From Sulfobacillus thermotolerans (lineage in GTDB: Bacteria > Bacillota > Sulfobacillia > Sulfobacillales > Sulfobacillaceae): a stretch of DNA of 64,000 bases. The DNA lies in contig CP019454.1 of assembly GCA_002951815.1 (NCBI GenBank), positions 1,612,001-1,676,000 of the forward strand, given 5' to 3'. Numbering within the stretch: the stretch's first letter is position 1; every line of letters starts with the position of its first letter. Of this stretch, positions 1 through 64,000 are shown piece by piece. The notes under the pieces are model-generated. The model saw only the letters and a program-made list of their open reading frames with translations, ran no database searches and was not told the origin of the DNA. A program made the translations under genes and the position numbers.

Positions 1-28
1 TGAATCGAAGACAGCGGGGGTGGCGGAG

Positions 29-382
29 ATGTTCACGAATTACACCGCACTATTGATCTATTTCATTGTCGCATTCTTGGTTGCGTTTGGCATGTCGTAC
101 ACTTCGAATTTATTAGGACCGCAAGCGCCTGGCGGATTGAAAAAGGCGACCTATGAATCAGGTATCGCTCCTGAAGCGCCGGTTGGGTATTTCTCCGTGC
201 GATTTTATCGGGTAGCGATGTTTTTTATGATTTTTGATGTTGGAGTCATGGCTTTATATCCGTGGGCGGTGAGTTTAACGACCTTGCGGCAAATAGGGTT
301 TGAGAAGGCGCTATTCTTCCTGATTATCATCGCGTTTGCGTTTGCGTATGTGTGGAACAGGGGGGGATTCCAATGGGATTAA
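29..382 (+). CDS. nuoA: NADH-quinone oxidoreductase subunit A
   Basis: This is a membrane subunit of proton-pumping complex I, 117 residues from the ATG at 29. A GTG at 20 in the same frame is less likely because the G-rich ribosome site (16-20) sits at it rather than before it. Three hydrophobic segments are visible, and the loop after the first carries the family pattern YESGIAP. It is the first gene of a contiguous 14-gene nuo operon, and its end overlaps nuoB by 10 bp. The promoter must lie upstream of the window. Confidence 0.95.
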
Positions 383-888
383 GTTCGGAACAGAAAGAGG
401 CTGAAAAGTCGCTATTGCTGACAACAGTTGAGAAAATGGGGCGCTGGGCTCAGAAATCTTCCGTATGGCCGGCGACCTTTGGATTGGCGTGTTGTGCGAT
501 TGAAATGATGAGTGTCACGAACTCTCGTTATGATTTAGCGCGGTTTGGTGCTGAGGTGTTTCGGGCCTCGCCGCGACAAGCTGACTTGATGATTGTTGCG
601 GGGCGAGTCAGTCAAAAGATGGCGCCAGTTCTTCGGACGATTTGGGAGCAGATGCCTGAGCCAAAATGGGTCATTTCCATGGGCGCATGCGCCTCGTCAG
701 GAGGTGTCTTTGATAATTATGCTATTGTGCAAGGAGTCGACCACATTGTACCGGTTGACATCTATGTCCCGGGGTGTCCCCCCAATCCGGAAGCTTTAAT
801 GTTTGGAATTCTCAAATTGCAAGAACAGATTATCAAGGGCATTCCCCCAAAGTATCAACGAATGGCAATGGAGGCTGAGACCCTGTGA
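373..888 (+). CDS. nuoB: NADH-quinone oxidoreductase subunit B
   Basis: This peripheral-arm subunit holds the terminal [4Fe-4S] cluster N2, which passes electrons to quinone. The 171-residue product shows the paired cysteines of [10 protein letters not shown] near residues 40-41, then GACASSGG and VPGCPPNPE, the four-cysteine set of the family. I chose ATG 373 because a G-run at 361-366 precedes it at normal spacing. A GTG at 352 would add seven residues that the family does not need. It overlaps nuoA by 10 bp and nuoC by 4 bp. Confidence 0.96.
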
Positions 889-1346
889 ATCAGAACGATC
901 CCGACATTATGGCGCGACTGCATGACCAATTTGCCGACAAGATTGAAGACGTGAACGCGGTGGATCAACCAACCTTAATGGTGGCGCTAGATGATTTAAT
1001 TCCCGTCTTGACCTTTCTCAAGACCCAGGAAAATTATGCGATGTGCCTGGATGTATTAGCCGTGGACTATCTACCCAGCCGACCGCGGTTTGAATTGGTC
1101 TATCACTTATATCAACCGTGGAAGCGTGCCCGAATCCGTGTAAAGACGCGGGTGGCCATCGATCAAAGCGTGCCGACCGTAACCACGTTGTGGCCGGGAG
1201 CCAATTGGCCAGAACGCGAAGCGTTTGATTTGTTTGGCATCGTGTTTTCCGGACATCCAGATTTAAAGCGCATTTATTTGCCAGAAGACTGGGATGGGCA
1301 TCCCCTGCGTAAGGATTATCCGCTGACAGGAACTCGTATCGACTGA
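885..1346 (+). CDS. nuoC: NADH-quinone oxidoreductase subunit C
   Basis: The product is the 30-kDa-type subunit of the complex I peripheral arm. Its 153 residues include the family signature around [17 protein letters not shown] and end with the HPLRKDYPL pattern that contacts NuoD. It starts at GTG 885 inside the nuoB stop (4-bp overlap), which suggests translational coupling. NuoC and NuoD are separate here, not fused as in E. coli. Confidence 0.95.
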
Positions 1347-1358
1347 GAGGTGATGGGA

Positions 1359-2567
1359 ATGGCTGCCGACAAGTTAGAATCGACACAGACAGTGGACCCC
1401 GGGCAAACGATGATCATCAATCTGGGGCCGCAACATCCAAGTACGCACGGAGTACTGCGGGTGCGTTTAGAATTGGACGGAGAGCGCGTGGTTCATGCAG
1501 AGCCTGTGGTGGGTTATCTTCACACGGGATTTGAGAAGACAGCGGAAAACCTTACGTATCAGCAGTGCAATACCATTACCGATCGTCTCGACTACTTAGC
1601 TCCTATGACCAACAACTTGGCGTATGTATTAGCCGTTGAAAAACTGTTAGGGGTTGAAGTCCCCAAACGGGCGCAATATATTCGCGTCTTATTTGCAGAA
1701 TTAACGCGCGTGGCTAGCCATCTAGTGTGGTTGGGTACGCATGTGATGGACTTGGGCGCGATGAGTCTTTTTTTCTATACGATGCGAGAACGTGAGGTAA
1801 TTCTGGACCTGATTGAAGATGCGGCGGGAGTGCGTATGAACCCTAGTTATTTTCGCATCGGGGGCTTGGCGTATGATTTGCCTGCGGGTTTTCACGAAAA
1901 AGTGCATGAATTTGTGAAGGATTTCCCTCGCTGGATGAAATCATACCGCCATCTGTTTGAAGGGAACCCTCTGATTAATGAACGGCTGGAAGGGATTGCG
2001 ACGATAACCCAAGAACAGGCCCTTGCGTGGTCTGTTACGGGGCCGAACTTGCGGGCCACGGGATTGCCCATTGACTTACGGAAAGACGAGCCATACTCCT
2101 CCTACGAAGATTTTGACTTTGATGTTCCCGTACGTACAGGTGCTGATGCGTATGCGCGCTTCTGGGTGCGTGTGGATGAGATTTACGAAGCGATGAAAAT
2201 TATTGAGCAAGCCATCGATAAAATTACCCCGACCGGTCCTTACACGTCCAGCGATCGCAAGATTAGCTTGCCTCCCCGTGATGAAATTTACGGCAATATG
2301 GAGGCCTTGATTCATCAATTCAAATTGGTCACCCAGGGATTTGTGGTACCCGCTGGCGAAGTTTATCAAGCCGTTGAAGGTCCTCGTGGCGAGATGGGGT
2401 TTTATATCGTCTCGGATGGGGGGACGAAACCTTATCGGTGGCGCGCCCGTACGCCGTCTTTTTACAATCTGCAGACGATGCCCTTGATGTGCAAAGATGG
2501 ATTAGTGGCCGATGTAATTACTGCGATTGGGAGTATTGACATTATGTTAGGGGATGTCGACAAATGA
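1359..2567 (+). CDS. nuoD: NADH-quinone oxidoreductase subunit D
   Basis: This is the 49-kDa subunit that forms the quinone site with NuoB. LGPQHPSTHG near the N-terminus is the conserved quinone-site loop, and the protein ends with the family tail IGSIDIMLGDVDK. Three in-frame starts occur at 1350 (GTG), 1353 and 1359. ATG 1359 is best placed behind GAGAGG at 1345-1350, giving about 402 residues. Its stop overlaps the nuoE start. Confidence 0.96.
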   Translation: MAADKLESTQTVDPGQTMIINLGPQHPSTHGVLRVRLELDGERVVHAEPVVGYLHTGFEKTAENLTYQQCNTITDRLDYLAPMTNNLAYVLAVEKLLGVEVPKRAQYIRVLFAELTRVASHLVWLGTHVMDLGAMSLFFYTMREREVILDLIEDAAGVRMNPSYFRIGGLAYDLPAGFHEKVHEFVKDFPRWMKSYRHLFEGNPLINERLEGIATITQEQALAWSVTGPNLRATGLPIDLRKDEPYSSYEDFDFDVPVRTGADAYARFWVRVDEIYEAMKIIEQAIDKITPTGPYTSSDRKISLPPRDEIYGNMEALIHQFKLVTQGFVVPAGEVYQAVEGPRGEMGFYIVSDGGTKPYRWRARTPSFYNLQTMPLMCKDGLVADVITAIGSIDIMLGDVDK

Positions 2568-3046
2568 AGCCGGAGTGGAAAGAGTGGGCTCGGGAATTCA
2601 AAGAACAATATCCGGGTGCAAACTCGGCGTTAATGCCATTATTGCATCGCATTCAGGCCCACGAGGGTTGGCTGTCCGATGAAACAATCCATGATGTGGC
2701 AACTTTATTTGATTTACCAGAGTCCTATGTGGAATCCGTGGCGTCATTCTACTCATTGTTCTATCGCCACAAAGTAGGCAAAAATGTCGTTCACGTTTGT
2801 GTGGGCTTATCTTGCGCACTGGCTGGATCAGACCATTTAATGGAGAAATTAGAGCACCATTTGGGCATTAAAGAAGGACAGACGACAGCAGACGGTGAAT
2901 ACACCTTGCTCGAAGCCGAATGCCTTGCGGCGTGCAACGCAGCGCCAGTTGCCCAAGTCAATTTGCGGTATTTCGAGCGGGTTGACTTGGAACGACCGGA
3001 AGAAACACTGCTGGGCACATCGTCTGAAAAAGAGGTGACGCCATGA
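2564..3046 (+). CDS. nuoE: NADH-quinone oxidoreductase subunit E (24-kDa type)
   Basis: This thioredoxin-fold subunit of the NADH-oxidising module binds a [2Fe-2S] cluster. The 160-residue product shows the expected ligand pairs, CVGLSC and then CLAAC, with spacing typical of NuoE. It overlaps nuoD and nuoF by 4 bp each. With nuoF and nuoG it shows that this complex I can use NADH, unlike 11-subunit versions that lack the module. Confidence 0.95.
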   Translation: MKPEWKEWAREFKEQYPGANSALMPLLHRIQAHEGWLSDETIHDVATLFDLPESYVESVASFYSLFYRHKVGKNVVHVCVGLSCALAGSDHLMEKLEHHLGIKEGQTTADGEYTLLEAECLAACNAAPVAQVNLRYFERVDLERPEETLLGTSSEKEVTP

Positions 3047-4335
3047 GTCAGAAATATTACCTCTTACGCAATCGTGAGATTCCGAATATTGACCAAATGG
3101 CGGTCTACCAGTCACATGGCGGCTATGAAGCGCTGAAAAAAGCGCTAAACGAGTATAAGCCGGAGGAACTGGTCGATCTGGTCAAAAAGTCCGGCTTGCG
3201 TGGCAGAGGTGGCGCCGGGTTTCCGACCGGCATGAAATGGGGATTTCTTCCCAACGACGGGCGCAAGCGATATCTTGTAGTAAATTCCGACGAAGCAGAG
3301 CCCGGCACTTATAAAGATCGCGAAATCATTGAACAAAACCCGCATCAACTCATTGAAGGCATTATTATTTCCAGTTATGCCACCAAAGCGCGTGAAGCCT
3401 ACATTTATTGCCGCGGGGAATTCTTGTTCGGTGCGGAGCAGTTACAGCGGGCGGTCGCTGAAGCTTATGCCGCAGGCTATTTAGGGGAAAACATTCTCGG
3501 CTCAGGATTCTCGGTAGATTTGAAGGTGTACCGGGGGGCTGGCGCTTACATTTGTGGCGAAGAGTCTGCCCTTCTCGAGTCGCTGGAAGGGCGCCGGGGC
3601 AATCCGCGGTTGAAGCCGCCTTTTCCCGCCGTTGCGGGTCTGTATGGGGGTCCCACCGTGGTGAACAATGTCGAGACAATCACCAATGTGCCGGCGATCG
3701 TGACGTATGGTGCGGATTGGTACACCTCGATGGGGACGGCGAAAAGTCCAGGTTTGAAGATTTTCAGTGTCAGTGGACGGGTAGTGCGCCCGGACAATTA
3801 CGAAATTCCTTTAGCTACGCCCTTGCGCACGCTGATTGATGACTATGCTGGGGGTGTATTGCCTGGCCGACGTATCAAGGCCGTTATTCCCGGGGGAAGT
3901 TCGGTGCCCTTGCTCTTGCCCGACAAACTGGATACACCGCTGGATTATGAGTCGGTATTGCAAGCGGGGTCCATGCTGGGCTCTGGTGGCTGCATTGTAT
4001 TGGATGATTCTGTATGCATTGTGGGTGCGACGGCCCGCTTGGTGAAGTTCTACCGAGAAGAGTCGTGTGGTAAGTGCACGCCCTGCCGTGAAGGCACGTA
4101 TTGGATGACGGATGTGCTCGAGCGGATTGAGCACGGATTAGGCACGGAAGAAGACCTCGATACGCTGATGGATATTGCCGATAACATTGGCGGCAAGTGT
4201 TTTTGCCCGCTCGGCGATGCGTCGCTTGGCGTGTTGGTGAGCGCAATGAAATTCTTCCGGGATGAGTTCGAGGCACATGTGCGTGAACATGCATGTCCGA
4301 TGGGAGCGAAGTTATATGATACGGTTAACCATTGA
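3043..4335 (+). CDS. nuoF: NADH-quinone oxidoreductase subunit F (FMN and NADH binding)
   Basis: This subunit oxidises NADH through FMN. The 430 residues show the glycine-rich FMN motif GLRGRGGAGFPTGMKW, the NADH-binding stretch GAGAYICGEESALLESLEG, and the [4Fe-4S] ligands in ESCGKCTPCREGT (near 341-353) with a fourth cysteine in KCFCPLGD (near 385). All catalytic features look intact. The start overlaps nuoE by 4 bp, and its 3' end overlaps the nuoG start by 20 bp. Confidence 0.97.
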   Translation: MSQKYYLLRNREIPNIDQMAVYQSHGGYEALKKALNEYKPEELVDLVKKSGLRGRGGAGFPTGMKWGFLPNDGRKRYLVVNSDEAEPGTYKDREIIEQNPHQLIEGIIISSYATKAREAYIYCRGEFLFGAEQLQRAVAEAYAAGYLGENILGSGFSVDLKVYRGAGAYICGEESALLESLEGRRGNPRLKPPFPAVAGLYGGPTVVNNVETITNVPAIVTYGADWYTSMGTAKSPGLKIFSVSGRVVRPDNYEIPLATPLRTLIDDYAGGVLPGRRIKAVIPGGSSVPLLLPDKLDTPLDYESVLQAGSMLGSGGCIVLDDSVCIVGATARLVKFYREESCGKCTPCREGTYWMTDVLERIEHGLGTEEDLDTLMDIADNIGGKCFCPLGDASLGVLVSAMKFFRDEFEAHVREHACPMGAKLYDTVNH

Positions 4336-6634
4336 TGGTCAGGAAGTCACAGTGCCCGAAGGCACGATGATCGTAGATGCAGCAGCTCGACTGGGCATTG
4401 ACGTCCCCGTTTACTGCTATCACCAGGCATTAGGTCCTTTGGGAGCTTGCCGCATGTGTCTGGTTCAAGTGGAGAAAATGCCCAAGTTAGTGACGGGCTG
4501 TACGACCGCGGTGACAGAAGGTATGGTCGTGCATACGCAAGGGGAAGCAGTGGAGAAAGGCCGCAAGGGTGTCTTGGAGTTTCTCTTGATTAATCATCCC
4601 TTGGATTGTCCCGTGTGTGACAAAGGGGGAGAGTGTTATCTCCAGGATTACACTTTTGAATATGGACCGGGGCGTGGACGGTTTCAAGAGCCGAAAATCC
4701 AAAAGGTGAAAAATGGACCGATTAACGACCTGGTTTTGATTGACCAGGAGCGTTGTGTGCTGTGTCAACGTTGTGTGCGGTTTATGGGGGAATACGTGGG
4801 CGAGCCGCATTTGCTGTTGGAAGGGCGTGGTGTAGAAACCGTTGTCACGACAGTAGAGCATCAACCGGCCACGAGCCAGTTTACGGGTAACGTCATTGAC
4901 CTCTGCCCGGTGGGCGCGCTCTTGTCGGCCCCTTATTATCACAAAGGGCGACCATGGAACATTGAGCGCCATAGCACCATTTGCCCGCATTGCCCAGTCG
5001 GGTGCTCAAGCCTTGCAACGACCAGAGAGAGCCATATTATTCGGATGGAAGGGCGTCCCGTGCCCGATAGAGATTGGGGTTGGCTGTGCGATCGTGGGCG
5101 CTTTGGATATGATTTTGGATACCATCCCGAGCGCATTACAGACTCGTGGGTTCAACAAAAGACCACGTCGGCGGCGCAAGCCACGCGAGATGTGGCGGAA
5201 TGGATGCAGCGTACTTTGACGCAGTATGGGTCTGGAAGTATTGGGTTTGTCTTAGGAGGCCATTTTACTGCGGAAGAAGCGCATTTGTTGCGCCGCTTTG
5301 CCCATGATGTGGCGCATACCGATCATATTGCAATGGTGCGTGATGTGAAGGGCTATCTACCCCTATCCCTTAATGGAACATTTGAGGATGTGGCGCAAGC
5401 GGACGCGGTTATCTTTGTGGGGGTTGACCCCTACGAAGCGGTACCCGTTGTTCACCTTAAGCTGCGGGATCGCCTGCACCATTTTCCCCAACTGCAAGTG
5501 ATGGGCGTGGGGCCACGGCGTCTGACTCGCGAAACCATGCCAGGGCAGGATTATCTGATAGACGCCGAAGACGAGGCTATTTTCTTTGCGAAAGCCTTAG
5601 CCTCCAGACTTCCCAACGACTCTAGGGTGCAAGCGTTAATCGCGTCTATTCAAGACTACTCGTTGCCCGTGAGCGATGCGGACTTAGAGGTCTTCGGACA
5701 AAAGCTTCTCGACGCGCAGCACCTGACATTGTTATGGGATGGAGAAAATTCCGATATGGCCACGGTCTTAAGCGTCTTGGCGGACGTACGAGAAAATCCG
5801 ACCGCCGTGCTTCCGACCTTCGGCCCGGTGAATTGGCGTGGGTATGAACAGGCGGGGATTGACCCGCAGTATGCGGCTGTCGAGGACCTTCTGACCAAAG
5901 TACGCAACGGCGACATTCATATGTTGGTGCTGTGGGGGGCTGATTTGTTGCGCGAGTTTCCGGACCGGAAGCTGGCCCAGCAAGCCTTAGAGAAGGCGGA
6001 CTATGTGGTGTCAGCACAAGTGGTGCCGCCTTTAGATATGCCCTATATTGACGCTTTATTGCCGGTGGCGACGTGGGGTGAAGTCGAAGGCACGTACGTC
6101 AATATGGAAGGCCGACTGAGTATTGGAGCGGCGGGGGTGCAGCCTCCGGGTCAAGCCCGTCCTACTCGGAGTTATGTGGTCAACTGGGCGCGTTTATTCC
6201 GCCAAGAATGGCAAGACGACGCATGGGATGTGTTTGATAATGCGGAGGGCGACGTATTAATCCGCGCAGATGCAGCGGTTGCATCTGAGATTACATTGAC
6301 GCGTCCAGCAACCAAGCCAGCCGATGGCGTTTGGACCGTGATTCAAGGGGCATGGGTGGTCGAAAACGGATTGCCTTCCGAAATTTTGGAGCCTCGCGAA
6401 ACCGAATTTGTCGGACGTATCAGTCCAGACGATGCCGCTCGTTTGCAAATCGGTGCCGAGGGGGGGTATGTGCAGGCCCAAACCTCGGAGGGAAGCGTTT
6501 TAATAGCGGTTCGGCCTGATCCCGCGATAATGGAACACACCCTATGGATTCCTCGTGGAAGCCGCCATGACTGGGCCCAACATCTAGAAGGGGTGCTGAC
6601 ATTGATGCGTCCTGAGGAGGTGCCAAGCGTATGA
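4316..6634 (+). CDS. nuoG: NADH-quinone oxidoreductase subunit G
   Basis: This is the large iron-sulfur subunit of complex I. From ATG 4316 (GGGAG at 4302-4306) the product has about 772 residues. Visible in order are an N-terminal [2Fe-2S] ferredoxin domain (CYH then GACRMCLVQVE), the His-Cys3 cluster region HPLDCPVCDKGGEC, a CVLCQRCVRF cluster motif, a further CPHCPVGC motif typical of molybdopterin-oxidoreductase-like NuoG, and a long degenerate molybdopterin-type domain. An upstream in-frame start at 4262 lies deep inside nuoF and is rejected. It overlaps nuoH by 4 bp. Confidence 0.95.
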   Translation: MIRLTIDGQEVTVPEGTMIVDAAARLGIDVPVYCYHQALGPLGACRMCLVQVEKMPKLVTGCTTAVTEGMVVHTQGEAVEKGRKGVLEFLLINHPLDCPVCDKGGECYLQDYTFEYGPGRGRFQEPKIQKVKNGPINDLVLIDQERCVLCQRCVRFMGEYVGEPHLLLEGRGVETVVTTVEHQPATSQFTGNVIDLCPVGALLSAPYYHKGRPWNIERHSTICPHCPVGCSSLATTRESHIIRMEGRPVPDRDWGWLCDRGRFGYDFGYHPERITDSWVQQKTTSAAQATRDVAEWMQRTLTQYGSGSIGFVLGGHFTAEEAHLLRRFAHDVAHTDHIAMVRDVKGYLPLSLNGTFEDVAQADAVIFVGVDPYEAVPVVHLKLRDRLHHFPQLQVMGVGPRRLTRETMPGQDYLIDAEDEAIFFAKALASRLPNDSRVQALIASIQDYSLPVSDADLEVFGQKLLDAQHLTLLWDGENSDMATVLSVLADVRENPTAVLPTFGPVNWRGYEQAGIDPQYAAVEDLLTKVRNGDIHMLVLWGADLLREFPDRKLAQQALEKADYVVSAQVVPPLDMPYIDALLPVATWGEVEGTYVNMEGRLSIGAAGVQPPGQARPTRSYVVNWARLFRQEWQDDAWDVFDNAEGDVLIRADAAVASEITLTRPATKPADGVWTVIQGAWVVENGLPSEILEPRETEFVGRISPDDAARLQIGAEGGYVQAQTSEGSVLIAVRPDPAIMEHTLWIPRGSRHDWAQHLEGVLTLMRPEEVPSV

Positions 6635-7620
6635 TTTTGCAGCTCGTCATTCTAATTGTGAAAATCATTTTGTTAATTGCGCTGTTGATGTTAGGGTTTG
6701 CCTATACCACGTTATTCGAACGACGGTTGCTGGGATTCTTCCAGCTACGTCTAGGCCCCAATCGGGTAGGTCCTTTTGGACTCATGCAACCCTTGGCCGA
6801 TGGATTGAAAATGGCCCTAAAAGAGGATTTAATGCCAGCATTGGCGGATAAGTCGGTATTCCGCTTGGCGCCCGTGTTTTCGCTCTTTGCCGCCCTGTGT
6901 GTCGATGCTGTGATTCCCTTTGGGGCTCCGATTCATCTCTTTGGAACGACGATTACCCTGGATATTGCGAATCCCTCAATAGGGCTATTAATTGCCTTCG
7001 CCTTTAGTTCTTTAGGGATTTACGGCATTGTGCTAGGCGGATGGGCTTCACAGAATAAGTATTCGCTTTTGGGAGGAATCCGAGCATCCGCTCAGATGAT
7101 TTCCTATGAACTGGCCATGGGTCTTTCTGTCATGGGCGTATTGATGCTAGCGCACACGGCCAATATGGAAGACATTGTTCTCGCCCAAAAAGCGCATGGA
7201 TGGTTTTTTGTACCGGAAATTATTCCGTTTCTCATCTATTACATTACCGCATTTGCCGAAACCAACCGTACCCCATTTGACTTGCCTGAGGCGGAGTCTG
7301 AATTGGTGGCCGGCTATCATACGGAGTATTCCGGGTTTCGCTTTGCGATGTACTACATTGCTGAATATATCAACATGATTACGGTTAGTGGCATTGCTGT
7401 GACGCTCTTCTTTGGAGGCTGGTTGGGACCTAGTTTCTTACCGCCGATTGTTTGGTTTTTGCTGAAGGTCGGGGTGTCGATGTTTGTGTTTGTCTGGGTG
7501 CGGGCAACATTTCCACGGTTTCGTTATGACAAACTTATGTCCTTTGGGTGGAAATACTTAGTGCCGGCTGCGTTGATCTATTTTGTCGCGACTGCAGCTT
7601 TTGTCTCGGGTGTCATTTGA
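6631..7620 (+). CDS. nuoH: NADH-quinone oxidoreductase subunit H
   Basis: This membrane subunit connects the quinone chamber to the proton pumps. The 329 residues form about eight hydrophobic helices. Family motifs include ERRLLGFFQLRLGPNRVGP near the N-terminus and the acidic loop AETNRTPFDLPEAESELV. The start overlaps the nuoG stop, and GAGGAGG precedes it by about 13 bp. It is followed by nuoI 14 bp downstream with its own strong ribosome site. Confidence 0.96.
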   Translation: MILQLVILIVKIILLIALLMLGFAYTTLFERRLLGFFQLRLGPNRVGPFGLMQPLADGLKMALKEDLMPALADKSVFRLAPVFSLFAALCVDAVIPFGAPIHLFGTTITLDIANPSIGLLIAFAFSSLGIYGIVLGGWASQNKYSLLGGIRASAQMISYELAMGLSVMGVLMLAHTANMEDIVLAQKAHGWFFVPEIIPFLIYYITAFAETNRTPFDLPEAESELVAGYHTEYSGFRFAMYYIAEYINMITVSGIAVTLFFGGWLGPSFLPPIVWFLLKVGVSMFVFVWVRATFPRFRYDKLMSFGWKYLVPAALIYFVATAAFVSGVI

Positions 7621-7634
7621 AAGGAGGGGTTTCG

Positions 7635-8072
7635 ATGTTTGAAGGCATCAAGGCTATGGCTCAAGGCTTGGGCTCCACATTCAAGGCATTGGGAGCGCCA
7701 CGCGATACCATTGAATATCCAGAGAAACGCCGAGAGTATTCGCCCCGGTTTCGAGGCAAACACATGTTGGCGAAAGACGCCGATGGGCACGAATTGTGTG
7801 TCGGTTGTGGATTATGTGAGGCGGTGTGCCCCGCTCATGCCATCCGCGTCGTCGCGGCCGAAGCGGAGGAAGGCAAGGCTGTCTCATGGACCAATCGTTA
7901 CGCGGTGGATTATGAAGTCGATCTGATTCGCTGCATTTTTTGTGGCATGTGTGAGGAAGCATGTCCGACCAATGCAGTGCGGTTGACGCCCTTTAATGAA
8001 CTGGCGGCCAGCGACCGGTTGGACATGATTGCCGATAAAGAAGAATTACTCCATCCCCCTGTTAGGAAATGA
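7635..8072 (+). CDS. nuoI: NADH-quinone oxidoreductase subunit I (two [4Fe-4S] ferredoxin)
   Basis: This peripheral subunit carries clusters N6a and N6b. From ATG 7635, with AAGGAGGGG at 7621-7629, it has 145 residues. The two 8Fe-ferredoxin motifs are CVGCGLCEAVCP and CIFCGMCEEACP, each followed by the proline/alanine stretch typical of the fold. It is at the short end for NuoI. The in-frame start at 7548 lies inside nuoH and lacks a ribosome site. Confidence 0.95.
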   Translation: MFEGIKAMAQGLGSTFKALGAPRDTIEYPEKRREYSPRFRGKHMLAKDADGHELCVGCGLCEAVCPAHAIRVVAAEAEEGKAVSWTNRYAVDYEVDLIRCIFCGMCEEACPTNAVRLTPFNELAASDRLDMIADKEELLHPPVRK

Positions 8073-8086
8073 GGTGACCATGGATT

Positions 8087-8674
8087 ATGGTCGGAATAGG
8101 CATATTGGGCGTATTGGCGATTGCGGCGGCCATTGGCGTGATTACCGCTCGGCAGCCGGTACACAGTGCGTTGTACCTCGTAGCCAACTTGTTATCGCTG
8201 GCGCTATTGTATCTTGACTTAAAAGCCGAATTTTTGGCCGCTGCGCAAGTTATTGTCTACGCTGGAGCCATCATGGTGTTGTTCTTGTTCGTGGTGACCT
8301 TGTTGACAGCGGGAAAAGAAGAGCACGAACTTCCCGAAGATCTCCCAGGTCAACGCGCGACGGCGGGCATTTTGTCCATTATTGTGGGGATTGTGCTGGT
8401 TGCGCTTGCGATCAAATATCCGGGGACGCAACTGAAGGTCGCGTTGCCCTCTGGCTTTGGCGGCTTGAATTCCACTGGCAAGTTGTTGTGGGGACCTGAT
8501 TTCATTTATCTGGTGGGCGTCGCCATCATGCTCTTAACGGCAGCCCTTGGGGTCTTGGTGTTGAACCCTCCCAAGCGTGAACGTCTATTAGAAAGGCGCC
8601 TCGCGGCTCAAAAAGAACACGATGCTACCGCAGAAACTCGGAAAGGGGCCGGCAAGGAGGGGCAGGGCGCATGA
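8087..8674 (+). CDS. nuoJ: NADH-quinone oxidoreductase subunit J
   Basis: This membrane subunit contains five predicted hydrophobic helices in 195 residues. The segment with AAQVIVYAGAIMVLFLFVV matches the conserved third helix of NuoJ, which bends during proton coupling. The C-terminal 30 residues are hydrophilic and charged, longer than in many homologues. The ribosome site GAGGTG (8071-8076) lies 10 bp before ATG 8087. An alternative ATG at 8080 is in another frame. It overlaps nuoK by 4 bp. Confidence 0.94.
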   Translation: MVGIGILGVLAIAAAIGVITARQPVHSALYLVANLLSLALLYLDLKAEFLAAAQVIVYAGAIMVLFLFVVTLLTAGKEEHELPEDLPGQRATAGILSIIVGIVLVALAIKYPGTQLKVALPSGFGGLNSTGKLLWGPDFIYLVGVAIMLLTAALGVLVLNPPKRERLLERRLAAQKEHDATAETRKGAGKEGQGA

Positions 8675-8973
8675 TTTACGTCAACTGGGTGGTCGCATTG
8701 GCCGCCATTATATTCACAGTGGGGACTATCGGGGTGATGTTTCGCCGCAACCCGCTCATTATGTTTATGGCGTCCGAGATGATGTGGAATGCAGCCGCGC
8801 TGGCCTTTATCGCCTATGCACGCCAGCTTCATGACATGAATGGTCAAGTTATGGCCTTCGTCATTATGGCGACAGCTGCGGCGGAAGTGGGGATTGGCTT
8901 GGCGATTATCGTCAGCGTATACCACAAGCGTCACCGTCTTGATATTGATGAGATTTCCCGCTTGAAAGGATAG
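8671..8973 (+). CDS. nuoK: NADH-quinone oxidoreductase subunit K
   Basis: This small Mrp-related membrane subunit of complex I has 100 residues and three hydrophobic helices. The two conserved glutamates of the family fall in MASEMMWNA and AAAEVGIGLAI. It starts inside the nuoJ stop (4-bp overlap). A 52-bp gap with a small hairpin separates it from nuoL, the first real gap in the operon. Confidence 0.95.
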   Translation: MIYVNWVVALAAIIFTVGTIGVMFRRNPLIMFMASEMMWNAAALAFIAYARQLHDMNGQVMAFVIMATAAAEVGIGLAIIVSVYHKRHRLDIDEISRLKG

Positions 8974-8988
8974 CAATCTCTAACGAAG

Positions 8989-9008
8989 GGACACGACAAA
9001 AGGTGTCC
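8989..9008 (+). repeat. Small intergenic hairpin between nuoK and nuoL
   Basis: GGACAC and GTGTCC form a 6-bp stem around an 8-nt loop. No T-run follows, so a terminator is unlikely. It may be an RNA processing or stability element within the operon, or chance. Confidence 0.35.
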
Positions 9009-9025
9009 GGTAAGGAGCGGCTGAT

Positions 9026-10891
9026 ATGCAAGGTGTGGCAGAAATTGTGCTGTTGCCTCTGTTTGGTGCCATCACTATTGGCATGTTTAAAGGCATTATG
9101 CCCAAAAAGCTCCCGGGAGTCTGGGCGAGTTTGTTGGTAGGAATTAGCTTCCTTATTAGTATTGCACAGGTGCTTAAACTGTCGCGGTTACCGGTTCATC
9201 ATCGGTTTTTGACAGGGACAGCATTTGCGTGGATTACAGGGTTTGGGCCCGCCATTCACTGGCGCTACTATTTGGATCCCTTATCGGGATTGTGGCTCCT
9301 CGTCATTACAGGCGTAGGCATGTTGATTCATATCTATTCGATTGGGTACATGCATGATGATGCACAAAAAGCTCGGTATTTTTCCTATCTGAACTTCTTT
9401 GTGTTCTCCATGTTGCTTTTAGTATTGGCAGGCAATCTTCTAGTGTTGCTCATCGGATGGGCATTAGTGGGGCTTGCCTCATATTTGCTGATTGGATTTT
9501 GGTATCAAAGGCCCTCGGCAGTTCGGGCTGCGAAAAAGGCGTTTGTGATGAACACTGTAGGAGACGTGGGAATACTTTTAGGGTTGGCCTTGTTGTACAT
9601 TCACTATCACACCGTGTCATATCCAGGCCTCTTTCAAATATTTGACCACCAGAGTCCCACTGCGTTCTTTGAGTGGACGGCTTTCTTGTTATATCTCGGC
9701 GCGATGGCCAAATCGGCCCAGTTTCCTCTCCATATGTGGTTGGCAGATGCTATGGAAGGTCCGACACCCGTTTCTGCGTTAATTCACGCGGCTACAATGG
9801 TGACAGCAGGGGTCTACTTGATGGCGCGTCTTTACCCTTTACTGCGCATTGCGCCGGACATTGCGTATTTGGTAGCGGCGATTGGCGCGTTTACGGCAAT
9901 CTTTGCGGCCAGTATAGCCATTTTTCAACGCGATATTAAAAAGGTACTCGCTTATTCGACGTTGAGCCAATTGGGATACATGTTTTTGGGGGTAGGGGTC
10001 GGTGCGTACACTGCCGGGGTCTTCCACTTTATGACCCATGCCTTCTTTAAAGCCCTACTGTTTCTTGCCGCAGGCAGTGTGATTCACGCGTTAGCGGGAG
10101 AGCAGGACCTCAACCATATGGGGGGGTTATGGCGTAAGATGCCATGGACGACATGGTCGTTCTTGGCCGGCACCTTGGCGATTTCAGGTATTCCTCCCTT
10201 TTCAGGGTATTTTTCAAAGGAAGCTATTTTGGGAGAGGCTTTTAACTTAGGACACCCGTTCTTATGGGCCGTCGGAGCCATTACGGCGGGACTTACTACA
10301 TTTTATATGTTCCGACTCTTCTTTCTCGCTTTCTTCGGGCGTCCTCGCAATCAAAAGCTCTATGATCATGCGCACGAGGCTCCTTGGGTGATGACCGTAC
10401 CAGTCGTAATCCTCGCGGTGCTGGCGACCTTTGGCGGGTTTCTTAAAGGATGGCTGAACCAATGGTTGGCTCCGGTCTTCGCTTTATACGCGGGAGCTTC
10501 GCATGCGGGATTGGAATCGGGACCCTTGTGGACAACAGGGGTGACTGTAGGGTTAGCCGTCATTGCCTTTATCGTGGCGTACATGCTTTACATCCGCAAA
10601 CAGACACCGGTCAATGCCGCCTCAGAGCATGGAATTGGCCAATGGGCCTACCATGCATGGTATATGGATGCGGTCTGGACAGCAGTAGCCGTAGTTCCTT
10701 TCAAGAAAATCGGCAACGCAGTCATGCAGGCTGAGACGGGCATTTTGGCTACGGTCAAAGGCATCGGAACGGTAGTCTGGGACTGGAGTCAAGACTTAAG
10801 GCCTTTACAAACAGGGTATGTACGGCGGTATGCACTGTCGATGATGGTCGGTGTCGGAGCCATCTTGGTGTATTACCTTATCCGGGTGTAA
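9026..10891 (+). CDS. nuoL: NADH-quinone oxidoreductase subunit L (proton pump)
   Basis: This antiporter-like subunit is 621 residues with about 16 hydrophobic helices, including the lateral helix region near the C-terminus. The family core is clear: DAMEGPTPVSALIHAATMV and the following KKVLAYSTLSQLGYM, with lysine and histidine residues used for proton translocation. ATG 9026 follows TAAGGAG at about 9 bp. It sits 43 bp before nuoM. Confidence 0.96.
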   Translation: MQGVAEIVLLPLFGAITIGMFKGIMPKKLPGVWASLLVGISFLISIAQVLKLSRLPVHHRFLTGTAFAWITGFGPAIHWRYYLDPLSGLWLLVITGVGMLIHIYSIGYMHDDAQKARYFSYLNFFVFSMLLLVLAGNLLVLLIGWALVGLASYLLIGFWYQRPSAVRAAKKAFVMNTVGDVGILLGLALLYIHYHTVSYPGLFQIFDHQSPTAFFEWTAFLLYLGAMAKSAQFPLHMWLADAMEGPTPVSALIHAATMVTAGVYLMARLYPLLRIAPDIAYLVAAIGAFTAIFAASIAIFQRDIKKVLAYSTLSQLGYMFLGVGVGAYTAGVFHFMTHAFFKALLFLAAGSVIHALAGEQDLNHMGGLWRKMPWTTWSFLAGTLAISGIPPFSGYFSKEAILGEAFNLGHPFLWAVGAITAGLTTFYMFRLFFLAFFGRPRNQKLYDHAHEAPWVMTVPVVILAVLATFGGFLKGWLNQWLAPVFALYAGASHAGLESGPLWTTGVTVGLAVIAFIVAYMLYIRKQTPVNAASEHGIGQWAYHAWYMDAVWTAVAVVPFKKIGNAVMQAETGILATVKGIGTVVWDWSQDLRPLQTGYVRRYALSMMVGVGAILVYYLIRV

Positions 10892-10934
10892 AAGCCTGTC
10901 TCGGTCATTGCAGAAACTGTGAGGAGGCTGTGAG

Positions 10935-12377
10935 ATGGTTTTGGTGTGGTTATTGGCGATTCCGCTGGTTGGCAGTATTCTTGCTCTTGCCAGTGGCGAC
11001 CGCGGGGCAAAGTTCGTCGCCGTGGGGCTGAGTCTCGTCGAAATTGTGGCGTTTATTGTGCTCTTGGCCCATGGCCCGGTTACGCTCAATGCGCCATGGA
11101 TTCCCGACTGGGGCGTGCGCTTCCATTTGGGTGCGGATGGCTTATCCATGTTTTTGATCGGGTTGACCACCGTTATGACGACAATGGCGCTCTTTGCGTC
11201 ATCCCCGGCGTATCCAAAGAGTTATTTCTTTTGGATTCTATTTCTGGAATTTGGCATGGTCGGGGTCTTTGAATCTCTGGATCTAATGTTGTTTTACGTG
11301 TTTTGGGAAGTCATCTTGATTCCGATTTTCTTTCTCTTGACGGGCTACACGGGCAGCCATGGGCGGGCCACAGCAATGAAATGGTTGATTATGAATTTGG
11401 TTGGAAGTTTGTTTATGCTCATCGGCATCATTGCCGTGGCGGTCCTGCATGCTCAACCGTTTGGCACGTTGACATTTGAAATTAATCAGTTGACCCACGT
11501 TCCCATGTCTGCGGCCGTAGCGCCATGGATTTTTGCTAGCTTCTTCCTAGCGTTTGCGATTAAGGCGCCCTTATGGCCCTTTCACGGCTGGATGCCGGAT
11601 TCGTATTCGGAAGCACCAGCTCCGGTTACCGCCTTATTATCGGGAGTTATGTCCAAGGCGGGAATTTACGGGTTCTTGCGCATCATGTTACCGATCTTTA
11701 TGCCTCAAATGCGGCATTACCAAACGGGTCTTTTGATTTTAGCGGCCATTGGATTGGTCTATGGAGCGTTCATGGCGCTGCGGCAAAAGGATATGAAAAT
11801 GGCGGCGGCTTATGCCTCATTATCCCATATGGGTATGATGGCTCTGGGCGTGTTTTCGTTAACAGAAGCTGGCATTTTGGGGGCGACATTTTTAATGGTC
11901 GCGCACGGGCTGATTATCGGGGGCCTGTTTGTGGTGCTTGGCTTTACGGAAGAGCGAACCAAGACCCGTGATATTGCGGCCATGGGGGGACTCAATGACG
12001 ATGCGCCCAGGCTCGCTGTGTACTTTTTATTCTTTGCTTTAGCCGCTTTGGGATTACCAGGATTGCCTGGATTTACAGGGGAGTACCTTATTATTCAAGG
12101 GTTGGTGGCCCACGACATGGTTTTTGCTGTGATTGCGGGCGTCGTGTTGGTGGTCGCCGCGTGGTATATGATTCGACTTTTTCAAGGCGTTATGCAAAGT
12201 GTCCGCCAAGGTCCCAAGATTTTTGATTTGAGTGCGGCCCAAGTGGGATACATTGGCACACTGGCACTCTTAGTGGTGTTGTTGGGGGTCTGGCCGGCGG
12301 GCATCACCAGCCATGCAGCGCCAACGTTGTATCACGCCGTGCATCTGTTGGCGACGAAAGGAGGCGCTGCATCATGA
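10935..12377 (+). CDS. nuoM: NADH-quinone oxidoreductase subunit M (proton pump)
   Basis: This second antiporter-like pump has 480 residues and about 14 helices. The conserved glutamate helix (FYVFWEVILIPIFFL) and the core FHGWMPDSYSEAPAPVTALL are both present, as is the broken helix region KMAAAYASLSHMGMM. The ribosome site GAGGAGG precedes ATG 10935 by about 8 bp. Its stop overlaps the nuoN start. Confidence 0.96.
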   Translation: MVLVWLLAIPLVGSILALASGDRGAKFVAVGLSLVEIVAFIVLLAHGPVTLNAPWIPDWGVRFHLGADGLSMFLIGLTTVMTTMALFASSPAYPKSYFFWILFLEFGMVGVFESLDLMLFYVFWEVILIPIFFLLTGYTGSHGRATAMKWLIMNLVGSLFMLIGIIAVAVLHAQPFGTLTFEINQLTHVPMSAAVAPWIFASFFLAFAIKAPLWPFHGWMPDSYSEAPAPVTALLSGVMSKAGIYGFLRIMLPIFMPQMRHYQTGLLILAAIGLVYGAFMALRQKDMKMAAAYASLSHMGMMALGVFSLTEAGILGATFLMVAHGLIIGGLFVVLGFTEERTKTRDIAAMGGLNDDAPRLAVYFLFFALAALGLPGLPGFTGEYLIIQGLVAHDMVFAVIAGVVLVVAAWYMIRLFQGVMQSVRQGPKIFDLSAAQVGYIGTLALLVVLLGVWPAGITSHAAPTLYHAVHLLATKGGAAS

Positions 12378-13795
12378 GCGCGACATCCATGATGATGCCA
12401 GAATATCTCATCTTGGCCACCCTACTCATCGCGATGCTGGGTATTATGGTGAGCCGAGCACATTCGACCTTGCCGTCGTGGCTAGGCTTATTAGGCAGTC
12501 TTGGAGCATTATGGGCGACCGTGGATATATGGACCCATCATCTCAAACCCGAAGTTCTTTTTAATCAAAGTGTCAGTATTGATACGTATAGTTTGTTCGT
12601 GAATGTCTTAGTACTCATTGCGGCAGGATCGACGATTCTCTTAGGATGGCAGGCAGAACGCCATCATGACGAATTTCCCGTTTTAGTCCTGTTATCGGCG
12701 TTAGGGATGATGCTGTTAGGCATGTCCGCAAACTTGGTGACCTTGTTTTTAGGAATTGAGATTCTCTCTTTACCTCTCTATATCTTGGCTGCATCGCACC
12801 GTAATTCCTTAGGAGGTGAAGCGGGCCTCAAGTACTTGTTGCTAGGGGCGTTTTCGTCCGGCATTTTACTCTTCGGACTGGCGTTAATTTATGGGGCGTC
12901 GGGAAGTATGAACTTCACGGACTTTGCCAGCGCGGTGAGTAGCCATTCCCCTATTCTCGGTGCAGGCCTCGTCTTAGCCTTGGTGGGACTGTTATTCAAA
13001 CTGGCGATTGTGCCCTTCCATATGTGGGTGCCGGATGTCTACGAAGGGTCTCCAGATTCTGTGACGAGTTTTATGGCGTTTGGCACCAAGGTTGGAGCGG
13101 CAGTTATTTTACTCCGGTTTTTAGCGTACGGATTTTATCTATCGCCGGATTCATGGGGACCGATTCTGGGATACTTGGCATTGTTAACCATGATAGTAGG
13201 GAATTTGGTGGCGCTGACCCAAAATGATCTCAAACGCTTATTCGGGTATTCTGGGATTGGCCATGCGGGATTTTTGCTGGTAGGCGTCGCTGTCCACAGT
13301 GTTGTGGGAGCGCGGGCGATGTTGTTTTATCTCTTGCCCTACGGCCTGGCCGTGATTGGGGCCTTTGCCATCATCACTATGATCTCGAATGGCGACAACA
13401 ATGTGACCATTGATGATTTGCGGTCCTTAGCCTACAAAAAGCCATGGGCTGCGGCACTTTTTATTGTGTTCATGCTATCGTTCGCCGGGATCCCTTTGAC
13501 AGGGGGATTTATCGGCAAGTTTTATCTCTTGCAAGCGGCGTTGTTTGCCCATCAGCCCGGATTAGCGGTAGGGCTGGTTGTCGGAACCTTTTTAGGACTG
13601 GGCGCTTATCTGCGGCCCTTGCAAGCGATGTTTCGGCGTGACGGTCAGGATCAAGCGTTGGCCGGTTGGAATGTAAACTGGGCACAAATTGTTGTGCTCG
13701 TTGTCGCGGTCGTCGGCACGATTGGTATTGGGGTCTATCCGACACCGGTTGTACACTGGGTGAATCAGTCTGCCAACTTTTTCTGGCTGCACTAA
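12374..13795 (+). CDS. nuoN: NADH-quinone oxidoreductase subunit N (proton pump)
   Basis: This third antiporter-like pump is 473 residues with about 14 helices. It shows FHMWVPDVYEGSPDSVTSFM and DLKRLFGYSGIGHAG, the family core. The ATG at 12374 overlaps the nuoM stop by 4 bp, with AAAGGAGG about 10 bp upstream. It closes the operon. No strong terminator hairpin is visible after its TAA, and a new promoter begins within about 15 bp. Confidence 0.96.
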   Translation: MSATSMMMPEYLILATLLIAMLGIMVSRAHSTLPSWLGLLGSLGALWATVDIWTHHLKPEVLFNQSVSIDTYSLFVNVLVLIAAGSTILLGWQAERHHDEFPVLVLLSALGMMLLGMSANLVTLFLGIEILSLPLYILAASHRNSLGGEAGLKYLLLGAFSSGILLFGLALIYGASGSMNFTDFASAVSSHSPILGAGLVLALVGLLFKLAIVPFHMWVPDVYEGSPDSVTSFMAFGTKVGAAVILLRFLAYGFYLSPDSWGPILGYLALLTMIVGNLVALTQNDLKRLFGYSGIGHAGFLLVGVAVHSVVGARAMLFYLLPYGLAVIGAFAIITMISNGDNNVTIDDLRSLAYKKPWAAALFIVFMLSFAGIPLTGGFIGKFYLLQAALFAHQPGLAVGLVVGTFLGLGAYLRPLQAMFRRDGQDQALAGWNVNWAQIVVLVVAVVGTIGIGVYPTPVVHWVNQSANFFWLH

Positions 13796-13807
13796 ATGAG
13801 AATTTCA

Positions 13808-13835
13808 TTAAGAACCTCTAGGGATGTGCTACACT
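13808..13835 (+). promoter_or_regulatory. Candidate promoter for the polyprenyl synthase-rex operon
   Basis: TTAAGA (13808-13813) and TACACT (13830-13835) are separated by 16 bp. The -10 is extended by TGC just before it. Its position about 58 bp before the TTG start of the next gene is suitable. The -35 matches the consensus at only four of six positions. Confidence 0.5.
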
Positions 13836-13893
13836 GAAAAAGATAAGTGGTGGCGCACATTTCATACCCTTCTCAGGTAGAGAGGAGATTATT

Positions 13894-14859
13894 TTGGAGT
13901 TTTTCTCATTGGTGGAGCCGCATCTCGCACAGGTCAATACGATGCTGGAAGAACAATTGTTGACAGATAATGAATCCATTCACGAAGTGGCTCAGTATCT
14001 TCTCTTAGCAAGTGGGAAACGCTTACGGCCAGCGCTCGTCCTTCTGGCGGGGCAGTTTGGAAACGAAACTGCCTCCCTGCAACAGCGCCGTTTGCTTGAG
14101 GTAGCAACGGCTGTGGAAATGATCCACATGGCCACATTAGTTCACGATGATATTATCGATGATGCGGTCCTCCGGCGTGGTATTCCGGCTGTCAGGACGC
14201 AATTTAGCAACGCTGTCGCGGTGCTCTCCGGGGATTTTCTCTTTGCCTTGGCATTCCGTCTCTTTTCTCAAGCCGGTGATTTGGCTATTGTAGAATTAGC
14301 CGCGAAAGTCGTGCATGTGATGTGCGTCGGGGAAATATACCAGAATATGGATCATGGACGAATCGCCACGGAAGAAGCGTATTGGAAACGGATTGAGGCG
14401 AAAACAGGATTCTTTTTAGAGACGAGTTGCCGCTTAGGGGCGATTGCCACTGGAGTTAGCCAAGACGTAGAGACGTTACTCGGGCAGTATGGCCATCATA
14501 TTGGACTTGCTTATCAAGTGGTCGATGACTTGCTCGACTGGCTCGCAGATCCCGAAAAATTAGGGAAGGCAGTCATGGAGGATGTAGGGGCTGGCGTTTA
14601 CACCTTGCCTATCATTTATGCCTTGAAGCAGCCCGCCTATAAAGATAACGTGCAAGAGATCTTGTCTTCGCCAGATCCGGCTCGTTATGTGGAAGACTTA
14701 AGGCAAATTCTTGTGCGTAGTGGAGCGCTGGAATATTCCAAGAGTCAAGCCGAACATCATATCGCTTTAGCGTTAGATGTGTGTCGGCAATTGCCGCCTG
14801 TTCCAGCCCGGCAGGCATTGCAAGAGCTGGCGGAATTTGTTTTGGCGAGAGAGTATTAA
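13894..14859 (+). CDS. Long-chain polyprenyl diphosphate synthase
   Basis: This trans-prenyltransferase condenses isopentenyl diphosphate units, probably to make the menaquinone side chain. The 321 residues contain the first Asp-rich motif in LVHDDIIDDAVLRRG and the second in QVVDDLLDW. Ala and Thr at positions -5 and -4 before the first motif are small, which in this family allows long products. The start is TTG, chosen because GAGGAG (13882-13887) is 6 bp upstream and the protein begins as expected. It could be the catalytic half of a two-part HepS/HepT enzyme, but no small partner is seen here. Its place just after complex I fits a quinone role. Confidence 0.85.
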   Translation: MEFFSLVEPHLAQVNTMLEEQLLTDNESIHEVAQYLLLASGKRLRPALVLLAGQFGNETASLQQRRLLEVATAVEMIHMATLVHDDIIDDAVLRRGIPAVRTQFSNAVAVLSGDFLFALAFRLFSQAGDLAIVELAAKVVHVMCVGEIYQNMDHGRIATEEAYWKRIEAKTGFFLETSCRLGAIATGVSQDVETLLGQYGHHIGLAYQVVDDLLDWLADPEKLGKAVMEDVGAGVYTLPIIYALKQPAYKDNVQEILSSPDPARYVEDLRQILVRSGALEYSKSQAEHHIALALDVCRQLPPVPARQALQELAEFVLAREY

Positions 14860-14878
14860 CGGTGAGTGAGAAGGAGCG

Positions 14879-15514
14879 ATGTTGTTGCAGCGGATTCCTG
14901 ATGCGGCCATCCGGCGTCTGCCGGCTTATCTGCGGTGGTTGACCGAATGCCAACAAGAACGGGTAACCTCAGTGATGCTTGGGCAAGCAACAGGCTATTC
15001 ATCGGAACAAGTGCGCAAGGATTTGGCCTATTTTGGCGCGTTTGGCACCCGGGGTGTGGGATACGATGTTGCGGCGTTGCGAGAAGAAATTTACCATATT
15101 CTGCGGCTCGACCGGGGCGTGCGGGCGATGGTGGTTGGGGCCGGGCATTTAGGCACGGCACTGGTACGTTATGTGGATCAAGGCCATCAAGATGTACAGA
15201 TTATGGCGCTTTTAGACAGTAACCCTGCGATTATTGGATCGCAAGTGGGGTCACTACGAGTCGAGTCTGTTGACCGTTTAGAAGAGCTCGTGCATGAATT
15301 CGGAATTGGCATTGCGGTATTAACGGTACCTAAAGAAGCGGCGGTAACGGTCGCGGATCGTTTAGCCCAAAGTGGTGTCCGTGCGATCTTGAATTTCGCG
15401 CCGGTTGCTGTGTGTACACACTATCCGGACGTTTTTGTGCAGCCGATTGACTTAACCTTGGAATTGCAGGCTCTTTCGTATTTTGTGGGCCAGAGAGAAC
15501 AACATACATTATGA
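14879..15514 (+). CDS. rex: Redox-sensing transcriptional repressor Rex
   Basis: Rex represses respiratory and fermentation genes and leaves DNA when NADH rises relative to NAD. The 211-residue product has the winged-helix N-terminus with RKDLAYFGAFGTRGVGYDV and a Rossmann domain with VVGAGHLGTALVRY. It starts at ATG 14879 behind AAGGAG (14871-14876). It overlaps the following transporter by 4 bp. A canonical Rex operator (TTGTGAA, four bases, TTCACAA) was looked for by eye and not found in this window. The nuo promoter is outside it. Confidence 0.93.
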   Translation: MLLQRIPDAAIRRLPAYLRWLTECQQERVTSVMLGQATGYSSEQVRKDLAYFGAFGTRGVGYDVAALREEIYHILRLDRGVRAMVVGAGHLGTALVRYVDQGHQDVQIMALLDSNPAIIGSQVGSLRVESVDRLEELVHEFGIGIAVLTVPKEAAVTVADRLAQSGVRAILNFAPVAVCTHYPDVFVQPIDLTLELQALSYFVGQREQHTL

Positions 15515-16386
15515 ATCGACGCGGCTTTGTGATCAGTATGGCTCTTGTGGTCCTGAGTTGGGGCCTCAACTATGTTGTGACTAAAATCGGCGTGGGGCAT
15601 TATCCACCAGCCGATTTTGTATTTTGGCGTTTTTTGGCCACCGCAGTTCTCACGGTTCCTTGGATGATGAGGCAATATCCAACAAGCCTTGTGGCGGTTG
15701 TGAAATTAGTAATTCTTGGGGTCACAGGCGTCACTTTATATCAGCTGTCCTTTACGACCGCCTTGCATGATACGCTGGCCGCTAATGTGGCGTTTTTATT
15801 CGATTTGTCGCCCTTGATGACCTTGGTGGGCCAACGCCTGATGCGCTTGCGTCCTTCGGGCCCGCAAATGTTTCTAGGGGCCGGCATTTCATTAATCGGG
15901 GTCTTACTCTTAGTGGGCGCTTCTACGGGAGGGACCATCTTAGGGGATGGCTATGCATTGCTTGCCGCCCTGTTATGGGCTCTCTTCACACTGTTGACTG
16001 ACCGTTTTCATCTGCCCATCTCGGGAATTGCCTTGACAGGATGGATGAGTGTGTTTGGCACTATCGGCATATTACCGTGGATGAGATGGAATCAGGTAGT
16101 GCCACATGGTATGGACATTTGGGGTCCCTTGGCCTATACGGTGGTGTTTGTCACCATTATGGGACTCTCACTGTGGCAAAATGCCGTGATGGCCGTAGGA
16201 GGCGGAAAAGCCAGCTTGTACCTGTACGTCATACCAGTGATTGCCGCAGTCGCGGGGTGGATTGTTTTAGGAGAAAAACTAGGGTTGCTTGAAGGCGTAG
16301 GGGCTGTGCTTATTGTGTTGGGGGTTACGGTAGCGGAAGGGGTGTGGCATTTCCGCCGCGTGGGCAAACACCCCGCGGCAGAATAA
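15511..16386 (+). CDS. EamA/DMT-family transporter
   Basis: This is a drug/metabolite-transporter superfamily permease of 291 residues with two EamA repeats and about ten hydrophobic helices. The first repeat begins LSWGLNYVVTKIGV. The C-terminal repeat ends with GEKLGLLEGVGAVLIVLGV, a common EamA ending. The start overlaps the rex stop by 4 bp, so the two are probably co-transcribed. The substrate cannot be told from sequence. Amino acid or metabolite export is typical of the family. Confidence 0.8.
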   Translation: MNRRGFVISMALVVLSWGLNYVVTKIGVGHYPPADFVFWRFLATAVLTVPWMMRQYPTSLVAVVKLVILGVTGVTLYQLSFTTALHDTLAANVAFLFDLSPLMTLVGQRLMRLRPSGPQMFLGAGISLIGVLLLVGASTGGTILGDGYALLAALLWALFTLLTDRFHLPISGIALTGWMSVFGTIGILPWMRWNQVVPHGMDIWGPLAYTVVFVTIMGLSLWQNAVMAVGGGKASLYLYVIPVIAAVAGWIVLGEKLGLLEGVGAVLIVLGVTVAEGVWHFRRVGKHPAAE

Positions 16387-16396
16387 GCCACGCGTT

Positions 16397-17866
16397 TTAT
16401 TGAACATCAGGCGGTACGTCGTGGCGGAACTGAAATGATGGAGGCTCCGGAAAAATGCCTGGTTGGCCAAGCCATGGACGGACAATACTGCGGACTTTCG
16501 CCATTTGGGCGGTCCACGGATCTAGGGCTACCAGGTCGTGCCGGTTGACATCGTGAACGTCGGTTTTACCTAAGGCCTGAACCCCATAGCGCATTTCGTC
16601 GCAAGAAGAGCGTAGGAAATGCGCCAGATGGTTGGCCGCACGGTCCACATCGAGCTCGTGTTGATGCTGGCCTTTGTGGTACAACAAGTCTTCAGGTGGC
16701 GCAAACGGTAGGACTTTGACCGCCTCGGCGGCCGACAGCGCCATTAAGGCTGCATAGCCTATATAGACGGCGTCAGCGCCGATGGCCATGGCCTTAAGAT
16801 AGTCTCCGGGGCTGCGGAGGCCGCCTGCTGCAATAATGGAGATCTTATCGCGAACTCCTTGTGATTTGAGATATGCGTCGGCCTCAGAGATAGCCGCCAT
16901 GGTTGGCAGGCCAAAGTCATCTTGTAAAATGGGGGGACCGCTATGGGTTCCCCCTTCTCCTCCGTCGAGTACGAGAAAGTCCACAGACGCCTCTAATAAC
17001 ACTTCCAAATCATCTTCCAACCACCCAGACGGCGCTAGTTTCACGCCAACAGGCACTCCGTGGCGACCCTTGAGTTTTTGCACCAACTGCACAAAATCCT
17101 TTGGCGACTCGACGCCCCGTAGACGGGCAGCCACGACGGCGCGGTCGCCGTCTTTGAGTCCAAAGTATTTTTGCATCTCTTTGTCGACGGAATTCGTAGC
17201 CATCGCTGCTCCCGCTTGAGCGCCTTGGCCAATTTGAATTTCAATGGCATCGGCGGTATCAAGATATTCCGGATGGTTTTGCGCGGAGAGAGGCCACGTA
17301 CCGCGATGATATTGGACAATGAGGCGTTTGGCTGTGTCGCGTTCTTCTGGCAGGTAGGCTTCGCCGGTATTGGTAGCCGTGCCCGCCGCATTGGCACCCA
17401 TGGCCAGAGCGATTTTAGTTTTGAGGGATAAAGCGCCCCCGTAGCTCATACCAGCAATTAATAAGGGAATATCGGTTGTCAAAGGATGTTGCGATTTGGG
17501 CCCAATGATAGTGTGAAGCGATACATCTTCTCGCCTACGGGTGGGCATGCGCGCAATTTGGGCGGGATTAAACACCAACTGTTCCCAATGCGAAAACGTT
17601 AGGGGTGTTCCCATGGGACGTCCAATGGCGGTATCTTGCGTGGCGCGTAGCGAGTTTTCAATAAAAATCTGGGGATTGGCGCGGCGCATGAGGGACCAGG
17701 CAGAGGTTAGGCTGGTCATGTAGCGCGTCGTGAGCGCCTTTTTGAGAAATCGATCGGACAAGGCATTGAACAGAGACATTTCCAAATACGGCATTAACAA
17801 CGCAACGGCAATGCTGAACAAACTCAATGCGAAAAGGGTTGCCCCAAAGATCTGCCAAAACACCAA
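16397..17866 (-). CDS. FMN-binding glutamate synthase-family protein lacking the [3Fe-4S] motif
   Basis: The 489-residue product begins with a hydrophobic anchor (about residues 1-28) and then carries the FMN-binding barrel of glutamate synthase. Recognisable parts are LIAGMSYGGALS, LDGGEGGTHSGPP and AAGGLRSPGDYLKAMAIGADAV. In classical enzymes the barrel is followed by a cysteine triad that binds [3Fe-4S]. Here that position reads AALMALSAAEAVKVLPFAPP, with no cysteines. The substrate is therefore uncertain. It may act as a membrane-tethered flavoprotein oxidoreductase. The start is TTG 17866, with AGGGG 7 bp upstream. It lies downstream of the ubiB-family gene on the same strand. Confidence 0.8.
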   Translation of the reverse strand: MVFWQIFGATLFALSLFSIAVALLMPYLEMSLFNALSDRFLKKALTTRYMTSLTSAWSLMRRANPQIFIENSLRATQDTAIGRPMGTPLTFSHWEQLVFNPAQIARMPTRRREDVSLHTIIGPKSQHPLTTDIPLLIAGMSYGGALSLKTKIALAMGANAAGTATNTGEAYLPEERDTAKRLIVQYHRGTWPLSAQNHPEYLDTADAIEIQIGQGAQAGAAMATNSVDKEMQKYFGLKDGDRAVVAARLRGVESPKDFVQLVQKLKGRHGVPVGVKLAPSGWLEDDLEVLLEASVDFLVLDGGEGGTHSGPPILQDDFGLPTMAAISEADAYLKSQGVRDKISIIAAGGLRSPGDYLKAMAIGADAVYIGYAALMALSAAEAVKVLPFAPPEDLLYHKGQHQHELDVDRAANHLAHFLRSSCDEMRYGVQALGKTDVHDVNRHDLVALDPWTAQMAKVRSIVRPWLGQPGIFPEPPSFQFRHDVPPDVQ

Positions 17867-17877
17867 TTGTCAGCCCC

Positions 17878-17902
17878 TCTAACAGCAGTTTAGGCTGTTA
17901 GA
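17878..17902 (-). repeat. Hairpin abutting the ribosome site of the glutamate synthase-like gene
   Basis: TCTAACAGC and GCTGTTAGA form a perfect 9-bp stem with a 7-nt loop. On the minus strand it lies in the 70-bp gap after the UbiB-like gene and ends directly at the AGGGG ribosome site of the next gene. No T-run follows. It could be an mRNA processing or attenuation hairpin, or a weak terminator. Confidence 0.5.
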
Positions 17903-17936
17903 ATGCCCCGCGTTTGCGCATTTATGCCAATTTGAA

Positions 17937-19607
17937 TTAACGCCATCGCCGGACGGATCCATAAAGGAACGCTAGCACTGCGAACCCATAGAACGTGTCA
18001 CCTAGTAGGGGATGGTGATAGATCACAAGGACACTGGCTGTTAGCGTAAAACCCACCACATACAGGGCTTGAATGACGCCTTGTAACGTGCGGTTTAATT
18101 GCCGCAAATGGTACGCACCTTTTTTCCATTCGACTTGGGCTTCTACTTCTCCGTTCTCGACTTGTTTTAACACGCGGTGCGATAAATCGGGGAGGTCGGC
18201 TAAGGTAGTGACAAAGTGCGTGGCGGTCCGCTTGACAAAACCTAGGCTACCGCCTTGGTCTTCTGTGACGAAGCGTTTGGCATAGGGGGCAAACAATGTG
18301 ACGAGGTTGATATCCGGATCCAAGCCTTCCGCTAAACCGACCAAGATGGCAATGGCCCGGCCTAAAAAGGCAAAGTGTCCTGGCACTTGAATCGGCTGGG
18401 TACGCAGGAGATTTTCAAAGTCCCGCAAAAGGGCGACTAAATCTAACGATGTCAGTTCATCTAATGTTTCCGCATAATAGCGGTCGAGGAGATATTGAAT
18501 TTGCCTGCGGAGCTGAACACTATCGGCTTCGGGGCGGACCATTCCTAAGGCTTCCATGCTGGCAGCGAGTTCCGACGGATCGCGTTTGGATACGGCAACA
18601 AACAGTCGTCGCAGTTGCTTGCGGGTGGGGACGTCCAAAATCCCAATCATGCCATAATCCAAAAGGACCAGGTCCCCATTGCGGGCTACCAACAAATTGC
18701 CTGGGTGGGGGTCCGCGTGAAAGATACCCGACTCCATGACCATATGTAAATAGAGGTGAATGGCATGTTCCGCGATCGTGGTGGGGTTCAGCCCTTGGGC
18801 GAGAAGCTCATCCCGTTGGTTGATTTTAATACCGTCACAATATTCCATGGTGAGCACTCTTGTCGTCGAGAGCTCAGGATAGGTTTTGGGCACAATGACC
18901 CATGGCAGGTGTCTAATGTCTTCGCGGATCAGTTCGGTATTTTGTAATTCCTGTTGATAGTTAAGTTCTTCGATGACAACCCGCCGAAATTCGCGGAGCA
19001 CTGTATACAGGTCAAAGGCACGCCCAAAGCGGGTAAAGCGGGTCGCTAATGTGACCACGATCGTCAAGGCTTTGAGGTCCGCTTGAACGGTACCGTCAAT
19101 ATAAGGACGTTGGACCTTGACGGCAACCGGGGTGCCGTCAGGAAGTACGGCGCGGTAGACTTGCCCTAGTGATGCTGCGGCCAAGGGGACTTCGTCAAAA
19201 ATGAGAAAGGATTCATGCAAGGGCCCTAATTCTTGTTCTAAAATAGGGCGGACCTCAGCCCAAGGGGCTGATTTGACGTTGTCTTGGAGGGCTTGCAACT
19301 GTTCAATGAACGGCTGGGGTAACAAATCGACGCGGCTCGAGAGAAATTGCCCAACCTTAATTAACAACCCTCCTTGCTGTTCGGCCGTTTGGCGAAATTT
19401 AATGGCTTCGCGCGTATAGAGGTCGTTCCAAAACGCTTCTTTTTCCGCGGTGTCGGGGCGGTTTTTTTGAAACACGGCCGCCCAACTGATTCGGAGCACG
19501 ATGCTCACGAAGAGGCTGACGACGCGGTAGATGCGGCGTGCCACGGTGAAAGCGCTTAAGCCCTCAGATGGTAGGGCGCGTTGGTAGCCCGGCGAATTCG
19601 GCGTCAA
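17937..19607 (-). CDS. UbiB/AarF (ABC1) atypical kinase-like protein
   Basis: Family members are atypical kinase/ATPase proteins linked to isoprenoid quinone metabolism. The 556 residues show the KxGQ motif (LLIKVGQFLSSR), the Ala-rich loop (PLAAASLGQVYRA), the lysine in VAVKVQRP and the metal/phosphate site HADPHPGNLL followed by LLDYG. Two hydrophobic helices at the C-terminus anchor it to the membrane. It starts at TTG 19607 behind GAGGGGG at 7-nt spacing. No ubi or men genes adjoin it, so the link to quinone synthesis is family-based inference. Confidence 0.88.
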   Translation of the reverse strand: MTPNSPGYQRALPSEGLSAFTVARRIYRVVSLFVSIVLRISWAAVFQKNRPDTAEKEAFWNDLYTREAIKFRQTAEQQGGLLIKVGQFLSSRVDLLPQPFIEQLQALQDNVKSAPWAEVRPILEQELGPLHESFLIFDEVPLAAASLGQVYRAVLPDGTPVAVKVQRPYIDGTVQADLKALTIVVTLATRFTRFGRAFDLYTVLREFRRVVIEELNYQQELQNTELIREDIRHLPWVIVPKTYPELSTTRVLTMEYCDGIKINQRDELLAQGLNPTTIAEHAIHLYLHMVMESGIFHADPHPGNLLVARNGDLVLLDYGMIGILDVPTRKQLRRLFVAVSKRDPSELAASMEALGMVRPEADSVQLRRQIQYLLDRYYAETLDELTSLDLVALLRDFENLLRTQPIQVPGHFAFLGRAIAILVGLAEGLDPDINLVTLFAPYAKRFVTEDQGGSLGFVKRTATHFVTTLADLPDLSHRVLKQVENGEVEAQVEWKKGAYHLRQLNRTLQGVIQALYVVGFTLTASVLVIYHHPLLGDTFYGFAVLAFLYGSVRRWR

Positions 19608-19750
19608 ATTTTTTCCCCCTCGCGGCTAGTCTATCATAGGCTGCTACGATGTGAATCCGAAAATTGGTATTAGCCTAAGATGCATGGTGTTGGGCTAAGA
19701 ATATGGTACGCTAAATAGGATGGATAGATATTTGGGGTCTGGTAAGCGGG

Positions 19751-20581
19751 GTGGAACCGGTGTTGTCATTTGTCCAGAATATGTCGTGGTCGTCATGGCT
19801 CCTGTCCGTAGTGGATATTTCGATCGTCGCTTACGGTCTCTATCGATTCTTTTTGTTAATTCGGGGTACGCGAGCGGTTCAGCTGATTAAGGGTATTATT
19901 ATTCTTTTAGTGGCCGTTCCTGTGTCCAGTTGGCTCCATCTTTATACCACCCACTTTCTGCTGCAAGAAATTCAGGTCATGTTGGTGGTGGCGATCCCGA
20001 TTATCTTTCAGCCGGAGTTGCGCCGGGCATTGGAGCACATCGGACAAGGACGATTTTTTTCTGAAGGCATTCTCTTGCACGAAGAAGCGGATATCGCTCA
20101 TGCGATTGACGAATTAGCCCGGGCGTGCGACCATCTCTCACGAAACCGAACGGGGGCCCTATTTGTCTGGGAGCGCACGACAGGACTTAACGAATATGCG
20201 GCGACCGGGACCTCGATCGACGCGTTGGTGTCTGCTCCCCTTTTAGAAAACATTTTTGTGCCGAATACGCCACTACATGATGGGGCTTGTATTATCCGTG
20301 GTGACCGGGTGATTGCCGCCGCAGCATTTTTGCCTCTTACGGACAGTGCGCAACCTGGTAGTGAATTGGGAAGTCGTCACCGTGCGGCCATTGGCATCAG
20401 CGAGCAGTCTGATGCCGTGGTGGTGGCTGTCTCTGAAGAGACCGGTTGGATTTCTGTGGCGCTAGAAGGGCAATTGTACCGCCGGTTGGAAGATCGCGCC
20501 TTACGCGAAATGCTGACACGATTACTGATTGCCAAACCTCATACGTCCTTGAAAATTTGGCGGAGGGGCGTGAATTCATGA
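19751..20581 (+). CDS. cdaA: Diadenylate cyclase CdaA
   Basis: CdaA makes cyclic di-AMP from two ATP. The 276-residue protein has three N-terminal hydrophobic helices (about residues 15-85), then the DisA_N catalytic domain with the signature PLHDGACII and GSRHRAAIG, both intact. The start is GTG 19751 with a GGGG-type site just before. It heads the classical order cdaA-cdaR-glmM-glmS and overlaps cdaR by 4 bp. In Firmicutes CdaA activity is controlled by CdaR and GlmM, both encoded next. Confidence 0.95.
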   Translation: MEPVLSFVQNMSWSSWLLSVVDISIVAYGLYRFFLLIRGTRAVQLIKGIIILLVAVPVSSWLHLYTTHFLLQEIQVMLVVAIPIIFQPELRRALEHIGQGRFFSEGILLHEEADIAHAIDELARACDHLSRNRTGALFVWERTTGLNEYAATGTSIDALVSAPLLENIFVPNTPLHDGACIIRGDRVIAAAAFLPLTDSAQPGSELGSRHRAAIGISEQSDAVVVAVSEETGWISVALEGQLYRRLEDRALREMLTRLLIAKPHTSLKIWRRGVNS

Positions 20582-21519
20582 TGGACCGGCTTCTAGAAAA
20601 CAACACCATTTTGAAAATCCTATCGGTGGTGGTCGCGCTGTTTCTTTGGTTTCAAGTGACGTCCACCAATTCTCATGTCGTGGGCGATCGGTCTATTGGC
20701 CCGGTGCCTGTGGAATATAATCCCCCCTCGAAGGCCGATCTGACGGTGATGTCCATGAACTATAAATCGGTGTCGGTTCAGGTTAAGGGGCCGATTGCCA
20801 CGGTGGCTAAAATTAATCCCCAATCATTTTCTGCGTTTGTCGATATGAAAAATATTACAGCCAGTGGGACTTATTCATTGCCTGTCCGTGTGTCAGTGCC
20901 CGCGGGCACGAGTTTCGTCAATGTCGTTCCCAATCACGTTACTGTCGTGATTGACCAAATGGGGGCTAGACATATGAATGTGACGTTGAAAGCGGTGGGG
21001 ACGCCCGCTCCTGGTTACGAATTGACCCAACTGGCGACGAATACGCAAACGGCGGTGGTATCAGGCCCTATGTCTGATTTGGACAAGATTAAAGAGTTGG
21101 TCGCTGATATGCCGGTGGGCGGACGTACAAGCAGTTTTCAAGAACAAGTGATTTTGATGCCGTTAAATAGTGAAGACCGATTAGTGTCCAACGTACAGGT
21201 CTCGCCAACCATGGTTACGGCACAGGCCTCCATCAAAAAGCGGCCTCCCGAAAAAACCGTAGGGGTTGTTGCTAAAATATCGGGCTATCCCGCTCACGGC
21301 TATGCCGTGTCGACCATTGCGGTGCATCCCGCATCCGTCGTCATTACGGGGAGCAAGTCTGCTTTGTCTCAAATATCCGTGATCTATACGGTGCCAATCT
21401 CGGTCTCTAACGATAGCGCGTCCGTGTCGTCTGCCGTGCCCTTGGCCTTTCCTACAGGAGTGAGTGGTGTGACGACGCAAGACGTCAATGTCCACGTCAC
21501 CATCACGAGGGCTGGATAA
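20578..21519 (+). CDS. cdaR: CdaA regulator CdaR (YbbR repeats)
   Basis: This is a membrane-anchored partner that modulates CdaA. From ATG 20578 (GGAGGGG at 20562-20568) it has 313 residues: one N-terminal transmembrane helix (ILKILSVVVALFLWFQV) and an extracytoplasmic tail of several YbbR-like repeats rich in beta strands. A start at 20446 lies inside cdaA and is rejected. It is separated from glmM by 50 bp. Confidence 0.9.
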   Translation: MMDRLLENNTILKILSVVVALFLWFQVTSTNSHVVGDRSIGPVPVEYNPPSKADLTVMSMNYKSVSVQVKGPIATVAKINPQSFSAFVDMKNITASGTYSLPVRVSVPAGTSFVNVVPNHVTVVIDQMGARHMNVTLKAVGTPAPGYELTQLATNTQTAVVSGPMSDLDKIKELVADMPVGGRTSSFQEQVILMPLNSEDRLVSNVQVSPTMVTAQASIKKRPPEKTVGVVAKISGYPAHGYAVSTIAVHPASVVITGSKSALSQISVIYTVPISVSNDSASVSSAVPLAFPTGVSGVTTQDVNVHVTITRAG

Positions 21520-21569
21520 TACACTAGAAAGCAAGAGTTTAGGACACAAGCCTGAAGGGAATGTAGCCG

Positions 21570-22910
21570 ATGTCATTGTTTGGAACAGATGGGGCCCGTG
21601 GGGTTGCCAATGAAGAACTCACGGGTCGCTTAGCTATGGAGATTGCGCAAGCAGCGGCAAGCCAGTTGTCTCCTGGCTCAAAGGTCTTGATTGGCCGCGA
21701 TACGAGGGTTTCGGGACCCATGTTGGAAGCGGCGTTGACCGCCGGATTTTTGTCGTCCGGGGTCGACGTAGTGCTGGTGGGGATCTTGCCGACGCCCGCT
21801 TTAGCGTATCTTATTGGGAAAATGGGGGCGCAGGCGGGGGTGATGATTTCGGCGTCTCATAATCCTCCGCAATACAACGGCATTAAGCTTTTAGACCATA
21901 TGGGAAGAAAGTGGCCCGTGCAACAAGAAGATAAGGTAGAGCGCACGGTACTATCTCAAGAGTTTGCCTTAGGTCAGGCCCATAAGGTCGGACGTCTTTT
22001 CCACTATGAGGAGACGGCTGTGGCGCATTACCACCGGTACTTGGAGTCTTTGTTTGCAGGGATGATGCCGGATTTGCATGTTGGCATCGATTTAGCACAT
22101 GGGGCTGCTATAGCAACCGCAGAAAAAGTTTTATCCAGCATGGGAGTGCATGTGCATGCCTTGTTTGCCGAACCCGAAGGCCATTTAATCAATGTGCGTT
22201 GTGGGGCGACGGATCCGCAGAGCTTGCGTCAGCAGGTATTGGCCCAGCATTGGGATCTCGGATTAGCATTTGACGGGGACGCTGACCGGCTGATTGTGGT
22301 GGATCATACCGGGCACATTATCGATGGCGATGAAATATTGTATGTGCTGGCGACCGGTCTCAAGGCCCAAAACCAGCTTGCGCGCAATACCGTCGTGGCC
22401 ACCGTTATGTCTAATTTAGGACTAGAGCGGGCTCTTGAACAAGAAGGGATTATTCTTGAGCGGACGCCGGTAGGGGACCGGTGGGTGGCGGACCGGATGC
22501 GCGAGATCGGGGCGTCAATTGGAGGCGAACAGTCCGGGCATGTCATTTTGTCCGAATATGCAGCCACGGGCGATGGGTTGCTTACGGCTTTGGCGTTATT
22601 GGCGGAAGTGCGCCGCAGGGGTCAGCCTTTGGCAGACATGGTACGTCCTGTGGAGCGTTATCCGCAGATTTTACGCAATGTGCACATTGACAAAGAGACA
22701 GCATCCTGGGAGAGTATACCCGGGCTCTTGTCTCTCGTTCAAGCTGCGGAGCAAAGCTTGGGACGCGAGGGTCGAGTATTTATTCGGCCATCAGGCACAG
22801 AACCCCTCTTGCGTATAATGATTGAAGGCCGTGATCTTGCGGAAATTGAACTTTGGGCGGACCGTCTAACGTCGGTCGTGCAGAGTGCTTTGGAGTCGGC
22901 CAAGGCATAA
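21570..22910 (+). CDS. glmM: Phosphoglucosamine mutase
   Basis: GlmM converts glucosamine-6-phosphate to glucosamine-1-phosphate for peptidoglycan precursors. The 446 residues include the N-terminal SLFGTDGARG, the active-site serine loop GVMISASHNP, the metal-binding loop AFDGDADRLI, the sugar-binding GEQSGH and the phosphate-binding RPSGTEPLLRIMIEG. All motifs are intact. It lies between cdaR and glmS, and in related bacteria GlmM also inhibits CdaA, tying wall synthesis to c-di-AMP. Confidence 0.96.
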   Translation: MSLFGTDGARGVANEELTGRLAMEIAQAAASQLSPGSKVLIGRDTRVSGPMLEAALTAGFLSSGVDVVLVGILPTPALAYLIGKMGAQAGVMISASHNPPQYNGIKLLDHMGRKWPVQQEDKVERTVLSQEFALGQAHKVGRLFHYEETAVAHYHRYLESLFAGMMPDLHVGIDLAHGAAIATAEKVLSSMGVHVHALFAEPEGHLINVRCGATDPQSLRQQVLAQHWDLGLAFDGDADRLIVVDHTGHIIDGDEILYVLATGLKAQNQLARNTVVATVMSNLGLERALEQEGIILERTPVGDRWVADRMREIGASIGGEQSGHVILSEYAATGDGLLTALALLAEVRRRGQPLADMVRPVERYPQILRNVHIDKETASWESIPGLLSLVQAAEQSLGREGRVFIRPSGTEPLLRIMIEGRDLAEIELWADRLTSVVQSALESAKA

Positions 22911-22920
22911 TGTCACTATG

Positions 22921-23070
22921 CCCGTGAGCGCCAGGACCTTTTGCCATAAGGCAGAAGGTTGACGAGGTGAGGGATCTCGAATTTCTCGGCGGGTGACCTC
23001 CGGCTCCCCGGCAGTCGTCAAATCACGAACAAAGGCTATCCGCAAGGATAGCACAAACACGTGTGGCCGG
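22921..23070 (+). ncRNA. glmS ribozyme (GlcN6P-responsive self-cleaving riboswitch)
   Basis: The 190-bp leader between glmM and glmS matches the glmS ribozyme. AGCGCCAG occurs at 22927-22934, so cleavage is predicted between A22927 and G22928. A stem of TTTTGCC and GGCAGAA (P1 region) follows, then the conserved core GACGAGGTG, a TCGAATTTCTCGGCGGGTG stretch and CCTCCGG. Near 23034-23051 a perfect hairpin GCTATCC/GGATAGC with a GCAA loop corresponds to P4. Glucosamine-6-phosphate acts as a cofactor for cleavage in known examples, lowering glmS expression. Confidence 0.95.
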
Positions 23071-23102
23071 GACCGGCTCCTGAATATGGAGGCGATCGAT
23101 CA

Positions 23103-24917
23103 ATGTGTGGAATTGTTGGGTTTGTGGGAGAACAGAATGATGCCCTCCCATTTATTTTTTCTGGGCTTAAACGGTTGGAATATCGCGGATATGATTCGGC
23201 GGGGATTGCTTTGGCCGCGCAAGGAGGTATTGGGATACAAAAGGCGCGCGGCAAGCTCGCTGCATTGGGGGAATTGTTGGGCGCCATGCCGTCGGGGGTT
23301 CCTTGTGGCATCGGACATACCAGGTGGGCGACGCACGGCCGTCCCACGGATATTAATGCCCATCCTCATACGGATTGTCATGGAGAAATTGCCACCGTTC
23401 ACAACGGTATCATTGAAAACTTCCAAGAACTGCGTGCGGAACTCATCGCATTAGGGCACCATTTTCTATCCGATACGGATACGGAAGTCATTCCCCATTT
23501 GCTGGAAGAGTATGGGGGAGCCCATGATCTCGAAGGGGCAGTGCGGACCGCCGAAAAGCGACTTATAGGGGCATACGCATTTTTAGCGATATCATCTCGT
23601 CAACCTGACCGGATTATCGCGGTCCGTCGCACCAGCCCTTTGATTATTGGGTTGGGCGATGGAGAAAATTATTTGGCGTCGGACTTCAGTGCGTTTTTGT
23701 CGGCCACCCGTCAAGCACAAGTCTTGGAAAATGGGGATATGGCGGTTGTCACGCCGCATACGGTGCGGATTATGAATTTGGCTGGGGAAACGGTCGAACG
23801 GCCGATTATGACGGTCGATTGGGACATCCGCCAAGCGGAGCGCGGGGGCTATCCTCATTTTATGCTAAAAGAGATTATGGAACAGCCAGATGTTTGGAGC
23901 GATTGTTTGTTAGGGCGCATTCAGGGGGACCGGGTAGTGCCGGAACAAATCGGTCTTACTCCGGAGTATCTGCAGCGCGTGAAGCACATTCAAATCATTG
24001 CGGCTGGCACCGCCTATCATGCTGGGCTGATTGGTAAGAGTCTTATCGAGAGCTTAGCCCGAATTCCGGTCAATGTGGACGTGGCCTCCGAGTTTCGTTA
24101 TGCCCATCCCGTTATGGAGCCGGATACCATGGTCATTGCCATTTCGCAATCCGGCGAGACCGCCGATACTTTGGCGTGTTTGCGGCTGGCCCGGGAACTT
24201 GGCCACTTTACGTTTAGTATTACCAATACAGTAGGATCAACCGCGGCACGTGAATCTGATGCGGTCGCCTATACGTTAGCGGGGCCAGAAATTGCGGTCG
24301 CGTCGACCAAAGCCTACACGACTCAGATCCTTGTATTGACTCTGATTGCGCTGGCGCTCGCAGATATCCATGGCCATCCGCGACCGGACTTAGTGCGCGG
24401 CTTGTTGCAACTGCCCTTGTTAGGGCATCAGGTCTTGGACGTCATGGAACCTGTCAAAGATATGGCGGAGCGTCTGGCTAGTGGCCATGATGTCTTTTAT
24501 ATCGGCCGTGGACGGGATTATGCGTTGGCTATGGAAGGGCAGTTGAAAATTAAAGAGATTTCGTATCTCCATGCCGAGGCGTATCCCGCAGGAGAACTGA
24601 AACATGGTACGCTGGCCTTAATTGAAGAGAATACCCCGGTCGTCGTCATCATGACGGAAAGGGATGTAGCGGACAAGACCGTCTCTAATATTCTCGAGGT
24701 CAAGGCGCGTGGGGCCGAAGTCTGGGGCATAGTGGACAGTTCGCTGCCCGTGGGGTTGCCCATTGATCACCGTATTGATGTGGCGGTCGATCTGCCCGAA
24801 TTATCACCGGTTCTGGCGGCCATTCCTTTGCAGCTGCTCGCCTATTATACGGCGGTAGCACGTGGAGAAGACGTGGATCAGCCACGCAATTTGGCCAAAT
24901 CCGTGACGGTGGAATGA
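23103..24917 (+). CDS. glmS: Glutamine-fructose-6-phosphate aminotransferase (isomerizing)
   Basis: GlmS makes glucosamine-6-phosphate from fructose-6-phosphate and glutamine. The 604-residue protein begins MCGIVGFVG; Cys-2, exposed after loss of Met, is the nucleophile of the glutaminase domain (about 1-220). Two SIS sugar-binding domains follow (SQSGETADTLACLR, ASTKAYTTQ), and the tail NLAKSVTVE is the family ending. GGAGG at 23088-23092 decides this start. An in-frame start at 23061 would place residues before the catalytic Cys. Expression is controlled by the upstream ribozyme. Confidence 0.97.
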   Translation: MCGIVGFVGEQNDALPFIFSGLKRLEYRGYDSAGIALAAQGGIGIQKARGKLAALGELLGAMPSGVPCGIGHTRWATHGRPTDINAHPHTDCHGEIATVHNGIIENFQELRAELIALGHHFLSDTDTEVIPHLLEEYGGAHDLEGAVRTAEKRLIGAYAFLAISSRQPDRIIAVRRTSPLIIGLGDGENYLASDFSAFLSATRQAQVLENGDMAVVTPHTVRIMNLAGETVERPIMTVDWDIRQAERGGYPHFMLKEIMEQPDVWSDCLLGRIQGDRVVPEQIGLTPEYLQRVKHIQIIAAGTAYHAGLIGKSLIESLARIPVNVDVASEFRYAHPVMEPDTMVIAISQSGETADTLACLRLARELGHFTFSITNTVGSTAARESDAVAYTLAGPEIAVASTKAYTTQILVLTLIALALADIHGHPRPDLVRGLLQLPLLGHQVLDVMEPVKDMAERLASGHDVFYIGRGRDYALAMEGQLKIKEISYLHAEAYPAGELKHGTLALIEENTPVVVIMTERDVADKTVSNILEVKARGAEVWGIVDSSLPVGLPIDHRIDVAVDLPELSPVLAAIPLQLLAYYTAVARGEDVDQPRNLAKSVTVE

Positions 24918-25003
24918 GTTGTATTGCCGTGTAGCGGCAAAAAAGCAGATTGCCTCGACGCAAAATACGTTCCATCCGGAGTAAAATCAGTTGGTTCCTA
25001 TAA

Positions 25004-25049
25004 GCACGGGTGCATTCGGGTTAAAAAATCTGAATGCGCTCGTGTTTTT
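25004..25049 (+). terminator. Rho-independent terminator after glmS
   Basis: An imperfect long hairpin (GCACGGGTGCATTC with GAATGCGCTCGTG) has an A-rich loop and is followed by TTTTT at 25045-25049. It ends the cda-glm transcript about 90 bp after the glmS stop. Confidence 0.8.
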
Positions 25050-25086
25050 CATTACAGGGAAGAGACGTCAATGAAGGAGGTATCTC

Positions 25087-25197
25087 ATGGCGCGGCGCAA
25101 TCCATACGATTTTTCAGCATATGATGCAAAGTACTCCATCCAACCGGGTCATCGATCAGACCTATCAGTGGGAGAGTCGATGTTAAGATGTTGCTAA
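25087..25197 (+). pseudogene. 5' fragment of a split small gene
   Basis: A 36-codon frame starts at ATG 25087 behind a perfect AAGGAGG (25074-25080). Its first 25 codons look like the beginning of a small hydrophilic protein (MARRNPYDFSAYDAKYSIQP). After GACCT at 25159-25163 the frame runs into ten further codons and a stop at 25195. The same GACCT occurs at 28540-28544, in the same frame as a 36-codon tail that lacks a start. Joining the two gives a 62-residue protein. I do not recognise the family. The split is an inference from the reading frames. Confidence 0.5.
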
Positions 25198-25251
25198 CCG
25201 CGTCTGATGCCCAGCAACGTTGGAATGCCCGCCCCCCTTTGTTTCGGCAAT

Positions 25252-25473
25252 TTATGGGCGGGCAGCGCGATACAACTTATACCACTTGCGCAGCGCGATG
25301 ACGCCCCATACGGTTTCCACAATTCCAAAGGGCCATGTTCCGGCCAAAAACCCATAACTTGCCGATCCCCAACACGAGATAGCGAATCCTAATGTAAACC
25401 ACGGGGAACGGGTCTCCAACGCGTAAAAAACCATCATAAGCGTGACGATCGTCGCCCCATAGACGGTGAGCAT
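25252..25473 (-). CDS. Small membrane protein of unknown function
   Basis: The 73-residue product starts at ATG 25473 with AAGGAGG upstream at good spacing, so it is very likely translated. It has two or three hydrophobic helices, a central GSASYGFLAGTWPFGIVE stretch and a basic C-terminus. Similar short proteins with a WPFG-V/I-E motif and a basic RxW tail are common in acidophiles and soil bacteria, without a known role. It lies within the putative island, between the split-gene fragment and the CDF-like gene. Confidence 0.65.
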   Translation of the reverse strand: MLTVYGATIVTLMMVFYALETRSPWFTLGFAISCWGSASYGFLAGTWPFGIVETVWGVIALRKWYKLYRAARP

Positions 25474-25562
25474 CGAGAATCTACCTCCTTGATGGCGACC
25501 ATGTTATCGATAGGGAGGATCGTTGCCAAAACGGGCGAAATTGGGTAGGGAACATATCGGCT

Positions 25563-26195
25563 CTATTGACGTGCTGAGTCCGCCGTTTCTCGCACTTCTT
25601 CGAAGGCATCCCAGGCTTCTCGGGCCACCCAATAGGCAATGGCGAGAGTGGACACAGGGTCCATCCATGTCCACCTTAAGGCCCATACTCCCAGTGTACC
25701 ACCTAATCCCGCCCACGCCATATACGCACAGGTCCAACTTTCTGTGGCATCCGCCTTTAGTGCGGCGCTCTTTAACGCGATCCCCAATTTCATTTTTTGG
25801 CGGGCAAATAGCACCATGAGGAGGCTAGAAATGATCATCACGATAATTCCCAAAGGACTTGGACGTACAGTGCTTGACGTGACCAGCGCCCAGAGGGCCC
25901 CACCGATTAAATAGAGCAAGAGCAGCCCTAAGAACCCAACGGTCCATCGCGCGGCTTTGGCTTCCGCATGGTCCACAGCATGGTCGTCAGCGCCACGGGC
26001 TTCGATCCGTAATCGCCAGACGAGGAGACTGGCCGATACGAGTTCAATCAGACTATCCGCACCAAAACCCGTGAGCGCCAGCGAATGGGCTCTATAACCT
26101 GCCTCGAGAGATAAGATGGCCTCAACCACCATCCATAGGATTGCGGCGATTTCCCACGCTAGTGCTTGGGTGATGTGTTGAGCTCGTGTATGCAT
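25563..26195 (-). CDS. CDF-like cation transporter, transmembrane domain only
   Basis: About 210 residues form six hydrophobic helices of the cation diffusion facilitator type. The second helix has GFGADSLIEL and the fifth ADATESWTC, where typical zinc carriers have DxxxD/HxxxD-like pairs, so the metal site is altered. The C-terminal cytoplasmic dimer domain of most CDF proteins is absent. I start it at ATG 26195, 11 nt after GGAGG; a TTG at 26225 is possible but lacks a ribosome site. It belongs to a recognisable subgroup of short cation transporters; the substrate is unknown. Confidence 0.75.
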   Translation of the reverse strand: MHTRAQHITQALAWEIAAILWMVVEAILSLEAGYRAHSLALTGFGADSLIELVSASLLVWRLRIEARGADDHAVDHAEAKAARWTVGFLGLLLLYLIGGALWALVTSSTVRPSPLGIIVMIISSLLMVLFARQKMKLGIALKSAALKADATESWTCAYMAWAGLGGTLGVWALRWTWMDPVSTLAIAYWVAREAWDAFEEVRETADSARQ

Positions 26196-26512
26196 GAAAT
26201 AGTAGTCCTCCCCATGTAATGACAAGACCTTAAGGCGAACTGGATGCTCTTATAATATCCGAACAGCCATGGACAGGTGACCGCGATACCTTCAACGTTT
26301 CGGATTGAGGTGATTATTTCTTGTGGGGAAGGTATGTCGTGCTTTTTAACGATATAGAAGCCTTTCGGTGGAAAATCTACTAGACAAAAGAATAGCGTCG
26401 TTAACCTAGGGTATTGTCCGTATCTGGTAGGATGGACGGGATGGCGAGGCCACTTGCGTGATGATTATTCGGGTACAAGCTCTTATGGAATTCCGGAAGC
26501 TAGGATAAGGCG
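26196..26512. other. Noncoding gap of 317 bp inside the accessory region
   Basis: It lies between two minus-strand genes. A TATAAT occurs at 26251-26256 on the plus strand but has no good -35 partner and no gene to serve. No convincing small gene, repeat or terminator was seen. Confidence 0.5.
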
Positions 26513-27184
26513 TTAGCGGGACGGCAGTGTTTTTCGCGGCAAGTGCTCTAGCATTGAAATCAGATCGTCCGTGACGGCGGTGGTAAAAAGAGCTGCGTAA
26601 TCGCGGACCGTGGCCTCATCCAACTGGCTGTAGTCAATGTTCAAAAGCGTCGCGATAACGTGATCAGGGAATCGGTACCGCAGAATTCGAGCGGGATTGC
26701 CGGCGACAATAGCATAGGGAGGAATACTGTGGGTGACGACGCTGCGCGCGGCGACGACAGCCCCTTGACCAATGGAGACCCCGGAGAGGATCATGGCGTC
26801 CATCCCTAGCCAGACATCATCGGCCACTTCAATGGGGCCCTTCGTTAAGGCTTCGAAGGGCCTTTGATGAAGTACCATGGTTTCCATCGGATATGTGGAT
26901 AGCCGGTGGTAATCATGATTACCACCCAGCACAAACTGCACTCCACGAGCAATGGAGACATAGTGGCCAATAGTCAGGTGTTCGGATGGATCGCCCCACG
27001 TATGAATTTGCAGTGGACCATAGGTATGATGTCCAACGGTAACCCGATCGATCGGAAAGACATTGACCGGTAATGTGAGATTGTGGGGATTGCGCTGGCG
27101 CCATCGGACTTGCATTGTCAATAACCGCCAATGAGATAATCCTGTCCGGCGTATGCGCTCCCATGTGAGTGACCAGCGGCCCAT
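26513..27184 (-). CDS. CatB-like hexapeptide-repeat acyltransferase
   Basis: This is a left-handed beta-helix acetyltransferase of the xenobiotic/CatB-like kind, 223 residues. Hexapeptide repeats run from about residue 50 (VTVGHHTYGPL) to the end of the helix (DDVWLGMDAMILSGVSIGQGAVVAARSVVT), and GGNHDYHRLSTYP is the characteristic loop with the catalytic-type histidine. The coil end reads PPYAIVAGNPARILRYRF, a hallmark of the family. It uses acetyl-CoA in characterised relatives. The acceptor here (antibiotic, sugar or other) cannot be told. It starts at ATG 27184. Confidence 0.8.
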   Translation of the reverse strand: MGRWSLTWERIRRTGLSHWRLLTMQVRWRQRNPHNLTLPVNVFPIDRVTVGHHTYGPLQIHTWGDPSEHLTIGHYVSIARGVQFVLGGNHDYHRLSTYPMETMVLHQRPFEALTKGPIEVADDVWLGMDAMILSGVSIGQGAVVAARSVVTHSIPPYAIVAGNPARILRYRFPDHVIATLLNIDYSQLDEATVRDYAALFTTAVTDDLISMLEHLPRKTLPSR

Positions 27185-27325
27185 AGCATCTCCTCGGGAT
27201 GAGTGTATGTCAGAATGGTATCGCAGTTTGAGGTAAAGGACAACCGCTATTCGGCGCGACAGTGTTAGGGGAGCGCAATCAATACGATGATATCAATCGA
27301 GCTCAAAGGAGTTCATCAAATAGTT

Positions 27326-27367
27326 ACGGCGCTCCTCTCCGTCCTTCAGGGCGGAGAGGAGCGCCGT
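27326..27367 (+). repeat. 16-bp perfect inverted repeat at the left end of the tnpB element
   Basis: Arms 27326-27341 and 27352-27367 are perfectly complementary with a 10-nt loop. The inner part (CTCCGTCCTTCAGGGCGGAG) resembles the hairpin at the right end of the element (28507-28525). This suggests a left-end structure of an IS200/IS605-type element, or the right-end remnant of a second copy. Confidence 0.7.
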
Positions 27368-27416
27368 GTCCTCCTTTCGGATTGACGTATGGACGTATTT
27401 CCTCCGTAATATATCT

Positions 27417-28518
27417 ATGCAACTGACATTGACGGTCCACCTCCAACCGAATACCACCCAAGCCCAATCGCTGTTGGGCACGATGGAACGCTTTAACGCA
27501 GCCTGTAACGCGATTGCGAACATCGCTTTTCGCGAACACACCGCGAGTCAAGTGAAGTTGCACCATCTGATGTACCGTGAAGTCCGCGAGCGCTTTGGCC
27601 TATCGGCGCAAATGGCCGTGCCTGCCATCGGGAAAGTCGTCGAATCGTACAAGCGGGACAAGTCGATTCAGCCGACTTTTCGCCCGTATAGAGCCATCGT
27701 GTACGATGATCGTCTGCTGTCGTGGAAGGGGTTGGATCGCGTGTCGATCTTGACGTTGGCGGGGCGCATTATGGTGCCCGTCGTCATGGGGTCCTACCAC
27801 GTCCAACGCTTGCGCCGCGTTCGGGGACAAGCGGATCTGATCTACCGCGATGGCCAGTTCTATTTGGCTGTTGTCGTGGATGTGCCCGAACCGCCGCCGT
27901 TGCAGCCCGATGACTGGTTGGGCGTCGATCTCGTGATCGTCAACATCGCCGCCGATTCGGACGGGCACACTTACTCGGGGAGCCCCCTGAACGGCCTCCG
28001 TAAACGCCACGCCAATCTGCGCCAACGGTTGCAAAAGAAGGGCACGAAATCGGCTAAGCGTCTGCTCAAGAAACGTCGCCGCAAGGAACAACGACTGGCG
28101 ACGAACGAAAACCACCGCATTGCCAAACGGTTGGTGACGAAAGCCAAAGACACGAGTCGCGGCATTGCCTTGGAAGATTTGACGGGCATCCGTGACCGGA
28201 TCACGGTTAAAAAGGCTCAGCGGCCTCGCCAACATAGTTGGGGCATTCCACCAATTGCGCACGTTTATCACCTACAAGGCGAAACTGGCGGGCGTGCCCG
28301 TCGTCTTGGTCGATCCGCGCAATACCTCGCGGACGTGTCCCGCCTGTGGATTGATTGATCCCCACAATCGTCCAACCCAAGCCTCCTTTCGGTGTATTGG
28401 CTGTGGCTTCGCTGGGCCTGCCGACACCATCGCTGCGGGCAACATTGCCCGTAGGGCGGCTGTCAACCAGCCGCACGCAGGATCTCTCTCGGAGATACCT
28501 GCAAGCTCCGTCCTTTAG
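27417..28518 (+). pseudogene. tnpB: RNA-guided nuclease TnpB, disrupted by one frameshift
   Basis: The first part (from ATG 27417) covers the N-terminal and RuvC domains. The frame then shifts near 28240 at a GGGG run, where removing one G restores SWAFHQLRTF and the rest of the protein. RuvC acidic residues are retained: Asp at 27927-27929 (WLGVDLVIVN), Glu at 28173-28175 (ALEDLTG), Asp at 28423-28425 (GPADTIAAGNI). The zinc ribbon CPACG...CIGCG is intact but lies after the shift. Only the single base is wrong, so it is a recent mutation or a sequencing error. No clear ribosome site precedes the start. Confidence 0.85.
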
Positions 28519-28539
28519 GACGGGGTCGTTGACGCATGC

Positions 28540-28656
28540 GACCTTATACCCATAAATCAGGAATCAGCTGCTCAGGCTAAACGGGATGCCCTAGAACGTC
28601 TTCGTCGAGCCCGTGAAGTGGAAATCGGTTTGGCGACCATGGGGCGGCGTTCCTAA
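28540..28656 (+). pseudogene. 3' fragment of the split small gene
   Basis: From GACCT (28540-28544) an open frame of 38 codons runs to TAA at 28654-28656. It has no start codon or ribosome site of its own. The sequence is rich in Ala, Arg and Glu (AAQAKRDALERLRRAREVE), as in a charged helix. It continues in frame from the fragment at 25087. It begins 7 bp after the right end of the tnpB element. Identity unknown. Confidence 0.5.
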
Positions 28657-28813
28657 ATTTAGGGAATTACGGATTGTGCACATGCAGCAGGGCGTCGAGT
28701 TCCTTGGAAGCTAAAGGAGAGGCAGTCATACCAATAGGCTCATTGCTCTATATTTTCGGAGCCGTCCTCCTTTATTGGTAGAGCCAACTTTGTCCCTTTG
28801 AAATGCCTGATCA

Positions 28814-29770
28814 TTAGGGGTTCCATAAGGTTGTCTTGTCATGGCAAACAGTATGAATCCAGTTTGCAATGTCCTGTATGACTTGTTCATCGACATGTTG
28901 TGCAATGCGGTACTCCTTTTTTGCTTTGCGAATCTCTCCACAAATAGTCGGCATGAACAGATGATTTAGGTTTGGGTAGAGCTTGAATGTGACATTGGGT
29001 TTATCGCACAGTAGAGTTCGATAACCCCCGAAGTCCTTTTCAATGGATAGATGAAAATCTTTGTTACCTTGCAAAATCAGCACAGGTTTGTCTAATGCTT
29101 TAAGGTAGTCAGAGGATGGATGTTCTCCCATTTCTTTAAAGTAAAAGGCCCTTGTATATTTTCCGAACAACTTCATCAATTTCGCCTCGTCGTCGCTGAG
29201 GCTATAGATTTTTCCAAACTTAGCAGACAATGCGGCAATCTGTTTGTTTGCGATCCCTTTCAAGAAACGATTAAGCGAGTGCAGAACCTCATTATTTTGA
29301 TCCATCAGGATTTCTTCAAGTTTGCGTGGCGAACCGGCCATGATGATGATCCCCGCGAATTGCCCGCCTTCTGCGTCGATTCGAGGAGCTAACATTCCGC
29401 CTAAACTGTGACCAATGATAAACACCTTGTGTGGATCGATCCGTGTATCGTTGCGCAATAATTGAGCCGCCAAGATGGCATCTTCGATGGTTTCTTCCCG
29501 CACGGAGATATTAACGTCAGCTTTCATTTGTTTTCCGTATACGAAGGTTCTTTTGTCATAACGTAAGACCGCAATGCCTTTTGCCGACAAACCTTCTGCG
29601 AGGTCTCGAAACGGATAATTGTTTCCGACTTTCTCATCCATATTGCTCGGACCAGAGCCGTGAACCAATACAACTGCTGGATATGGCCCATTTGTCGGGT
29701 CAGGAATGGATAACATGCCATTAAGCGGATGGGCGGTTGCCGCCCCAATAACAACGCGTACATTCGTCAT
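28814..29770 (-). CDS. Alpha/beta hydrolase
   Basis: This is a serine hydrolase of the alpha/beta fold, 318 residues. The nucleophile elbow is IIGHSLGGML, the oxyanion region is VVLVHGSGPSNMDE, the acid residue likely lies in ILQGNKDFHL, and the histidine is in PNLNHLFMP. No signal peptide is seen, so it acts in the cytoplasm. The substrate is unknown; ester or peptide bond cleavage is typical. Its base composition is visibly more AT-rich than the flanking genes, which suggests horizontal transfer. It starts at ATG 29770, with GGGGG about 12 nt upstream. Confidence 0.8.
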   Translation of the reverse strand: MTNVRVVIGAATAHPLNGMLSIPDPTNGPYPAVVLVHGSGPSNMDEKVGNNYPFRDLAEGLSAKGIAVLRYDKRTFVYGKQMKADVNISVREETIEDAILAAQLLRNDTRIDPHKVFIIGHSLGGMLAPRIDAEGGQFAGIIIMAGSPRKLEEILMDQNNEVLHSLNRFLKGIANKQIAALSAKFGKIYSLSDDEAKLMKLFGKYTRAFYFKEMGEHPSSDYLKALDKPVLILQGNKDFHLSIEKDFGGYRTLLCDKPNVTFKLYPNLNHLFMPTICGEIRKAKKEYRIAQHVDEQVIQDIANWIHTVCHDKTTLWNP

Positions 29771-29905
29771 GGCTCTTCTGACCCCCTTGAAACACAGACC
29801 CAGTGGGAACCTGCGCTTTAAGCATGTCTTTCCTGCTGTTAGTACGAATCTTCCACGGTAAACGGTACCTATAAGAGAACAGGGATGCTGACTGCCGCTA
29901 TCCTC

Positions 29906-29946
29906 AAAAGCATCGCCACATTCTTGAGATACAGAACGTGGCGATG
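29906..29946 (-). terminator. Terminator after the ABC exporter operon
   Basis: On the minus strand CATCGCCACGTTCT pairs with AGAATGTGGCGATG, followed by CTTTTG. It lies 10 bp after the stop of the second exporter gene. Confidence 0.75.
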
Positions 29947-29955
29947 GAATTGGTG

Positions 29956-31842
29956 TTAAACGGCAACCGAACTGCTTGGTTTGAATTGGCTGTTATAGAG
30001 TTCTGCATAAAATCCCTTTAAGGCCAACAACTGCTCGTGCGTGCCTTGCTCCACGACTTTGCCATGATTCATCACTAAGATCACGTCTGCGTCTTGGATT
30101 GTGGAGAGACGGTGTGCGATAACAAAACTGGTCCGTCCTTGCATCAGGTGATCCATGGCCTGTTGAATCAGGATTTCGGTCCGCGTGTCGACACTGCTAG
30201 TCGCTTCGTCCAAAATGAGAATGGCTGGATCGGCTAAAATGGCGCGAGCGATCGTCAACAGTTGCTTTTGGCCTTGTGAAATATTAGAGGCTTCCTCGTT
30301 AAGCACCGTATCATATCCTTCGGGGAGCGTGCGAATAAAGTGGTCGGCCTGCGCAGCTTTGGCAGCTTCGACAATCTCAGCATCCGTAGCCCCTTCGCGT
30401 CCGTAACCAATGTTGTCGCGAATTGTGCCGTTGAATAGCCACGTGTCTTGCAAGACCATGCCAAATAAGTGATGCAACTGATCACGTGATATCTGTGTGA
30501 TATCGATGCCGTCGATGAGAATGCGGCCGCTGGTCAGTTCATAGAAGCGCATCATCAGGTTGACCAGTGTGGTCTTACCAGCCCCGGTCGGGCCAACAAT
30601 GGCCACCGTTTCGCCAGGGCGCACCTCGAGGTTCATATCCTCTATCAATGGGGTGTCAGGCTGATAGCGGAAACTCACGTGCTCAAATTGAATGTGCCCC
30701 CGGGGGTGCGTAAGGACCTCCGTATCCTGAACATCGTCTACTTGTTCAGGTTCATCAAGAATTTCAAACACGCGTTCAGAGGAGGCGATAGTCGATTGGA
30801 TTACGTTGGAGATACTGGAGAGTTGGGTAATGGGCTGCGTAAATTGGCGCGCATATTGAATGAACGCCAGGATATCTCCAATCTGAATACGACGGCGAAT
30901 GACAAGAATGCCCCCAATGACGCTGACAAGCACGTAACCAATATTGCCAATAAAGTTCATGAGCGGCATGATAATGCCGGTGATGAACTGGGCTTTCCAT
31001 GACGCGTCATATAAGCGCTCATTGATTTCGTCAAATTTGGTCAACGCCTTGTCTTCATTGCCGTAAGCCTTGACGATGAGGTGTCCGGTGTACATCTCTT
31101 CAATGTGGCCATTGAGCTCACCGAGTCGGCGCTGCCGACTTAAAAAGTATGCTTGGGACCTTACGGCAATGGTTCTCGTGACATAAATGCTAAGCGGCAG
31201 GGTAATGACAACCGTTAAGGTCATGAGGGGACTGATCGTCAACATCATAACAATCACCCCAAGAAAGGTGATGACCGCCTGAATTAACTGCGTCAGGCTT
31301 TGCTGCAGGGTGCTGCTGATGTTGTCGAAGTCGTTCACAAACCGGCTCATGATTTCCCCGTGGGGATGCTTGTCGAAATAACTAATGGGCAATTTGGTCA
31401 ACTTTTCGTTGACTTGCTTACGCAAGTCATAGACTGCCCGTTGAGCCACACCTGCCATCACGTATTGTTGAAAATAGTTAAACAGTGAGCTGAATAAATA
31501 CAGTCCTCCGAGAATCCAGACGAGATGGCCAATTTGCTGAAAGTTGACGCCGCCTCCTGGCATGCCCAGCAATTTGCGGCGGATGCCGTCAAACAGATCA
31601 GTCGTCGCATCTCCCATAATTTTAGGGCTGATAATGGAGAATACAGTCCCCAAAATCGTCGCAATCAAAACAAGGAGTAACCGCAACCAATAGGGGCGGA
31701 AATAGACCAGCAAGCGCATCAAGGTGCTCTTAAAATTCTTGGGTTTTTGCACAATCATGGCCATACCTTGAGGGCCGCCACCAAACATTCCGGGTCCGCG
31801 CCCCGCAGGGGAGGATGGGTGGTGTTTGTCTTCAGTGCTCAT
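29956..31842 (-). CDS. Heterodimeric ABC exporter half-transporter (catalytic Walker B half)
   Basis: The 628-residue protein has six hydrophobic helices (about 45-340) followed by an ATPase domain. Walker A is GPTGAGKTTLVN, the signature is NISQGQKQLL (non-canonical), and Walker B ends ILILDEATSSVD, with the catalytic Glu present. With its partner (next entry) it forms an asymmetric exporter of the BmrCD/LmrCD or YheHI kind, probably for drugs or peptides. The start overlaps the partner stop by 4 bp. An N-terminal 40-residue Gly/Pro-rich extension precedes the first helix. Confidence 0.9.
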   Translation of the reverse strand: MSTEDKHHPSSPAGRGPGMFGGGPQGMAMIVQKPKNFKSTLMRLLVYFRPYWLRLLLVLIATILGTVFSIISPKIMGDATTDLFDGIRRKLLGMPGGGVNFQQIGHLVWILGGLYLFSSLFNYFQQYVMAGVAQRAVYDLRKQVNEKLTKLPISYFDKHPHGEIMSRFVNDFDNISSTLQQSLTQLIQAVITFLGVIVMMLTISPLMTLTVVITLPLSIYVTRTIAVRSQAYFLSRQRRLGELNGHIEEMYTGHLIVKAYGNEDKALTKFDEINERLYDASWKAQFITGIIMPLMNFIGNIGYVLVSVIGGILVIRRRIQIGDILAFIQYARQFTQPITQLSSISNVIQSTIASSERVFEILDEPEQVDDVQDTEVLTHPRGHIQFEHVSFRYQPDTPLIEDMNLEVRPGETVAIVGPTGAGKTTLVNLMMRFYELTSGRILIDGIDITQISRDQLHHLFGMVLQDTWLFNGTIRDNIGYGREGATDAEIVEAAKAAQADHFIRTLPEGYDTVLNEEASNISQGQKQLLTIARAILADPAILILDEATSSVDTRTEILIQQAMDHLMQGRTSFVIAHRLSTIQDADVILVMNHGKVVEQGTHEQLLALKGFYAELYNSQFKPSSSVAV

Positions 31843-33566
31843 GCAATGACCTCCTCAGCATGTTGCGAACGGACAATGTCTTGGTAGATAGGGCATGTAG
31901 CCATGAGTTCGCGGTGCGTTCCAATGCCAACCAGTTGGCCTTCGTCGAGCACAATAATTTGGTCCGCGTCGATGACGGTGCTGACCCGCTGAGCGACAAT
32001 CAGGACCGTTGAGGTATCAAGCTCATTTTGCAAGGCCCGTCGCAGCTTTGCATCGGTTTTAAAATCTAAGGCCGAGAAGCTATCGTCAAAGATATAAATT
32101 TCTGGTTTGCGGACCAGAGCCCGGGCAATGGACAAACGTTGTTTTTGCCCGCCCGACAAATCAGCGCCGCCCTGAGAAATGATGGTGTCAAACCCTTGGG
32201 GCATTTCCGCAATAAATTCTGTGGCCTGGGCAACGTCAGCTGCATGCTCTACAGCCCAATCGGATGCGTCTTCGTCGCCATAGCGAATGTTGTCGGCAAT
32301 CGTCCCAGAAAACAACACGGCTTTTTGCGGCACAAAGCCAATTTTTTGGCGTAGGACATGCTGATCCATATCCCGAACATCGATGCCATCGACCAGCACG
32401 CGTCCGTGGGTGACATCGTCAAACCGGGGAATTAAGTTGATAAGGGTCGTTTTGCCTGCGCCCGTTCCGCCAATCACCGCGGTAATCTGTCCGGGATGAA
32501 GTGTAAATGAAATATGGGAAAGCACCATAGATTCAGCCCCAGGATATTGAAAACTGACATCCTCAAACACCACTTCGCCCGTGGACTGTGTAGGCAATGT
32601 GGGGACGGCCGGATCGAGAATCGTGGGTTCGATATCTAAGACTTCGTTTATTCGTCGTGCAGATGCCTGGGCCCGAGGCACCATGAAGAACATGGCGGAG
32701 ACCATCATGACCGAGAACATTATCTGTGTAACGTATTGGATAAACGCCATCAAACTTCCGACCTGCATGGCGTTATCGTTAATCAGTTTGCCTCCAAACC
32801 AGATAATCGCCAAAGTCGAAAAGTTGATAATCAGCATGAGCAGTGGCATCAAAGCGGCCATGATCTGATAGACATGGATGGAAATATCAGTTAGTTCGAT
32901 ATTCGCCTCGTTAAAGCGATGGACCTCGTAGCGGACTCGTTGGAATGAGCGGATGACGCGTACGCCGGTCAGGTGTTCTCGCAAGACGCGGTTTAATTGG
33001 TCAACTTTCCCCTGCATGGCACGAAAGAGTCCAACACTCCGGCCAAGGACGGCATAAATGGCAAGACCTAACACGGGCATGATGACCAATAAGATTAGGG
33101 ACAGACGCGCATCGGTGTAAATGGCCATGATGATGCCGCCTAGGGCCATTAATGGGGCCATGACCATCATGCGCAAGAGCATGTTGACGAATTGCTGAAC
33201 TTGCATAATATCATTCGTGGTGCGAACGATGAGAGACGATGTGCCCAATGTGTCAAACTCTTTCAGCATAAAGGTTTCGACATGAGCAAAGACTTTGCGG
33301 CGCACAATTTTTCCGAAGCCTGCGGAGGCTTTGGAAGATAACAGGCCGGCTGCGACGGAGCACACCACGCTAAACACCGTCACGGCCATCATGAACTCGC
33401 CGACATGGATGATGTAGGGGATGTTGCCTTTGACCACGCCGTTATCCACAATTTTGGACATTAATTCCGGCAGGTATAAGGTCGTTAACGATTGCAAAAA
33501 TAGCAATACGAGTATCCAGATGACCGACTGACGATACGGACGGAGAAAACGAAGGATGCGACGCAT
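31839..33566 (-). CDS. Heterodimeric ABC exporter half-transporter (degenerate ATP site half)
   Basis: The 575 residues include six helices (about 15-310) and an ATPase domain with Walker A GGTGAGKTTLIN and a canonical signature DLSGGQKQRLSIARAL. Its Walker B reads YIFDDSFSALD, with Asp where the catalytic Glu normally lies. The canonical signature here complements the Glu-bearing partner, so one of the two ATP sites should be active, as in other heterodimeric exporters. It directly follows the marR gene; stop and start share one base. Confidence 0.9.
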   Translation of the reverse strand: MRRILRFLRPYRQSVIWILVLLFLQSLTTLYLPELMSKIVDNGVVKGNIPYIIHVGEFMMAVTVFSVVCSVAAGLLSSKASAGFGKIVRRKVFAHVETFMLKEFDTLGTSSLIVRTTNDIMQVQQFVNMLLRMMVMAPLMALGGIIMAIYTDARLSLILLVIMPVLGLAIYAVLGRSVGLFRAMQGKVDQLNRVLREHLTGVRVIRSFQRVRYEVHRFNEANIELTDISIHVYQIMAALMPLLMLIINFSTLAIIWFGGKLINDNAMQVGSLMAFIQYVTQIMFSVMMVSAMFFMVPRAQASARRINEVLDIEPTILDPAVPTLPTQSTGEVVFEDVSFQYPGAESMVLSHISFTLHPGQITAVIGGTGAGKTTLINLIPRFDDVTHGRVLVDGIDVRDMDQHVLRQKIGFVPQKAVLFSGTIADNIRYGDEDASDWAVEHAADVAQATEFIAEMPQGFDTIISQGGADLSGGQKQRLSIARALVRKPEIYIFDDSFSALDFKTDAKLRRALQNELDTSTVLIVAQRVSTVIDADQIIVLDEGQLVGIGTHRELMATCPIYQDIVRSQHAEEVIA

Positions 33567-34036
33567 CAGTGAGCTCCTCCTGTGGGCAAGCTTTGGTGTT
33601 CGTGATAATACGCCAGCACCTGGCCTAGTAAGTGCGCCAAGGTGGTGCTTTGTTCGGGACCAAGATAATCAATCAGTCCGTCAAACGCGTCGGATACGGC
33701 TTGGCGCGCCTGAATATAAGCCTCTTCGCCATGGGATGTCAGACGGACGCGACTTACCCGCCGGTCTTCTTGATCGATGTGGCGTTCGACCAGACCGCGT
33801 TCCTCCATTTCGTTGATGAGTTGAGTGACGGTTGGGGTGCTTACACGGAGTTGGGTACTGATAGCGCTGACCGGTATCCCAGAGCCGTCGCCTGGACTAT
33901 CTTTCTTAATGCAAAATAAGGCGCGGGCATCACTGGGACGTGGACCAGTCCCGTGCCAATTTAACCAGTTGAGCTTACGGACCCGCATGAACGCTTCAAA
34001 CAGTTGTTGGCTGATTGGATTATCACTGATGGGCAT
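33566..34036 (-). CDS. MarR-family transcriptional regulator
   Basis: This winged-helix regulator has 156 residues. The DNA-binding region contains ISTQLRVSTPTVTQLINEMEERGLV and the wing RRVSRVRLTSHGEE. It leads the operon with both ABC exporter genes, so it most likely represses them and itself in response to a toxic ligand. A matching inverted repeat overlaps its promoter (see 34061-34101). It starts at ATG 34036, and its stop touches the exporter gene start. Confidence 0.88.
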   Translation of the reverse strand: MPISDNPISQQLFEAFMRVRKLNWLNWHGTGPRPSDARALFCIKKDSPGDGSGIPVSAISTQLRVSTPTVTQLINEMEERGLVERHIDQEDRRVSRVRLTSHGEEAYIQARQAVSDAFDGLIDYLGPEQSTTLAHLLGQVLAYYHEHQSLPTGGAH

Positions 34037-34060
34037 TGCTGGCCTCCGACAACTATTTTG

Positions 34061-34101
34061 TTAGGCAACCTAATTATAGAGAATAGAGTCTGTGGGGTCA
34101 A
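34061..34101 (-). promoter_or_regulatory. Promoter and operator of the marR-ABC operon
   Basis: Reading the minus strand, -35 TTGACC (34101-34096) and -10 TATAAT (34078-34073) are 17 bp apart. An inverted repeat TTAGG-CAA-CCTAA (34061-34073) covers the end of the -10 and the expected start of transcription. TTAGG/CCTAA half sites of this kind are typical MarR operators. Binding there would block transcription, as expected for autorepression. Confidence 0.8.
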
Positions 34102-34177
34102 TTCCGCATAGTCATGAAGATTCGTACGTAAGAATACTAAAAGTCCAGGTATTGGAGCAAACGGGGAGAACTGTGAC

Positions 34178-34543
34178 ATGTCGAAGAATGTGCGCCTAAC
34201 AAGTCTTTATGTCTCGTTTGGAACCGCGGTCATGACGACAGTCGCACTGTCTCAAGTTACCTCCAATTTGATGGTGCTGTTTGTGATATTGATGGGCGCA
34301 ACAGGTGCTGTGTTGGGGTTTTGGGCTACTTTAACGAAACATCTTGATGCTATGGCCTCCATGAGTGGTGCGACAGCTGGGGGAGTCATGGGGGCTTTGT
34401 TAAGCATGGCTATTACCGTTACGTGGTTGCATCCGATGCACAGTCATCAGGGGATGATGATTATGGGCGATACGATGGCCCAGATGGCCGGAGCGGCTTT
34501 GGCGGGGTTTTTTGTTCCCGAAGCGTCCCACTCGTCGAGATGA
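34178..34543 (+). CDS. Small membrane protein of unknown function
   Basis: The 121-residue protein has four predicted hydrophobic helices and starts at ATG 34178 with GGGGAG upstream. The stretch between the third and fourth helices is Met/His-rich (LHPMHSHQGMMIMGDTM), which could bind a soft metal such as copper, but this is speculation. It is transcribed away from the marR operon and ends at a terminator shared with the convergent merR-like gene. No family was recognised. Confidence 0.7.
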   Translation: MSKNVRLTSLYVSFGTAVMTTVALSQVTSNLMVLFVILMGATGAVLGFWATLTKHLDAMASMSGATAGGVMGALLSMAITVTWLHPMHSHQGMMIMGDTMAQMAGAALAGFFVPEASHSSR

Positions 34544-34617
34544 GAAGGGATGCGCCCAGGGTGAAAGATGTCATAATGCTAAAGTGGCAGTGACACGTCA
34601 ATGTGTGGTCCCACATA

Positions 34618-34648
34618 GAAACGCCCGGCCTTGTTTCCCGGGCGTTTC
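34618..34648. terminator. Bidirectional terminator between convergent genes
   Basis: GAAACGCCCGG and CCGGGCGTTTC form an 11-bp stem with a 9-nt loop. It sits between the plus-strand membrane protein and the minus-strand MerR-like gene. Confidence 0.75.
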
Positions 34649-34654
34649 TCCCTA

Positions 34655-35254
34655 CTAACTATTGACAGAGGCTTGCGGCGGGGTTTTATTCCACCATTTT
34701 TGCCACCATGACTTAGGCTGTTCTGGTCTTGATTTCATCATATCCCGCATTTGCGACATGATGAATTGATCGCGCTCCCGCGCGAGTCGCATATTTTTCG
34801 TGTCTTGCGTATCCAAGTGTGACTTGAGTGACTCAAAGGCTTCGGTTAGCGCTTGGACATCTTGTGCGTGATGTTGATCAAGCTCTGCCTTAATCTGCTC
34901 TAAGGACAGCCGCATGGCTTGGATTTCTTCTGACTGTTGATAGAGTACTTGGACCATCGCTTGTGCCACCTGTTGAGGGGCCGCCGAGGGAGACTGCTGT
35001 GCCAATTCGGTGTCGGTGCTGACATTGCGAGGAAAAAGACGCGAGAGTGTTTCGTCAACCATGGTGGCGGTTTGTCCGTTGCGCAGGCCGTCCGCAATCG
35101 TCCGGAAAACCTCTACCGCCTCGTCGGGATAACGCCGTCCCCGTCCCTTGCCGACAACCGGAACGTACGCACTAAATCGGTCTCGGTAATAGCGAACGGT
35201 GCTTTCTGGGAGATCTAGCCGAGAAGCAATTTCTGCAATCGTTAAGGTATCCAT
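34655..35254 (-). CDS. MerR-type helix-turn-helix protein with coiled coil
   Basis: From ATG 35254 (AAGGAGG, 5 nt before it) the protein has 199 residues. The N-terminus is a MerR-type HTH (MDTLTIAEIASRLDLPESTV) with the RYYRDRF wing. The middle is a long acidic and Gln-rich coiled coil (about 90-170), and the end has SWWQKWWNK. This layout recalls Bacillus MerR-like proteins with a DUF3967-type tail, and RacA-like chromosome-binding proteins. It lacks metal-binding cysteines. The target is unknown. A direct repeat just upstream may be its operator. Confidence 0.75.
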   Translation of the reverse strand: MDTLTIAEIASRLDLPESTVRYYRDRFSAYVPVVGKGRGRRYPDEAVEVFRTIADGLRNGQTATMVDETLSRLFPRNVSTDTELAQQSPSAAPQQVAQAMVQVLYQQSEEIQAMRLSLEQIKAELDQHHAQDVQALTEAFESLKSHLDTQDTKNMRLARERDQFIMSQMRDMMKSRPEQPKSWWQKWWNKTPPQASVNS

Positions 35255-35281
35255 CATATCCTCCTTACATTTTGTCCCAAC

Positions 35282-35298
35282 AATACCAGTAAATACCA
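35282..35298. promoter_or_regulatory. Direct repeat upstream of the MerR-like gene
   Basis: AATACCA occurs at 35282-35288 and 35292-35298, ten bases apart, one helical turn. It is 28-44 bp upstream of the start codon and could be an operator for autoregulation. Confidence 0.4.
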
Positions 35299-35500
35299 TT
35301 TAATGCGAGAACGCAAGTAAAAGCTGCGGTTCGCGACCGCAACGACGTAAATTTTTTGTTAGGGCTGGTCAGCTTTTTGGCGCTGCTCTCATTCGCGTAA
35401 AGGGCAACGAACGCAAATAGTCGGCGATAACTATAGCGAGATAAGCAAAAGAAATCGACTATCGATTAATAAATTGATATAAGGATGATATAATGAACGC

Positions 35501-36787
35501 ATGGAGACAAAAAAATTTTTAGATAGTGTGGCAAACAATCTCGAAAGGTTGCGACACGCGCGGCAATGGAGCAGTGCGGAATTAGCCAAACGAGCGGGAG
35601 TGGCCAAAGCGACGGTTTCGCAGTTAGAACGTCGATTAGCAAATCCCACATTAGAAACCTTGTGGGCATTAGCTAACGCCCTTGGAGTGCCATTTAGTGC
35701 GTTAATTGAGGATGAGCCGGTCAAGGGGATAAGAGCGGTCGTTGAAGAAGGGACCATTACGACCTTGCTGGCCGTTTACGGTCCGCCGTTGACGGAAGTC
35801 TACCACATGGATATGCGATCGGGAATTGCGCGGGATGCTGCGCCCCATCCGCGAGGGGTGCGAGAAACGGTGGTGGTGCTTAGTGGACGAGCTGAAGTGG
35901 GTTCGGAAGACTTCCGATTTCTGTTAGAGCGAGGGCAAAGCACATCGTTTGCTGCGGACGTTCCGCACTTTTATCGTCCCCTTCACGAGGACTGTGCCTT
36001 AGTCGTGTTTGTGTTCTATCCCGCGTCGCCTTTGCGGCTGCAATGGGAAAAAGCGCGACACCGATGTCACAATGCTCCTGACGTCTATGAGGGGGATATC
36101 GAGGGGGACCTACTTGATGCGATAAGGGCCGATAACCGGAGCAATGAGCGGTGTCAGACATTTGTGGTGTCGACTCATGAAGACGGTCTGCTGCATTACT
36201 ATGTGCTGCCTTTAGGACGATGGGTGGACAATCAAAAAGAGTCGATACTAGAAGAAGAAACTCAAGAAATTTTGGGCCCTGGGCTGCGGGTCAACACGGT
36301 TCAGGATCCGGATTTGAATACTGTGCGAGACGTACCGTGGATTCTTGTGAGGGATTTTGAGCCAACAGAGGCCGCCTTTCACGTATTGGCAGAGGCGTTG
36401 GCGCCCAAAGGTCGCCTTATTGTGCGCGTGACAGTTCTTAATCCTTACCAAGGACGATGCGGCTATGTTCGCGAATCCGTGCTTTACGCCGCGTCAAGGC
36501 GCCTCAGTCAATGGGATAAGGAGAAAGTTGTCGATAATGATCTAATGCGGCAGGCGTTAGAGGCCTTTGTCCAGGCCTGGCGTTGGAACGATGTGCTGAC
36601 ATCTCGCACGTTTATGAAGCAGTGGGTTACAACACCCAAGCGGCTTGACGGGCCGCGTCTTATAGAAATGGCATCGCATGCGGGATTTCAGTTAATTCGG
36701 CATCGACTAGTTGAGGGTATGATAAGCCACACAGAATGGGGAGCGGGATCTTATGTTGTGGTGTTTGCGCGCAGGGGAGGTGCTTAA
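35501..36787 (+). CDS. XRE-cupin regulator with a long C-terminal domain
   Basis: The 428-residue protein has an XRE helix-turn-helix (about 10-65; ELAKRAGVAKATVSQLER), a linker, and a cupin-like domain (about 100-185, RETVVVLSGRAEVGSE). The C-terminal half (about 190-425) is unusual. It has a vaguely methyltransferase-like order (HVLAEALAPKGRLIVRV), with no clear glycine-rich SAM loop. XRE-cupin regulators are normally about 180-200 residues. It directly precedes azlC, with the next start abutting its TAA, so it probably controls azlCD. TATAAT at 35489-35494 lies only 6 nt before ATG 35501, which may indicate a leaderless message. Confidence 0.75.
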   Translation: METKKFLDSVANNLERLRHARQWSSAELAKRAGVAKATVSQLERRLANPTLETLWALANALGVPFSALIEDEPVKGIRAVVEEGTITTLLAVYGPPLTEVYHMDMRSGIARDAAPHPRGVRETVVVLSGRAEVGSEDFRFLLERGQSTSFAADVPHFYRPLHEDCALVVFVFYPASPLRLQWEKARHRCHNAPDVYEGDIEGDLLDAIRADNRSNERCQTFVVSTHEDGLLHYYVLPLGRWVDNQKESILEEETQEILGPGLRVNTVQDPDLNTVRDVPWILVRDFEPTEAAFHVLAEALAPKGRLIVRVTVLNPYQGRCGYVRESVLYAASRRLSQWDKEKVVDNDLMRQALEAFVQAWRWNDVLTSRTFMKQWVTTPKRLDGPRLIEMASHAGFQLIRHRLVEGMISHTEWGAGSYVVVFARRGGA

Positions 36788-37516
36788 TTGAAGACTTTGG
36801 ATCGACGACAAAGCACATCACAAGCCCTTCCGGAAGGGCTTGCCATTGTTTTAGGGTATCTGCCCGCGTCCATGGCGTTTGGCATGGCGGCTCGTCACTT
36901 TGGTATACCCACGTGGGGAATTCTGGCGATGTCGGCATTCATTTACGCAGGAACGAGTCAATTTGCTTTGGCAGGGTTATGGGCAGGGCATGCCCCGCTA
37001 TGGCTTGATGTGGGGACGGTCTGGCTTATCAATATGCGCCACGCGGTCTATGGTCCGGCATTGACCATGAGGCAATCGTTAGCGCGTAAGATTTTTCCGC
37101 TGTTGACAGGATGGGGATTGACCGATGAGGTATTCGCCGCTTTGGTGCGTTATAAGCAGGCATCATTGGCGCATTATGGGCAAGTCACCGCGATGGCGTA
37201 TAGTGCATGGTTGACAGGCACGATGGCGGGCGTGTTGTTTGGGACAGTGATACTGCGTCAGGTTCCGTCCGCTTCTGAGGCTTTGGCATTTGTGTTGCCC
37301 GCCTTATTTATTGCTATTTTGTGGCATTGGATTACACCGTTGCCTGGTCAATGGGACCGTATGGCCATTGCCGTCGTCGTTTTGACAAGTGTTTTCTATG
37401 GGGGAATGCGCATAAGTCAAATGGGCAGTCTGGCTGTTCCGTTAGCTGCGGGCAGTGCGGCTAGTGTGGTGACCGTCTACGGTTCTTGGAAGAGCAAGCA
37501 GGGAGAAGAATCATGA
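36788..37516 (+). CDS. azlC: AzlC-family branched-chain amino acid exporter, large subunit
   Basis: With AzlD this membrane protein exports branched-chain amino acids, as inferred from azaleucine resistance in Bacillus. The 242 residues form about seven or eight helices and contain the family patterns EGLAIVLGYLPASMAFGMAA and AGTSQFALAGLW, then NMRHAVYG. The start is TTG 36788 behind GGGGAGG at 7 nt. Its stop overlaps azlD by 4 bp. Confidence 0.88.
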   Translation: MKTLDRRQSTSQALPEGLAIVLGYLPASMAFGMAARHFGIPTWGILAMSAFIYAGTSQFALAGLWAGHAPLWLDVGTVWLINMRHAVYGPALTMRQSLARKIFPLLTGWGLTDEVFAALVRYKQASLAHYGQVTAMAYSAWLTGTMAGVLFGTVILRQVPSASEALAFVLPALFIAILWHWITPLPGQWDRMAIAVVVLTSVFYGGMRISQMGSLAVPLAAGSAASVVTVYGSWKSKQGEES

Positions 37517-37830
37517 CATTGGCCGTTGTGGTAACCTTGGCGGCTTTGGGAACATGGGCAGAGCGCGTGGTGCCGTGGCTATGGGCGATTCGTGCGCATG
37601 CCCAACAATCTCCCGTATTGCGGTCGTTAGACGCATTTGTCAGAGCTTTTGCTCCAGCGGTGGTGATGGCGCTTTTGTTATCGGCATTATGGGCGTTTCC
37701 CATGAGGTCGTTGATGGGGGCTGTGCCGATTGCTATGGCGATGACGGTGATTTTCGCATGGAGATTTCGCTCCTTAGCCCTAAGTATTGTGGCGGGAATG
37801 GGGGCGTTTTGGTTGGTTCACGTGTTGTAG
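37513..37830 (+). CDS. azlD: AzlD-family branched-chain amino acid exporter, small subunit
   Basis: This partner of AzlC has 105 residues from ATG 37513 with GGGAGAAG upstream. It has four hydrophobic helices and the typical RVVPWLW and ALLLSALWAF segments. A start at 37486 lies inside azlC and is rejected. The two genes are translationally coupled. Confidence 0.87.
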   Translation: MTLAVVVTLAALGTWAERVVPWLWAIRAHAQQSPVLRSLDAFVRAFAPAVVMALLLSALWAFPMRSLMGAVPIAMAMTVIFAWRFRSLALSIVAGMGAFWLVHVL

Positions 37831-37859
37831 TATATGCCTAAAACTTGTCCTTAGTAAAA

Positions 37860-37914
37860 AATTGCGGTTGTCGCAATTCCACACATTGACGCTTATTCTC
37901 TTTAGTGGCACAAT
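37860..37914 (+). promoter_or_regulatory. Inverted repeat and promoter for the DUF3311-symporter pair
   Basis: AATTGCG-GTTGT-CGCAATT (37860-37878) is a perfect 7-bp inverted repeat. Eight bases downstream starts TTGACG (37886-37891), 17 bp from CACAAT (37909-37914), a reasonable sigma-A-type promoter. The repeat lies just upstream of the -35, a usual place for an activator. The regulator is unknown. Confidence 0.55.
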
Positions 37915-37949
37915 TCTCTCACCGTTATAAAAGGAAAGGGGGTGAGGGT

Positions 37950-38141
37950 ATGCAAGTACGTCCGAAAACCGGGTGGTATTGGCTGTTTGTCATTCCGTTT
38001 ATTGCGACCTTGTGGCCGCCATTTTTTGCGTCCTATCGGCCAACACTGGCGGGGTTTCCTTTTATGTATTGGTATCTTATCCTTTGGATCTTCTTGGTTT
38101 CGCTGTTAAGCGGAATCGTCTATTTCATTGACAATCGATAG
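37950..38141 (+). CDS. DUF3311 small membrane protein
   Basis: The 63-residue protein has two hydrophobic helices (about 9-30 and 35-60) and ends with FIDNR. ATG 37950 follows a GGGGGTGAG site. DUF3311 proteins are typical small partners encoded just before sodium:solute symporters, for example YhjC-YhjB in Bacillus subtilis. Here the symporter begins 27 bp downstream. It likely helps symporter function or stability; the mechanism is unknown. Confidence 0.85.
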   Translation: MQVRPKTGWYWLFVIPFIATLWPPFFASYRPTLAGFPFMYWYLILWIFLVSLLSGIVYFIDNR

Positions 38142-38168
38142 CACAGACATAAGAGAAAGGGGCGTCCC

Positions 38169-39683
38169 ATGTACTGGTCGGCATTTATTGTTTTTCTTAT
38201 CTTGTTCATTTTAGTGACCGTCCTAGGCTTTTATGCGGGCCGCTGGCACCGTGGCGACTTGGACCTCATTGAAGAGTGGGGATTAGCGGGACGTCGCTTT
38301 GGGACGTTCGTGACGTGGTTTTTACTGGGTGGAGATTTATACACGGCGTATACCTTTATTGCTGTTCCAGCTTTAGTGTATGGAGCAGGAGCGTTTGGTT
38401 TTTTTGCTGTGCCTTACACGATTGTGGTGTTTCCGATTATGTACATTATCATGCCGCGTTTGTGGCGTGTTTCAAAACAGCGCGACTACGTGACGGCGGC
38501 TGATTTTGTACGCGGACGCTTTGATAGTTCGCTCTTAGCGTTGGCGGTGGCGATTACAGGGATTTTAGCCACGATGCCATACATTGCGCTGCAGTTAACC
38601 GGTATTCAAGCTGTTTTGGCGGCGATGGGCCTATCCGGGCACGGCATCATGAAGGACCTCCCGTTGATTGTGGCATTTCTTATTTTGGCGGCGTACACAT
38701 ATACCAGTGGATTGCGGGCTCCAGCATTGACCGCTATTCTTAAAGACTTGCTGATTTACGTGACGGTCATTGTCGCTTGTATTGCCATTCCCATGCAACT
38801 CGGGGGTTATGGGCATATTTTCCACGTGGCGGCGCAAGCGTTACCGCCTAAAGGCAGCGTAATTTTGTCGCCGAAGTTATTTAGTGCGTTTGCGACCTTG
38901 GCTTTGGGTTCGGCCTTTGCCCTGTTGCTTTACCCGCACGCCGTGACAGGCACATTAGGGGCCAAAAGCGGCCGTACCATTCAGCGTAACGCCGCGTTAT
39001 TGCCACTTTATTCCTTGGCGCTGACGTTCATTGCCCTTTTGGGGTATATGGCCATTGCTGCGGGAATTCATACGACGGATACAAGTTTGGTCGTGCCGTT
39101 GTTGTTCTTAAAGACGCTCCCGACATGGTTTGCAGGCTTTGCATTTGGCGCGATTGCGATTGGAGCCCTAGTCCCTGCCGCTATCATGGCGATTGCAGCT
39201 GCGAACTTGTTTACCCGTAATATTTACCGGGAATACTTTGCGGCTGCCAATGGGCCTAACCGCGAAGCGCAAGTGGCGAAGATTGTGGGCCTAATCGTGA
39301 TTATTGGGGCGTTGTTCTTTATTGTCGTCATTCCCTTGCAGTATGCGATTTACTTTCAGACTCTTGGAGGCATTTGGATTTTGCAGACGGTGCCAGCGAT
39401 TATGTTTGGATTGTATACGCGTTGGTTCCATCGCTGGGCGCTATTCCTGGGATGGCTGGCGGGTATGGTCGTGGGCACAGGCATGGCGGCAGCCGAATCC
39501 TTTAAAACCTCCTTATATCCGTTGCATCTTGGCCATTCCGTTATCTTGGGCTATGCGGGTATCTGGGCTATCATTGTCAATATCGTACTCACATTCGTGT
39601 TGACACTGATTTTCAATGCCATGCATGTGTCAAATGGCCGTGATGAAACCGCGGAAGCGGATTACACGACCGAACCGGCATAA
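38169..39683 (+). CDS. Sodium:solute symporter family permease
   Basis: This 504-residue permease of the SSS family has about 13 hydrophobic helices. The family motif region is visible around GLAGRRFGTFVTWFLLGGDLYTAY near the N-terminus, and PAAIMAIAAANLFTRNIY later. Paired with DUF3311 it resembles monocarboxylate or short organic acid permeases such as MctP, but the substrate is inference. The ATG at 38169 follows GAAAGGGG at 8 nt. A strong terminator follows. Confidence 0.87.
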   Translation: MYWSAFIVFLILFILVTVLGFYAGRWHRGDLDLIEEWGLAGRRFGTFVTWFLLGGDLYTAYTFIAVPALVYGAGAFGFFAVPYTIVVFPIMYIIMPRLWRVSKQRDYVTAADFVRGRFDSSLLALAVAITGILATMPYIALQLTGIQAVLAAMGLSGHGIMKDLPLIVAFLILAAYTYTSGLRAPALTAILKDLLIYVTVIVACIAIPMQLGGYGHIFHVAAQALPPKGSVILSPKLFSAFATLALGSAFALLLYPHAVTGTLGAKSGRTIQRNAALLPLYSLALTFIALLGYMAIAAGIHTTDTSLVVPLLFLKTLPTWFAGFAFGAIAIGALVPAAIMAIAAANLFTRNIYREYFAAANGPNREAQVAKIVGLIVIIGALFFIVVIPLQYAIYFQTLGGIWILQTVPAIMFGLYTRWFHRWALFLGWLAGMVVGTGMAAAESFKTSLYPLHLGHSVILGYAGIWAIIVNIVLTFVLTLIFNAMHVSNGRDETAEADYTTEPA

Positions 39684-39705
39684 TCTGCAAAGGGCAATCA
39701 TTGAC

Positions 39706-39752
39706 ATACGTATAAAAGGGCCCGGCCAACGGCCGGGCCCTTTTATACGTAT
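39706..39752. terminator. Perfect 22-bp palindromic bidirectional terminator
   Basis: Arms 39706-39727 and 39731-39752 are perfectly complementary with a 3-nt loop. A GC core (GGGCCCGGCC/GGCCGGGCCC) is flanked by AAAA and TTTT inside the stem, so either strand gets a U-run. It separates the convergent symporter and MFS genes. Confidence 0.9.
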
Positions 39753-39783
39753 TGTGCATTGAAACCAGACGACTCAGGCGCCT

Positions 39784-40998
39784 TTATTGGGGAATGGATT
39801 TTAACCGTAAAGCGCCTATGACTCCTAGAAGAAGTAGAACTCCTATGACCGTAAAGGCGGGAACTAACCCAAAGGTTTTGGCAATTAGTCCGGCGCCAAA
39901 GGCGCCGATGCCACCTCCCACGCCTAAAATGAGACCCCGTAGGGTCAAGACGCGCGGCCGCATGGCCTCAGGTGTGGTGCGCTGAATCCAGGTGATAATG
40001 GAACCGTTGAAAAAGACATTCAACAATCCACTCACAAAGAGAATCGACAAGGCGAGGATAATCTCGTGAACATGAGAGACGGCGAACATAGTCAGGGCCA
40101 TTCCCGCAAAACCGATAAGCATCAGGCGCCGGTAATTCTCGGGGCGGAGCCAACGCTGAAGGCCTCGGCTTCCGAGCATAGCGCCGAACGCAATAGCGAC
40201 AAGTGCCCACGAGTAATGGGCGGTCGGCTGATGCCATAAGGATCGCATGGCAGGCGCTGTGAGCACATTTGCGCCGCCTAACGCCATCATGGCGACAATA
40301 GAGATGGCGGTTAAAATCATCAAAGTGGGTGCACTGCGGTAATATTGGATGGCCTCAACAATACTCCGGAGAAAGGTCCCACGCTGATTTTTTGTCGTGG
40401 GAGCCCAAAACGAGGGGCTGGTCTGAATGGAGTAAATCGCCACGGCGGAAATCATAAAGGTCAGCGCATCGACTCCAAATCCAAACGTGACGCCAAATTT
40501 TAAAATGAGAAATCCCGCGGCAATGTATGAGATAACTTGAGCCGTCGATGACCACAATTCCATTTGGGCATTGGCACGGTCGTTGGTGTCAGGATTCCCG
40601 GCGAGGGACGGTTGCACGGACCGGATGACCGGACGATAGAACGTGGCTAGCGAATACATGAGAAACATCGCGACCGTAGCCCATGACAGAGAATGAATGA
40701 GAGGGATGCTCAAGACTAAAATAGCCCGCAGAAGATCCCCAGCGATGAGTACCATCCTTTTGTTCAAACGGTCGATAAAGCCGGCTACGACGCCGCTCCA
40801 GATAACGCCTGGCCAAAAGACCATGGATAACACCAGACCAAGGGCCGCCGGATTATGACGAGAGACGTCGAGAGCAAAAATCGCTATGGCGACTTCAGTA
40901 AAATCGTCTCCAAAAATCGAAAAAGTTTGTGCAATAATGAGCCGGACGACAGAACGGGGTAAGGGCGTGTGCTGGACCGGTGCTGGGTTCGACGACAA
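39784..40998 (-). CDS. MFS transporter
   Basis: This is a major facilitator superfamily protein, about 404 residues from TTG 40998 (preceded by GGAAAG and a more distant GAAGGAG). Longer starts up to 41055 exist, but the extra residues are hydrophilic and cysteine-rich without homology features. About twelve helices are seen. FIDRLNKRMVLIAGDLLRA is the typical loop between helices 2 and 3. The order resembles the drug-efflux/MefA-like branch. Substrate unknown. Confidence 0.8.
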   Translation of the reverse strand: MSSNPAPVQHTPLPRSVVRLIIAQTFSIFGDDFTEVAIAIFALDVSRHNPAALGLVLSMVFWPGVIWSGVVAGFIDRLNKRMVLIAGDLLRAILVLSIPLIHSLSWATVAMFLMYSLATFYRPVIRSVQPSLAGNPDTNDRANAQMELWSSTAQVISYIAAGFLILKFGVTFGFGVDALTFMISAVAIYSIQTSPSFWAPTTKNQRGTFLRSIVEAIQYYRSAPTLMILTAISIVAMMALGGANVLTAPAMRSLWHQPTAHYSWALVAIAFGAMLGSRGLQRWLRPENYRRLMLIGFAGMALTMFAVSHVHEIILALSILFVSGLLNVFFNGSIITWIQRTTPEAMRPRVLTLRGLILGVGGGIGAFGAGLIAKTFGLVPAFTVIGVLLLLGVIGALRLKSIPQ

Positions 40999-41137
40999 GA
41001 TCTTTCCGATCTCCTTCCATGGACATAGGTGGCATGAATCTTCCCACGACATCATACGCTAAACGCGGCGTCTATTGTGTCGATTGCTGTCTTTCTTCCA
41101 AAATAGTTGACGTAATCAAATAAATGCGGCAGTGATA

Positions 41138-41167
41138 CAAAAGCCCGTGCCAATCATGGCACGGGCT
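41138..41167 (-). terminator. Terminator after odhB
   Basis: On the minus strand AGCCCGTGCCA pairs with TGGCACGGGCT (11 bp, 4-nt loop), followed by TTTTGTATC. It is 30 bp downstream of the odhB stop. Confidence 0.85.
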
Positions 41168-41196
41168 GGATAGATGGCCTCGTAATGAAGGATTAT

Positions 41197-42441
41197 TTAA
41201 CCTTCAAGCAACAAAGACTCTGGATCCTCGAGTAATTCCTTAATTAAGGCTAAGAAGCGTACGGCCTCGCTGCCATCTACAATACGGTGGTCATAGGACA
41301 AGGCGAGGTACATCATGGGGCGAATGACGATTTCTTTGTTGACGACGACCGGCCGCTCTTCAATTTTATGCATACCGAGGATAGCGACTTGGGGTGCGTT
41401 CAGAATGGGAGTCGACAACAACGAACCAAACGTTCCGCCGTTGGTAATGGTAAACGTTCCCCCTTGCAGGTCGGCGATGGATAATTTGTTTTCACGAGCT
41501 TTCGTGGCTAGTGCGGCGATTTCTTTTTCTAGCGCGGCGAAGTTGAGCTCATCAGCATTGCGGACCACGGGGACCACGAGCCCATTGTCCGTTGATACGG
41601 CCACGCCGATATCGTAATAATGCTTGATAAGCATGTCCTCGCCATCAATTTCCGCGTTCAAACGCGGAAAGGCCTTCAGCGCGCCGATGGAGGCTTTGGT
41701 GAAAAAGGACATGAAGCCAAGGCGTATGCCATGTCGCTTTTCAAAGGCATCGCGATGCCTTTGGCGAATATCCAAAATCCGGCTCATGTCAACTTCGTTG
41801 AACGTCGTCAGCATGGCCGCTGTATGTTGCGCACTGACTAATCGATTGGCAATCGTGATGCGGCGCCGTGACATTTTGATGCGCTCGGTGCGCCGGTCTT
41901 CGACTAATTCCGTGTCCGTCGACGGAGTCGGCGCCACAAACGGCTTTTCCGTAGCGGGCGCGGCGGGAGGCGTGGGGGCTGTCCGCATTGTTTGGGCTTG
42001 AACGTAAGATTCGACGTCACTATGGGTGACTCGTCCTTTATTGCCACTGGTAGGTACCTCGTTGATGTCGATGCCCTTTTCATCGGCCAGGCGCCGCACG
42101 TCGGGCGTGGCGCGGACTGGTGGGGTAGAGGCAGGAGCTGGGGAGGACGCTACGGGAGCCTCTGGGGTCGGCTCAGGTTTCGGGGCTGGTGCAGCAGGCT
42201 GGCTTCCTGCGGGTGCGACCGTAGCCAAGATGTCGCCCACAACTACGGTATCACCGCTGGGTTTGAGAATTTCGGCGAGCACACCATCTTCATTAGCGGT
42301 GATTTCTAGATTGACTTTATCCGTTTCAAGTTCTACGACGGCATCACCGGCTTTGATGATGTCCCCCGGTTTTTTTAACCATTCGCCCACTGTGGCTTCT
42401 GTGACGGATTCTCCGACTTCCGGCACCGTAATCTGTGTCAT
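41197..42441 (-). CDS. odhB: 2-oxoglutarate dehydrogenase E2, dihydrolipoyl succinyltransferase
   Basis: E2 passes the succinyl group to CoA in the TCA cycle. From ATG 42441 (AGGAGG upstream) it has 414 residues: a lipoyl domain (about 2-75, with lysine in [10 protein letters not shown]), a Pro/Ala linker, a peripheral-subunit-binding domain (about 118-155), a second linker, then the catalytic domain with [13 protein letters not shown] at the C-terminus. An upstream in-frame extension to 42606 runs into odhA and is not used. The E3 gene is not nearby. Confidence 0.95.
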
Positions 42442-42452
42442 GAGTCTTCCTC

Positions 42453-45251
42453 CTAACGGCTTATCGCTTCTTGAATAATACGGTGTTGCTCCGCAGCATG
42501 GCGTTGCGCATAACCTTCCGCTGGCGCAGAATGAGCTGGCCGACCGACATAGGTCAACGACAGGCCATGCAAAGACGGTGCGGCGGTCGTGGCCACATAG
42601 GTCCATGCCCCCATGTTTTGCGGCTCTTCTTGCACCCAGTAGATTTCTTTAAGATTTGGCAAGGATGCCACTAAATCCGAGAGTTCGGCCGCCGGGAAGG
42701 GATACAGTTGTTCTAAACGGGCCATGGCTAACCATGGCGTGCCTCCCTCCACCTCTTGGGCCGCTTGCCGTACTTCAATCCCAATTTTACCAGAGCTAAG
42801 CACAAGGCGCGTGATCTCTGCAGGATTGGCGACCGGCATGGCCCATAAGGCTTTAAACGACCCGTGCGTCAGTTCCGCAGCGGCTGAAGCTGCTTGAGGA
42901 TTGCGCAGCAAACTCTTAGGAGCCATAACGACCAGTGGACGAGGACGCTTACTAATCCAAGCGGCTTGAGAGCGCAGCAAGTGGAAATACTGGGCCGCAG
43001 ATGTTGGAATCGTTACCCGCCAATTCTCGTCCGCTGAGAGTTGCAAAAAGCGTTCAAGACGGGCACTGGAATGTTCAGGCCCCATTCCTTCATACCCATG
43101 GGGTAAGAGCATAATCAACGACGAGGTTTGCAACCACTTAGAACGTCCCGGTCCGATAAATTGGTCAAAGAGTACTTGAGCGACATTAGCGAAGTCTCCG
43201 TACTGCGCTTCCCAAAATACCATCGCTTCAGAGGCTTGCGTGCTGTAGCCGTATTCGAACCCTAGCACAGCGGTTTCCGACAACGGGCTATTCGAAATGA
43301 GAAACGATGCCTGTGCTTGGGGCAAATGATCAAGAGGGCAATACTTTTCCCCGGTTTTTACATCATGTAGCACTAAGTGCCGTTGACTAAAGGTGCCGCG
43401 TTCAGAATCTTGCCCGGTAAAGCGGATAGGCGTCCCCTCGGCCAAGATTGTAGCCATCGCCAAAGTTTCCGCCAGGGCCCAATCGACACCTTGTGGAGCG
43501 GTAAAGGCTTCTTGGCGTTTGGCTAAAATACGGTCCAATTTAGGGTAGACATGGAACCCGGCCGGGCGTTGCAACAAGGCCTGATTGATCGATTTGAGCA
43601 ATTCCTCAGACACCGGGGCTGGCTCTGGGTTAATGGGATCTTCGGGCATTACCCCTCGTTTCGTGAGCACGGCTTCTCCCCGTGTCAGGGCTTGGTATGT
43701 CGAACGAAATTCCTCTTGGATGGCTTCAATAATTTGTTCAACAGCTTGATGGGTGACAACGCCCTCGCGTTCAAGTTGTTGCGCATAGACTTCCGCGGGC
43801 ACCAGATGCGCTTGAACCGCCTCATAGAGCAATGGCTGCGTCACACTGGGATCATCACCCTCATTGTGACCCCATCGACGATACCCGACGAGGTCAATCA
43901 AAAAGTCTTTATGAAACTTCTGCCGGTAAAGATGCGCCATTTTTGTCACGCCGAGACACGCTTCAGCGTCATCCGCATTGACATGGACAATGGGGATTTC
44001 AAAGCCTTTGGCAAGGTCGCTGGCATATAACGTACTGCGTCCTTGATCGGGTTCTGTGGTAAATCCCATGACGTTATTCGCGATAATGTGCACTGTGCCT
44101 CCTGTGTTGTAGGCGGCCAGCCGGGATAAGTTTAAGGTTTCTGAGACGACTCCTTCTCCGGGGAAAGAGGCGTCACCGTGAATGAGTACGGCTAACGCGT
44201 TGTCAGGGTTTTGAACGGGCAGTCCTGGCTGTTCGCGAGAATCTTGAACCGCTCGGGCCATGCCTTCTACCACAGGGTCAACAAACTCCAAATGGCTGGG
44301 ATTGTCTGCGAGCGTTAGATGCATTTCCACCATGTTCGATTCTTGCATGACCTTACGTGCACCCAGATGGTATTTCACATCACCGGTCCAGCCAAAATTG
44401 ATGCCTGATGATCCCGCGGAGGGGACGAGGTCTTTGTTGGGCGCACTATGAAACTCTGCAAATATATCAGCATAGGGCTTGCCTAGAATATGGGCTAAAA
44501 CGTTCAGACGGCCCCGGTGGGCCATGCCGATGACAACATTGCGAATGGTGGTTGTCGATGCGGACAAGTGAATTAGTTGATCTAACATCGGGACCATCGC
44601 ATCGGTGCCTTCAATAGAAAATCGCTTTTGACCGGGGAATGTATGATGTAAGAATTTCTCAAATTGGTCTACCGCGATGAGGCGCCGCAATAACGCGCGC
44701 TTTTCAACGGCCGAAAGGTGAGGGCGCACTTGGTTGGAGTCCACGTAGTTGTCCAGCCATTGTCGTTCTTCTGGATTATGCACATGGCTGAATTCGTAGG
44801 CTAATGTACCTGTATAAAGAGAAAATAAATGTTGAATCACATCCCATCCTGTGCGCAGTTCAGGCCCACATGTAGGCCACAGACTTTGTGCCGGAATGCG
44901 CTGCAGTTTTTCCGCCGTGAGTCCATAGGTTTCCAACTGCAACAAAGGAGAGCTGGCCACGGAGGTGTCTAACGGATTTAAGTGCGCTTGCAAGTGGCCC
45001 AGGTCGCGAATATTACGGGCTAATTCCGTACCTTGCCGGATGATGTGGAGAGTGTCCTCATCCACCCCTTCCACCACGGCATCGGGTTCAGCCAAATCCA
45101 TAGGTGGCGGACCCCATTCCGCAAAAAGATTGCGCGTCGCCTGGTCAACAGATTCTGGATTGCGTAGATAATTTTCATACAGCTCAATAATATAGCCAGC
45201 ATTCGGTCCATAAAAGTCCTGCCATGATGTATGGTGCACGCGAGCCGCCAT
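42453..45251 (-). CDS. odhA: 2-oxoglutarate dehydrogenase E1
   Basis: This thiamine-diphosphate enzyme decarboxylates 2-oxoglutarate. The 932-residue product shows the E1 N-terminal region ([15 protein letters not shown]), [14 protein letters not shown], the ThDP-binding area with [19 protein letters not shown], and the transketolase-like C-terminal part ([21 protein letters not shown]). I start at ATG 45251, 9 nt after AAGGAG. ATG 45260 would sit on the ribosome site itself. It is 11 bp upstream of odhB and forms an operon with it. Confidence 0.96.
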
Positions 45252-45457
45252 GATTTCCATCTCCTTCTTACCCTTTGTGAGGATAACCCGAACCCCAGAA
45301 AATATCCTCGCCTCGAAAAATCTTCCAAGACGCAGTGCTCTACAGCGCCCTTGTTCGGTTCTTACTATACTGGTCCAATGCTATTCTGGCTAATGACTGT
45401 TTTCTATGCGAAAGTAAACTTTTGGTTATGGTAGAGCTTTTAGGGTGCTCGGTCAAC

Positions 45458-45486
45458 TTGTCAGATATTCGCTGGTCGCGTAAAAT
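45458..45486 (+). promoter_or_regulatory. Promoter for the TSUP transporter gene
   Basis: TTGTCA (45458-45463) and TAAAAT (45481-45486) are 17 bp apart, with five of six matches in each. It lies 52 bp before ATG 45538. Confidence 0.7.
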
Positions 45487-45537
45487 TTCATCATCTCTAC
45501 TTTACTAAGCGTGTTTGAAAGACATGGGAGGGTTCTA

Positions 45538-46278
45538 ATGCATTTTGGTTACTTTGCGGCCAACCCTTACCTGTGGGCCTTTCTGATTGTCCTGGCAGCC
45601 TTCGGCATTCGAGGCATGTTAGGGTTCGGTTCCGGCCTGATTTCGGTATCGTTGTTGATTTTTTTTCTGCCGATTAAACAGGTGGTGCCGGTCGTTTTTC
45701 TATTGGATGGGGTCGCGTCGTTGGCGCTTGGTTCCTACGATTTTAAGGAAATTCGGTGGAAGGAAATCCCTTGGTTGTGGCCTTTTACCATTCTTGGACT
45801 AGTGGTAGGGGCGTGGATTTTAAAAGCCGAATCGGCTCAGAGTGTGACGTTGTTGCTCGGGGTGTTTATCCTTTTGTATGTGCTGTACGCGGCGCTTACG
45901 CGCCCGGAACGGTTACCGCAAGCCCCGCGGCAGTGGGGGGCGCCCTTGGGATTTTTAGGGGGCGTGATTGGTAGTCTCTACGGTGGAGGCGGTCCCTCGA
46001 TTGTGGCTTATTTTCAAATGCGGCATATGGATAAGCGAGCATTTCGAGCAACCTTTCAATTCATCGCCGTGACCGACACGGTGGTGCGTGGCTCGTTATA
46101 CTTTGCTTTAGGACTCTTGAGTGCCCAAACCGTTGTGACCTCCGCTTGGCTTCTGCCGGCCGTAGCTTTAGGGTTAGTGGGGGGCAATATTTTGCACTTC
46201 CGGATTGATGCTAAGAAGTTTCAGATTATGGTGTTGCTAGTGTTGGCCTTTGCGGGTCTTCGACTCGTCGTGGCTTAA
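45538..46278 (+). CDS. TSUP-family transporter (TauE/SafE type)
   Basis: Members export sulfite, sulfonates or related anions. The 246-residue protein has about eight helices in two repeats, with GMLGFGSGLISVSLL in the first and FLGGVIGSLYGGGGPSIVAYFQMR in the second, the family glycine-rich signatures. ATG 45538 is preceded by GGGAGGG. The GTG at 45511 lacks a site. The substrate is unproven, but sulfur-compound export would fit a sulfur-oxidising acidophile. Confidence 0.85.
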   Translation: MHFGYFAANPYLWAFLIVLAAFGIRGMLGFGSGLISVSLLIFFLPIKQVVPVVFLLDGVASLALGSYDFKEIRWKEIPWLWPFTILGLVVGAWILKAESAQSVTLLLGVFILLYVLYAALTRPERLPQAPRQWGAPLGFLGGVIGSLYGGGGPSIVAYFQMRHMDKRAFRATFQFIAVTDTVVRGSLYFALGLLSAQTVVTSAWLLPAVALGLVGGNILHFRIDAKKFQIMVLLVLAFAGLRLVVA

Positions 46279-46302
46279 AGTCGAATTCCGGGGGAAAGAG
46301 GA

Positions 46303-47211
46303 ATGCGCGCTCACCTCTTGCGTACGCAGCAGTATCCAGACTTATTATCGTTGCTGGCGATGAATCTGATATGGGCGGGAACCTACCCAGCGACGGGACT
46401 GGCCTTAACTGCGGCGAGTGCCACATTTCTTACGATGTTTCGACTCTTGACAGGAACCTTGGTGTTTGCGCCTTTTCTTTTCAGAGGACGCCCGTGGACC
46501 GCGTCTAAGATTGTGCGAACCTTAGGGCTTGGGGTCATTGGGTTTTCTTTGCCGCTTGTGCTGCAGACGCAAGGATTAAGGGCGTCTACACCCGCGATGG
46601 CCGCGATTTCGATCGCGTTAGAACCCTTGTTGACGGCATTAATGGCCAGTCTGCTTTTGAAAGAACGGCTACCCAAGGCACGCAAATGGGCGTTGGCTTT
46701 GGCGGCTGTGGGGGCGTGGGCCGTGGCCGGCTTTCCTCGCCCAGGAGTTCAAGGCTACGGGATGGGTGATGGATTACTGGTGGCCGCTCTGGGGTGTTTT
46801 GCCATCTATAACGTGTATTCTTCATCGCTGAGTCGTATGCTTTCGCCACAACAGGCCACAGCAGCAACGTTTGCCGGTGGATTCTTAGGAACGGTTCCGC
46901 TGTGGTTAGCCACCGGAGCACAGGTGCCCCATCACTGGAGTGGCCCCCCTTTGTGGGCGGCTTTGTATTTGGCGGTGTTGGGCACCGCAGTGGCGTATTT
47001 TCTATGGATGTTGACCGCATCTCGGATTCCTATGGCGATTATGGCGTTATTTCTTTATATACAGCCGGTGTTGGGCGTGGTGCTATCGGCTTGGATTACG
47101 CCTGAGCCTATGACAGGGTCGTTTTATTTGGGGTCTGCGGCGATTTTGCTTGCGTTGTATCTGGGACGGGACGTTATACCTGCAGCACCGCTAGACGAGC
47201 AAGCCATGTAA
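46303..47211 (+). CDS. EamA/DMT-family transporter
   Basis: A ten-helix metabolite transporter of 302 residues with two EamA repeats. NLIWAGTYPATGLALTAASA opens the first repeat; the fourth helix is followed by the typical LEPLLTALMASLLLKERL. The second repeat has GTAVAYFLWMLTASRIPMA. ATG 46303 follows GGGGGAAAGAGG. It lies 24 bp after the TSUP gene and shares its terminator region, so the two may be co-transcribed. Confidence 0.82.
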   Translation: MRAHLLRTQQYPDLLSLLAMNLIWAGTYPATGLALTAASATFLTMFRLLTGTLVFAPFLFRGRPWTASKIVRTLGLGVIGFSLPLVLQTQGLRASTPAMAAISIALEPLLTALMASLLLKERLPKARKWALALAAVGAWAVAGFPRPGVQGYGMGDGLLVAALGCFAIYNVYSSSLSRMLSPQQATAATFAGGFLGTVPLWLATGAQVPHHWSGPPLWAALYLAVLGTAVAYFLWMLTASRIPMAIMALFLYIQPVLGVVLSAWITPEPMTGSFYLGSAAILLALYLGRDVIPAAPLDEQAM

Positions 47212-47235
47212 AGGTCTTTTTTACGAGGCAAGAAG

Positions 47236-47270
47236 CAGGACCTCCTTTAGGGGGAGGTCCTGTTTTTATT
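47236..47270 (+). terminator. Terminator between the EamA gene and leuD
   Basis: CAGGACCTCC and GGAGGTCCTG form a 10-bp stem with a 7-nt loop, followed by TTTTTATT on the plus strand. The convergent leuD ends at 47269. Confidence 0.85.
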
Positions 47271-47853
47271 AGCCATGTTGTAATTCGTATTGAGCAATGA
47301 GGTCTTCATGCTGTAACGTGCGGCCGATATCATCTAATCCTTCGACCAAGGTTTGCTGGAGATACGGATCAAGAGAAAATGCATAGGTTTCTCCTTGATC
47401 CGTCCGGATTTCTAGGTTTTCGACATCGACCGTAAGGTAAAATGGTTCCGCCTTTTCGGCTTGCGCCATTAAGTGCGTAACCGCGTCTTCGGCCAGAATG
47501 AGCGGCAACATGCCGTTTTTGAAACAGTTGTTATAGAAAATGTCCGCAAAGGAGGACGCGATAATCACGCGGAAACCGTAATCCGCTAGAGCCCACGGAG
47601 CATGCTCCCGCGACGAGCCGCACCCAAAGTTGCTACCGGAAATCAAAATGCTAGCACCTGCATATTGAGGACGATTTAGCACAAAATCCGGATTGGGTTG
47701 GCCCTCAAGGTAACGCCAGTCGAAAAACAGAAATTCCCCAAAGCCTGTGCGTTCGACCCGTTTGAGAAATTGCTTGGGAATAATCTGATCCGTATCAACG
47801 TTGGCCCGATGCAGGGGGGCGACCAAACCGCGATGTTGGCGTAATGGGGTCAT
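47269..47853 (-). CDS. leuD: 3-isopropylmalate dehydratase small subunit
   Basis: LeuD carries the swivelling substrate-binding domain of isopropylmalate isomerase in leucine synthesis. The 194 residues include [15 protein letters not shown] and the substrate loop [17 protein letters not shown], both standard. It overlaps leuC by 4 bp and probably works only with it. Confidence 0.95.
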
Positions 47854-49280
47854 AGCGATGCCTCCTCTTTAGATACCGTGCGAACATCCACAAAGTGGCC
47901 AAATAACGCCGCGGCGGCGGCCATTTCGGGACTGACCAAATGAGTTCGCCCGCCTTTGCCTTGGCGTCCTTCAAAGTTGCGGTTAGAGGTGGAGGCGCAG
48001 CGTTCGCCGGGTTCGAGAATGTCTGGATTCATGCCCAGGCACATACTGCAACCGGGTTCTCGCCATTCGAATCCCGCTTCCTTGAAAATGACATCAAGTC
48101 CAAGCTGTTCGGCTTGCCGTTTGACTTGTCCTGAACCGGGCACGACCATGGCGCGTACATGGGGATGAACGTGTCGGCCTTGGACCACTTCGGCAGCCCG
48201 TTGCAAGTCCTCTAATCGGCCATTGGTGCACGAGCCAATAAAGACGCGGTCAATGGTAACATCTGTGATGGGCGTGCCGGGTGTCAGACCCATATATTCC
48301 AGTGCATACTGAGCGGATTCGCGCTCTGTCGGATCGACAAACGTGTTGGGATCGGGAATGGTTTCGTCAATACGCAGCACCATGCCGGGACTTGTCCCCC
48401 ACGTCACCAAAGGAATGAGGTTGTCCAGTTCCACGGTCACCGTACGATCATAAGAAGCCCCGGGATCCGTAGCGTAGCTCAGCCAACGGGCCGCGGCCGC
48501 ATCAAAGGCTTCGCCTTGGGGTGCATAGGGGCGACCCTTTAAGTAGTTGATCGTTGTGGCATCGGGGGAAACCATACCGGCTCGTGCGCCTGCTTCAATA
48601 GACATATTGCATAACGTCATGCGCTCTTCCATGCTGAGTTCATGGACCGCGTCACCTGTGTATTCAATGACGTAGCCAGTGGCGCCAGACGTGCCGATTT
48701 GCCCGATAAGAGCCATAATCATGTCTTTCGGCGTCACCCCAAAGGGGCGTTTTCCCGAAAAGTGCACGGCCATGGTTTTTGGACGCGCTTGTACCAAGCA
48801 TTGTGTTGCTAAGACATGCTCGACTTCGCTCGTTCCAATGCCAAAAGCTAAGGCGCCAAAGGCCCCGTGCGTGGCAGTATGGCTGTCGCCGCACACAATC
48901 GTCATACCTGGTTGCGTTAACCCTTGCTCGGGTCCAATAATATGCACGATGCCTTGATCGGGGTGGTGTAAATTAAATAGTCGAATCCCAGCTTCCACGC
49001 AGTTTTGTTCCAATAAGTCCATCTGCCGACGTGCAATGGGATCAGCCACCGGCACGGAACGGTCCGTGGTGGGAACATTGTGGTCCATGACCGCAAAGGT
49101 TTTGTCAGGCCGTCTTACCGTGCGGTGATGCATTCGCAGACCTTCAAAGGCCTGTGGTGAGGTTACTTCGTGAACTAAGTGCAGGTCAATATAGAGTAAT
49201 GCAGGTTGACCCGGCTCTTGCATGACAACGTGATCTTCCCAGATTTTTTCGAATAATGTTTTTGGAGGCAGCGAAATCAC
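47850..49280 (-). CDS. leuC: 3-isopropylmalate dehydratase large subunit
   Basis: LeuC is the aconitase-like catalytic subunit with a [4Fe-4S] cluster. Cluster cysteines appear in FIGSCTNGR and in [34 protein letters not shown] is intact. The start is uncertain: GTG 49280 gives about 476 residues, a little longer than usual. A CTG at 49271 has AAGGTG at good spacing, and an ATG at 49322 gives 490 residues. It is the first gene of the leuCD pair. No leucine T-box was seen upstream. Confidence 0.93.
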
Positions 49281-49471
49281 CTTCTTTGTTATTGATAACC
49301 TCTCCACACTGTGGAGGAGCATAGAGTAAAAACGAGGCAGGTAACGGACGGCCTATCATAGGCAGTACCAAGTATTAAGACGACTGCTACATCGTCGAAA
49401 CACCCATTATTGCACCGAGGTGTTCAGAAAAATATACACTGTTCGCGAAGCAATGCCAAGGGAAAGAGGAA

Positions 49472-49502
49472 CCAGGACGGCAATTACTGTTGCTCGTCCT
49501 GG
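49472..49502 (-). terminator. Candidate terminator of the 48-residue membrane protein gene
   Basis: CCAGGACG and CGTCCTGG form an 8-bp stem with a 15-nt loop overlapping the stop codon, followed on the minus strand by a T-rich stretch (TTCCTCTTTCCC). Confidence 0.5.
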
Positions 49503-49630
49503 CTTAATCCAGTAATTCGCAGAAACCATTTCCCGAAGACAGCAAAGACAAGAGTGACCACAACGACTGCCACAATTATAATGGGAACCGTGGCATGACT
49601 ATTTAATGCTTGTGGAACTGATGGCCACAT
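49484..49630 (-). CDS. Small single-pass membrane protein, 48 residues
   Basis: This short gene is easy to miss. ATG 49630 has GGGAGGG 7 nt upstream, among the best ribosome sites in the window. The product has a hydrophilic start (MWPSVPQALNSH), one hydrophobic helix (about 15-34, VPIIIVAVVVVTLVFAVF), a basic step (GKWFLR) and a polar end. A T-rich hairpin follows. It has no recognised family. The topology suggests a membrane peptide, perhaps a partner of a larger complex. It lies upstream of leuC on the same strand. Confidence 0.6.
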   Translation of the reverse strand: MWPSVPQALNSHATVPIIIVAVVVVTLVFAVFGKWFLRITGLSQDEQQ

Positions 49631-49996
49631 TGGGTATCCCTCCCAACTGAAAGAATACAACGGGCGTGCCGCCGCTATGAGTGTATTATAACCTGTTTCC
49701 TAAAAAATGTTTGCGTAAATGGATACGTCATGATTGCAGTATGCCAACGTGAGCAAGGCGGGTGGAGGACCTTGGAATGTATGGTTGGGTACACTATGAG
49801 CGGGGAATTTATGGCTTGATTTTGGGTTTTTGGGAGAAAAAATCGGTTGTCGCTTCCAAACGATGTCCTTTGGATTGTGGAAATTGAAAGTTCAGCTATG
49901 CTTCAGCTTGCTTTCGCAGGAATCAGATATGATAGGGATAGTGCGATCGGCAAGGGATTTGAGCCTTATTGGACATTAGGGTAAAGGAGGAACAGC
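49631..49996. other. Noncoding divergent region of 366 bp
   Basis: It separates the minus-strand small membrane gene from the plus-strand glycan cluster and must contain both promoters. TTGGAA/TATGAG with 17-bp spacing near 49773-49801 is a weak plus-strand candidate. No convincing repeat, RNA or additional gene was seen. The AAAGGAGG site for the next gene lies at the end. Confidence 0.4.
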
Positions 49997-51028
49997 ATGC
50001 AGGCATGGAAGCAGCAAGGCGTGCGGATCAGCCGTTCCAAATGGTTGGGGGCGCTGATTGTGCTCTTGTTGACAGGAATGGCTGTGGTGCTGTTCTTTCA
50101 CAAAATTCCTGTGCATGCCATTGAGGCAGCATGGGACCGTCTGTCCTGGCCGGTGCTCCTGTGGGCGCTTGGATGCCAGATCGTGTTTGTCGAATTGCGT
50201 ACGTTGCGTTTTTCCAGGATGGCAGGGTCTTTGCAGGCCACAGCCCAAGAGGTGGCGGCGCGACCGTACCAGTGGTTTGGGCCCACCGCCGCTTATTCCA
50301 TGACGTGTAGCGTGTTTCCCGGGGGCGTGGGGGAACTTCTGTTGCCGCTCTATTTGAAGCCCTATGGAGTGCCAGGAAGCGCCAGCCTAGGGCTGGCGGT
50401 GGGTGGACGGCTATTTGACGTGGGATGGTCGGTTATTCTCGCCTTCGTCTTTAGCCTGTGGCTGTTGCCCCAACATGGTTGGACAACCGTTCGGTTCTCT
50501 CTTATTGTAGGGGCCATCGCCATGCTTGCGGTGATTCTTTTGATCCGGTTGGTTAACGGGGAACGCCTGATCCAACGAGTGGAACAGCGTCATTTGCCGC
50601 ACTGGATGGGGAAAGTCATCACCGCGACGTTTCGCGCTCAAGCGGTGATGACGCGCTTATCGTGGATGGACATGGTGGTCTTGTCTTTAATCACGATCGG
50701 CATGAAGATATCGAGCACGTTATTTTATCAAGTGATTGCCCATGGTTTGGGGTATTCTGTAGGGTTTTTCCATATTGGAGCTGCCATGATGTTTTTTTCT
50801 TTGTTCATGGTCTTTCCTTTGCAGGGCGTGGCGGGATTTGGCACCACCGAAGCGTGGTGGATGTTAGCATTAACGCTCGTAGGAACGCCGCTGAAAGAGT
50901 CTATAGTTTTAGCGCTAGCGTTTCATGTGCTAAATCTTCTTTACGTCTCAGGTCTAGGCGGCATTTATATGCTGGCGCGCTTGCGTCCTGCTGTGGGTAT
51001 GATCCACAGGAATGCCAAAGTTAAATAG
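49997..51028 (+). CDS. UPF0104/LPG-synthase-type membrane protein (flippase-like)
   Basis: The 343 residues form about eight hydrophobic helices of the lysylphosphatidylglycerol synthase transmembrane domain family (YbhN/AglD-like). Family features include the polar RTLRFSRMAG region, SVFPGGVGELLLPLYLK and VFPLQGVAGFGTTEAWW. The soluble aminoacyltransferase domain of MprF is missing. In glycan clusters such proteins are thought to help move lipid-linked sugars. The next gene is a dolichol-phosphate-mannose-synthase-like transferase, which supports that. ATG 49997 follows AAAGGAGG. Confidence 0.8.
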   Translation: MQAWKQQGVRISRSKWLGALIVLLLTGMAVVLFFHKIPVHAIEAAWDRLSWPVLLWALGCQIVFVELRTLRFSRMAGSLQATAQEVAARPYQWFGPTAAYSMTCSVFPGGVGELLLPLYLKPYGVPGSASLGLAVGGRLFDVGWSVILAFVFSLWLLPQHGWTTVRFSLIVGAIAMLAVILLIRLVNGERLIQRVEQRHLPHWMGKVITATFRAQAVMTRLSWMDMVVLSLITIGMKISSTLFYQVIAHGLGYSVGFFHIGAAMMFFSLFMVFPLQGVAGFGTTEAWWMLALTLVGTPLKESIVLALAFHVLNLLYVSGLGGIYMLARLRPAVGMIHRNAKVK

Positions 51029-51042
51029 GAGGGTTTGTGGTT

Positions 51043-52074
51043 ATGGTCGCTGTTCGGGTGGTCTTCGCAGCTTTTCTTGTGATGACGTTGGGGTTAATGG
51101 GATTTTTAGAGAATTGGCGCAGCAAAATTGGTTGGAGTTTGGCGGTCGTATTTGGTGTTATTGCGTTTGAACCGGCGTTGGTTGCCCCGATTGGGCGTCT
51201 TTTACGGAATCATAATCTCACCATTATTGATGGCGTCGCCATTTTGCTTGTGCTGATGGTGGTGTTGCTGTTTGGAGCCTTGCGTGCGGCCAATGGGAAA
51301 TCCGCCAAGTCTTTAAATATTATCAACCAGCTCGTAGACGAACAGGCGTTTGACGACTTTGACAAGGATTATGGGGCGGTTCAATTTAATCCCATTACCG
51401 TGGTCATACCGGCTTACTACGAGGCGGCGAATATTGGCAAGGTCCTCGAAAGTATTCCCCGTGTGGTGCATAACACGGCGGTGTCTGTATTGGTTGTGGT
51501 CGATGGGAGTCCTGACGGGACAGATAAAATTGTCAAAGAACATGGAGATTTTGCGTCTTATGTACGGGTCAATCGGGGGCAGGGTGCAGCGTTGCGCGTG
51601 GGCTATCACCTAGCTATTGAACATGGCGCGCAATATATCGTGACTCTCGATGCCGACGGGCAGTATGATCCCGAAGAAATGCGCGACTTAGTCGAACCCG
51701 TGTTAAATGACGAAGCCGATTACGTGCAAGGCTCACGCCGTATGGGTAATTATGTAACAGATGATATGATTCGCGTGTTGGGAGTTTATTGGTTTAACTG
51801 GCTCATTGGCATATTGATTAAGCAAAAGATTACGGACTCATCCAATGGATTTCGGGCTATTAAAGCGCAAGTGCTTAAAGATTTGTCGTTAAGCGAAGAT
51901 CAGTACCATGCGGCCGAACTGCTCATTTTATCCATGCGTAAAAATTACCGAGTCATTGAGCGTCCGGCGTCTATGTATCCACGGACATCGGGTCATACCA
52001 AAAAAGGTCATAATTTAACCTATGCTTACCATTATGCGCGTGTCATTTTCAAGAGCTGGCTCCGCGCCATATGA
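51043..52074 (+). CDS. Family 2 glycosyltransferase, polyprenyl-phosphate sugar synthase-like
   Basis: The N-terminus has two or three hydrophobic helices (about 1-90), then a GT-A domain. Motifs are VVIPAYYEAANIGKVLESIP, VVVDGSPDGT, the metal-binding LDADGQYDPEEM and DSSNGFRAI. This is the order of dolichol/undecaprenyl-phosphate mannose or glucose synthases. It would load a sugar on a lipid carrier at the inner face of the membrane. I prefer ATG 51043 (9 nt after AGGAGGG) to GTG 51037. It overlaps the next gene by 4 bp. Confidence 0.85.
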   Translation: MVAVRVVFAAFLVMTLGLMGFLENWRSKIGWSLAVVFGVIAFEPALVAPIGRLLRNHNLTIIDGVAILLVLMVVLLFGALRAANGKSAKSLNIINQLVDEQAFDDFDKDYGAVQFNPITVVIPAYYEAANIGKVLESIPRVVHNTAVSVLVVVDGSPDGTDKIVKEHGDFASYVRVNRGQGAALRVGYHLAIEHGAQYIVTLDADGQYDPEEMRDLVEPVLNDEADYVQGSRRMGNYVTDDMIRVLGVYWFNWLIGILIKQKITDSSNGFRAIKAQVLKDLSLSEDQYHAAELLILSMRKNYRVIERPASMYPRTSGHTKKGHNLTYAYHYARVIFKSWLRAI

Positions 52075-54635
52075 TCTCAAGCCCCATTCGGTCCCAGCGT
52101 GTGTGGGACCGTAAAGACATTTGGGCTTTGGCGTTCTTGGTAGGGTTTCCTATGTTAGTGGCCGTCAGTCTTAAGCCGGGACTTTTGACGCTACACGGGG
52201 ACAACCTCATTCAGAACTATCCCTTGCGGATTTTGGTGGGTAAAATCCTCCGCGAAGGGCATTTGCCTTTGTGGGATCCATATATTTGGAGTGGCACGCC
52301 GCTTTTAGCGGGATTTAATGCAGGCGCAGCATATCCTTTGACGTGGCTGTTTGCGCTATTGTCCGGACCTTGGGCATGGACGTTGACCATTGGCATTAGT
52401 TACGCGGTCGCCAGCACCGGCTTTTACACGTTTTTGCGCGTACTCGGTCGCAGTGTGTGGGCCAGTTTGTTAGGGTCATGGGCTTTTGCGTTCGGGGGGT
52501 TCATGGCCGCCCAAATGGTGCACCTCGAAACCTTGCAAGGCGTCGGATGGTTGACCTGGGTGGCCGTGGCCTTATATCAAATAGCCCACGCCTCGACGCC
52601 TCGGATGAAATGGGCGTGGGTGTTAGCGTTAGGGGTGTTTGCGGGGGCTGTCATTTTGGTCGGCAGCCCTGAACCCATGGCTTATGGCGCAATTTTTTCT
52701 GCCATTTTGGCCGCGTTTTTTGTTACCAGCACGGCTTACAAGGGAGCGACGATGGCCGGATATGGTGTAGCCGCCGCCATTGCTTTATTGCTGGGGGCTG
52801 CTCAGTGGGTGCCTGGGGAGGCTTTTATTCATCTATCGCAGCGGTCCCACGCCAGTTTTCAATTTTTCGGGTCCATGTCCGTTCCTCCCGCTGATGCGGT
52901 GTTATTGTTCTTTCCCTATATTTTAGGTGGGTATCACCGTTTTCTTGCGATGATGTACTATGCTGGGCGGTTTAACTTGCCCGAGGTGTCCAGCTACGTG
53001 GGAATTTTGCCGCTGTATGCCGCAGTGCGGATGTTTCCTGTATGGGCACCGCCCGCGGTAAGACGTCTTGTGACCATGTTCTATACGCTCGCCATTGTGG
53101 GGGCTGTCCTAGCGCTGGGGAAATATACGCCCTTGAGCCACCTCTTGTTTCATGTGCCCGTGTATAACGGGATTCGCGCCCAAAATCGCAATCTCTTTAT
53201 GCTTGATTTTGCGCTGGCGGCTCTGTTTGCTTTGTGGATTGACAACGTCCGTGATACGGCTTTTGCGGCGGACCGCCAACGCCTGACCAAAGTCTTTGGG
53301 GTGGTACTCGCCAGCGTTTTTGCGTGGGGCTTGTGGGAGGCGACGTCGCGCCTTTTTTCCTTCATGGTGCCGTATTTGATCGTGAGCGTGTTGCTGGGCG
53401 CCGCCGCGGTGGCTGTGATAATAGGGTTGCCGCGCGTGCCCGAGCGTTGGCGGATTGGGATTTTGGCTCTGTTTACCGCTGTGGATTTGGGATTGTATGA
53501 TGCAGGACAATATTGGCTCAATGTACCCAAACCGTCTGTCGCCACGGGGACCGGATATCTCGTGGCCAAAGCCCGGGCTGAAGTTCCGGTAAGGACCCGT
53601 TATGCTCTGTATAATCCGGACCTGAATGACTACCGGCAGGTTGATGCTATTGGGCAGCCTGACCTCAATATTTTAACGGGGCTGCCCAGTTTTCAGGGCT
53701 ATGGGTCACTCGTATCCAGCCGTTATAACAATGCGACCGGAGCGCATTTGCAAGCGACGTTTTCGCCTACGGTTCTGAATCTGCCCCTTATCAATCAGTT
53801 GAATGTTAGTACGTTGTTTACGGTGCCGTCGTCGTTTATTCAGAGGGTACCTTTATCATGGCATCCCCGTACACACGTTGCAGAGCCCTTGGCAACCGCC
53901 GAGAAGCCATGGTTTTTTGGGAAAATGCTTGACGTGACGGCGCTGCACTTGGACATGGTAAAGCCCTTAACAGCGTCAAAAGGACGCTGGCGAGTGGGAC
54001 TTGTGGTATCTGGGTCTGATAAAGAAAAGTGGCTGACACCGCAGGTACGGTTCTCAGGGCAAACCGTCACGTTGTCATGGCCAGCGACACCTATGGCCGG
54101 ACTGGCGATTCATAGTCCTGGTCATCGACCGATTGATGGGGCCATGATTGTAACGTCCGAGGGCAAGGCCTACCGGATCACGGGGCCTCTACAGAATATG
54201 ATAGCATTTCCCAAGTGGCGATTTGTGGGTACCATTGGGGCGTTTGGGGTGTTCCGCAATACAAAGACTCAGGGCATGGTGTGGCTTACAGGTCCAGGCA
54301 AGGCGGAAATCGTTCACCAAACGCTTCAAGCTCAAGATACTGTCGTCGTGTCTGCGCCGCGGGCGACGACGTTAATCCGTAGTGAAGCGTATCAGCCCGG
54401 TTGGACGGCGACCATCACGGGGCCCCATCTCGATAAAACAGAGCGTGTAGAGCCCGAAGGAGTGATTCAGGCCGTGGCGATACCAAAAGGCCGATACCAA
54501 GTCATCTTTCGGTATCGGCCCCGCAGTGTTCGTATAGGGCTATGGGGTTCTGGCGTGGGCATTGCGGTGGTCGTGCTAGGCGCTCTTACGCTATGGGCTA
54601 CACGCCGCCGCAACATGTCACGTACGATGATATGA
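52071..54635 (+). CDS. YfhO-family membrane protein (GT-C type glycosyltransferase-like)
   Basis: The 854-residue protein has about twelve or more hydrophobic helices up to residue 490, then a large outside domain rich in beta strands, and a final helix near the C-terminus (IGLWGSGVGIAVVVLGALTL). HGDNLIQNYPLRILVGKILR and LPLWDPYIWSGTPLLAGF near the N-terminus match the YfhO family. GT-C proteins use lipid-linked sugars to decorate polymers or proteins on the outside. The preceding transferase is a plausible source of such a donor. Overlap with that gene is 4 bp. Acceptor unknown. Confidence 0.82.
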   Translation: MISSPIRSQRVWDRKDIWALAFLVGFPMLVAVSLKPGLLTLHGDNLIQNYPLRILVGKILREGHLPLWDPYIWSGTPLLAGFNAGAAYPLTWLFALLSGPWAWTLTIGISYAVASTGFYTFLRVLGRSVWASLLGSWAFAFGGFMAAQMVHLETLQGVGWLTWVAVALYQIAHASTPRMKWAWVLALGVFAGAVILVGSPEPMAYGAIFSAILAAFFVTSTAYKGATMAGYGVAAAIALLLGAAQWVPGEAFIHLSQRSHASFQFFGSMSVPPADAVLLFFPYILGGYHRFLAMMYYAGRFNLPEVSSYVGILPLYAAVRMFPVWAPPAVRRLVTMFYTLAIVGAVLALGKYTPLSHLLFHVPVYNGIRAQNRNLFMLDFALAALFALWIDNVRDTAFAADRQRLTKVFGVVLASVFAWGLWEATSRLFSFMVPYLIVSVLLGAAAVAVIIGLPRVPERWRIGILALFTAVDLGLYDAGQYWLNVPKPSVATGTGYLVAKARAEVPVRTRYALYNPDLNDYRQVDAIGQPDLNILTGLPSFQGYGSLVSSRYNNATGAHLQATFSPTVLNLPLINQLNVSTLFTVPSSFIQRVPLSWHPRTHVAEPLATAEKPWFFGKMLDVTALHLDMVKPLTASKGRWRVGLVVSGSDKEKWLTPQVRFSGQTVTLSWPATPMAGLAIHSPGHRPIDGAMIVTSEGKAYRITGPLQNMIAFPKWRFVGTIGAFGVFRNTKTQGMVWLTGPGKAEIVHQTLQAQDTVVVSAPRATTLIRSEAYQPGWTATITGPHLDKTERVEPEGVIQAVAIPKGRYQVIFRYRPRSVRIGLWGSGVGIAVVVLGALTLWATRRRNMSRTMI

Positions 54636-54648
54636 CGCATAGTCTCGA

Positions 54649-55542
54649 TTACGAAAAGGTTTGGAAGTCTTCCCACACGGCTTTGAGGCCCTCAGGTAAG
54701 TCTACTTGAGGCGCCATGCCTAAGCTTTTGAGACGAGCAGTATTGACGATTACCGCGGGCATTTCGCCAGGCATCGCGGCAATGTGGTCGACCTCAATAG
54801 GTCGTCCGACGGCTTCAGAGGCCAGTTCACACAAGGTGTTGACGCTGACGGAACGGCCAAAGCCCGTCGTCAACGGGCCTGTAATATTCTTGGTTAGGGC
54901 GTTGACAAAGACCTCAACCACGTCGCCCAAGTAAATATAGTCGCGTACTTGCTCACCATCTCCATAGATATGCACAGGGCTTTGCCCCAGCGCTGCGCGC
55001 ATGAGGCGTGGGATCATACTGTCTTTGTGCATCATCCCGGTCCCATAAACATTGGTCAAACGTACGGCACACCCGTAAATACCATAGGAAGCCGTGTAAG
55101 CCGAGATGAGCATTTCCGAGGCAGCTTTGGTGGCCCCATAGGGCGTTAGGGGCTGCAAAGGCATGTCCTCATTGATGAGGCGAGAGCCTACATTGCCAAC
55201 CACGGCATTGGACGAGGCAAATACGAAATTCTTAACGCCAAGTTGACGGGAACGCTCTAGCAAGTCGGCCGTCATCTTCAGGTTTGTTTCATAGACTTGA
55301 TATGGAATGGGGATGGACTTTAGCACGGAGGTAAACCCAGCCAAATGGATCACGGCGTCCGTCCCTGGGGTTAAACTTTGTTCGAGAATAGTGCGGTCAA
55401 GAAGGTCCCCTACGACTTGCTGCACGTTAGGGTGTCGGGATGGGACTAAATCCGCAACGACCACGTCCATCCCCATCGCCATCAGGCGGGCTACTAGGGC
55501 GTGCCCGATAAAACCTGAGCCACCAGTCACTAAAATGCGCAA
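54649..55542 (-). CDS. NAD-dependent sugar epimerase/dehydratase
   Basis: A short-chain-type nucleotide-sugar enzyme of 297 residues. The NAD-binding motif GGSGFIGHALVARL starts at residue 7 and the catalytic YGATKAASE gives the YxxxK pair. VRDYIYLGDVVEVFV is the family substrate region. UDP-glucose 4-epimerase or a related epimerase is likely; the exact sugar cannot be told. The TTG start (55542) follows AAAGGAG. It converges with the YfhO-like gene, 13 bp apart. Confidence 0.85.
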   Translation of the reverse strand: MRILVTGGSGFIGHALVARLMAMGMDVVVADLVPSRHPNVQQVVGDLLDRTILEQSLTPGTDAVIHLAGFTSVLKSIPIPYQVYETNLKMTADLLERSRQLGVKNFVFASSNAVVGNVGSRLINEDMPLQPLTPYGATKAASEMLISAYTASYGIYGCAVRLTNVYGTGMMHKDSMIPRLMRAALGQSPVHIYGDGEQVRDYIYLGDVVEVFVNALTKNITGPLTTGFGRSVSVNTLCELASEAVGRPIEVDHIAAMPGEMPAVIVNTARLKSLGMAPQVDLPEGLKAVWEDFQTFS

Positions 55543-55640
55543 ATTTATCGCTCCTTTAACATAACAACCTTGCCTAGCACATTCGACGGGCGGATGCTAG
55601 GGAATAATACACGGCGAATCATAGCACAAGCCAGCGAATT

Positions 55641-56741
55641 TTACGATTCAGGGGTATTTAAAATGTCTAGCCGGGCGAGACGGCGCAAGCTGTCCATTTT
55701 CGTTCGATCCTCGACTTTTGCGCGAGAAATGGCTTGTTCGAGTACGGCCAGCGATGTCTCATAGTCCTGGCGATCTACGGGGAAGGGAATACCGTCTTTC
55801 CCGCCATGCGCAAAACTGTAGCGCACGGGATCGTGATAGGTGAGGGGCGATCCGAAAACGACCTCGGAGACCATGGCTAGTGCGCGCATGGTACTGGCGC
55901 CGACGCCAGGGATACGGAGAAGATCTTCGTAATTGTGCGGTGCGCGGTCATAAATTTGGTACAAAATTTTGTTGAGGTATGACGCAGACGGAATGTCGTG
56001 ATGGGCAGGCATGACCAATTCGGCCTGTCCTTGCTCTCGGCGCAACTCGCGCAGTGCCAATAACACCTCTTCGGGATGCTGCGTCAATTCGACGCAATGC
56101 CCTTGTATCTCCTGGTTATGGTGGTCAGTCAAGTCCAGCACGTATGGTAGGCTTCGCCCCACAATGCCATGATGCGGCTCCACTGTGTAGGCCGTGACGG
56201 TTTGACTGAGCCAATGGTAACGGCGGGCCGTTTGATTGTCGGCGTTCATGCCTTGTTGGATGACAGTCCATTGGCCCGCCTTATCAAATAGCATGACATG
56301 ATGATAGAGTTGATATCCATCTTGCACAAGCGCATTATCGACTTTCGCCACCATGCGGCTTACATCGGTTAGTGGATGAATCGTAGTGGGGAGGCCTAAC
56401 GCATCCCCAATCTGCTCAATTTCCTGGGGCGTGTTGCGCGACGCTTTACCTTTTCCCCCAACAACAAACAGTCCCAGGTCATGTTGTTTGGCGGCGAGCC
56501 CTTCCTTGAGCGCTCCAAGGCCGACGGTCGTGAGGCCCGATGAGTGCCAGTCAAACCCGATAACGCTGCCAAAGGCTTGAAACCAAACGGGATCTGCCAT
56601 GCGCCGCAAGGCTTCGGCCGTACCAAATTCGTAGGCGACAGCTTCGATGATCGCGGCACTAAGCCGGGTCATTTTCTGGAATAACCAAGGGGGACAATGC
56701 CCACCGTGTAGCGGTGACATCGCTGTTCCCATTTTTGGCAT
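55641..56741 (-). CDS. DUF763 protein
   Basis: The 366 residues match the DUF763 family: PLHGGHCPPWLFQKM near the start, FGSVIGFDWHSSGLTTV, GGKGKASRNTP, and a helix-hairpin-helix-like segment LLRIPGVGASTMRALAMV toward the end, followed by FAHGGKDGIPFPVDR. The HhH segment suggests DNA or RNA binding, but the function is not established. ATG 56741 follows AAGGAGG at 11 nt. It diverges from the glycosylase gene. Confidence 0.88.
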   Translation of the reverse strand: MPKMGTAMSPLHGGHCPPWLFQKMTRLSAAIIEAVAYEFGTAEALRRMADPVWFQAFGSVIGFDWHSSGLTTVGLGALKEGLAAKQHDLGLFVVGGKGKASRNTPQEIEQIGDALGLPTTIHPLTDVSRMVAKVDNALVQDGYQLYHHVMLFDKAGQWTVIQQGMNADNQTARRYHWLSQTVTAYTVEPHHGIVGRSLPYVLDLTDHHNQEIQGHCVELTQHPEEVLLALRELRREQGQAELVMPAHHDIPSASYLNKILYQIYDRAPHNYEDLLRIPGVGASTMRALAMVSEVVFGSPLTYHDPVRYSFAHGGKDGIPFPVDRQDYETSLAVLEQAISRAKVEDRTKMDSLRRLARLDILNTPES

Positions 56742-56826
56742 GTGAAAAAACGCCTCCTTATTTTGATTGTAACAGGTAAGGCGGTGCTGGCAGCACGACG
56801 ATTTTTTGTGATTGGCGTTGCAATAT

Positions 56827-56856
56827 TTGGCATGGTTTTGGGCAAGTCATTACAAT
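56827..56856 (+). promoter_or_regulatory. Promoter of the 3-methyladenine glycosylase gene
   Basis: TTGGCA (56827-56832) and TACAAT (56851-56856) are 18 bp apart, each with five of six consensus bases. It is 35 bp before the start codon. Confidence 0.65.
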
Positions 56857-56890
56857 GAATTGAAGATGAAATGGACGTTGGAGGCGCATG

Positions 56891-57520
56891 ATGCCCTTTC
56901 CTTGGCGAGGACCAGTGGATGTCTCATTCTTTTTACAGCCCACAAACGTGTTAGCGAAGGCGTTATTAGGAACGGTTTTGGTGCATGACACACCCGAAGG
57001 CCTAACGGCTGGACGCATTGTCGAAGTCGAAATGTATCAAGGGCCGTGGGATAAAGCGGCGCACAGCTATGGCGGACGGATGACCGAGCGCACTCGCATT
57101 ATGTACGAAGACGCGGGGCATGCGTATGTCTACTTCATTTATGGCATGCACTATTGCTTAAACGTCGTGTCGGGGCCGCATGGCGCGCCTGAGGCGATTT
57201 TAATTCGGGCGTTGGAGCCATTGGAGGGATTAGAGCTGATGGCGCAGCGCCGCAGATTGGCTTGGCCGCGGAAAGGTCTTTGTGAGCTCACCAACGGACC
57301 TGGTAAATTGGCCCAAGCTATGGGAATTACCAAAAGACAATACGGATGGCATCTGGCTCATTCGGCTTTGCGCCTGTATCACGATCAGGACCCGTTGCCA
57401 GACAATCAGCTGGCAACGGGTCCGCGCATCAATGTGAATTATGCCGAGGAGGCTGCCCTCTATCCGTGGCGCTTTTGGGTGGCTGGGCATGCTTGCCTAT
57501 CGGTTAAAAACCGCGCCTAG
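56891..57520 (+). CDS. 3-methyladenine DNA glycosylase (AAG/MPG family)
   Basis: This base-excision repair enzyme removes alkylated purines. The roughly 209-residue protein shows VLAKALLGTVLVHD, the catalytic region IVEVEMYQGPWDKAAHSYGG, YVYFIYGMHYCLNVV and NGPGKLAQAMGI, all family signatures. Two ATGs (56888 and 56891) follow GGAGG; the second has better spacing. It ends convergently with serA, overlapping by 4 bp. Confidence 0.93.
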   Translation: MPFPWRGPVDVSFFLQPTNVLAKALLGTVLVHDTPEGLTAGRIVEVEMYQGPWDKAAHSYGGRMTERTRIMYEDAGHAYVYFIYGMHYCLNVVSGPHGAPEAILIRALEPLEGLELMAQRRRLAWPRKGLCELTNGPGKLAQAMGITKRQYGWHLAHSALRLYHDQDPLPDNQLATGPRINVNYAEEAALYPWRFWVAGHACLSVKNRA

Positions 57521-59076
57521 AAGACAAATACGTGGTGGATATCGGTAATTTGATTTAAATCCCGGACCAGGTCATCGGGAACCGTCTGGTCAAGCGATAA
57601 AATCATCAGGGCTTGGTGATTATTCTCCTGCCGGCCCAAATGTAAATTACCGATATTGATGCCGTACTGACCGACTAGGGTGCCTACTTTGCCGACTACG
57701 CCGGGTGCATCGTCATGCACTGTCATCAGGGCAATGTCTGGCCATGGCAGATCAACAGCCACCCCATTAATGCGCCGCAGACGGGGTACGTGATTTTCTA
57801 AAGACACTTCGGTCGTGGTTTCAGGATGGCCCTCGAGCCGGAGTGCCAACGTCGGCAATGCGTTTGCGTCGCGTTCTTCGACGAGCAGTTTGAGACCTTG
57901 TTCTTCAGCTTTGACGAGTGCGTTGACAGCGTTCACACGGTCGGCTAGCTGTTCGTTTAAAATTGCGGCCAAAACCGTTTGCTTGAGCCATGGCAACGCA
58001 TTCTTGGGAATAGGGCCTTTTAAGCTCAAAACAATAGGCGCATGCAAGGTGCGATGCATTTGGGCAAAAATGCGGCCGACAATGCGAGCTCCCTCATCAA
58101 GCATGCCGAACTCATCGGGGGTTAAGGGGGGCACAGGCACGTTGACGATATTGGGGGGGGTTAACCCTTGCAAGGCGGCGATAACCCCTTGCGCTGTCAT
58201 CACGGCCACGCCAGTCATGGCTTCATGCGTGCTGCCTCCAAGGTGGGGCGTTAACACCGCCCGGGGATGACGGAATAGAGGAAAATCGGCGGGCGGCGGC
58301 TCTTGGCTGAACACATCCAACCCGACGCCAAGCAGGTGACCGGTGTCCATTAAGGTCGCTAAGGCTTCTTCATCAATCATTCCACCGCGCGCCACATTGA
58401 TGACGATAGCGCCAGCGGGAAGAGTGGACAACAAGTCAAGGCCGATTTGAGGTCCTGACTTCGGGGTATGCAAGGTCAGGATATCGGACACCGGCAGAAG
58501 CTCTTCGAGGGTTTCCATACGGGTAACATTGTGTGCTTGAAAAATCTCATCGGCGACAAAGGGGTCATAGGCATACACCTTCATGCGGAAACCATTGGCA
58601 ATGCGAGCGGCTTCACGGCCAACCTTTCCAAATCCGATAATGCCTAAACGCCTTTCATGGAGCTCGCCCCCTAGAAATTTCTTTCGGCTCCACTCCCCGC
58701 TGCGAACATGAGCATCACCGAGGTGGACGTTGCGCAAGATGGCAAGCATGTGTGCGAAGGCCTGTTCGGCGGCCGCTACCGCGTTAGCGCCTGGGGCATT
58801 GATGACGGCAATGCCCAGTTCGGTGCAAGTCTTTAGATCCACGTTGTCGACACCCGAGCCTGCCCGTGCGACGACTTTGAGCCGAGGATGACCGATTAGG
58901 GTCTCACGGGGGAGGCGATGTGCACTGCGCACAATCACGGCATCATAGTTGTCGATGATTTCGGGAAGCTGTTCTTTGGGGAGCAGGTCATAGGCATCGA
59001 CATCGGCTACTTCGCGCAGGAGATCAATGCCTTCTTGCCCAAGGGTTTCAGTAATTAAGATGCGGGGCCTCGTCAT
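57517..59076 (-). CDS. serA: D-3-phosphoglycerate dehydrogenase
   Basis: SerA oxidises 3-phosphoglycerate in the first step of serine synthesis. From ATG 59076 it has 519 residues: a substrate/NAD domain (about 1-310; GIIGFGKVGREAARIANGF, and catalytic histidine in LTPHLGGSTHEA), an intervening domain, and a C-terminal ACT domain (about 445-519) typical of allosteric serine control. It shares one base with the preceding aminotransferase gene; GGAGG is 10 nt upstream. Both lie behind a T-box leader. Confidence 0.95.
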   Translation of the reverse strand: MTRPRILITETLGQEGIDLLREVADVDAYDLLPKEQLPEIIDNYDAVIVRSAHRLPRETLIGHPRLKVVARAGSGVDNVDLKTCTELGIAVINAPGANAVAAAEQAFAHMLAILRNVHLGDAHVRSGEWSRKKFLGGELHERRLGIIGFGKVGREAARIANGFRMKVYAYDPFVADEIFQAHNVTRMETLEELLPVSDILTLHTPKSGPQIGLDLLSTLPAGAIVINVARGGMIDEEALATLMDTGHLLGVGLDVFSQEPPPADFPLFRHPRAVLTPHLGGSTHEAMTGVAVMTAQGVIAALQGLTPPNIVNVPVPPLTPDEFGMLDEGARIVGRIFAQMHRTLHAPIVLSLKGPIPKNALPWLKQTVLAAILNEQLADRVNAVNALVKAEEQGLKLLVEERDANALPTLALRLEGHPETTTEVSLENHVPRLRRINGVAVDLPWPDIALMTVHDDAPGVVGKVGTLVGQYGINIGNLHLGRQENNHQALMILSLDQTVPDDLVRDLNQITDIHHVFVF

Positions 59077-60227
59077 TATCGGTACGCCTCCTTTTGAATG
59101 GCCAGATTGTCGTGCCATACTTTCCAAGCTGCCTGCACCCCGTCAAGACCGCGGGGGAGAAGATGGGCTAGGGTGCTGAGTCCCTCAAACAATTGATTGG
59201 GCATCAGCGCGCCTACGTGGCCGATACGCACCATTTCATGATGCCATGGACCCATGCCACCGGCGATTTGTAGACCTAATACGGCTGTCTGATTCCGGAA
59301 TTCTTGAGGCTCAAAGCCTTCTGCAACGTGCAGGGCTGTCACGGTGGGAGACGCGACTGCGGGGTCTACGGCGGGCTCCATGCCAGCGGCGGCACCAAAA
59401 GCATGGGTCATCTGCGCCATAAGGCGGTGCCGCGCGAGACGGGCCTCGACGCCTTCTTGTTCGAGCAGATTAAGGGCCTCTTCGAGGCCGTTCCACAATG
59501 AGACGGCGGGAGTGTAGGGGAATTGCCCGGCCAAATATGGTTGCAGGTCAAAGAATAGCCGACCCGGCCGGTCTTTTAACACGTGCTCACGAGCCCGAGC
59601 TGAGAGCGCTAAGATGCCGAGACCGGGAGGGCACATAAAGCCTTTTTGAGATGCGGCGACAATGACGTCCACATCGTCTTGCTCAATCGTCAGAGGCACC
59701 GATGGCACACCACTGATGCTATCGACAATTAATAACGGGCGATTGGGGTGGTGTTTGAGCAGTTCGGCTAATTGTGTCACGGGATTCAACACGCCCGTCG
59801 AGGTTTCATTATGCGTCACGAGGATCCCTTTGATGTGGTGTTCTTCGTCAAGCGTTTCGATAACATGCTGGGGGTCAAACGCTTGCCCATAGGGCACGCG
59901 GATATGACGCACCTCGACGCCCATTTTCTCGGCGATATCGACAAAGCGTTCACCAAAGGCGCCTGTGCTCACGCCAATGACACGATCGCCGGGATTAAAA
60001 AAGTTTTGGACAGCGGTTTCCAACGCACCCGTGCCGGTGGTTGGGATTACCGCGACGCCTCCATCTGCTCCGACCTTAAAGAGGTCTTGAAGCTGCGCGG
60101 TGACATGATTCTTGACCCGTGTAAAGACCGCGCCACGGTGATCTGACATAGCTTGTTGCATGGCGAGGTTAACACTAGGGGGGACAGGGGTGGGGCCTGG
60201 TAAAAGAATTTGTGGTGGATACATCAT
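59076..60227 (-). CDS. Class V aminotransferase (phosphoserine or serine-glyoxylate type)
   Basis: This PLP enzyme has 383 residues from ATG 60227 (GGAGG 8 nt upstream). It shows LLPGPTPVPPSVN, THNETSTGVLNPV, DSISGVPSVPL and the lysine in AASQKGFMCPPGLG, which binds PLP. It belongs to the alanine/serine-glyoxylate branch, not the classical SerC. Next to serA and behind a T-box, it very likely supplies the phosphoserine aminotransferase step, as in several thermophiles and archaea. It begins the serine operon. Confidence 0.85.
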   Translation of the reverse strand: MMYPPQILLPGPTPVPPSVNLAMQQAMSDHRGAVFTRVKNHVTAQLQDLFKVGADGGVAVIPTTGTGALETAVQNFFNPGDRVIGVSTGAFGERFVDIAEKMGVEVRHIRVPYGQAFDPQHVIETLDEEHHIKGILVTHNETSTGVLNPVTQLAELLKHHPNRPLLIVDSISGVPSVPLTIEQDDVDVIVAASQKGFMCPPGLGILALSARAREHVLKDRPGRLFFDLQPYLAGQFPYTPAVSLWNGLEEALNLLEQEGVEARLARHRLMAQMTHAFGAAAGMEPAVDPAVASPTVTALHVAEGFEPQEFRNQTAVLGLQIAGGMGPWHHEMVRIGHVGALMPNQLFEGLSTLAHLLPRGLDGVQAAWKVWHDNLAIQKEAYR

Positions 60228-60272
60228 TGGGGATTCCTCCTTAAGATTATGGGGTTTATTTTTATCACGCAA

Positions 60273-60491
60273 AACAAAAAACGCCCCTAAATTATTAGGG
60301 ACGGTAGTCACCGCGGTGCCACCCTATTTGGCAGATCGATAGATTCTGCCCGCTCTTTGGCTTTTAACGCAGCTCCGCGATCAACTCATCGCTGATGTCC
60401 TCCTGGGTGGAATCGGGTTCGGGCAGCACATCGGGTTCCATCCTACCGACTTTCTAGAGAACCGCCCGGCTCTTCCCATTCATTGGCCGTT
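60273..60491 (-). promoter_or_regulatory. T-box leader of the serine biosynthesis operon
   Basis: On the minus strand the conserved AGGGTGGCACCGCG motif lies at 60325-60312. A terminator hairpin follows (CGTCCCTAA with TTAGGGGCG, 60303-60282) and a U-run (60281-60275). These are the antiterminator and terminator features of a T-box riboswitch. The upstream 130 bases are G/C-rich and structured, as for Stem I. A UCC serine codon followed by A at 60411-60409 is a candidate specifier, which I cannot prove by eye. Uncharged tRNA-Ser would then turn on the operon. Confidence 0.9.
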
Positions 60492-60497
60492 TGTGAA

Positions 60498-60527
60498 ATT
60501 ATAATCACAGGAGCGTGAAGCTGTAAA
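60498..60527 (-). promoter_or_regulatory. Promoter of the serine operon, overlapped by a dyad
   Basis: On the minus strand, -35 TTTACA (60527-60522) and -10 TATAAT (60503-60498) are 18 bp apart. TTGTGA...TCACAG (60491-60510) forms an imperfect dyad with 8 bp between halves, centred on the -10. Confidence 0.75.
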
Positions 60528-60677
60528 GAGTTTTGGCAAAATAAATTTGAGCGAGACAATACCAACCCAAACTTCCAGGAATTGTCCGCGGCGTTTTCTT
60601 GTCATTTTGTCAGCTAACGCATAGGATGAAGGAGATAAGGTTGGAGGTTGGACTACGAAACGAAAGAGGACAAGCAC

Positions 60678-61208
60678 GTGAGAAAATGGTCATTCCTAGT
60701 TGCAGGGATTGCCTTGGCAGGTACGATGTCAGGGTGCGGACTCTTTGCAGGTCCCCCTCAGCAAAAAGTTCCTGCCATGGTGATACCGTCACCAAGTCAT
60801 TCCCAAAGTGTGTGGATGCACGCCAATGCGGCACAACACACCGTGGATTTGACGGTGATTGCCGGGTATGCCAGTCAGGGCTTTAATCTTAATGGTACGG
60901 CCAACGGCGCGATGTGGGTCACAGTGCCAGAAGGCTGGCATGTGGTGATTGAATTTACGAATGATAGTGGGCTTGCCAATTCATTGGCGGTTGTGCGGGG
61001 ACCGCAAAGTACACAAGCGCTGTTTCCCGGTGCAGGAACACCGCCGTTGGCGAAAGGAATTTCCCAGGGCCAACGGCGAACATTGAGTTTTGTGCCGACC
61101 ATACCTGGCTCATTTCGTTTGGCCAGCTTAGTGCCAGGCCATGAATCATCAGGGATGTGGGCTCATTTCGTTGTGACACCATCGGGCCAACCCTCGTTGC
61201 GGCTGTGA
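60678..61208 (+). CDS. Sulfocyanin-like lipoprotein with an incomplete copper site
   Basis: From GTG 60678 (AGAGGA at 60665-60670) the protein has 176 residues. The signal ends in TMSGC, a lipobox, so it should be a lipoprotein at the outer face. The rest resembles sulfocyanin (SoxE-like blue copper) proteins: FNLNGTANGAMWVTVPEGW and a C-terminal PGHESSGMW. In sulfocyanins the ligands are His, Cys, His, Met. Here the first His position reads Asn (GLANSLAVV) and the Cys position Ser (RLASLVPGH), while the second His and Met remain. It probably does not hold a normal blue copper. Its stop overlaps the following molybdoenzyme gene by 4 bp. Confidence 0.75.
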   Translation: MRKWSFLVAGIALAGTMSGCGLFAGPPQQKVPAMVIPSPSHSQSVWMHANAAQHTVDLTVIAGYASQGFNLNGTANGAMWVTVPEGWHVVIEFTNDSGLANSLAVVRGPQSTQALFPGAGTPPLAKGISQGQRRTLSFVPTIPGSFRLASLVPGHESSGMWAHFVVTPSGQPSLRL

Positions 61209-63235
61209 ACACGCCACACGACGAGGTCGTGCATCAAGTCTGCCCGCATGACTGTTATGACACGTGTGGTCTCGATGTCAAACGCGTGAACGGGCGCATT
61301 ATGCGCATCACAGGGGCGAAAGACCATCCTATCACGCAAGGTTTTGCCTGCTTAAAAGTTAATCGCTATCTTGAACGACTGAACCATCAAGATCGCGTGC
61401 TGTTTCCCTTGAAACGCACTGGCCCCAAGGGCTCAGGGAATTTTCAGCGTGCCTCGTGGGATGAGGCCCTCGATGCGATTGGCACAAAAATGCAGCATAT
61501 CGTTCAAACATATGGTGGCGAAGCCATTCTTCCTTATAGTTTTTCAGGCAACATGGGGGTGTTGAGCGAGGCGTCCATGGATCGGCGCTTTTTTAACGCC
61601 TTGGGTGCCTCACAACTGGCGCGGACGATCTGTACAGCCTCAGCGGATATGGCTTTGCGCTGGGTGTATGGGCAAAGGCTAGGGCCTGATCCAGAAACCA
61701 TTGGGCGGGCTGCATTAATCCTCTTGTGGGGAAGCAACCCGGTTGTGACTAATGTTCATGAAATTCCTTTGTTAGATCAGGCGCAATCGCAAGGCGCTGA
61801 CATTTATGTGGTCGATCCGCTTTACACGGACACCGCCGCCCGTTATGGTCACCATATCGACCTTAACCCTGGCAGCGATGTTGCTTTAGCGTTAGGTCTC
61901 GGTCGGTATTTAGTGGCCACGGGACAATATGACAAATCCTTCGTTGCCCAGTATGCGCAAGGATTCGACGCCTATCTCGAACGCGCGTGGCCGTGGACCT
62001 TGGATGAGACAGCCCGGGTTACTGGTGTGCCTGTGGCGACCATAGAGCGTTTAGGCGAGCGCCTGGCGAGCGTGCATCCTTTGCTCTTGCGTACCGGGTA
62101 TGGTGTACAAAGACAGGAGCATGCGGGGGAAGCTGTCTGGGCGATTTCTGCGTTGTCCGTGATCACCGGATCATACCGGGATGTGGGGGGCGGACACTTG
62201 CTAGGGAATGGCGATGCTTTTCCCCTTAACTGGGACCGATTAACACGCCCAGAATTGCGACCTGGAAATCCCCGCACGATTAATATGGTACAGTTGGGAG
62301 ATGCCTTAACCCAATTGGATGATCCCCCTGTTAAAGCTTTGATTGTGTATAACAGCAACCCCGCCGCGACGGCGCCGGATCAAGGGCGGGTTCTGGCGGG
62401 ACTACGGCGTGAGGATTTGTTTACGGTCGTGCACGAGCAAATGTTGACGGACACGGCTCAGTATGCGGATTGGATATTGCCCGCGGCGATGGCCTTTGAA
62501 ACCCTCGATCTCCATACGTCGTATTGGCACCGTTATATTCAGTTAAGCCCGCAAGCTGTATTGCCGGCAGGCGAAGCGGTATCGAATACCGAATTTTTTC
62601 GGCGTTTGGCTAGAGCCTGTGGATTTAAGGACGCTCCATGGTGTCAGGATAGTGATGAAGATCTGATTCGGCAAGCCCTTGATACACAGCATCCGTGGCT
62701 TCATGGCATTACGTGGGAAAGTCTGCAAAAACGTCCGGTGCAAAAAGTTAACCTTAAGGTGTCGGACCGTCCATTTTTAGATACTAAGGACCACAACGGT
62801 CCTCTCTTTAGGTTGTACCCTTTACCTGTGTTGCCGTTTACTCCACCTCAGACGCCAGCAGAATATCCTCTTGTTCTGATTACGCCTTCGCGCAAAAATA
62901 CGATTAAGTCGAGTTTTGGTAATAATCCCCGGTTGCTTATTCGAGAGCCTAATCCCACCATTTATGCGCATCAAGAGGATATAGAGCACTTGGGATTGCA
63001 AGATGGGCAGCGCGTACGCGTCGAAAGCCCGACAGGCCATGTAATTTTGCAGCTGCGCGGCAGCAAGCAGGCACGACCCGGCGTCGTCTTGAGTTATGCC
63101 GTACGTTGGAACCAAGACGGGGGAGGCGTCAATATTAATCAGTTGACGAGTCAAACGCTGTCAGACTTTGGTGGGGGGGCCACGTTTTACAGTACGCGGG
63201 TGAGGATAATTCCCTGGGAAAATGAGGTCGAGTGA
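61205..63235 (+). CDS. Molybdopterin oxidoreductase (DMSO reductase superfamily)
   Basis: This Mo/W-bisMGD enzyme has 676 residues from GTG 61205. The N-terminal [4Fe-4S] motif is CPHDCYDTCGL with a fourth cysteine in GFACLKVNRYL. The cofactor-binding core includes ILLWGSNPVVTNVHEIPLL and VYNSNPAATAPDQGRV, and the C-terminal MoCo-binding domain has LVLITPSRKNTIKSSFGNNP. No Tat signal is visible, so it appears cytoplasmic. No UGA/Sec is seen; the Mo ligand may lie in TICTASADMAL but is unassigned. Substrate unknown. It is coupled to the sulfocyanin-like gene. Confidence 0.85.
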   Translation: MNTPHDEVVHQVCPHDCYDTCGLDVKRVNGRIMRITGAKDHPITQGFACLKVNRYLERLNHQDRVLFPLKRTGPKGSGNFQRASWDEALDAIGTKMQHIVQTYGGEAILPYSFSGNMGVLSEASMDRRFFNALGASQLARTICTASADMALRWVYGQRLGPDPETIGRAALILLWGSNPVVTNVHEIPLLDQAQSQGADIYVVDPLYTDTAARYGHHIDLNPGSDVALALGLGRYLVATGQYDKSFVAQYAQGFDAYLERAWPWTLDETARVTGVPVATIERLGERLASVHPLLLRTGYGVQRQEHAGEAVWAISALSVITGSYRDVGGGHLLGNGDAFPLNWDRLTRPELRPGNPRTINMVQLGDALTQLDDPPVKALIVYNSNPAATAPDQGRVLAGLRREDLFTVVHEQMLTDTAQYADWILPAAMAFETLDLHTSYWHRYIQLSPQAVLPAGEAVSNTEFFRRLARACGFKDAPWCQDSDEDLIRQALDTQHPWLHGITWESLQKRPVQKVNLKVSDRPFLDTKDHNGPLFRLYPLPVLPFTPPQTPAEYPLVLITPSRKNTIKSSFGNNPRLLIREPNPTIYAHQEDIEHLGLQDGQRVRVESPTGHVILQLRGSKQARPGVVLSYAVRWNQDGGGVNINQLTSQTLSDFGGGATFYSTRVRIIPWENEVE

Positions 63236-63236
63236 T

Positions 63237-64000
63237 ATGTGGATAGAATGTGTGCCCAATTTTTCAGAGGGTCGGCGTCTGGACGTCATGCAAGCCATCG
63301 CGGAGGCGGCCGCTAGTGCGGGAGCTCGGGTGTTGGGAATGGAAGGGGATTATGACCATAATCGGTCGGTGTTGACATTAGCCGGGGAGACCGCGACTGT
63401 CGAAGAGGCCGTACTGCGTGCGGCGTTTGTGGCGGTGTCGCAAATTGATTTGCGTCGGCACGTGGGAACTCATCCGCGGATGGGCGCTATCGATGTCATT
63501 CCTTTCATTCCCTTAGAGGGTACGAGCATGGCGGATGCCGTCCAGGCGGCGCAGAGGGTGGGCGAGCGGTTGGGGCGTGAGCTTGGACTTCCCGTGTATT
63601 TGTATGAGCACGCGGCGACGATTCCACAGAGGCGTAACTTGGCCGATGTGCGGCGCGGAGAATTTGAGGGTCTGGCAGCGCGAATGTCCAGTGATGTGCC
63701 GGACTACGGCCCCTCGTCTCCCCATCCGAGCGCGGGGGCGGTAGCAGTGGGGGCGCGCAGGCCGTTGATTGCCTTTAATGTTTTTTTAAACACGACGGAT
63801 ATTCAAGTCGCGCAGGCCGTAGCTAAAGCAGTGCGTAATTCCAGCGGAGGGCTCGCAGGGGTCAAGGCATTGGCCATGGATACCGTCTCGCAAGGACAGG
63901 TACAGGTATCGCTCAATTTGGTCGATTATCCTAAGACATCTTTGCCGCGGGCTGTGGAAATGGTCCGGCAAGAGGCGCAGCAGTATGGCGTTAGTGTGGC
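63237..64000 (+). CDS. ftcD: Glutamate formimidoyltransferase, partial at window end
   Basis: The frame begins at ATG 63237, 8 nt after GAGG, and runs off the window end after about 254 codons. The start MWIECVPNFSEGRR, then LEGDYDHN-like MEGDYDHNRSVLTLAG, HVGTHPRMGAIDVIPFIPL, and ARRPLIAFNVFLNT match the formiminotransferase N- and C-subdomains. It transfers a formimino group from formiminoglutamate to tetrahydrofolate in histidine breakdown. The cyclodeaminase part, if any, would lie outside. It follows the molybdoenzyme by one base, so it may share its transcript. Confidence 0.9.
   Translation, partial: MWIECVPNFSEGRRLDVMQAIAEAAASAGARVLGMEGDYDHNRSVLTLAGETATVEEAVLRAAFVAVSQIDLRRHVGTHPRMGAIDVIPFIPLEGTSMADAVQAAQRVGERLGRELGLPVYLYEHAATIPQRRNLADVRRGEFEGLAARMSSDVPDYGPSSPHPSAGAVAVGARRPLIAFNVFLNTTDIQVAQAVAKAVRNSSGGLAGVKALAMDTVSQGQVQVSLNLVDYPKTSLPRAVEMVRQEAQQYGVSV

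Follow-up and report, generated by a model that had tools for sequence, protein, structure and literature searches.

The minus strand of the window (the whole 64-kb stretch of DNA that was analyzed) carries, between positions 60527 and 60269, a promoter-like pair, a T-box leader and a terminator with a U-run, followed by the genes for a class V aminotransferase and SerA (Table 1). The aminotransferase gene starts with an ATG at 60227, behind a GGAGG, and its TAA stop codon (59078-59076) has one base in common with the ATG of serA (59076-59074), confirming the one-base overlap described in an earlier, sequence-only reading of this DNA. The interval marked in that reading, 60273-60527, is bounded by the -35 box and the U-run.

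Table 1. Coordinates of the predicted leader and operon features in the window.
Feature	Position	Strand	Basis
Predicted sigma-70 type promoter, TTTACA-N18-TATAAT	60498..60527	-	11/12 matches; consensus match only
T-box leader RNA (Stem I, II, III, antiterminator)	60294..60492	-	RF00230 and covariation, 30 leaders
Stem I: base helix UGGG 60478-60475 / CCCA 60407-60404; distal arm between them, carrying an AGAAA bulge and the GGAUGGAA loop	60404..60478	-	cmscan; covariation helices 2-5
Specifier UCC (Ser), then A60408	60409..60411	-	Position in cmscan alignment; UCC in 30/30 leaders
Stem III	60330..60351	-	Helix 8: 99.4% of cells paired; two-sided changes in 5/6 pairs
T-box sequence AGGGUGGCACCGCGG	60311..60325	-	Bulge UGGC 60321-60318 opposite tRNA 3' GCCA
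Antiterminator (AGGG/CCCU and GCGGU/ACCGU)	60297..60325	-	Helices 9-10, 100% paired, nearly invariant
Intrinsic terminator and U-run	60272..60303	-	CGUCCCU in common with antiterminator
SerC3-like class V aminotransferase (PLP, PF00266; 383 aa), a proposed phosphoserine transaminase	59076..60227	-	Profile matches
serA (519 aa), 3-phosphoglycerate dehydrogenase; intervening domain and ACT domain present	57517..59076	-	TIGR01327, PGDH_inter, ACT

The surroundings of the operon were also inspected. Divergent from the leader, at 60648-61208 on the plus strand, lies the gene of a small, weakly sulfocyanin-like protein (54.4 bits against a cut-off of 168.4), followed by a molybdopterin oxidoreductase gene. 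On the other side, beyond an oppositely oriented 3-methyladenine glycosylase gene, a 366-aa protein with no NCBIfam match at E 0.001 is encoded at 55641-56741 on the minus strand. Farther away, a glmS ribozyme was identified at 22916-23073 on the plus strand (RF00234, 73.2 bits, over the gathering score).

The T-box leader, its specifier and the matching tRNA

The covariance-model check proposed in the sequence-only reading returned a match to the full length of RF00230 (cmscan, model positions 1-219 of 219) at 60492-60294 on the minus strand, with an E-value of 1.4e-17 and a score of 79.3 bits, below the Rfam gathering score of 93 bits. Because its score is under 93, the leader was missed by a gathering-level Rfam scan of the whole window, and it was picked up in E-value mode. 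The host genome has 13 matches to RF00230, three of which reach 93 bits and ten of which fall below. Three promoter-like sites were found in a 501-base region for which 0.7 were expected. The terminator, at 60303-60282, has a 9-pair stem and a 4-nt loop and is followed by TTTTTTGTTT; its fold of -13.9 kcal/mol was equaled in stability by none of 200 shuffles. Terminator and antiterminator are mutually exclusive, as in a T-box, with CGUCCCU common to both. Compared with shuffles, the whole leader showed a mild gain in folding stability (z -2.14), and the Stem I piece folded in isolation showed none. Based on the RF00230 match and the terminator fold, the T-box sequence, terminator and U-run described earlier as lying upstream of the class V aminotransferase gene were borne out.

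To examine the leader comparatively, we aligned it with those of the 29 best aminotransferase loci outside the host genome (n=30). The UCC specifier was invariant in all 30 leaders, the next base being A in 24 and G in six, and the bulge was UGGC in 29 and UGGU in one. The canonical T-box structure was paired in 95.2% of cells of the alignment, and sliding the partner by one to three columns lowered this to 33-45%. Changes on both sides were seen for 25 of 46 pairs, and the observed covariation score was reached by 0 of 500 shuffles, the 30 leaders being related, so that these counts are not independent events. The antiterminator helices 9-10, nearly invariant among the 30 leaders, gave no covariation evidence. 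RNAalifold proposed a pairing of the 3' strand of Stem I with the T-box sequence, which we rejected as an artefact, since the pairs involved show almost no variation and are in competition with the covarying base helix of Stem I.

ARAGORN identified tRNA-Ser genes with the anticodons GGA, CGA, GCT and TGA in the host genome. The tRNA-Ser(GGA) matches the UCC specifier, and its 3' end is GCCA, such that the discriminator G faces the C of the UGGC bulge. A non-serine specifier in Stem I was looked for, and the position reads UCC. Together, the invariant specifier, the covariation and the tRNA strongly support the predicted control of the leader by tRNA-Ser, as the sequence-only reading had supposed. 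The leader anatomy, the specifier and the matching tRNA, like the operon and the absence of SerC considered below, can be read from the sequence itself.

Other T-boxes of the host genome were read by eye. The leaders of the synthetase genes pheS, ileS, valS, leuS, metG, thrS and serS all have, at the specifier position, a codon for the amino acid that the synthetase handles (7/7). Two of these, serS and leuS, have a longer lower helix and are misread in the Rfam register alone, and both were re-read with the helix extended. Among the other leaders, we read UGG for trpE, CCC for proB, UAC for that of a DAHP synthase gene and CUC for that of ilvC; the proC leader, which gave no confident reading, was left out. 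The serS leader, located upstream of mtnA-serS (G000:C1:44330-44525, minus strand), represents a second serine T-box with UCC-A and UGGC, its UCC requiring extension of the lower helix to CGAGAAG/CUUCUCG where the model's own register reads otherwise. The T-box predicts that the methionine salvage gene mtnA sits within an operon regulated by serine tRNA.

Conservation of the operon among relatives

Among 61 related genomes, the host included, 54 had an aminotransferase match at E 1e-40 or better. At the 29 best loci outside the host genome, serA adjoins the aminotransferase gene on the same strand in every case (29/29), and a T-box motif lies upstream of the aminotransferase gene in all 29. 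TIGR01364, a SerC model, matched in none of the 61 relatives at E 1e-15, a threshold that misses some proteins of the TIGR01365 and TIGR01366 types (the control, Caulobacter, gave no match). In 20 further loci from other relatives, serA was adjoining in nine, five of which have the T-box motif; these five loci of more distant class members all have a UCC specifier by eye (5/5). The remaining 11 had neither serA nor a T-box motif in the fetched stretch. Loci L101 and L102 are near contig ends, which limits the view of their context.

A scan of named genomes gave at least 591 confirmed loci, and the counts that follow refer to the best 80, which come from Clostridia, Chloroflexi, Omnitrophota, Nitrospira and other taxa. 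In 37 of these 80, the fetched stretch included serA, which lay no more than 400 bases away in 36 cases. None of the 37 named genomes that have serA there matched TIGR01364, versus 3 of 12 that lack it in the stretch; this comparison leaves out L136 and 30 others of the best 80, and many of the genomes are incomplete MAGs. In a tree built from 130 aminotransferases, linkage to serA required 13 changes, compared with a shuffled mean of 41.9 (0 of 500 shuffles as low), a kind of clustering that near-copies inflate. The window aminotransferase belongs to a starred group of 40 tree rows, 38 of which are serA-linked.

Among the named genomes, some loci have T-box leaders of other kinds. Two Hydrogenibacillus loci (L139 and L132) have an AGC specifier by eye, L132 being without a cmscan match. 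In a member of the Bacillota (L120, 3092-3390), about 100 bases separate a full UCC T-box from a second T-box- or antiterminator-like motif downstream, for which no separate Stem I is evident. In a MAG from the Clostridia (L119, 3203-3439), the T-box of a homologous aminotransferase-serA operon has, by eye, the glycine specifier GGC together with a UGGC bulge, a slight hint of serine-glycine exchange in this relative.

The aminotransferase and the serine pathway

SerA of the window scored over the equivalog cut-off for PGDH (TIGR01327, 463.8 versus 454 bits). The aminotransferase reached 26-40 bits with phosphoserine transaminase models and did not attain the cut-off of any of the three SerC models (TIGR01364, 29.7 versus 443.6 bits; TIGR01365, 26.3 versus 448.2; TIGR01366, 36 versus 401.65). 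Its best NCBIfam models were BhcA, at 260.8 bits, and PhnW-AepZ, at 163.6 bits; neither score comes near the respective cut-off, the BhcA equivalog (NF045640; L-aspartate-glyoxylate aminotransferase) demanding 650 bits. Among proteins of solved structure, its best relative is a serine-glyoxylate aminotransferase, and serine-pyruvate/alanine-glyoxylate aminotransferases are also among the best. In a plasmid search all matches were below 60% identity, and the best was annotated as BhcA.

A classical serC elsewhere in the host genome was sought with the same three models and none was found, the weak matches being to the serA-linked aminotransferase alone. No canonical SerB in the host genome scored over cut-off (best 31.1 versus 144.15 bits); four PspA-like histidine phosphatases (best 115.3 versus 350 bits), one of them at G000:C1:2009310-2009861, were the only candidates seen for the SerB step. 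Our survey of host aminotransferases covered PF00266 (class V), class I enzymes lying outside this family. The host genome has no other close homologue of the window aminotransferase, and the other strong PF00266 proteins were SufS, NifS-like and SufS-like proteins and a kynureninase. A comparison of serA-linked and unlinked aminotransferases gave only partial residue differences, such as YTPA in 51 of 75 linked versus 26 of 55 unlinked proteins, and we therefore claim no substrate signature. The window presents a PF00266 protein beside serA in a genome without SerC, as described for SerC3. Because of this gene context, the absence of SerC and the published parallels, our best inference is that the aminotransferase probably makes phosphoserine from outside the SerC family.

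T-boxes read out a tRNA according to its charging, and this established behavior, together with the anatomy of the leader, is the basis of the mechanism that we propose. Transcription would start just downstream of 60498, and Stem I would offer its UCC to tRNA-Ser with the anticodon GGA. When this tRNA is uncharged, its 3' GCCA would pair with the UGGC of the antiterminator bulge, the terminator would be blocked and the aminotransferase-serA operon would be transcribed; if it is charged, the terminator would form and transcription would halt. SerA would oxidize 3-phosphoglycerate to phosphohydroxypyruvate, which the class V aminotransferase would most likely convert to phosphoserine. We infer that tRNA-Ser regulates the operon in the cell, and consider it likely that the leader is a serine-specific T-box attenuator driving an operon whose aminotransferase most likely forms phosphoserine. 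The sequence-only reading was right in its observations and is very likely right in its inferences also; it made no mention of the published reports of such aminotransferases beside serA and of UCC T-boxes on serA or serC.

An unlikely alternative retains the serine T-box and makes the aminotransferase a serine-, alanine- or aspartate-glyoxylate or a serine-hydroxypyruvate enzyme, with serine arising either without phosphorylated intermediates, via glycerate and hydroxypyruvate, or out of glycine and glyoxylate. The nearest relatives in family and structure, glyoxylate and serine-pyruvate aminotransferases, agree with this, as do the absence of both SerC and canonical SerB from the host genome by profile search and the glycine specifier of L119. 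However, SerA is a full PGDH, with PGDH_inter and ACT domains and a score over cut-off, so its product should be phosphohydroxypyruvate, and SerC3 and Sll1559 are published parallels for a phosphoserine enzyme. A further speculation, to which we give a slim chance, concerns a serine pathway without SerC or known SerB, in which the aminotransferase would use hydroxypyruvate or be bifunctional for phosphohydroxypyruvate and glyoxylate, and the T-boxes of the operon would have shifted between serine and glycine sensing (as in L119), following the product that matters.

The one-base overlap with serA, the linkage to serA at all 29 near relatives and the clustering of that linkage on the tree (13 changes versus 41.9) make it very improbable that another, promiscuous aminotransferase carries out the phosphoserine step and that the serA-linked gene has only an accessory role in the serine regulon, even though class I aminotransferases lie outside the present survey and aminotransferases are described as promiscuous in PMC9997740. 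That the leader is decayed, or serves a different tRNA, is scarcely credible: the RF00230 score is under the gathering threshold, but the leaders have UCC in 30/30, UGGC in 29/30 and strong covariation, and all seven synthetase leaders of the host, read by eye, have a codon of the matching amino acid at the same place.

The serine codon in 30 of 30 aligned leaders provides a clear regulatory argument for annotating a widespread, unproven aminotransferase as a phosphoserine enzyme. With this annotation, the serine prototrophy predicted for the lineage would have one gap fewer, and the homologues form a compact set for complementation. Specialists in T-boxes or amino acid pathways will find no surprise here.

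Comparison with known serine T-boxes and aminotransferases

A literature search on Sulfobacillus, T-box, serine and riboswitch gave no report of this operon among the matches listed. Methanocaldococcus MJ0959 is reportedly another case regarding phosphoserine; a literature search for the two together found no paper. The main text of PMC2494555 does not mention serA.

According to PMC8002221, serA of Paenibacillus polymyxa WLY78 is controlled by a serine T-box whose sensing of tRNA-Ser was tested by mutation. Like the window leader, that T-box sits on a serine biosynthesis gene and has a terminator and antiterminator; it differs in having AGC and UGGU where the window has UCC and UGGC, and in that P. 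polymyxa serC is apart from serA and without a T-box, whereas the window has an aminotransferase-serA operon. The same paper cites predictions of UCC T-boxes on serA in C. acetobutylicum and C. tetani and on serC in C. thermocellum and D. hafniense. These share with the window both UCC and serine genes, and the genes named serC there may be of the SerC family or of the window type.

The BhcA, serine-glyoxylate and alanine-glyoxylate aminotransferases belong by sequence to the same class V subfamily as the window aminotransferase, which differs from the BhcA group in being far below the BhcA equivalog cut-off and in its operon with serA. A further parallel is SerC3, a PF00266 protein in an operon with serA that is proposed, in PMC9026213, to be a phosphoserine aminotransferase and is said to resemble Synechocystis P74281. 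The window aminotransferase can be likened to SerC3 by family and context, both being non-SerC PF00266 proteins beside serA in genomes without SerC; the term T-box has no occurrence in the main text of that paper. In Synechocystis, phosphoserine transaminase activity outside the SerC family is reported for sll1559 in PMC9997740. Both UCC serine T-boxes on serA or serC and non-SerC aminotransferases in serA operons are, then, already in print, and the window is another instance.

Follow-up and report, generated by a model that had tools for sequence, protein, structure and literature searches.

The locus and its genes

In Sulfobacillus thermotolerans Kr1, a lipoprotein gene is followed by a molybdoenzyme gene and by the gene of the glutamate formimidoyltransferase FtcD, which reaches the end of the window, i.e., of the whole stretch of 64,000 nucleotides that was analyzed. 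The genes and main features of the locus are:

59076..60311, minus strand: divergent class-V aminotransferase, conserved syntenic neighbour on the other side (PF00266, synteny)
60678..61208, plus strand: gene of a 176-aa lipoprotein of the sulfocyanin (SoxE) family, with a GTG start and lacking the first-His and Cys ligands of copper (ORF, PF06525)
60678..60737, plus strand: signal peptide and lipobox to the lipid-anchored Cys20 (sequence, ortholog alignment)
60804..61205, plus strand: predicted cupredoxin domain, residues 43-176 (AlphaFold2 model, structure comparison)
61205..63235, plus strand: molybdopterin oxidoreductase, 676 aa (PF04879, PF00384, PF01568)
63237..64000, plus strand: glutamate formimidoyltransferase FtcD, continuing beyond the window end (TIGR02024, conserved neighbourhoods)

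The lipobox of the lipoprotein is MSGC, with Cys20 as the lipidated residue, and the surrounding GCGLFAGPP is invariant in the alignment of seven orthologs. The protein matches PF06525 (SoxE) over the whole domain with 61.4 bits (E 9e-17; curated cut-off 21). An earlier note on this DNA had recognized a sulfocyanin-like lipoprotein from TANGAMWVTVPEGW and GHESSGMW; both open reading frames were confirmed at the coordinates it gave, both motifs were found and the PF06525 E-value places this likeness beyond chance. The score against the NCBIfam sulfocyanin equivalog TIGR03094 (54.7 bits) is below the cut-off of 168.4. However, intact bacterial relatives also miss it (47.8 and 69.4 bits), and therefore this cut-off fails to separate ligand-less from intact proteins.

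The molybdoenzyme belongs to the DMSO-reductase superfamily, with Fe4S4, molybdopterin and dinucleotide-binding domains as well as a metal-ligand residue. Its Fe4S4 motif comprises Cys13, Cys17, Cys21 and Cys49. Cys143, which aligns with the cysteine of the CIGNTA motif of acetylene hydratase (2e7z), is likely the Mo/W ligand. In formate dehydrogenase (FdhF), a catalytic His follows the metal-ligand Cys/SeCys; here, Thr or Ser follows Cys143 in 10/10 homologs and the FDH model gives 234.7 bits for a cut-off of 666, so this assignment was rejected. Acetylene hydratase, which has a functional Asp next to its second Fe4S4 cysteine, was also rejected, since the expected Asp is replaced by Tyr18 (motif CPHDCYDTC). 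The in-window part of FtcD alone reaches 304 bits with TIGR02024 (cut-off 221). No export signal is visible in the sequence of the molybdoenzyme. This enzyme and FtcD are cytoplasmic, apart from the externally anchored lipoprotein. The molybdoenzyme-FtcD association (61205-64000) is conserved family-wide, suggesting a one-carbon or histidine-degradation context for the CPHDCYDTC enzyme.

The lipoprotein and molybdoenzyme genes are adjacent and on the same strand in all near-complete genomes of the genus (7/7); the search for this pair in related genomes, proposed by the earlier note, thus found it conserved across the genus. The coupling of the two proteins that it put forward was not supported, since their adjacency is no better kept than that of other genes: in two complete genus relatives, 43/43 and 32/33 testable neighbouring pairs are intact. 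The lasting partner of the molybdoenzyme is FtcD. The enzyme was found in 26 of 41 related genomes, and in sister genera it retains its FtcD neighbour but has no such lipoprotein in front. The 4-bp overlap between the lipoprotein stop and the molybdoenzyme start, also pointed out earlier, exists with the GTG start at 61205, but it depends on the start chosen (other in-frame open GTG starts lie at 61157 and 61229) and is not generally conserved. Likely molybdoenzyme starts of relatives are mostly 27-98 bp past the lipoprotein stop, a GTGA overlap also being an option in one of them (L046). Therefore, the adjacency of this pair says little about function, since the whole neighbourhood is conserved, sister genera lack the lipoprotein and the overlap is not general.

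Elsewhere in the window, the genes of two blocks (25563-34543 and 49997-55542) mostly lack a reciprocal best hit in the corresponding syntenic region of the two complete genus mates. Among the genes of the latter block are those of a glycosyltransferase and of a membrane protein of 854 residues, together with an epimerase-like gene.

Copper-ligand positions and their conservation in Sulfobacillus

The register of the copper-site positions was obtained by aligning a profile of 46 family members with solved cupredoxins including rusticyanin, and auracyanin (6kol) gave an identical register. The positions of interest are:

60978..60980, plus strand: Asn101, at the first-His position (rusticyanin His85; profile alignment; ortholog codons AAT/AAC)
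61125..61127, plus strand: Ser150, at the Cys position (rusticyanin Cys138; profile alignment; ortholog codons AGC/AGT)
61140..61142, plus strand: His155, kept ligand position (rusticyanin His143; profile alignment; codons CAT/CAC)
61149..61151, plus strand: Ser158, shared by the ligand-less clades A, B and D but absent from the intact relatives
61155..61157, plus strand: Met160, kept ligand position (rusticyanin Met148; profile alignment)

The lipoprotein thus retains only two of the four type 1 copper ligands (His, Cys, His, Met). The profile alignment bears out the earlier reading that Asn replaces the first His and Ser the Cys, while the later His and Met are kept, and the Cys-x4-His-x4-Met spacing is preserved at Ser150/His155/Met160. 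The Ser that replaces the ligand Cys is Ser150 of LASLVPGH and neither Ser of GHESS. Ligands located elsewhere in the fold, which would have spoken against this reading, were not found. In the alignment of the seven orthologs, every mature domain is free of Cys, and the only invariant His are His155 and His41, the latter in the linker, adjoining a part modelled with low confidence by AlphaFold2. Substitute ligands were therefore rejected, the mature domain being devoid of Cys and the domain of a second conserved His.

The AlphaFold2 model has a pLDDT of 90-99 across residues 51-176. It superimposes on rusticyanin (Z 12.7, 117 residues, rmsd 3.5) and on auracyanin 6kol (Z 12.3, 101 residues, rmsd 1.9 A). 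The modelling suggested by the earlier note thus yields a confident prediction, by AlphaFold2 and structure comparison, that the lipoprotein adopts a cupredoxin fold.

All seven near-complete Sulfobacillus genomes carry an ortholog that reads NSHM at the four ligand positions, and the proteins of the six genus mates share 54-68% identity with that of Kr1. Among the named members of the genus set are Sulfobacillus benefaciens AMDSBA1 and three further metagenome genomes. No ortholog was found in one further genus genome, which is 61% complete, and none of the NSHM type was found outside the genus among 42 genomes of the order; a scan of genome contigs gave four matches, all within the genus. 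The codons of Asn101, Ser150 and His155 show only synonymous variation among orthologs, and dN/dS is ~0.03 to 0.13 for ortholog pairs with unsaturated dS. The lipoprotein is under purifying selection across the genus. Sequencing error and decay are excluded, since the residues are found genus-wide, their codons vary synonymously and dN/dS is low.

Ligand-less clades of the SoxE family

The full HCHM set is kept in 24 of the 46 aligned SoxE domains. Four clades deviate from it, two of them found in the genus besides clade A and one in a sister genus:

Clade A, NSHM: this lipoprotein; seven genus orthologs
Clade B, NSQM: Sulfobacillus; membrane-protein fusion
Clade C, HSDL: sister genus
Clade D: Glu first, then Asp/Asn, Asp/Asn/Gly and Leu/Val/Ile/Gln

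In the tree, each of these clades forms one side of a strongly supported branch. The best tree splits the ligand-less clades and groups clade B with intact relatives (100/96 support), and it therefore speaks against a single origin of all of them; the AU test narrowly fails to reject a joint ligand-less clade at 5% (p 0.05-0.06), and gives p 0.43 for A with D. Two or more independent ligand losses would be the best estimate from these sequences, although this is not proven. Judged by position alone, the overlap in derived positions of clades A and B does not reach significance (p 0.11).

Intact SoxE proteins usually have Leu or Met at position 158, which immediately precedes the Gly-Met of the ligand loop. 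In clades A, B and D, 25/25 sequences have Ser there, as against none of the 24 intact ones. The clades are named after their ligand letters, and Ser158 is the only independent sign of a rebuilt pocket. Its recurrence with ligand loss points to a former copper site that may have been rebuilt.

Clade B proteins are membrane proteins of ~560-575 residues with a C-terminal SoxE domain (L082:2192-3880, L056:3754-5439, L126:5678-7366, L130, L131, L132, L133 and L136). Their membrane part shares 35% identity with a stand-alone gene that, in two sister genera, adjoins an intact fusion of cytochrome c with sulfocyanin. This fusion (L066:5037-5897, L067:4648-5505) is a lipoprotein in which a CxxCH cytochrome c-like domain is joined to an intact HCHM sulfocyanin domain, and it lies ~4 kb or less from the molybdoenzyme-FtcD pair in these two genera. 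Small CxxCH lipoproteins were also seen near the molybdoenzyme-FtcD or fusion region at L068, L071, L079 and L081.

The clade D lipoprotein, which has none of the four copper ligands (0/4) and is itself predicted to be a cupredoxin, is encoded by the first gene of an operon of Kr1 (L053:5132-9959, i.e., C1:3120131-3124958 of its own genome). The genes of an AcoP-like cupredoxin, COX2, COX1 and COX3 follow. The AcoP-like neighbour matches AcoP of Acidithiobacillus (PDB 7z3b; E 1e-20), and H, C, H and M are visible in its sequence. The operon has the same gene order as the iron-responsive operon Sulth_0449 to Sulth_0453 of S. thermosulfidooxidans, Sulth_0453 being equated with the clade D gene by gene order alone. 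Addition of a stronger iron oxidiser lowers the normalised counts of Sulth_0453, annotated "Sulfocyanin (SoxE)", from 7722 to 623 (PMC6315122).

The clade C loci of the sister genus (L023:1495-1998, L116:1480-1962) have a conserved, unannotated neighbourhood (L134, L135). Elsewhere in the phylum, SoxE was found in only 2 of 249 sampled genomes. A 26-bit PF06525 match within a murA-like ORF (L004) was judged to be due to chance, and a PHROGs search gave no match.

Possible roles of a probably copper-free sulfocyanin

The lipoprotein is probably a copper-free sulfocyanin, a lipid-anchored cupredoxin of the outer face retained for binding or docking. The type 1 site would have become a polar pocket in which Asn101, Ser150 and Ser158 lie beside the kept His155 and Met160. 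Judging from type 1 site chemistry, the loss of the Cys thiolate and of one His would preclude blue copper as well as sulfocyanin-like electron transfer. The retained surface motifs, and the proteins found together with clades B and D, suggest that the scaffold and the former copper-site loop (HExSGMW) may still bind something, most likely a protein of the respiratory chain, a small ligand being the less likely partner. The location of clade D in a COX operon and the fusion of clade B to a membrane protein support such a binding or docking role. The molybdoenzyme and FtcD would share the operon with the lipoprotein by position only.

Of the two options left by the earlier note, a redox-silent derivative or a different metal site, the evidence leans towards the former. 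A different, weaker site would require that His155 and Met160, aided by Asn101, Ser150, Glu156 or His41, bind Cu(I) or another metal that the protein carries or delivers outside the cell, as CupA does. His155, Met160, Glu156 and His41 are indeed invariant in the seven orthologs, the cupredoxin fold has been turned into a copper chaperone before (CupA, PMC5646241), and purifying selection on the scaffold is equally expected if a different metal is bound. However, CupA uses Cys and Met, whereas the lipoprotein has no Cys and Met160 is the sole conserved Met of the site; clades B and D have also lost His155 and yet have Ser158; and no copper-handling gene is recognisable among the annotated neighbours. 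We thus consider such a site unlikely. Still less plausible is a single functional unit formed by the lipoprotein and the molybdoenzyme, in which the lipoprotein would be, e.g., a sensor or an assembly factor. The same-strand adjacency in 7/7 genus genomes and the possible 4-bp overlap in Kr1 fit this idea, but equally conserved neighbouring pairs, the overlap that is not general, the location of an enzyme without export signal on the other side of the membrane from the lipoprotein, and its persistence with FtcD and without the lipoprotein in sister genera all argue against it. A single base change separates each of the two substituted codons from a ligand codon (AAT from CAT, AGC from TGC), as a recently broken electron carrier heading for loss might show. 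This last explanation is extremely improbable, given that the same residues are fixed in seven species down to 54% identity, with low dN/dS and an intact lipobox and fold.

The sulfocyanins of Sulfobacillus have been treated as blue copper proteins (PMC4062416, PMC6803676, PMC6315122), and genome papers count their genes as evidence for the iron-oxidation route in this genus. Three genes of Kr1 have been reported as sulfocyanins (PMC6803676). Our analysis also found three SoxE proteins in this strain, only one of which (the paralog at L054:7440-8006) has all four copper ligands. Several proteins counted as electron carriers of iron oxidation thus probably carry no copper, and a check of the ligands changes the choice of gene to test as the carrier. 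No report of ligand loss in Sulfobacillus sulfocyanins was found in the open-access literature; cupredoxins without copper residues are already known elsewhere, e.g., the early nodulin-like proteins (PMC10048054). More tentatively than the docking role itself, we propose that the acidophilic iron oxidisers of Sulfobacillus may have turned several of their sulfocyanins into subunits that lack copper and recur around the respiratory chain. The sulfocyanin credited with iron oxidation would then not be the electron carrier, this role falling to the AcoP-like copper neighbour or to a cytochrome, and the copper-free cupredoxin would dock or assemble the complex. Such a natural set of copper-free cupredoxins would lend itself to studying what this scaffold does without its metal.

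Comparison with known systems delimits what is particular to this lipoprotein. It shares with sulfocyanin (SoxE, PF06525) of Ferroplasma and Sulfolobus the domain match, the cupredoxin fold and the FNLNGT-like and VPGH..GMW motifs, but Asn and Ser replace the first His and the Cys and there is no type 1 copper site. Its fold is also like that of rusticyanin from Acidithiobacillus ferrooxidans, whose His143 and Met148 are kept as His155 and Met160, whereas His85 and Cys138 are replaced and the lipoprotein is lipid-anchored. The early nodulin-like proteins, plant phytocyanins without copper-binding residues (PMC10048054), are likewise a retained family with a cupredoxin-type domain and lost ligands; however, they are eukaryotic and cell-wall related, and their ligand loss is of separate origin. 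Finally, CupA of Streptococcus pneumoniae, a membrane-anchored cupredoxin handling Cu(I) (PMC5646241), is likewise a cupredoxin fold at the membrane that is no type 1 electron carrier, but it binds copper through two Cys and Met, whereas the lipoprotein has no Cys for this purpose.
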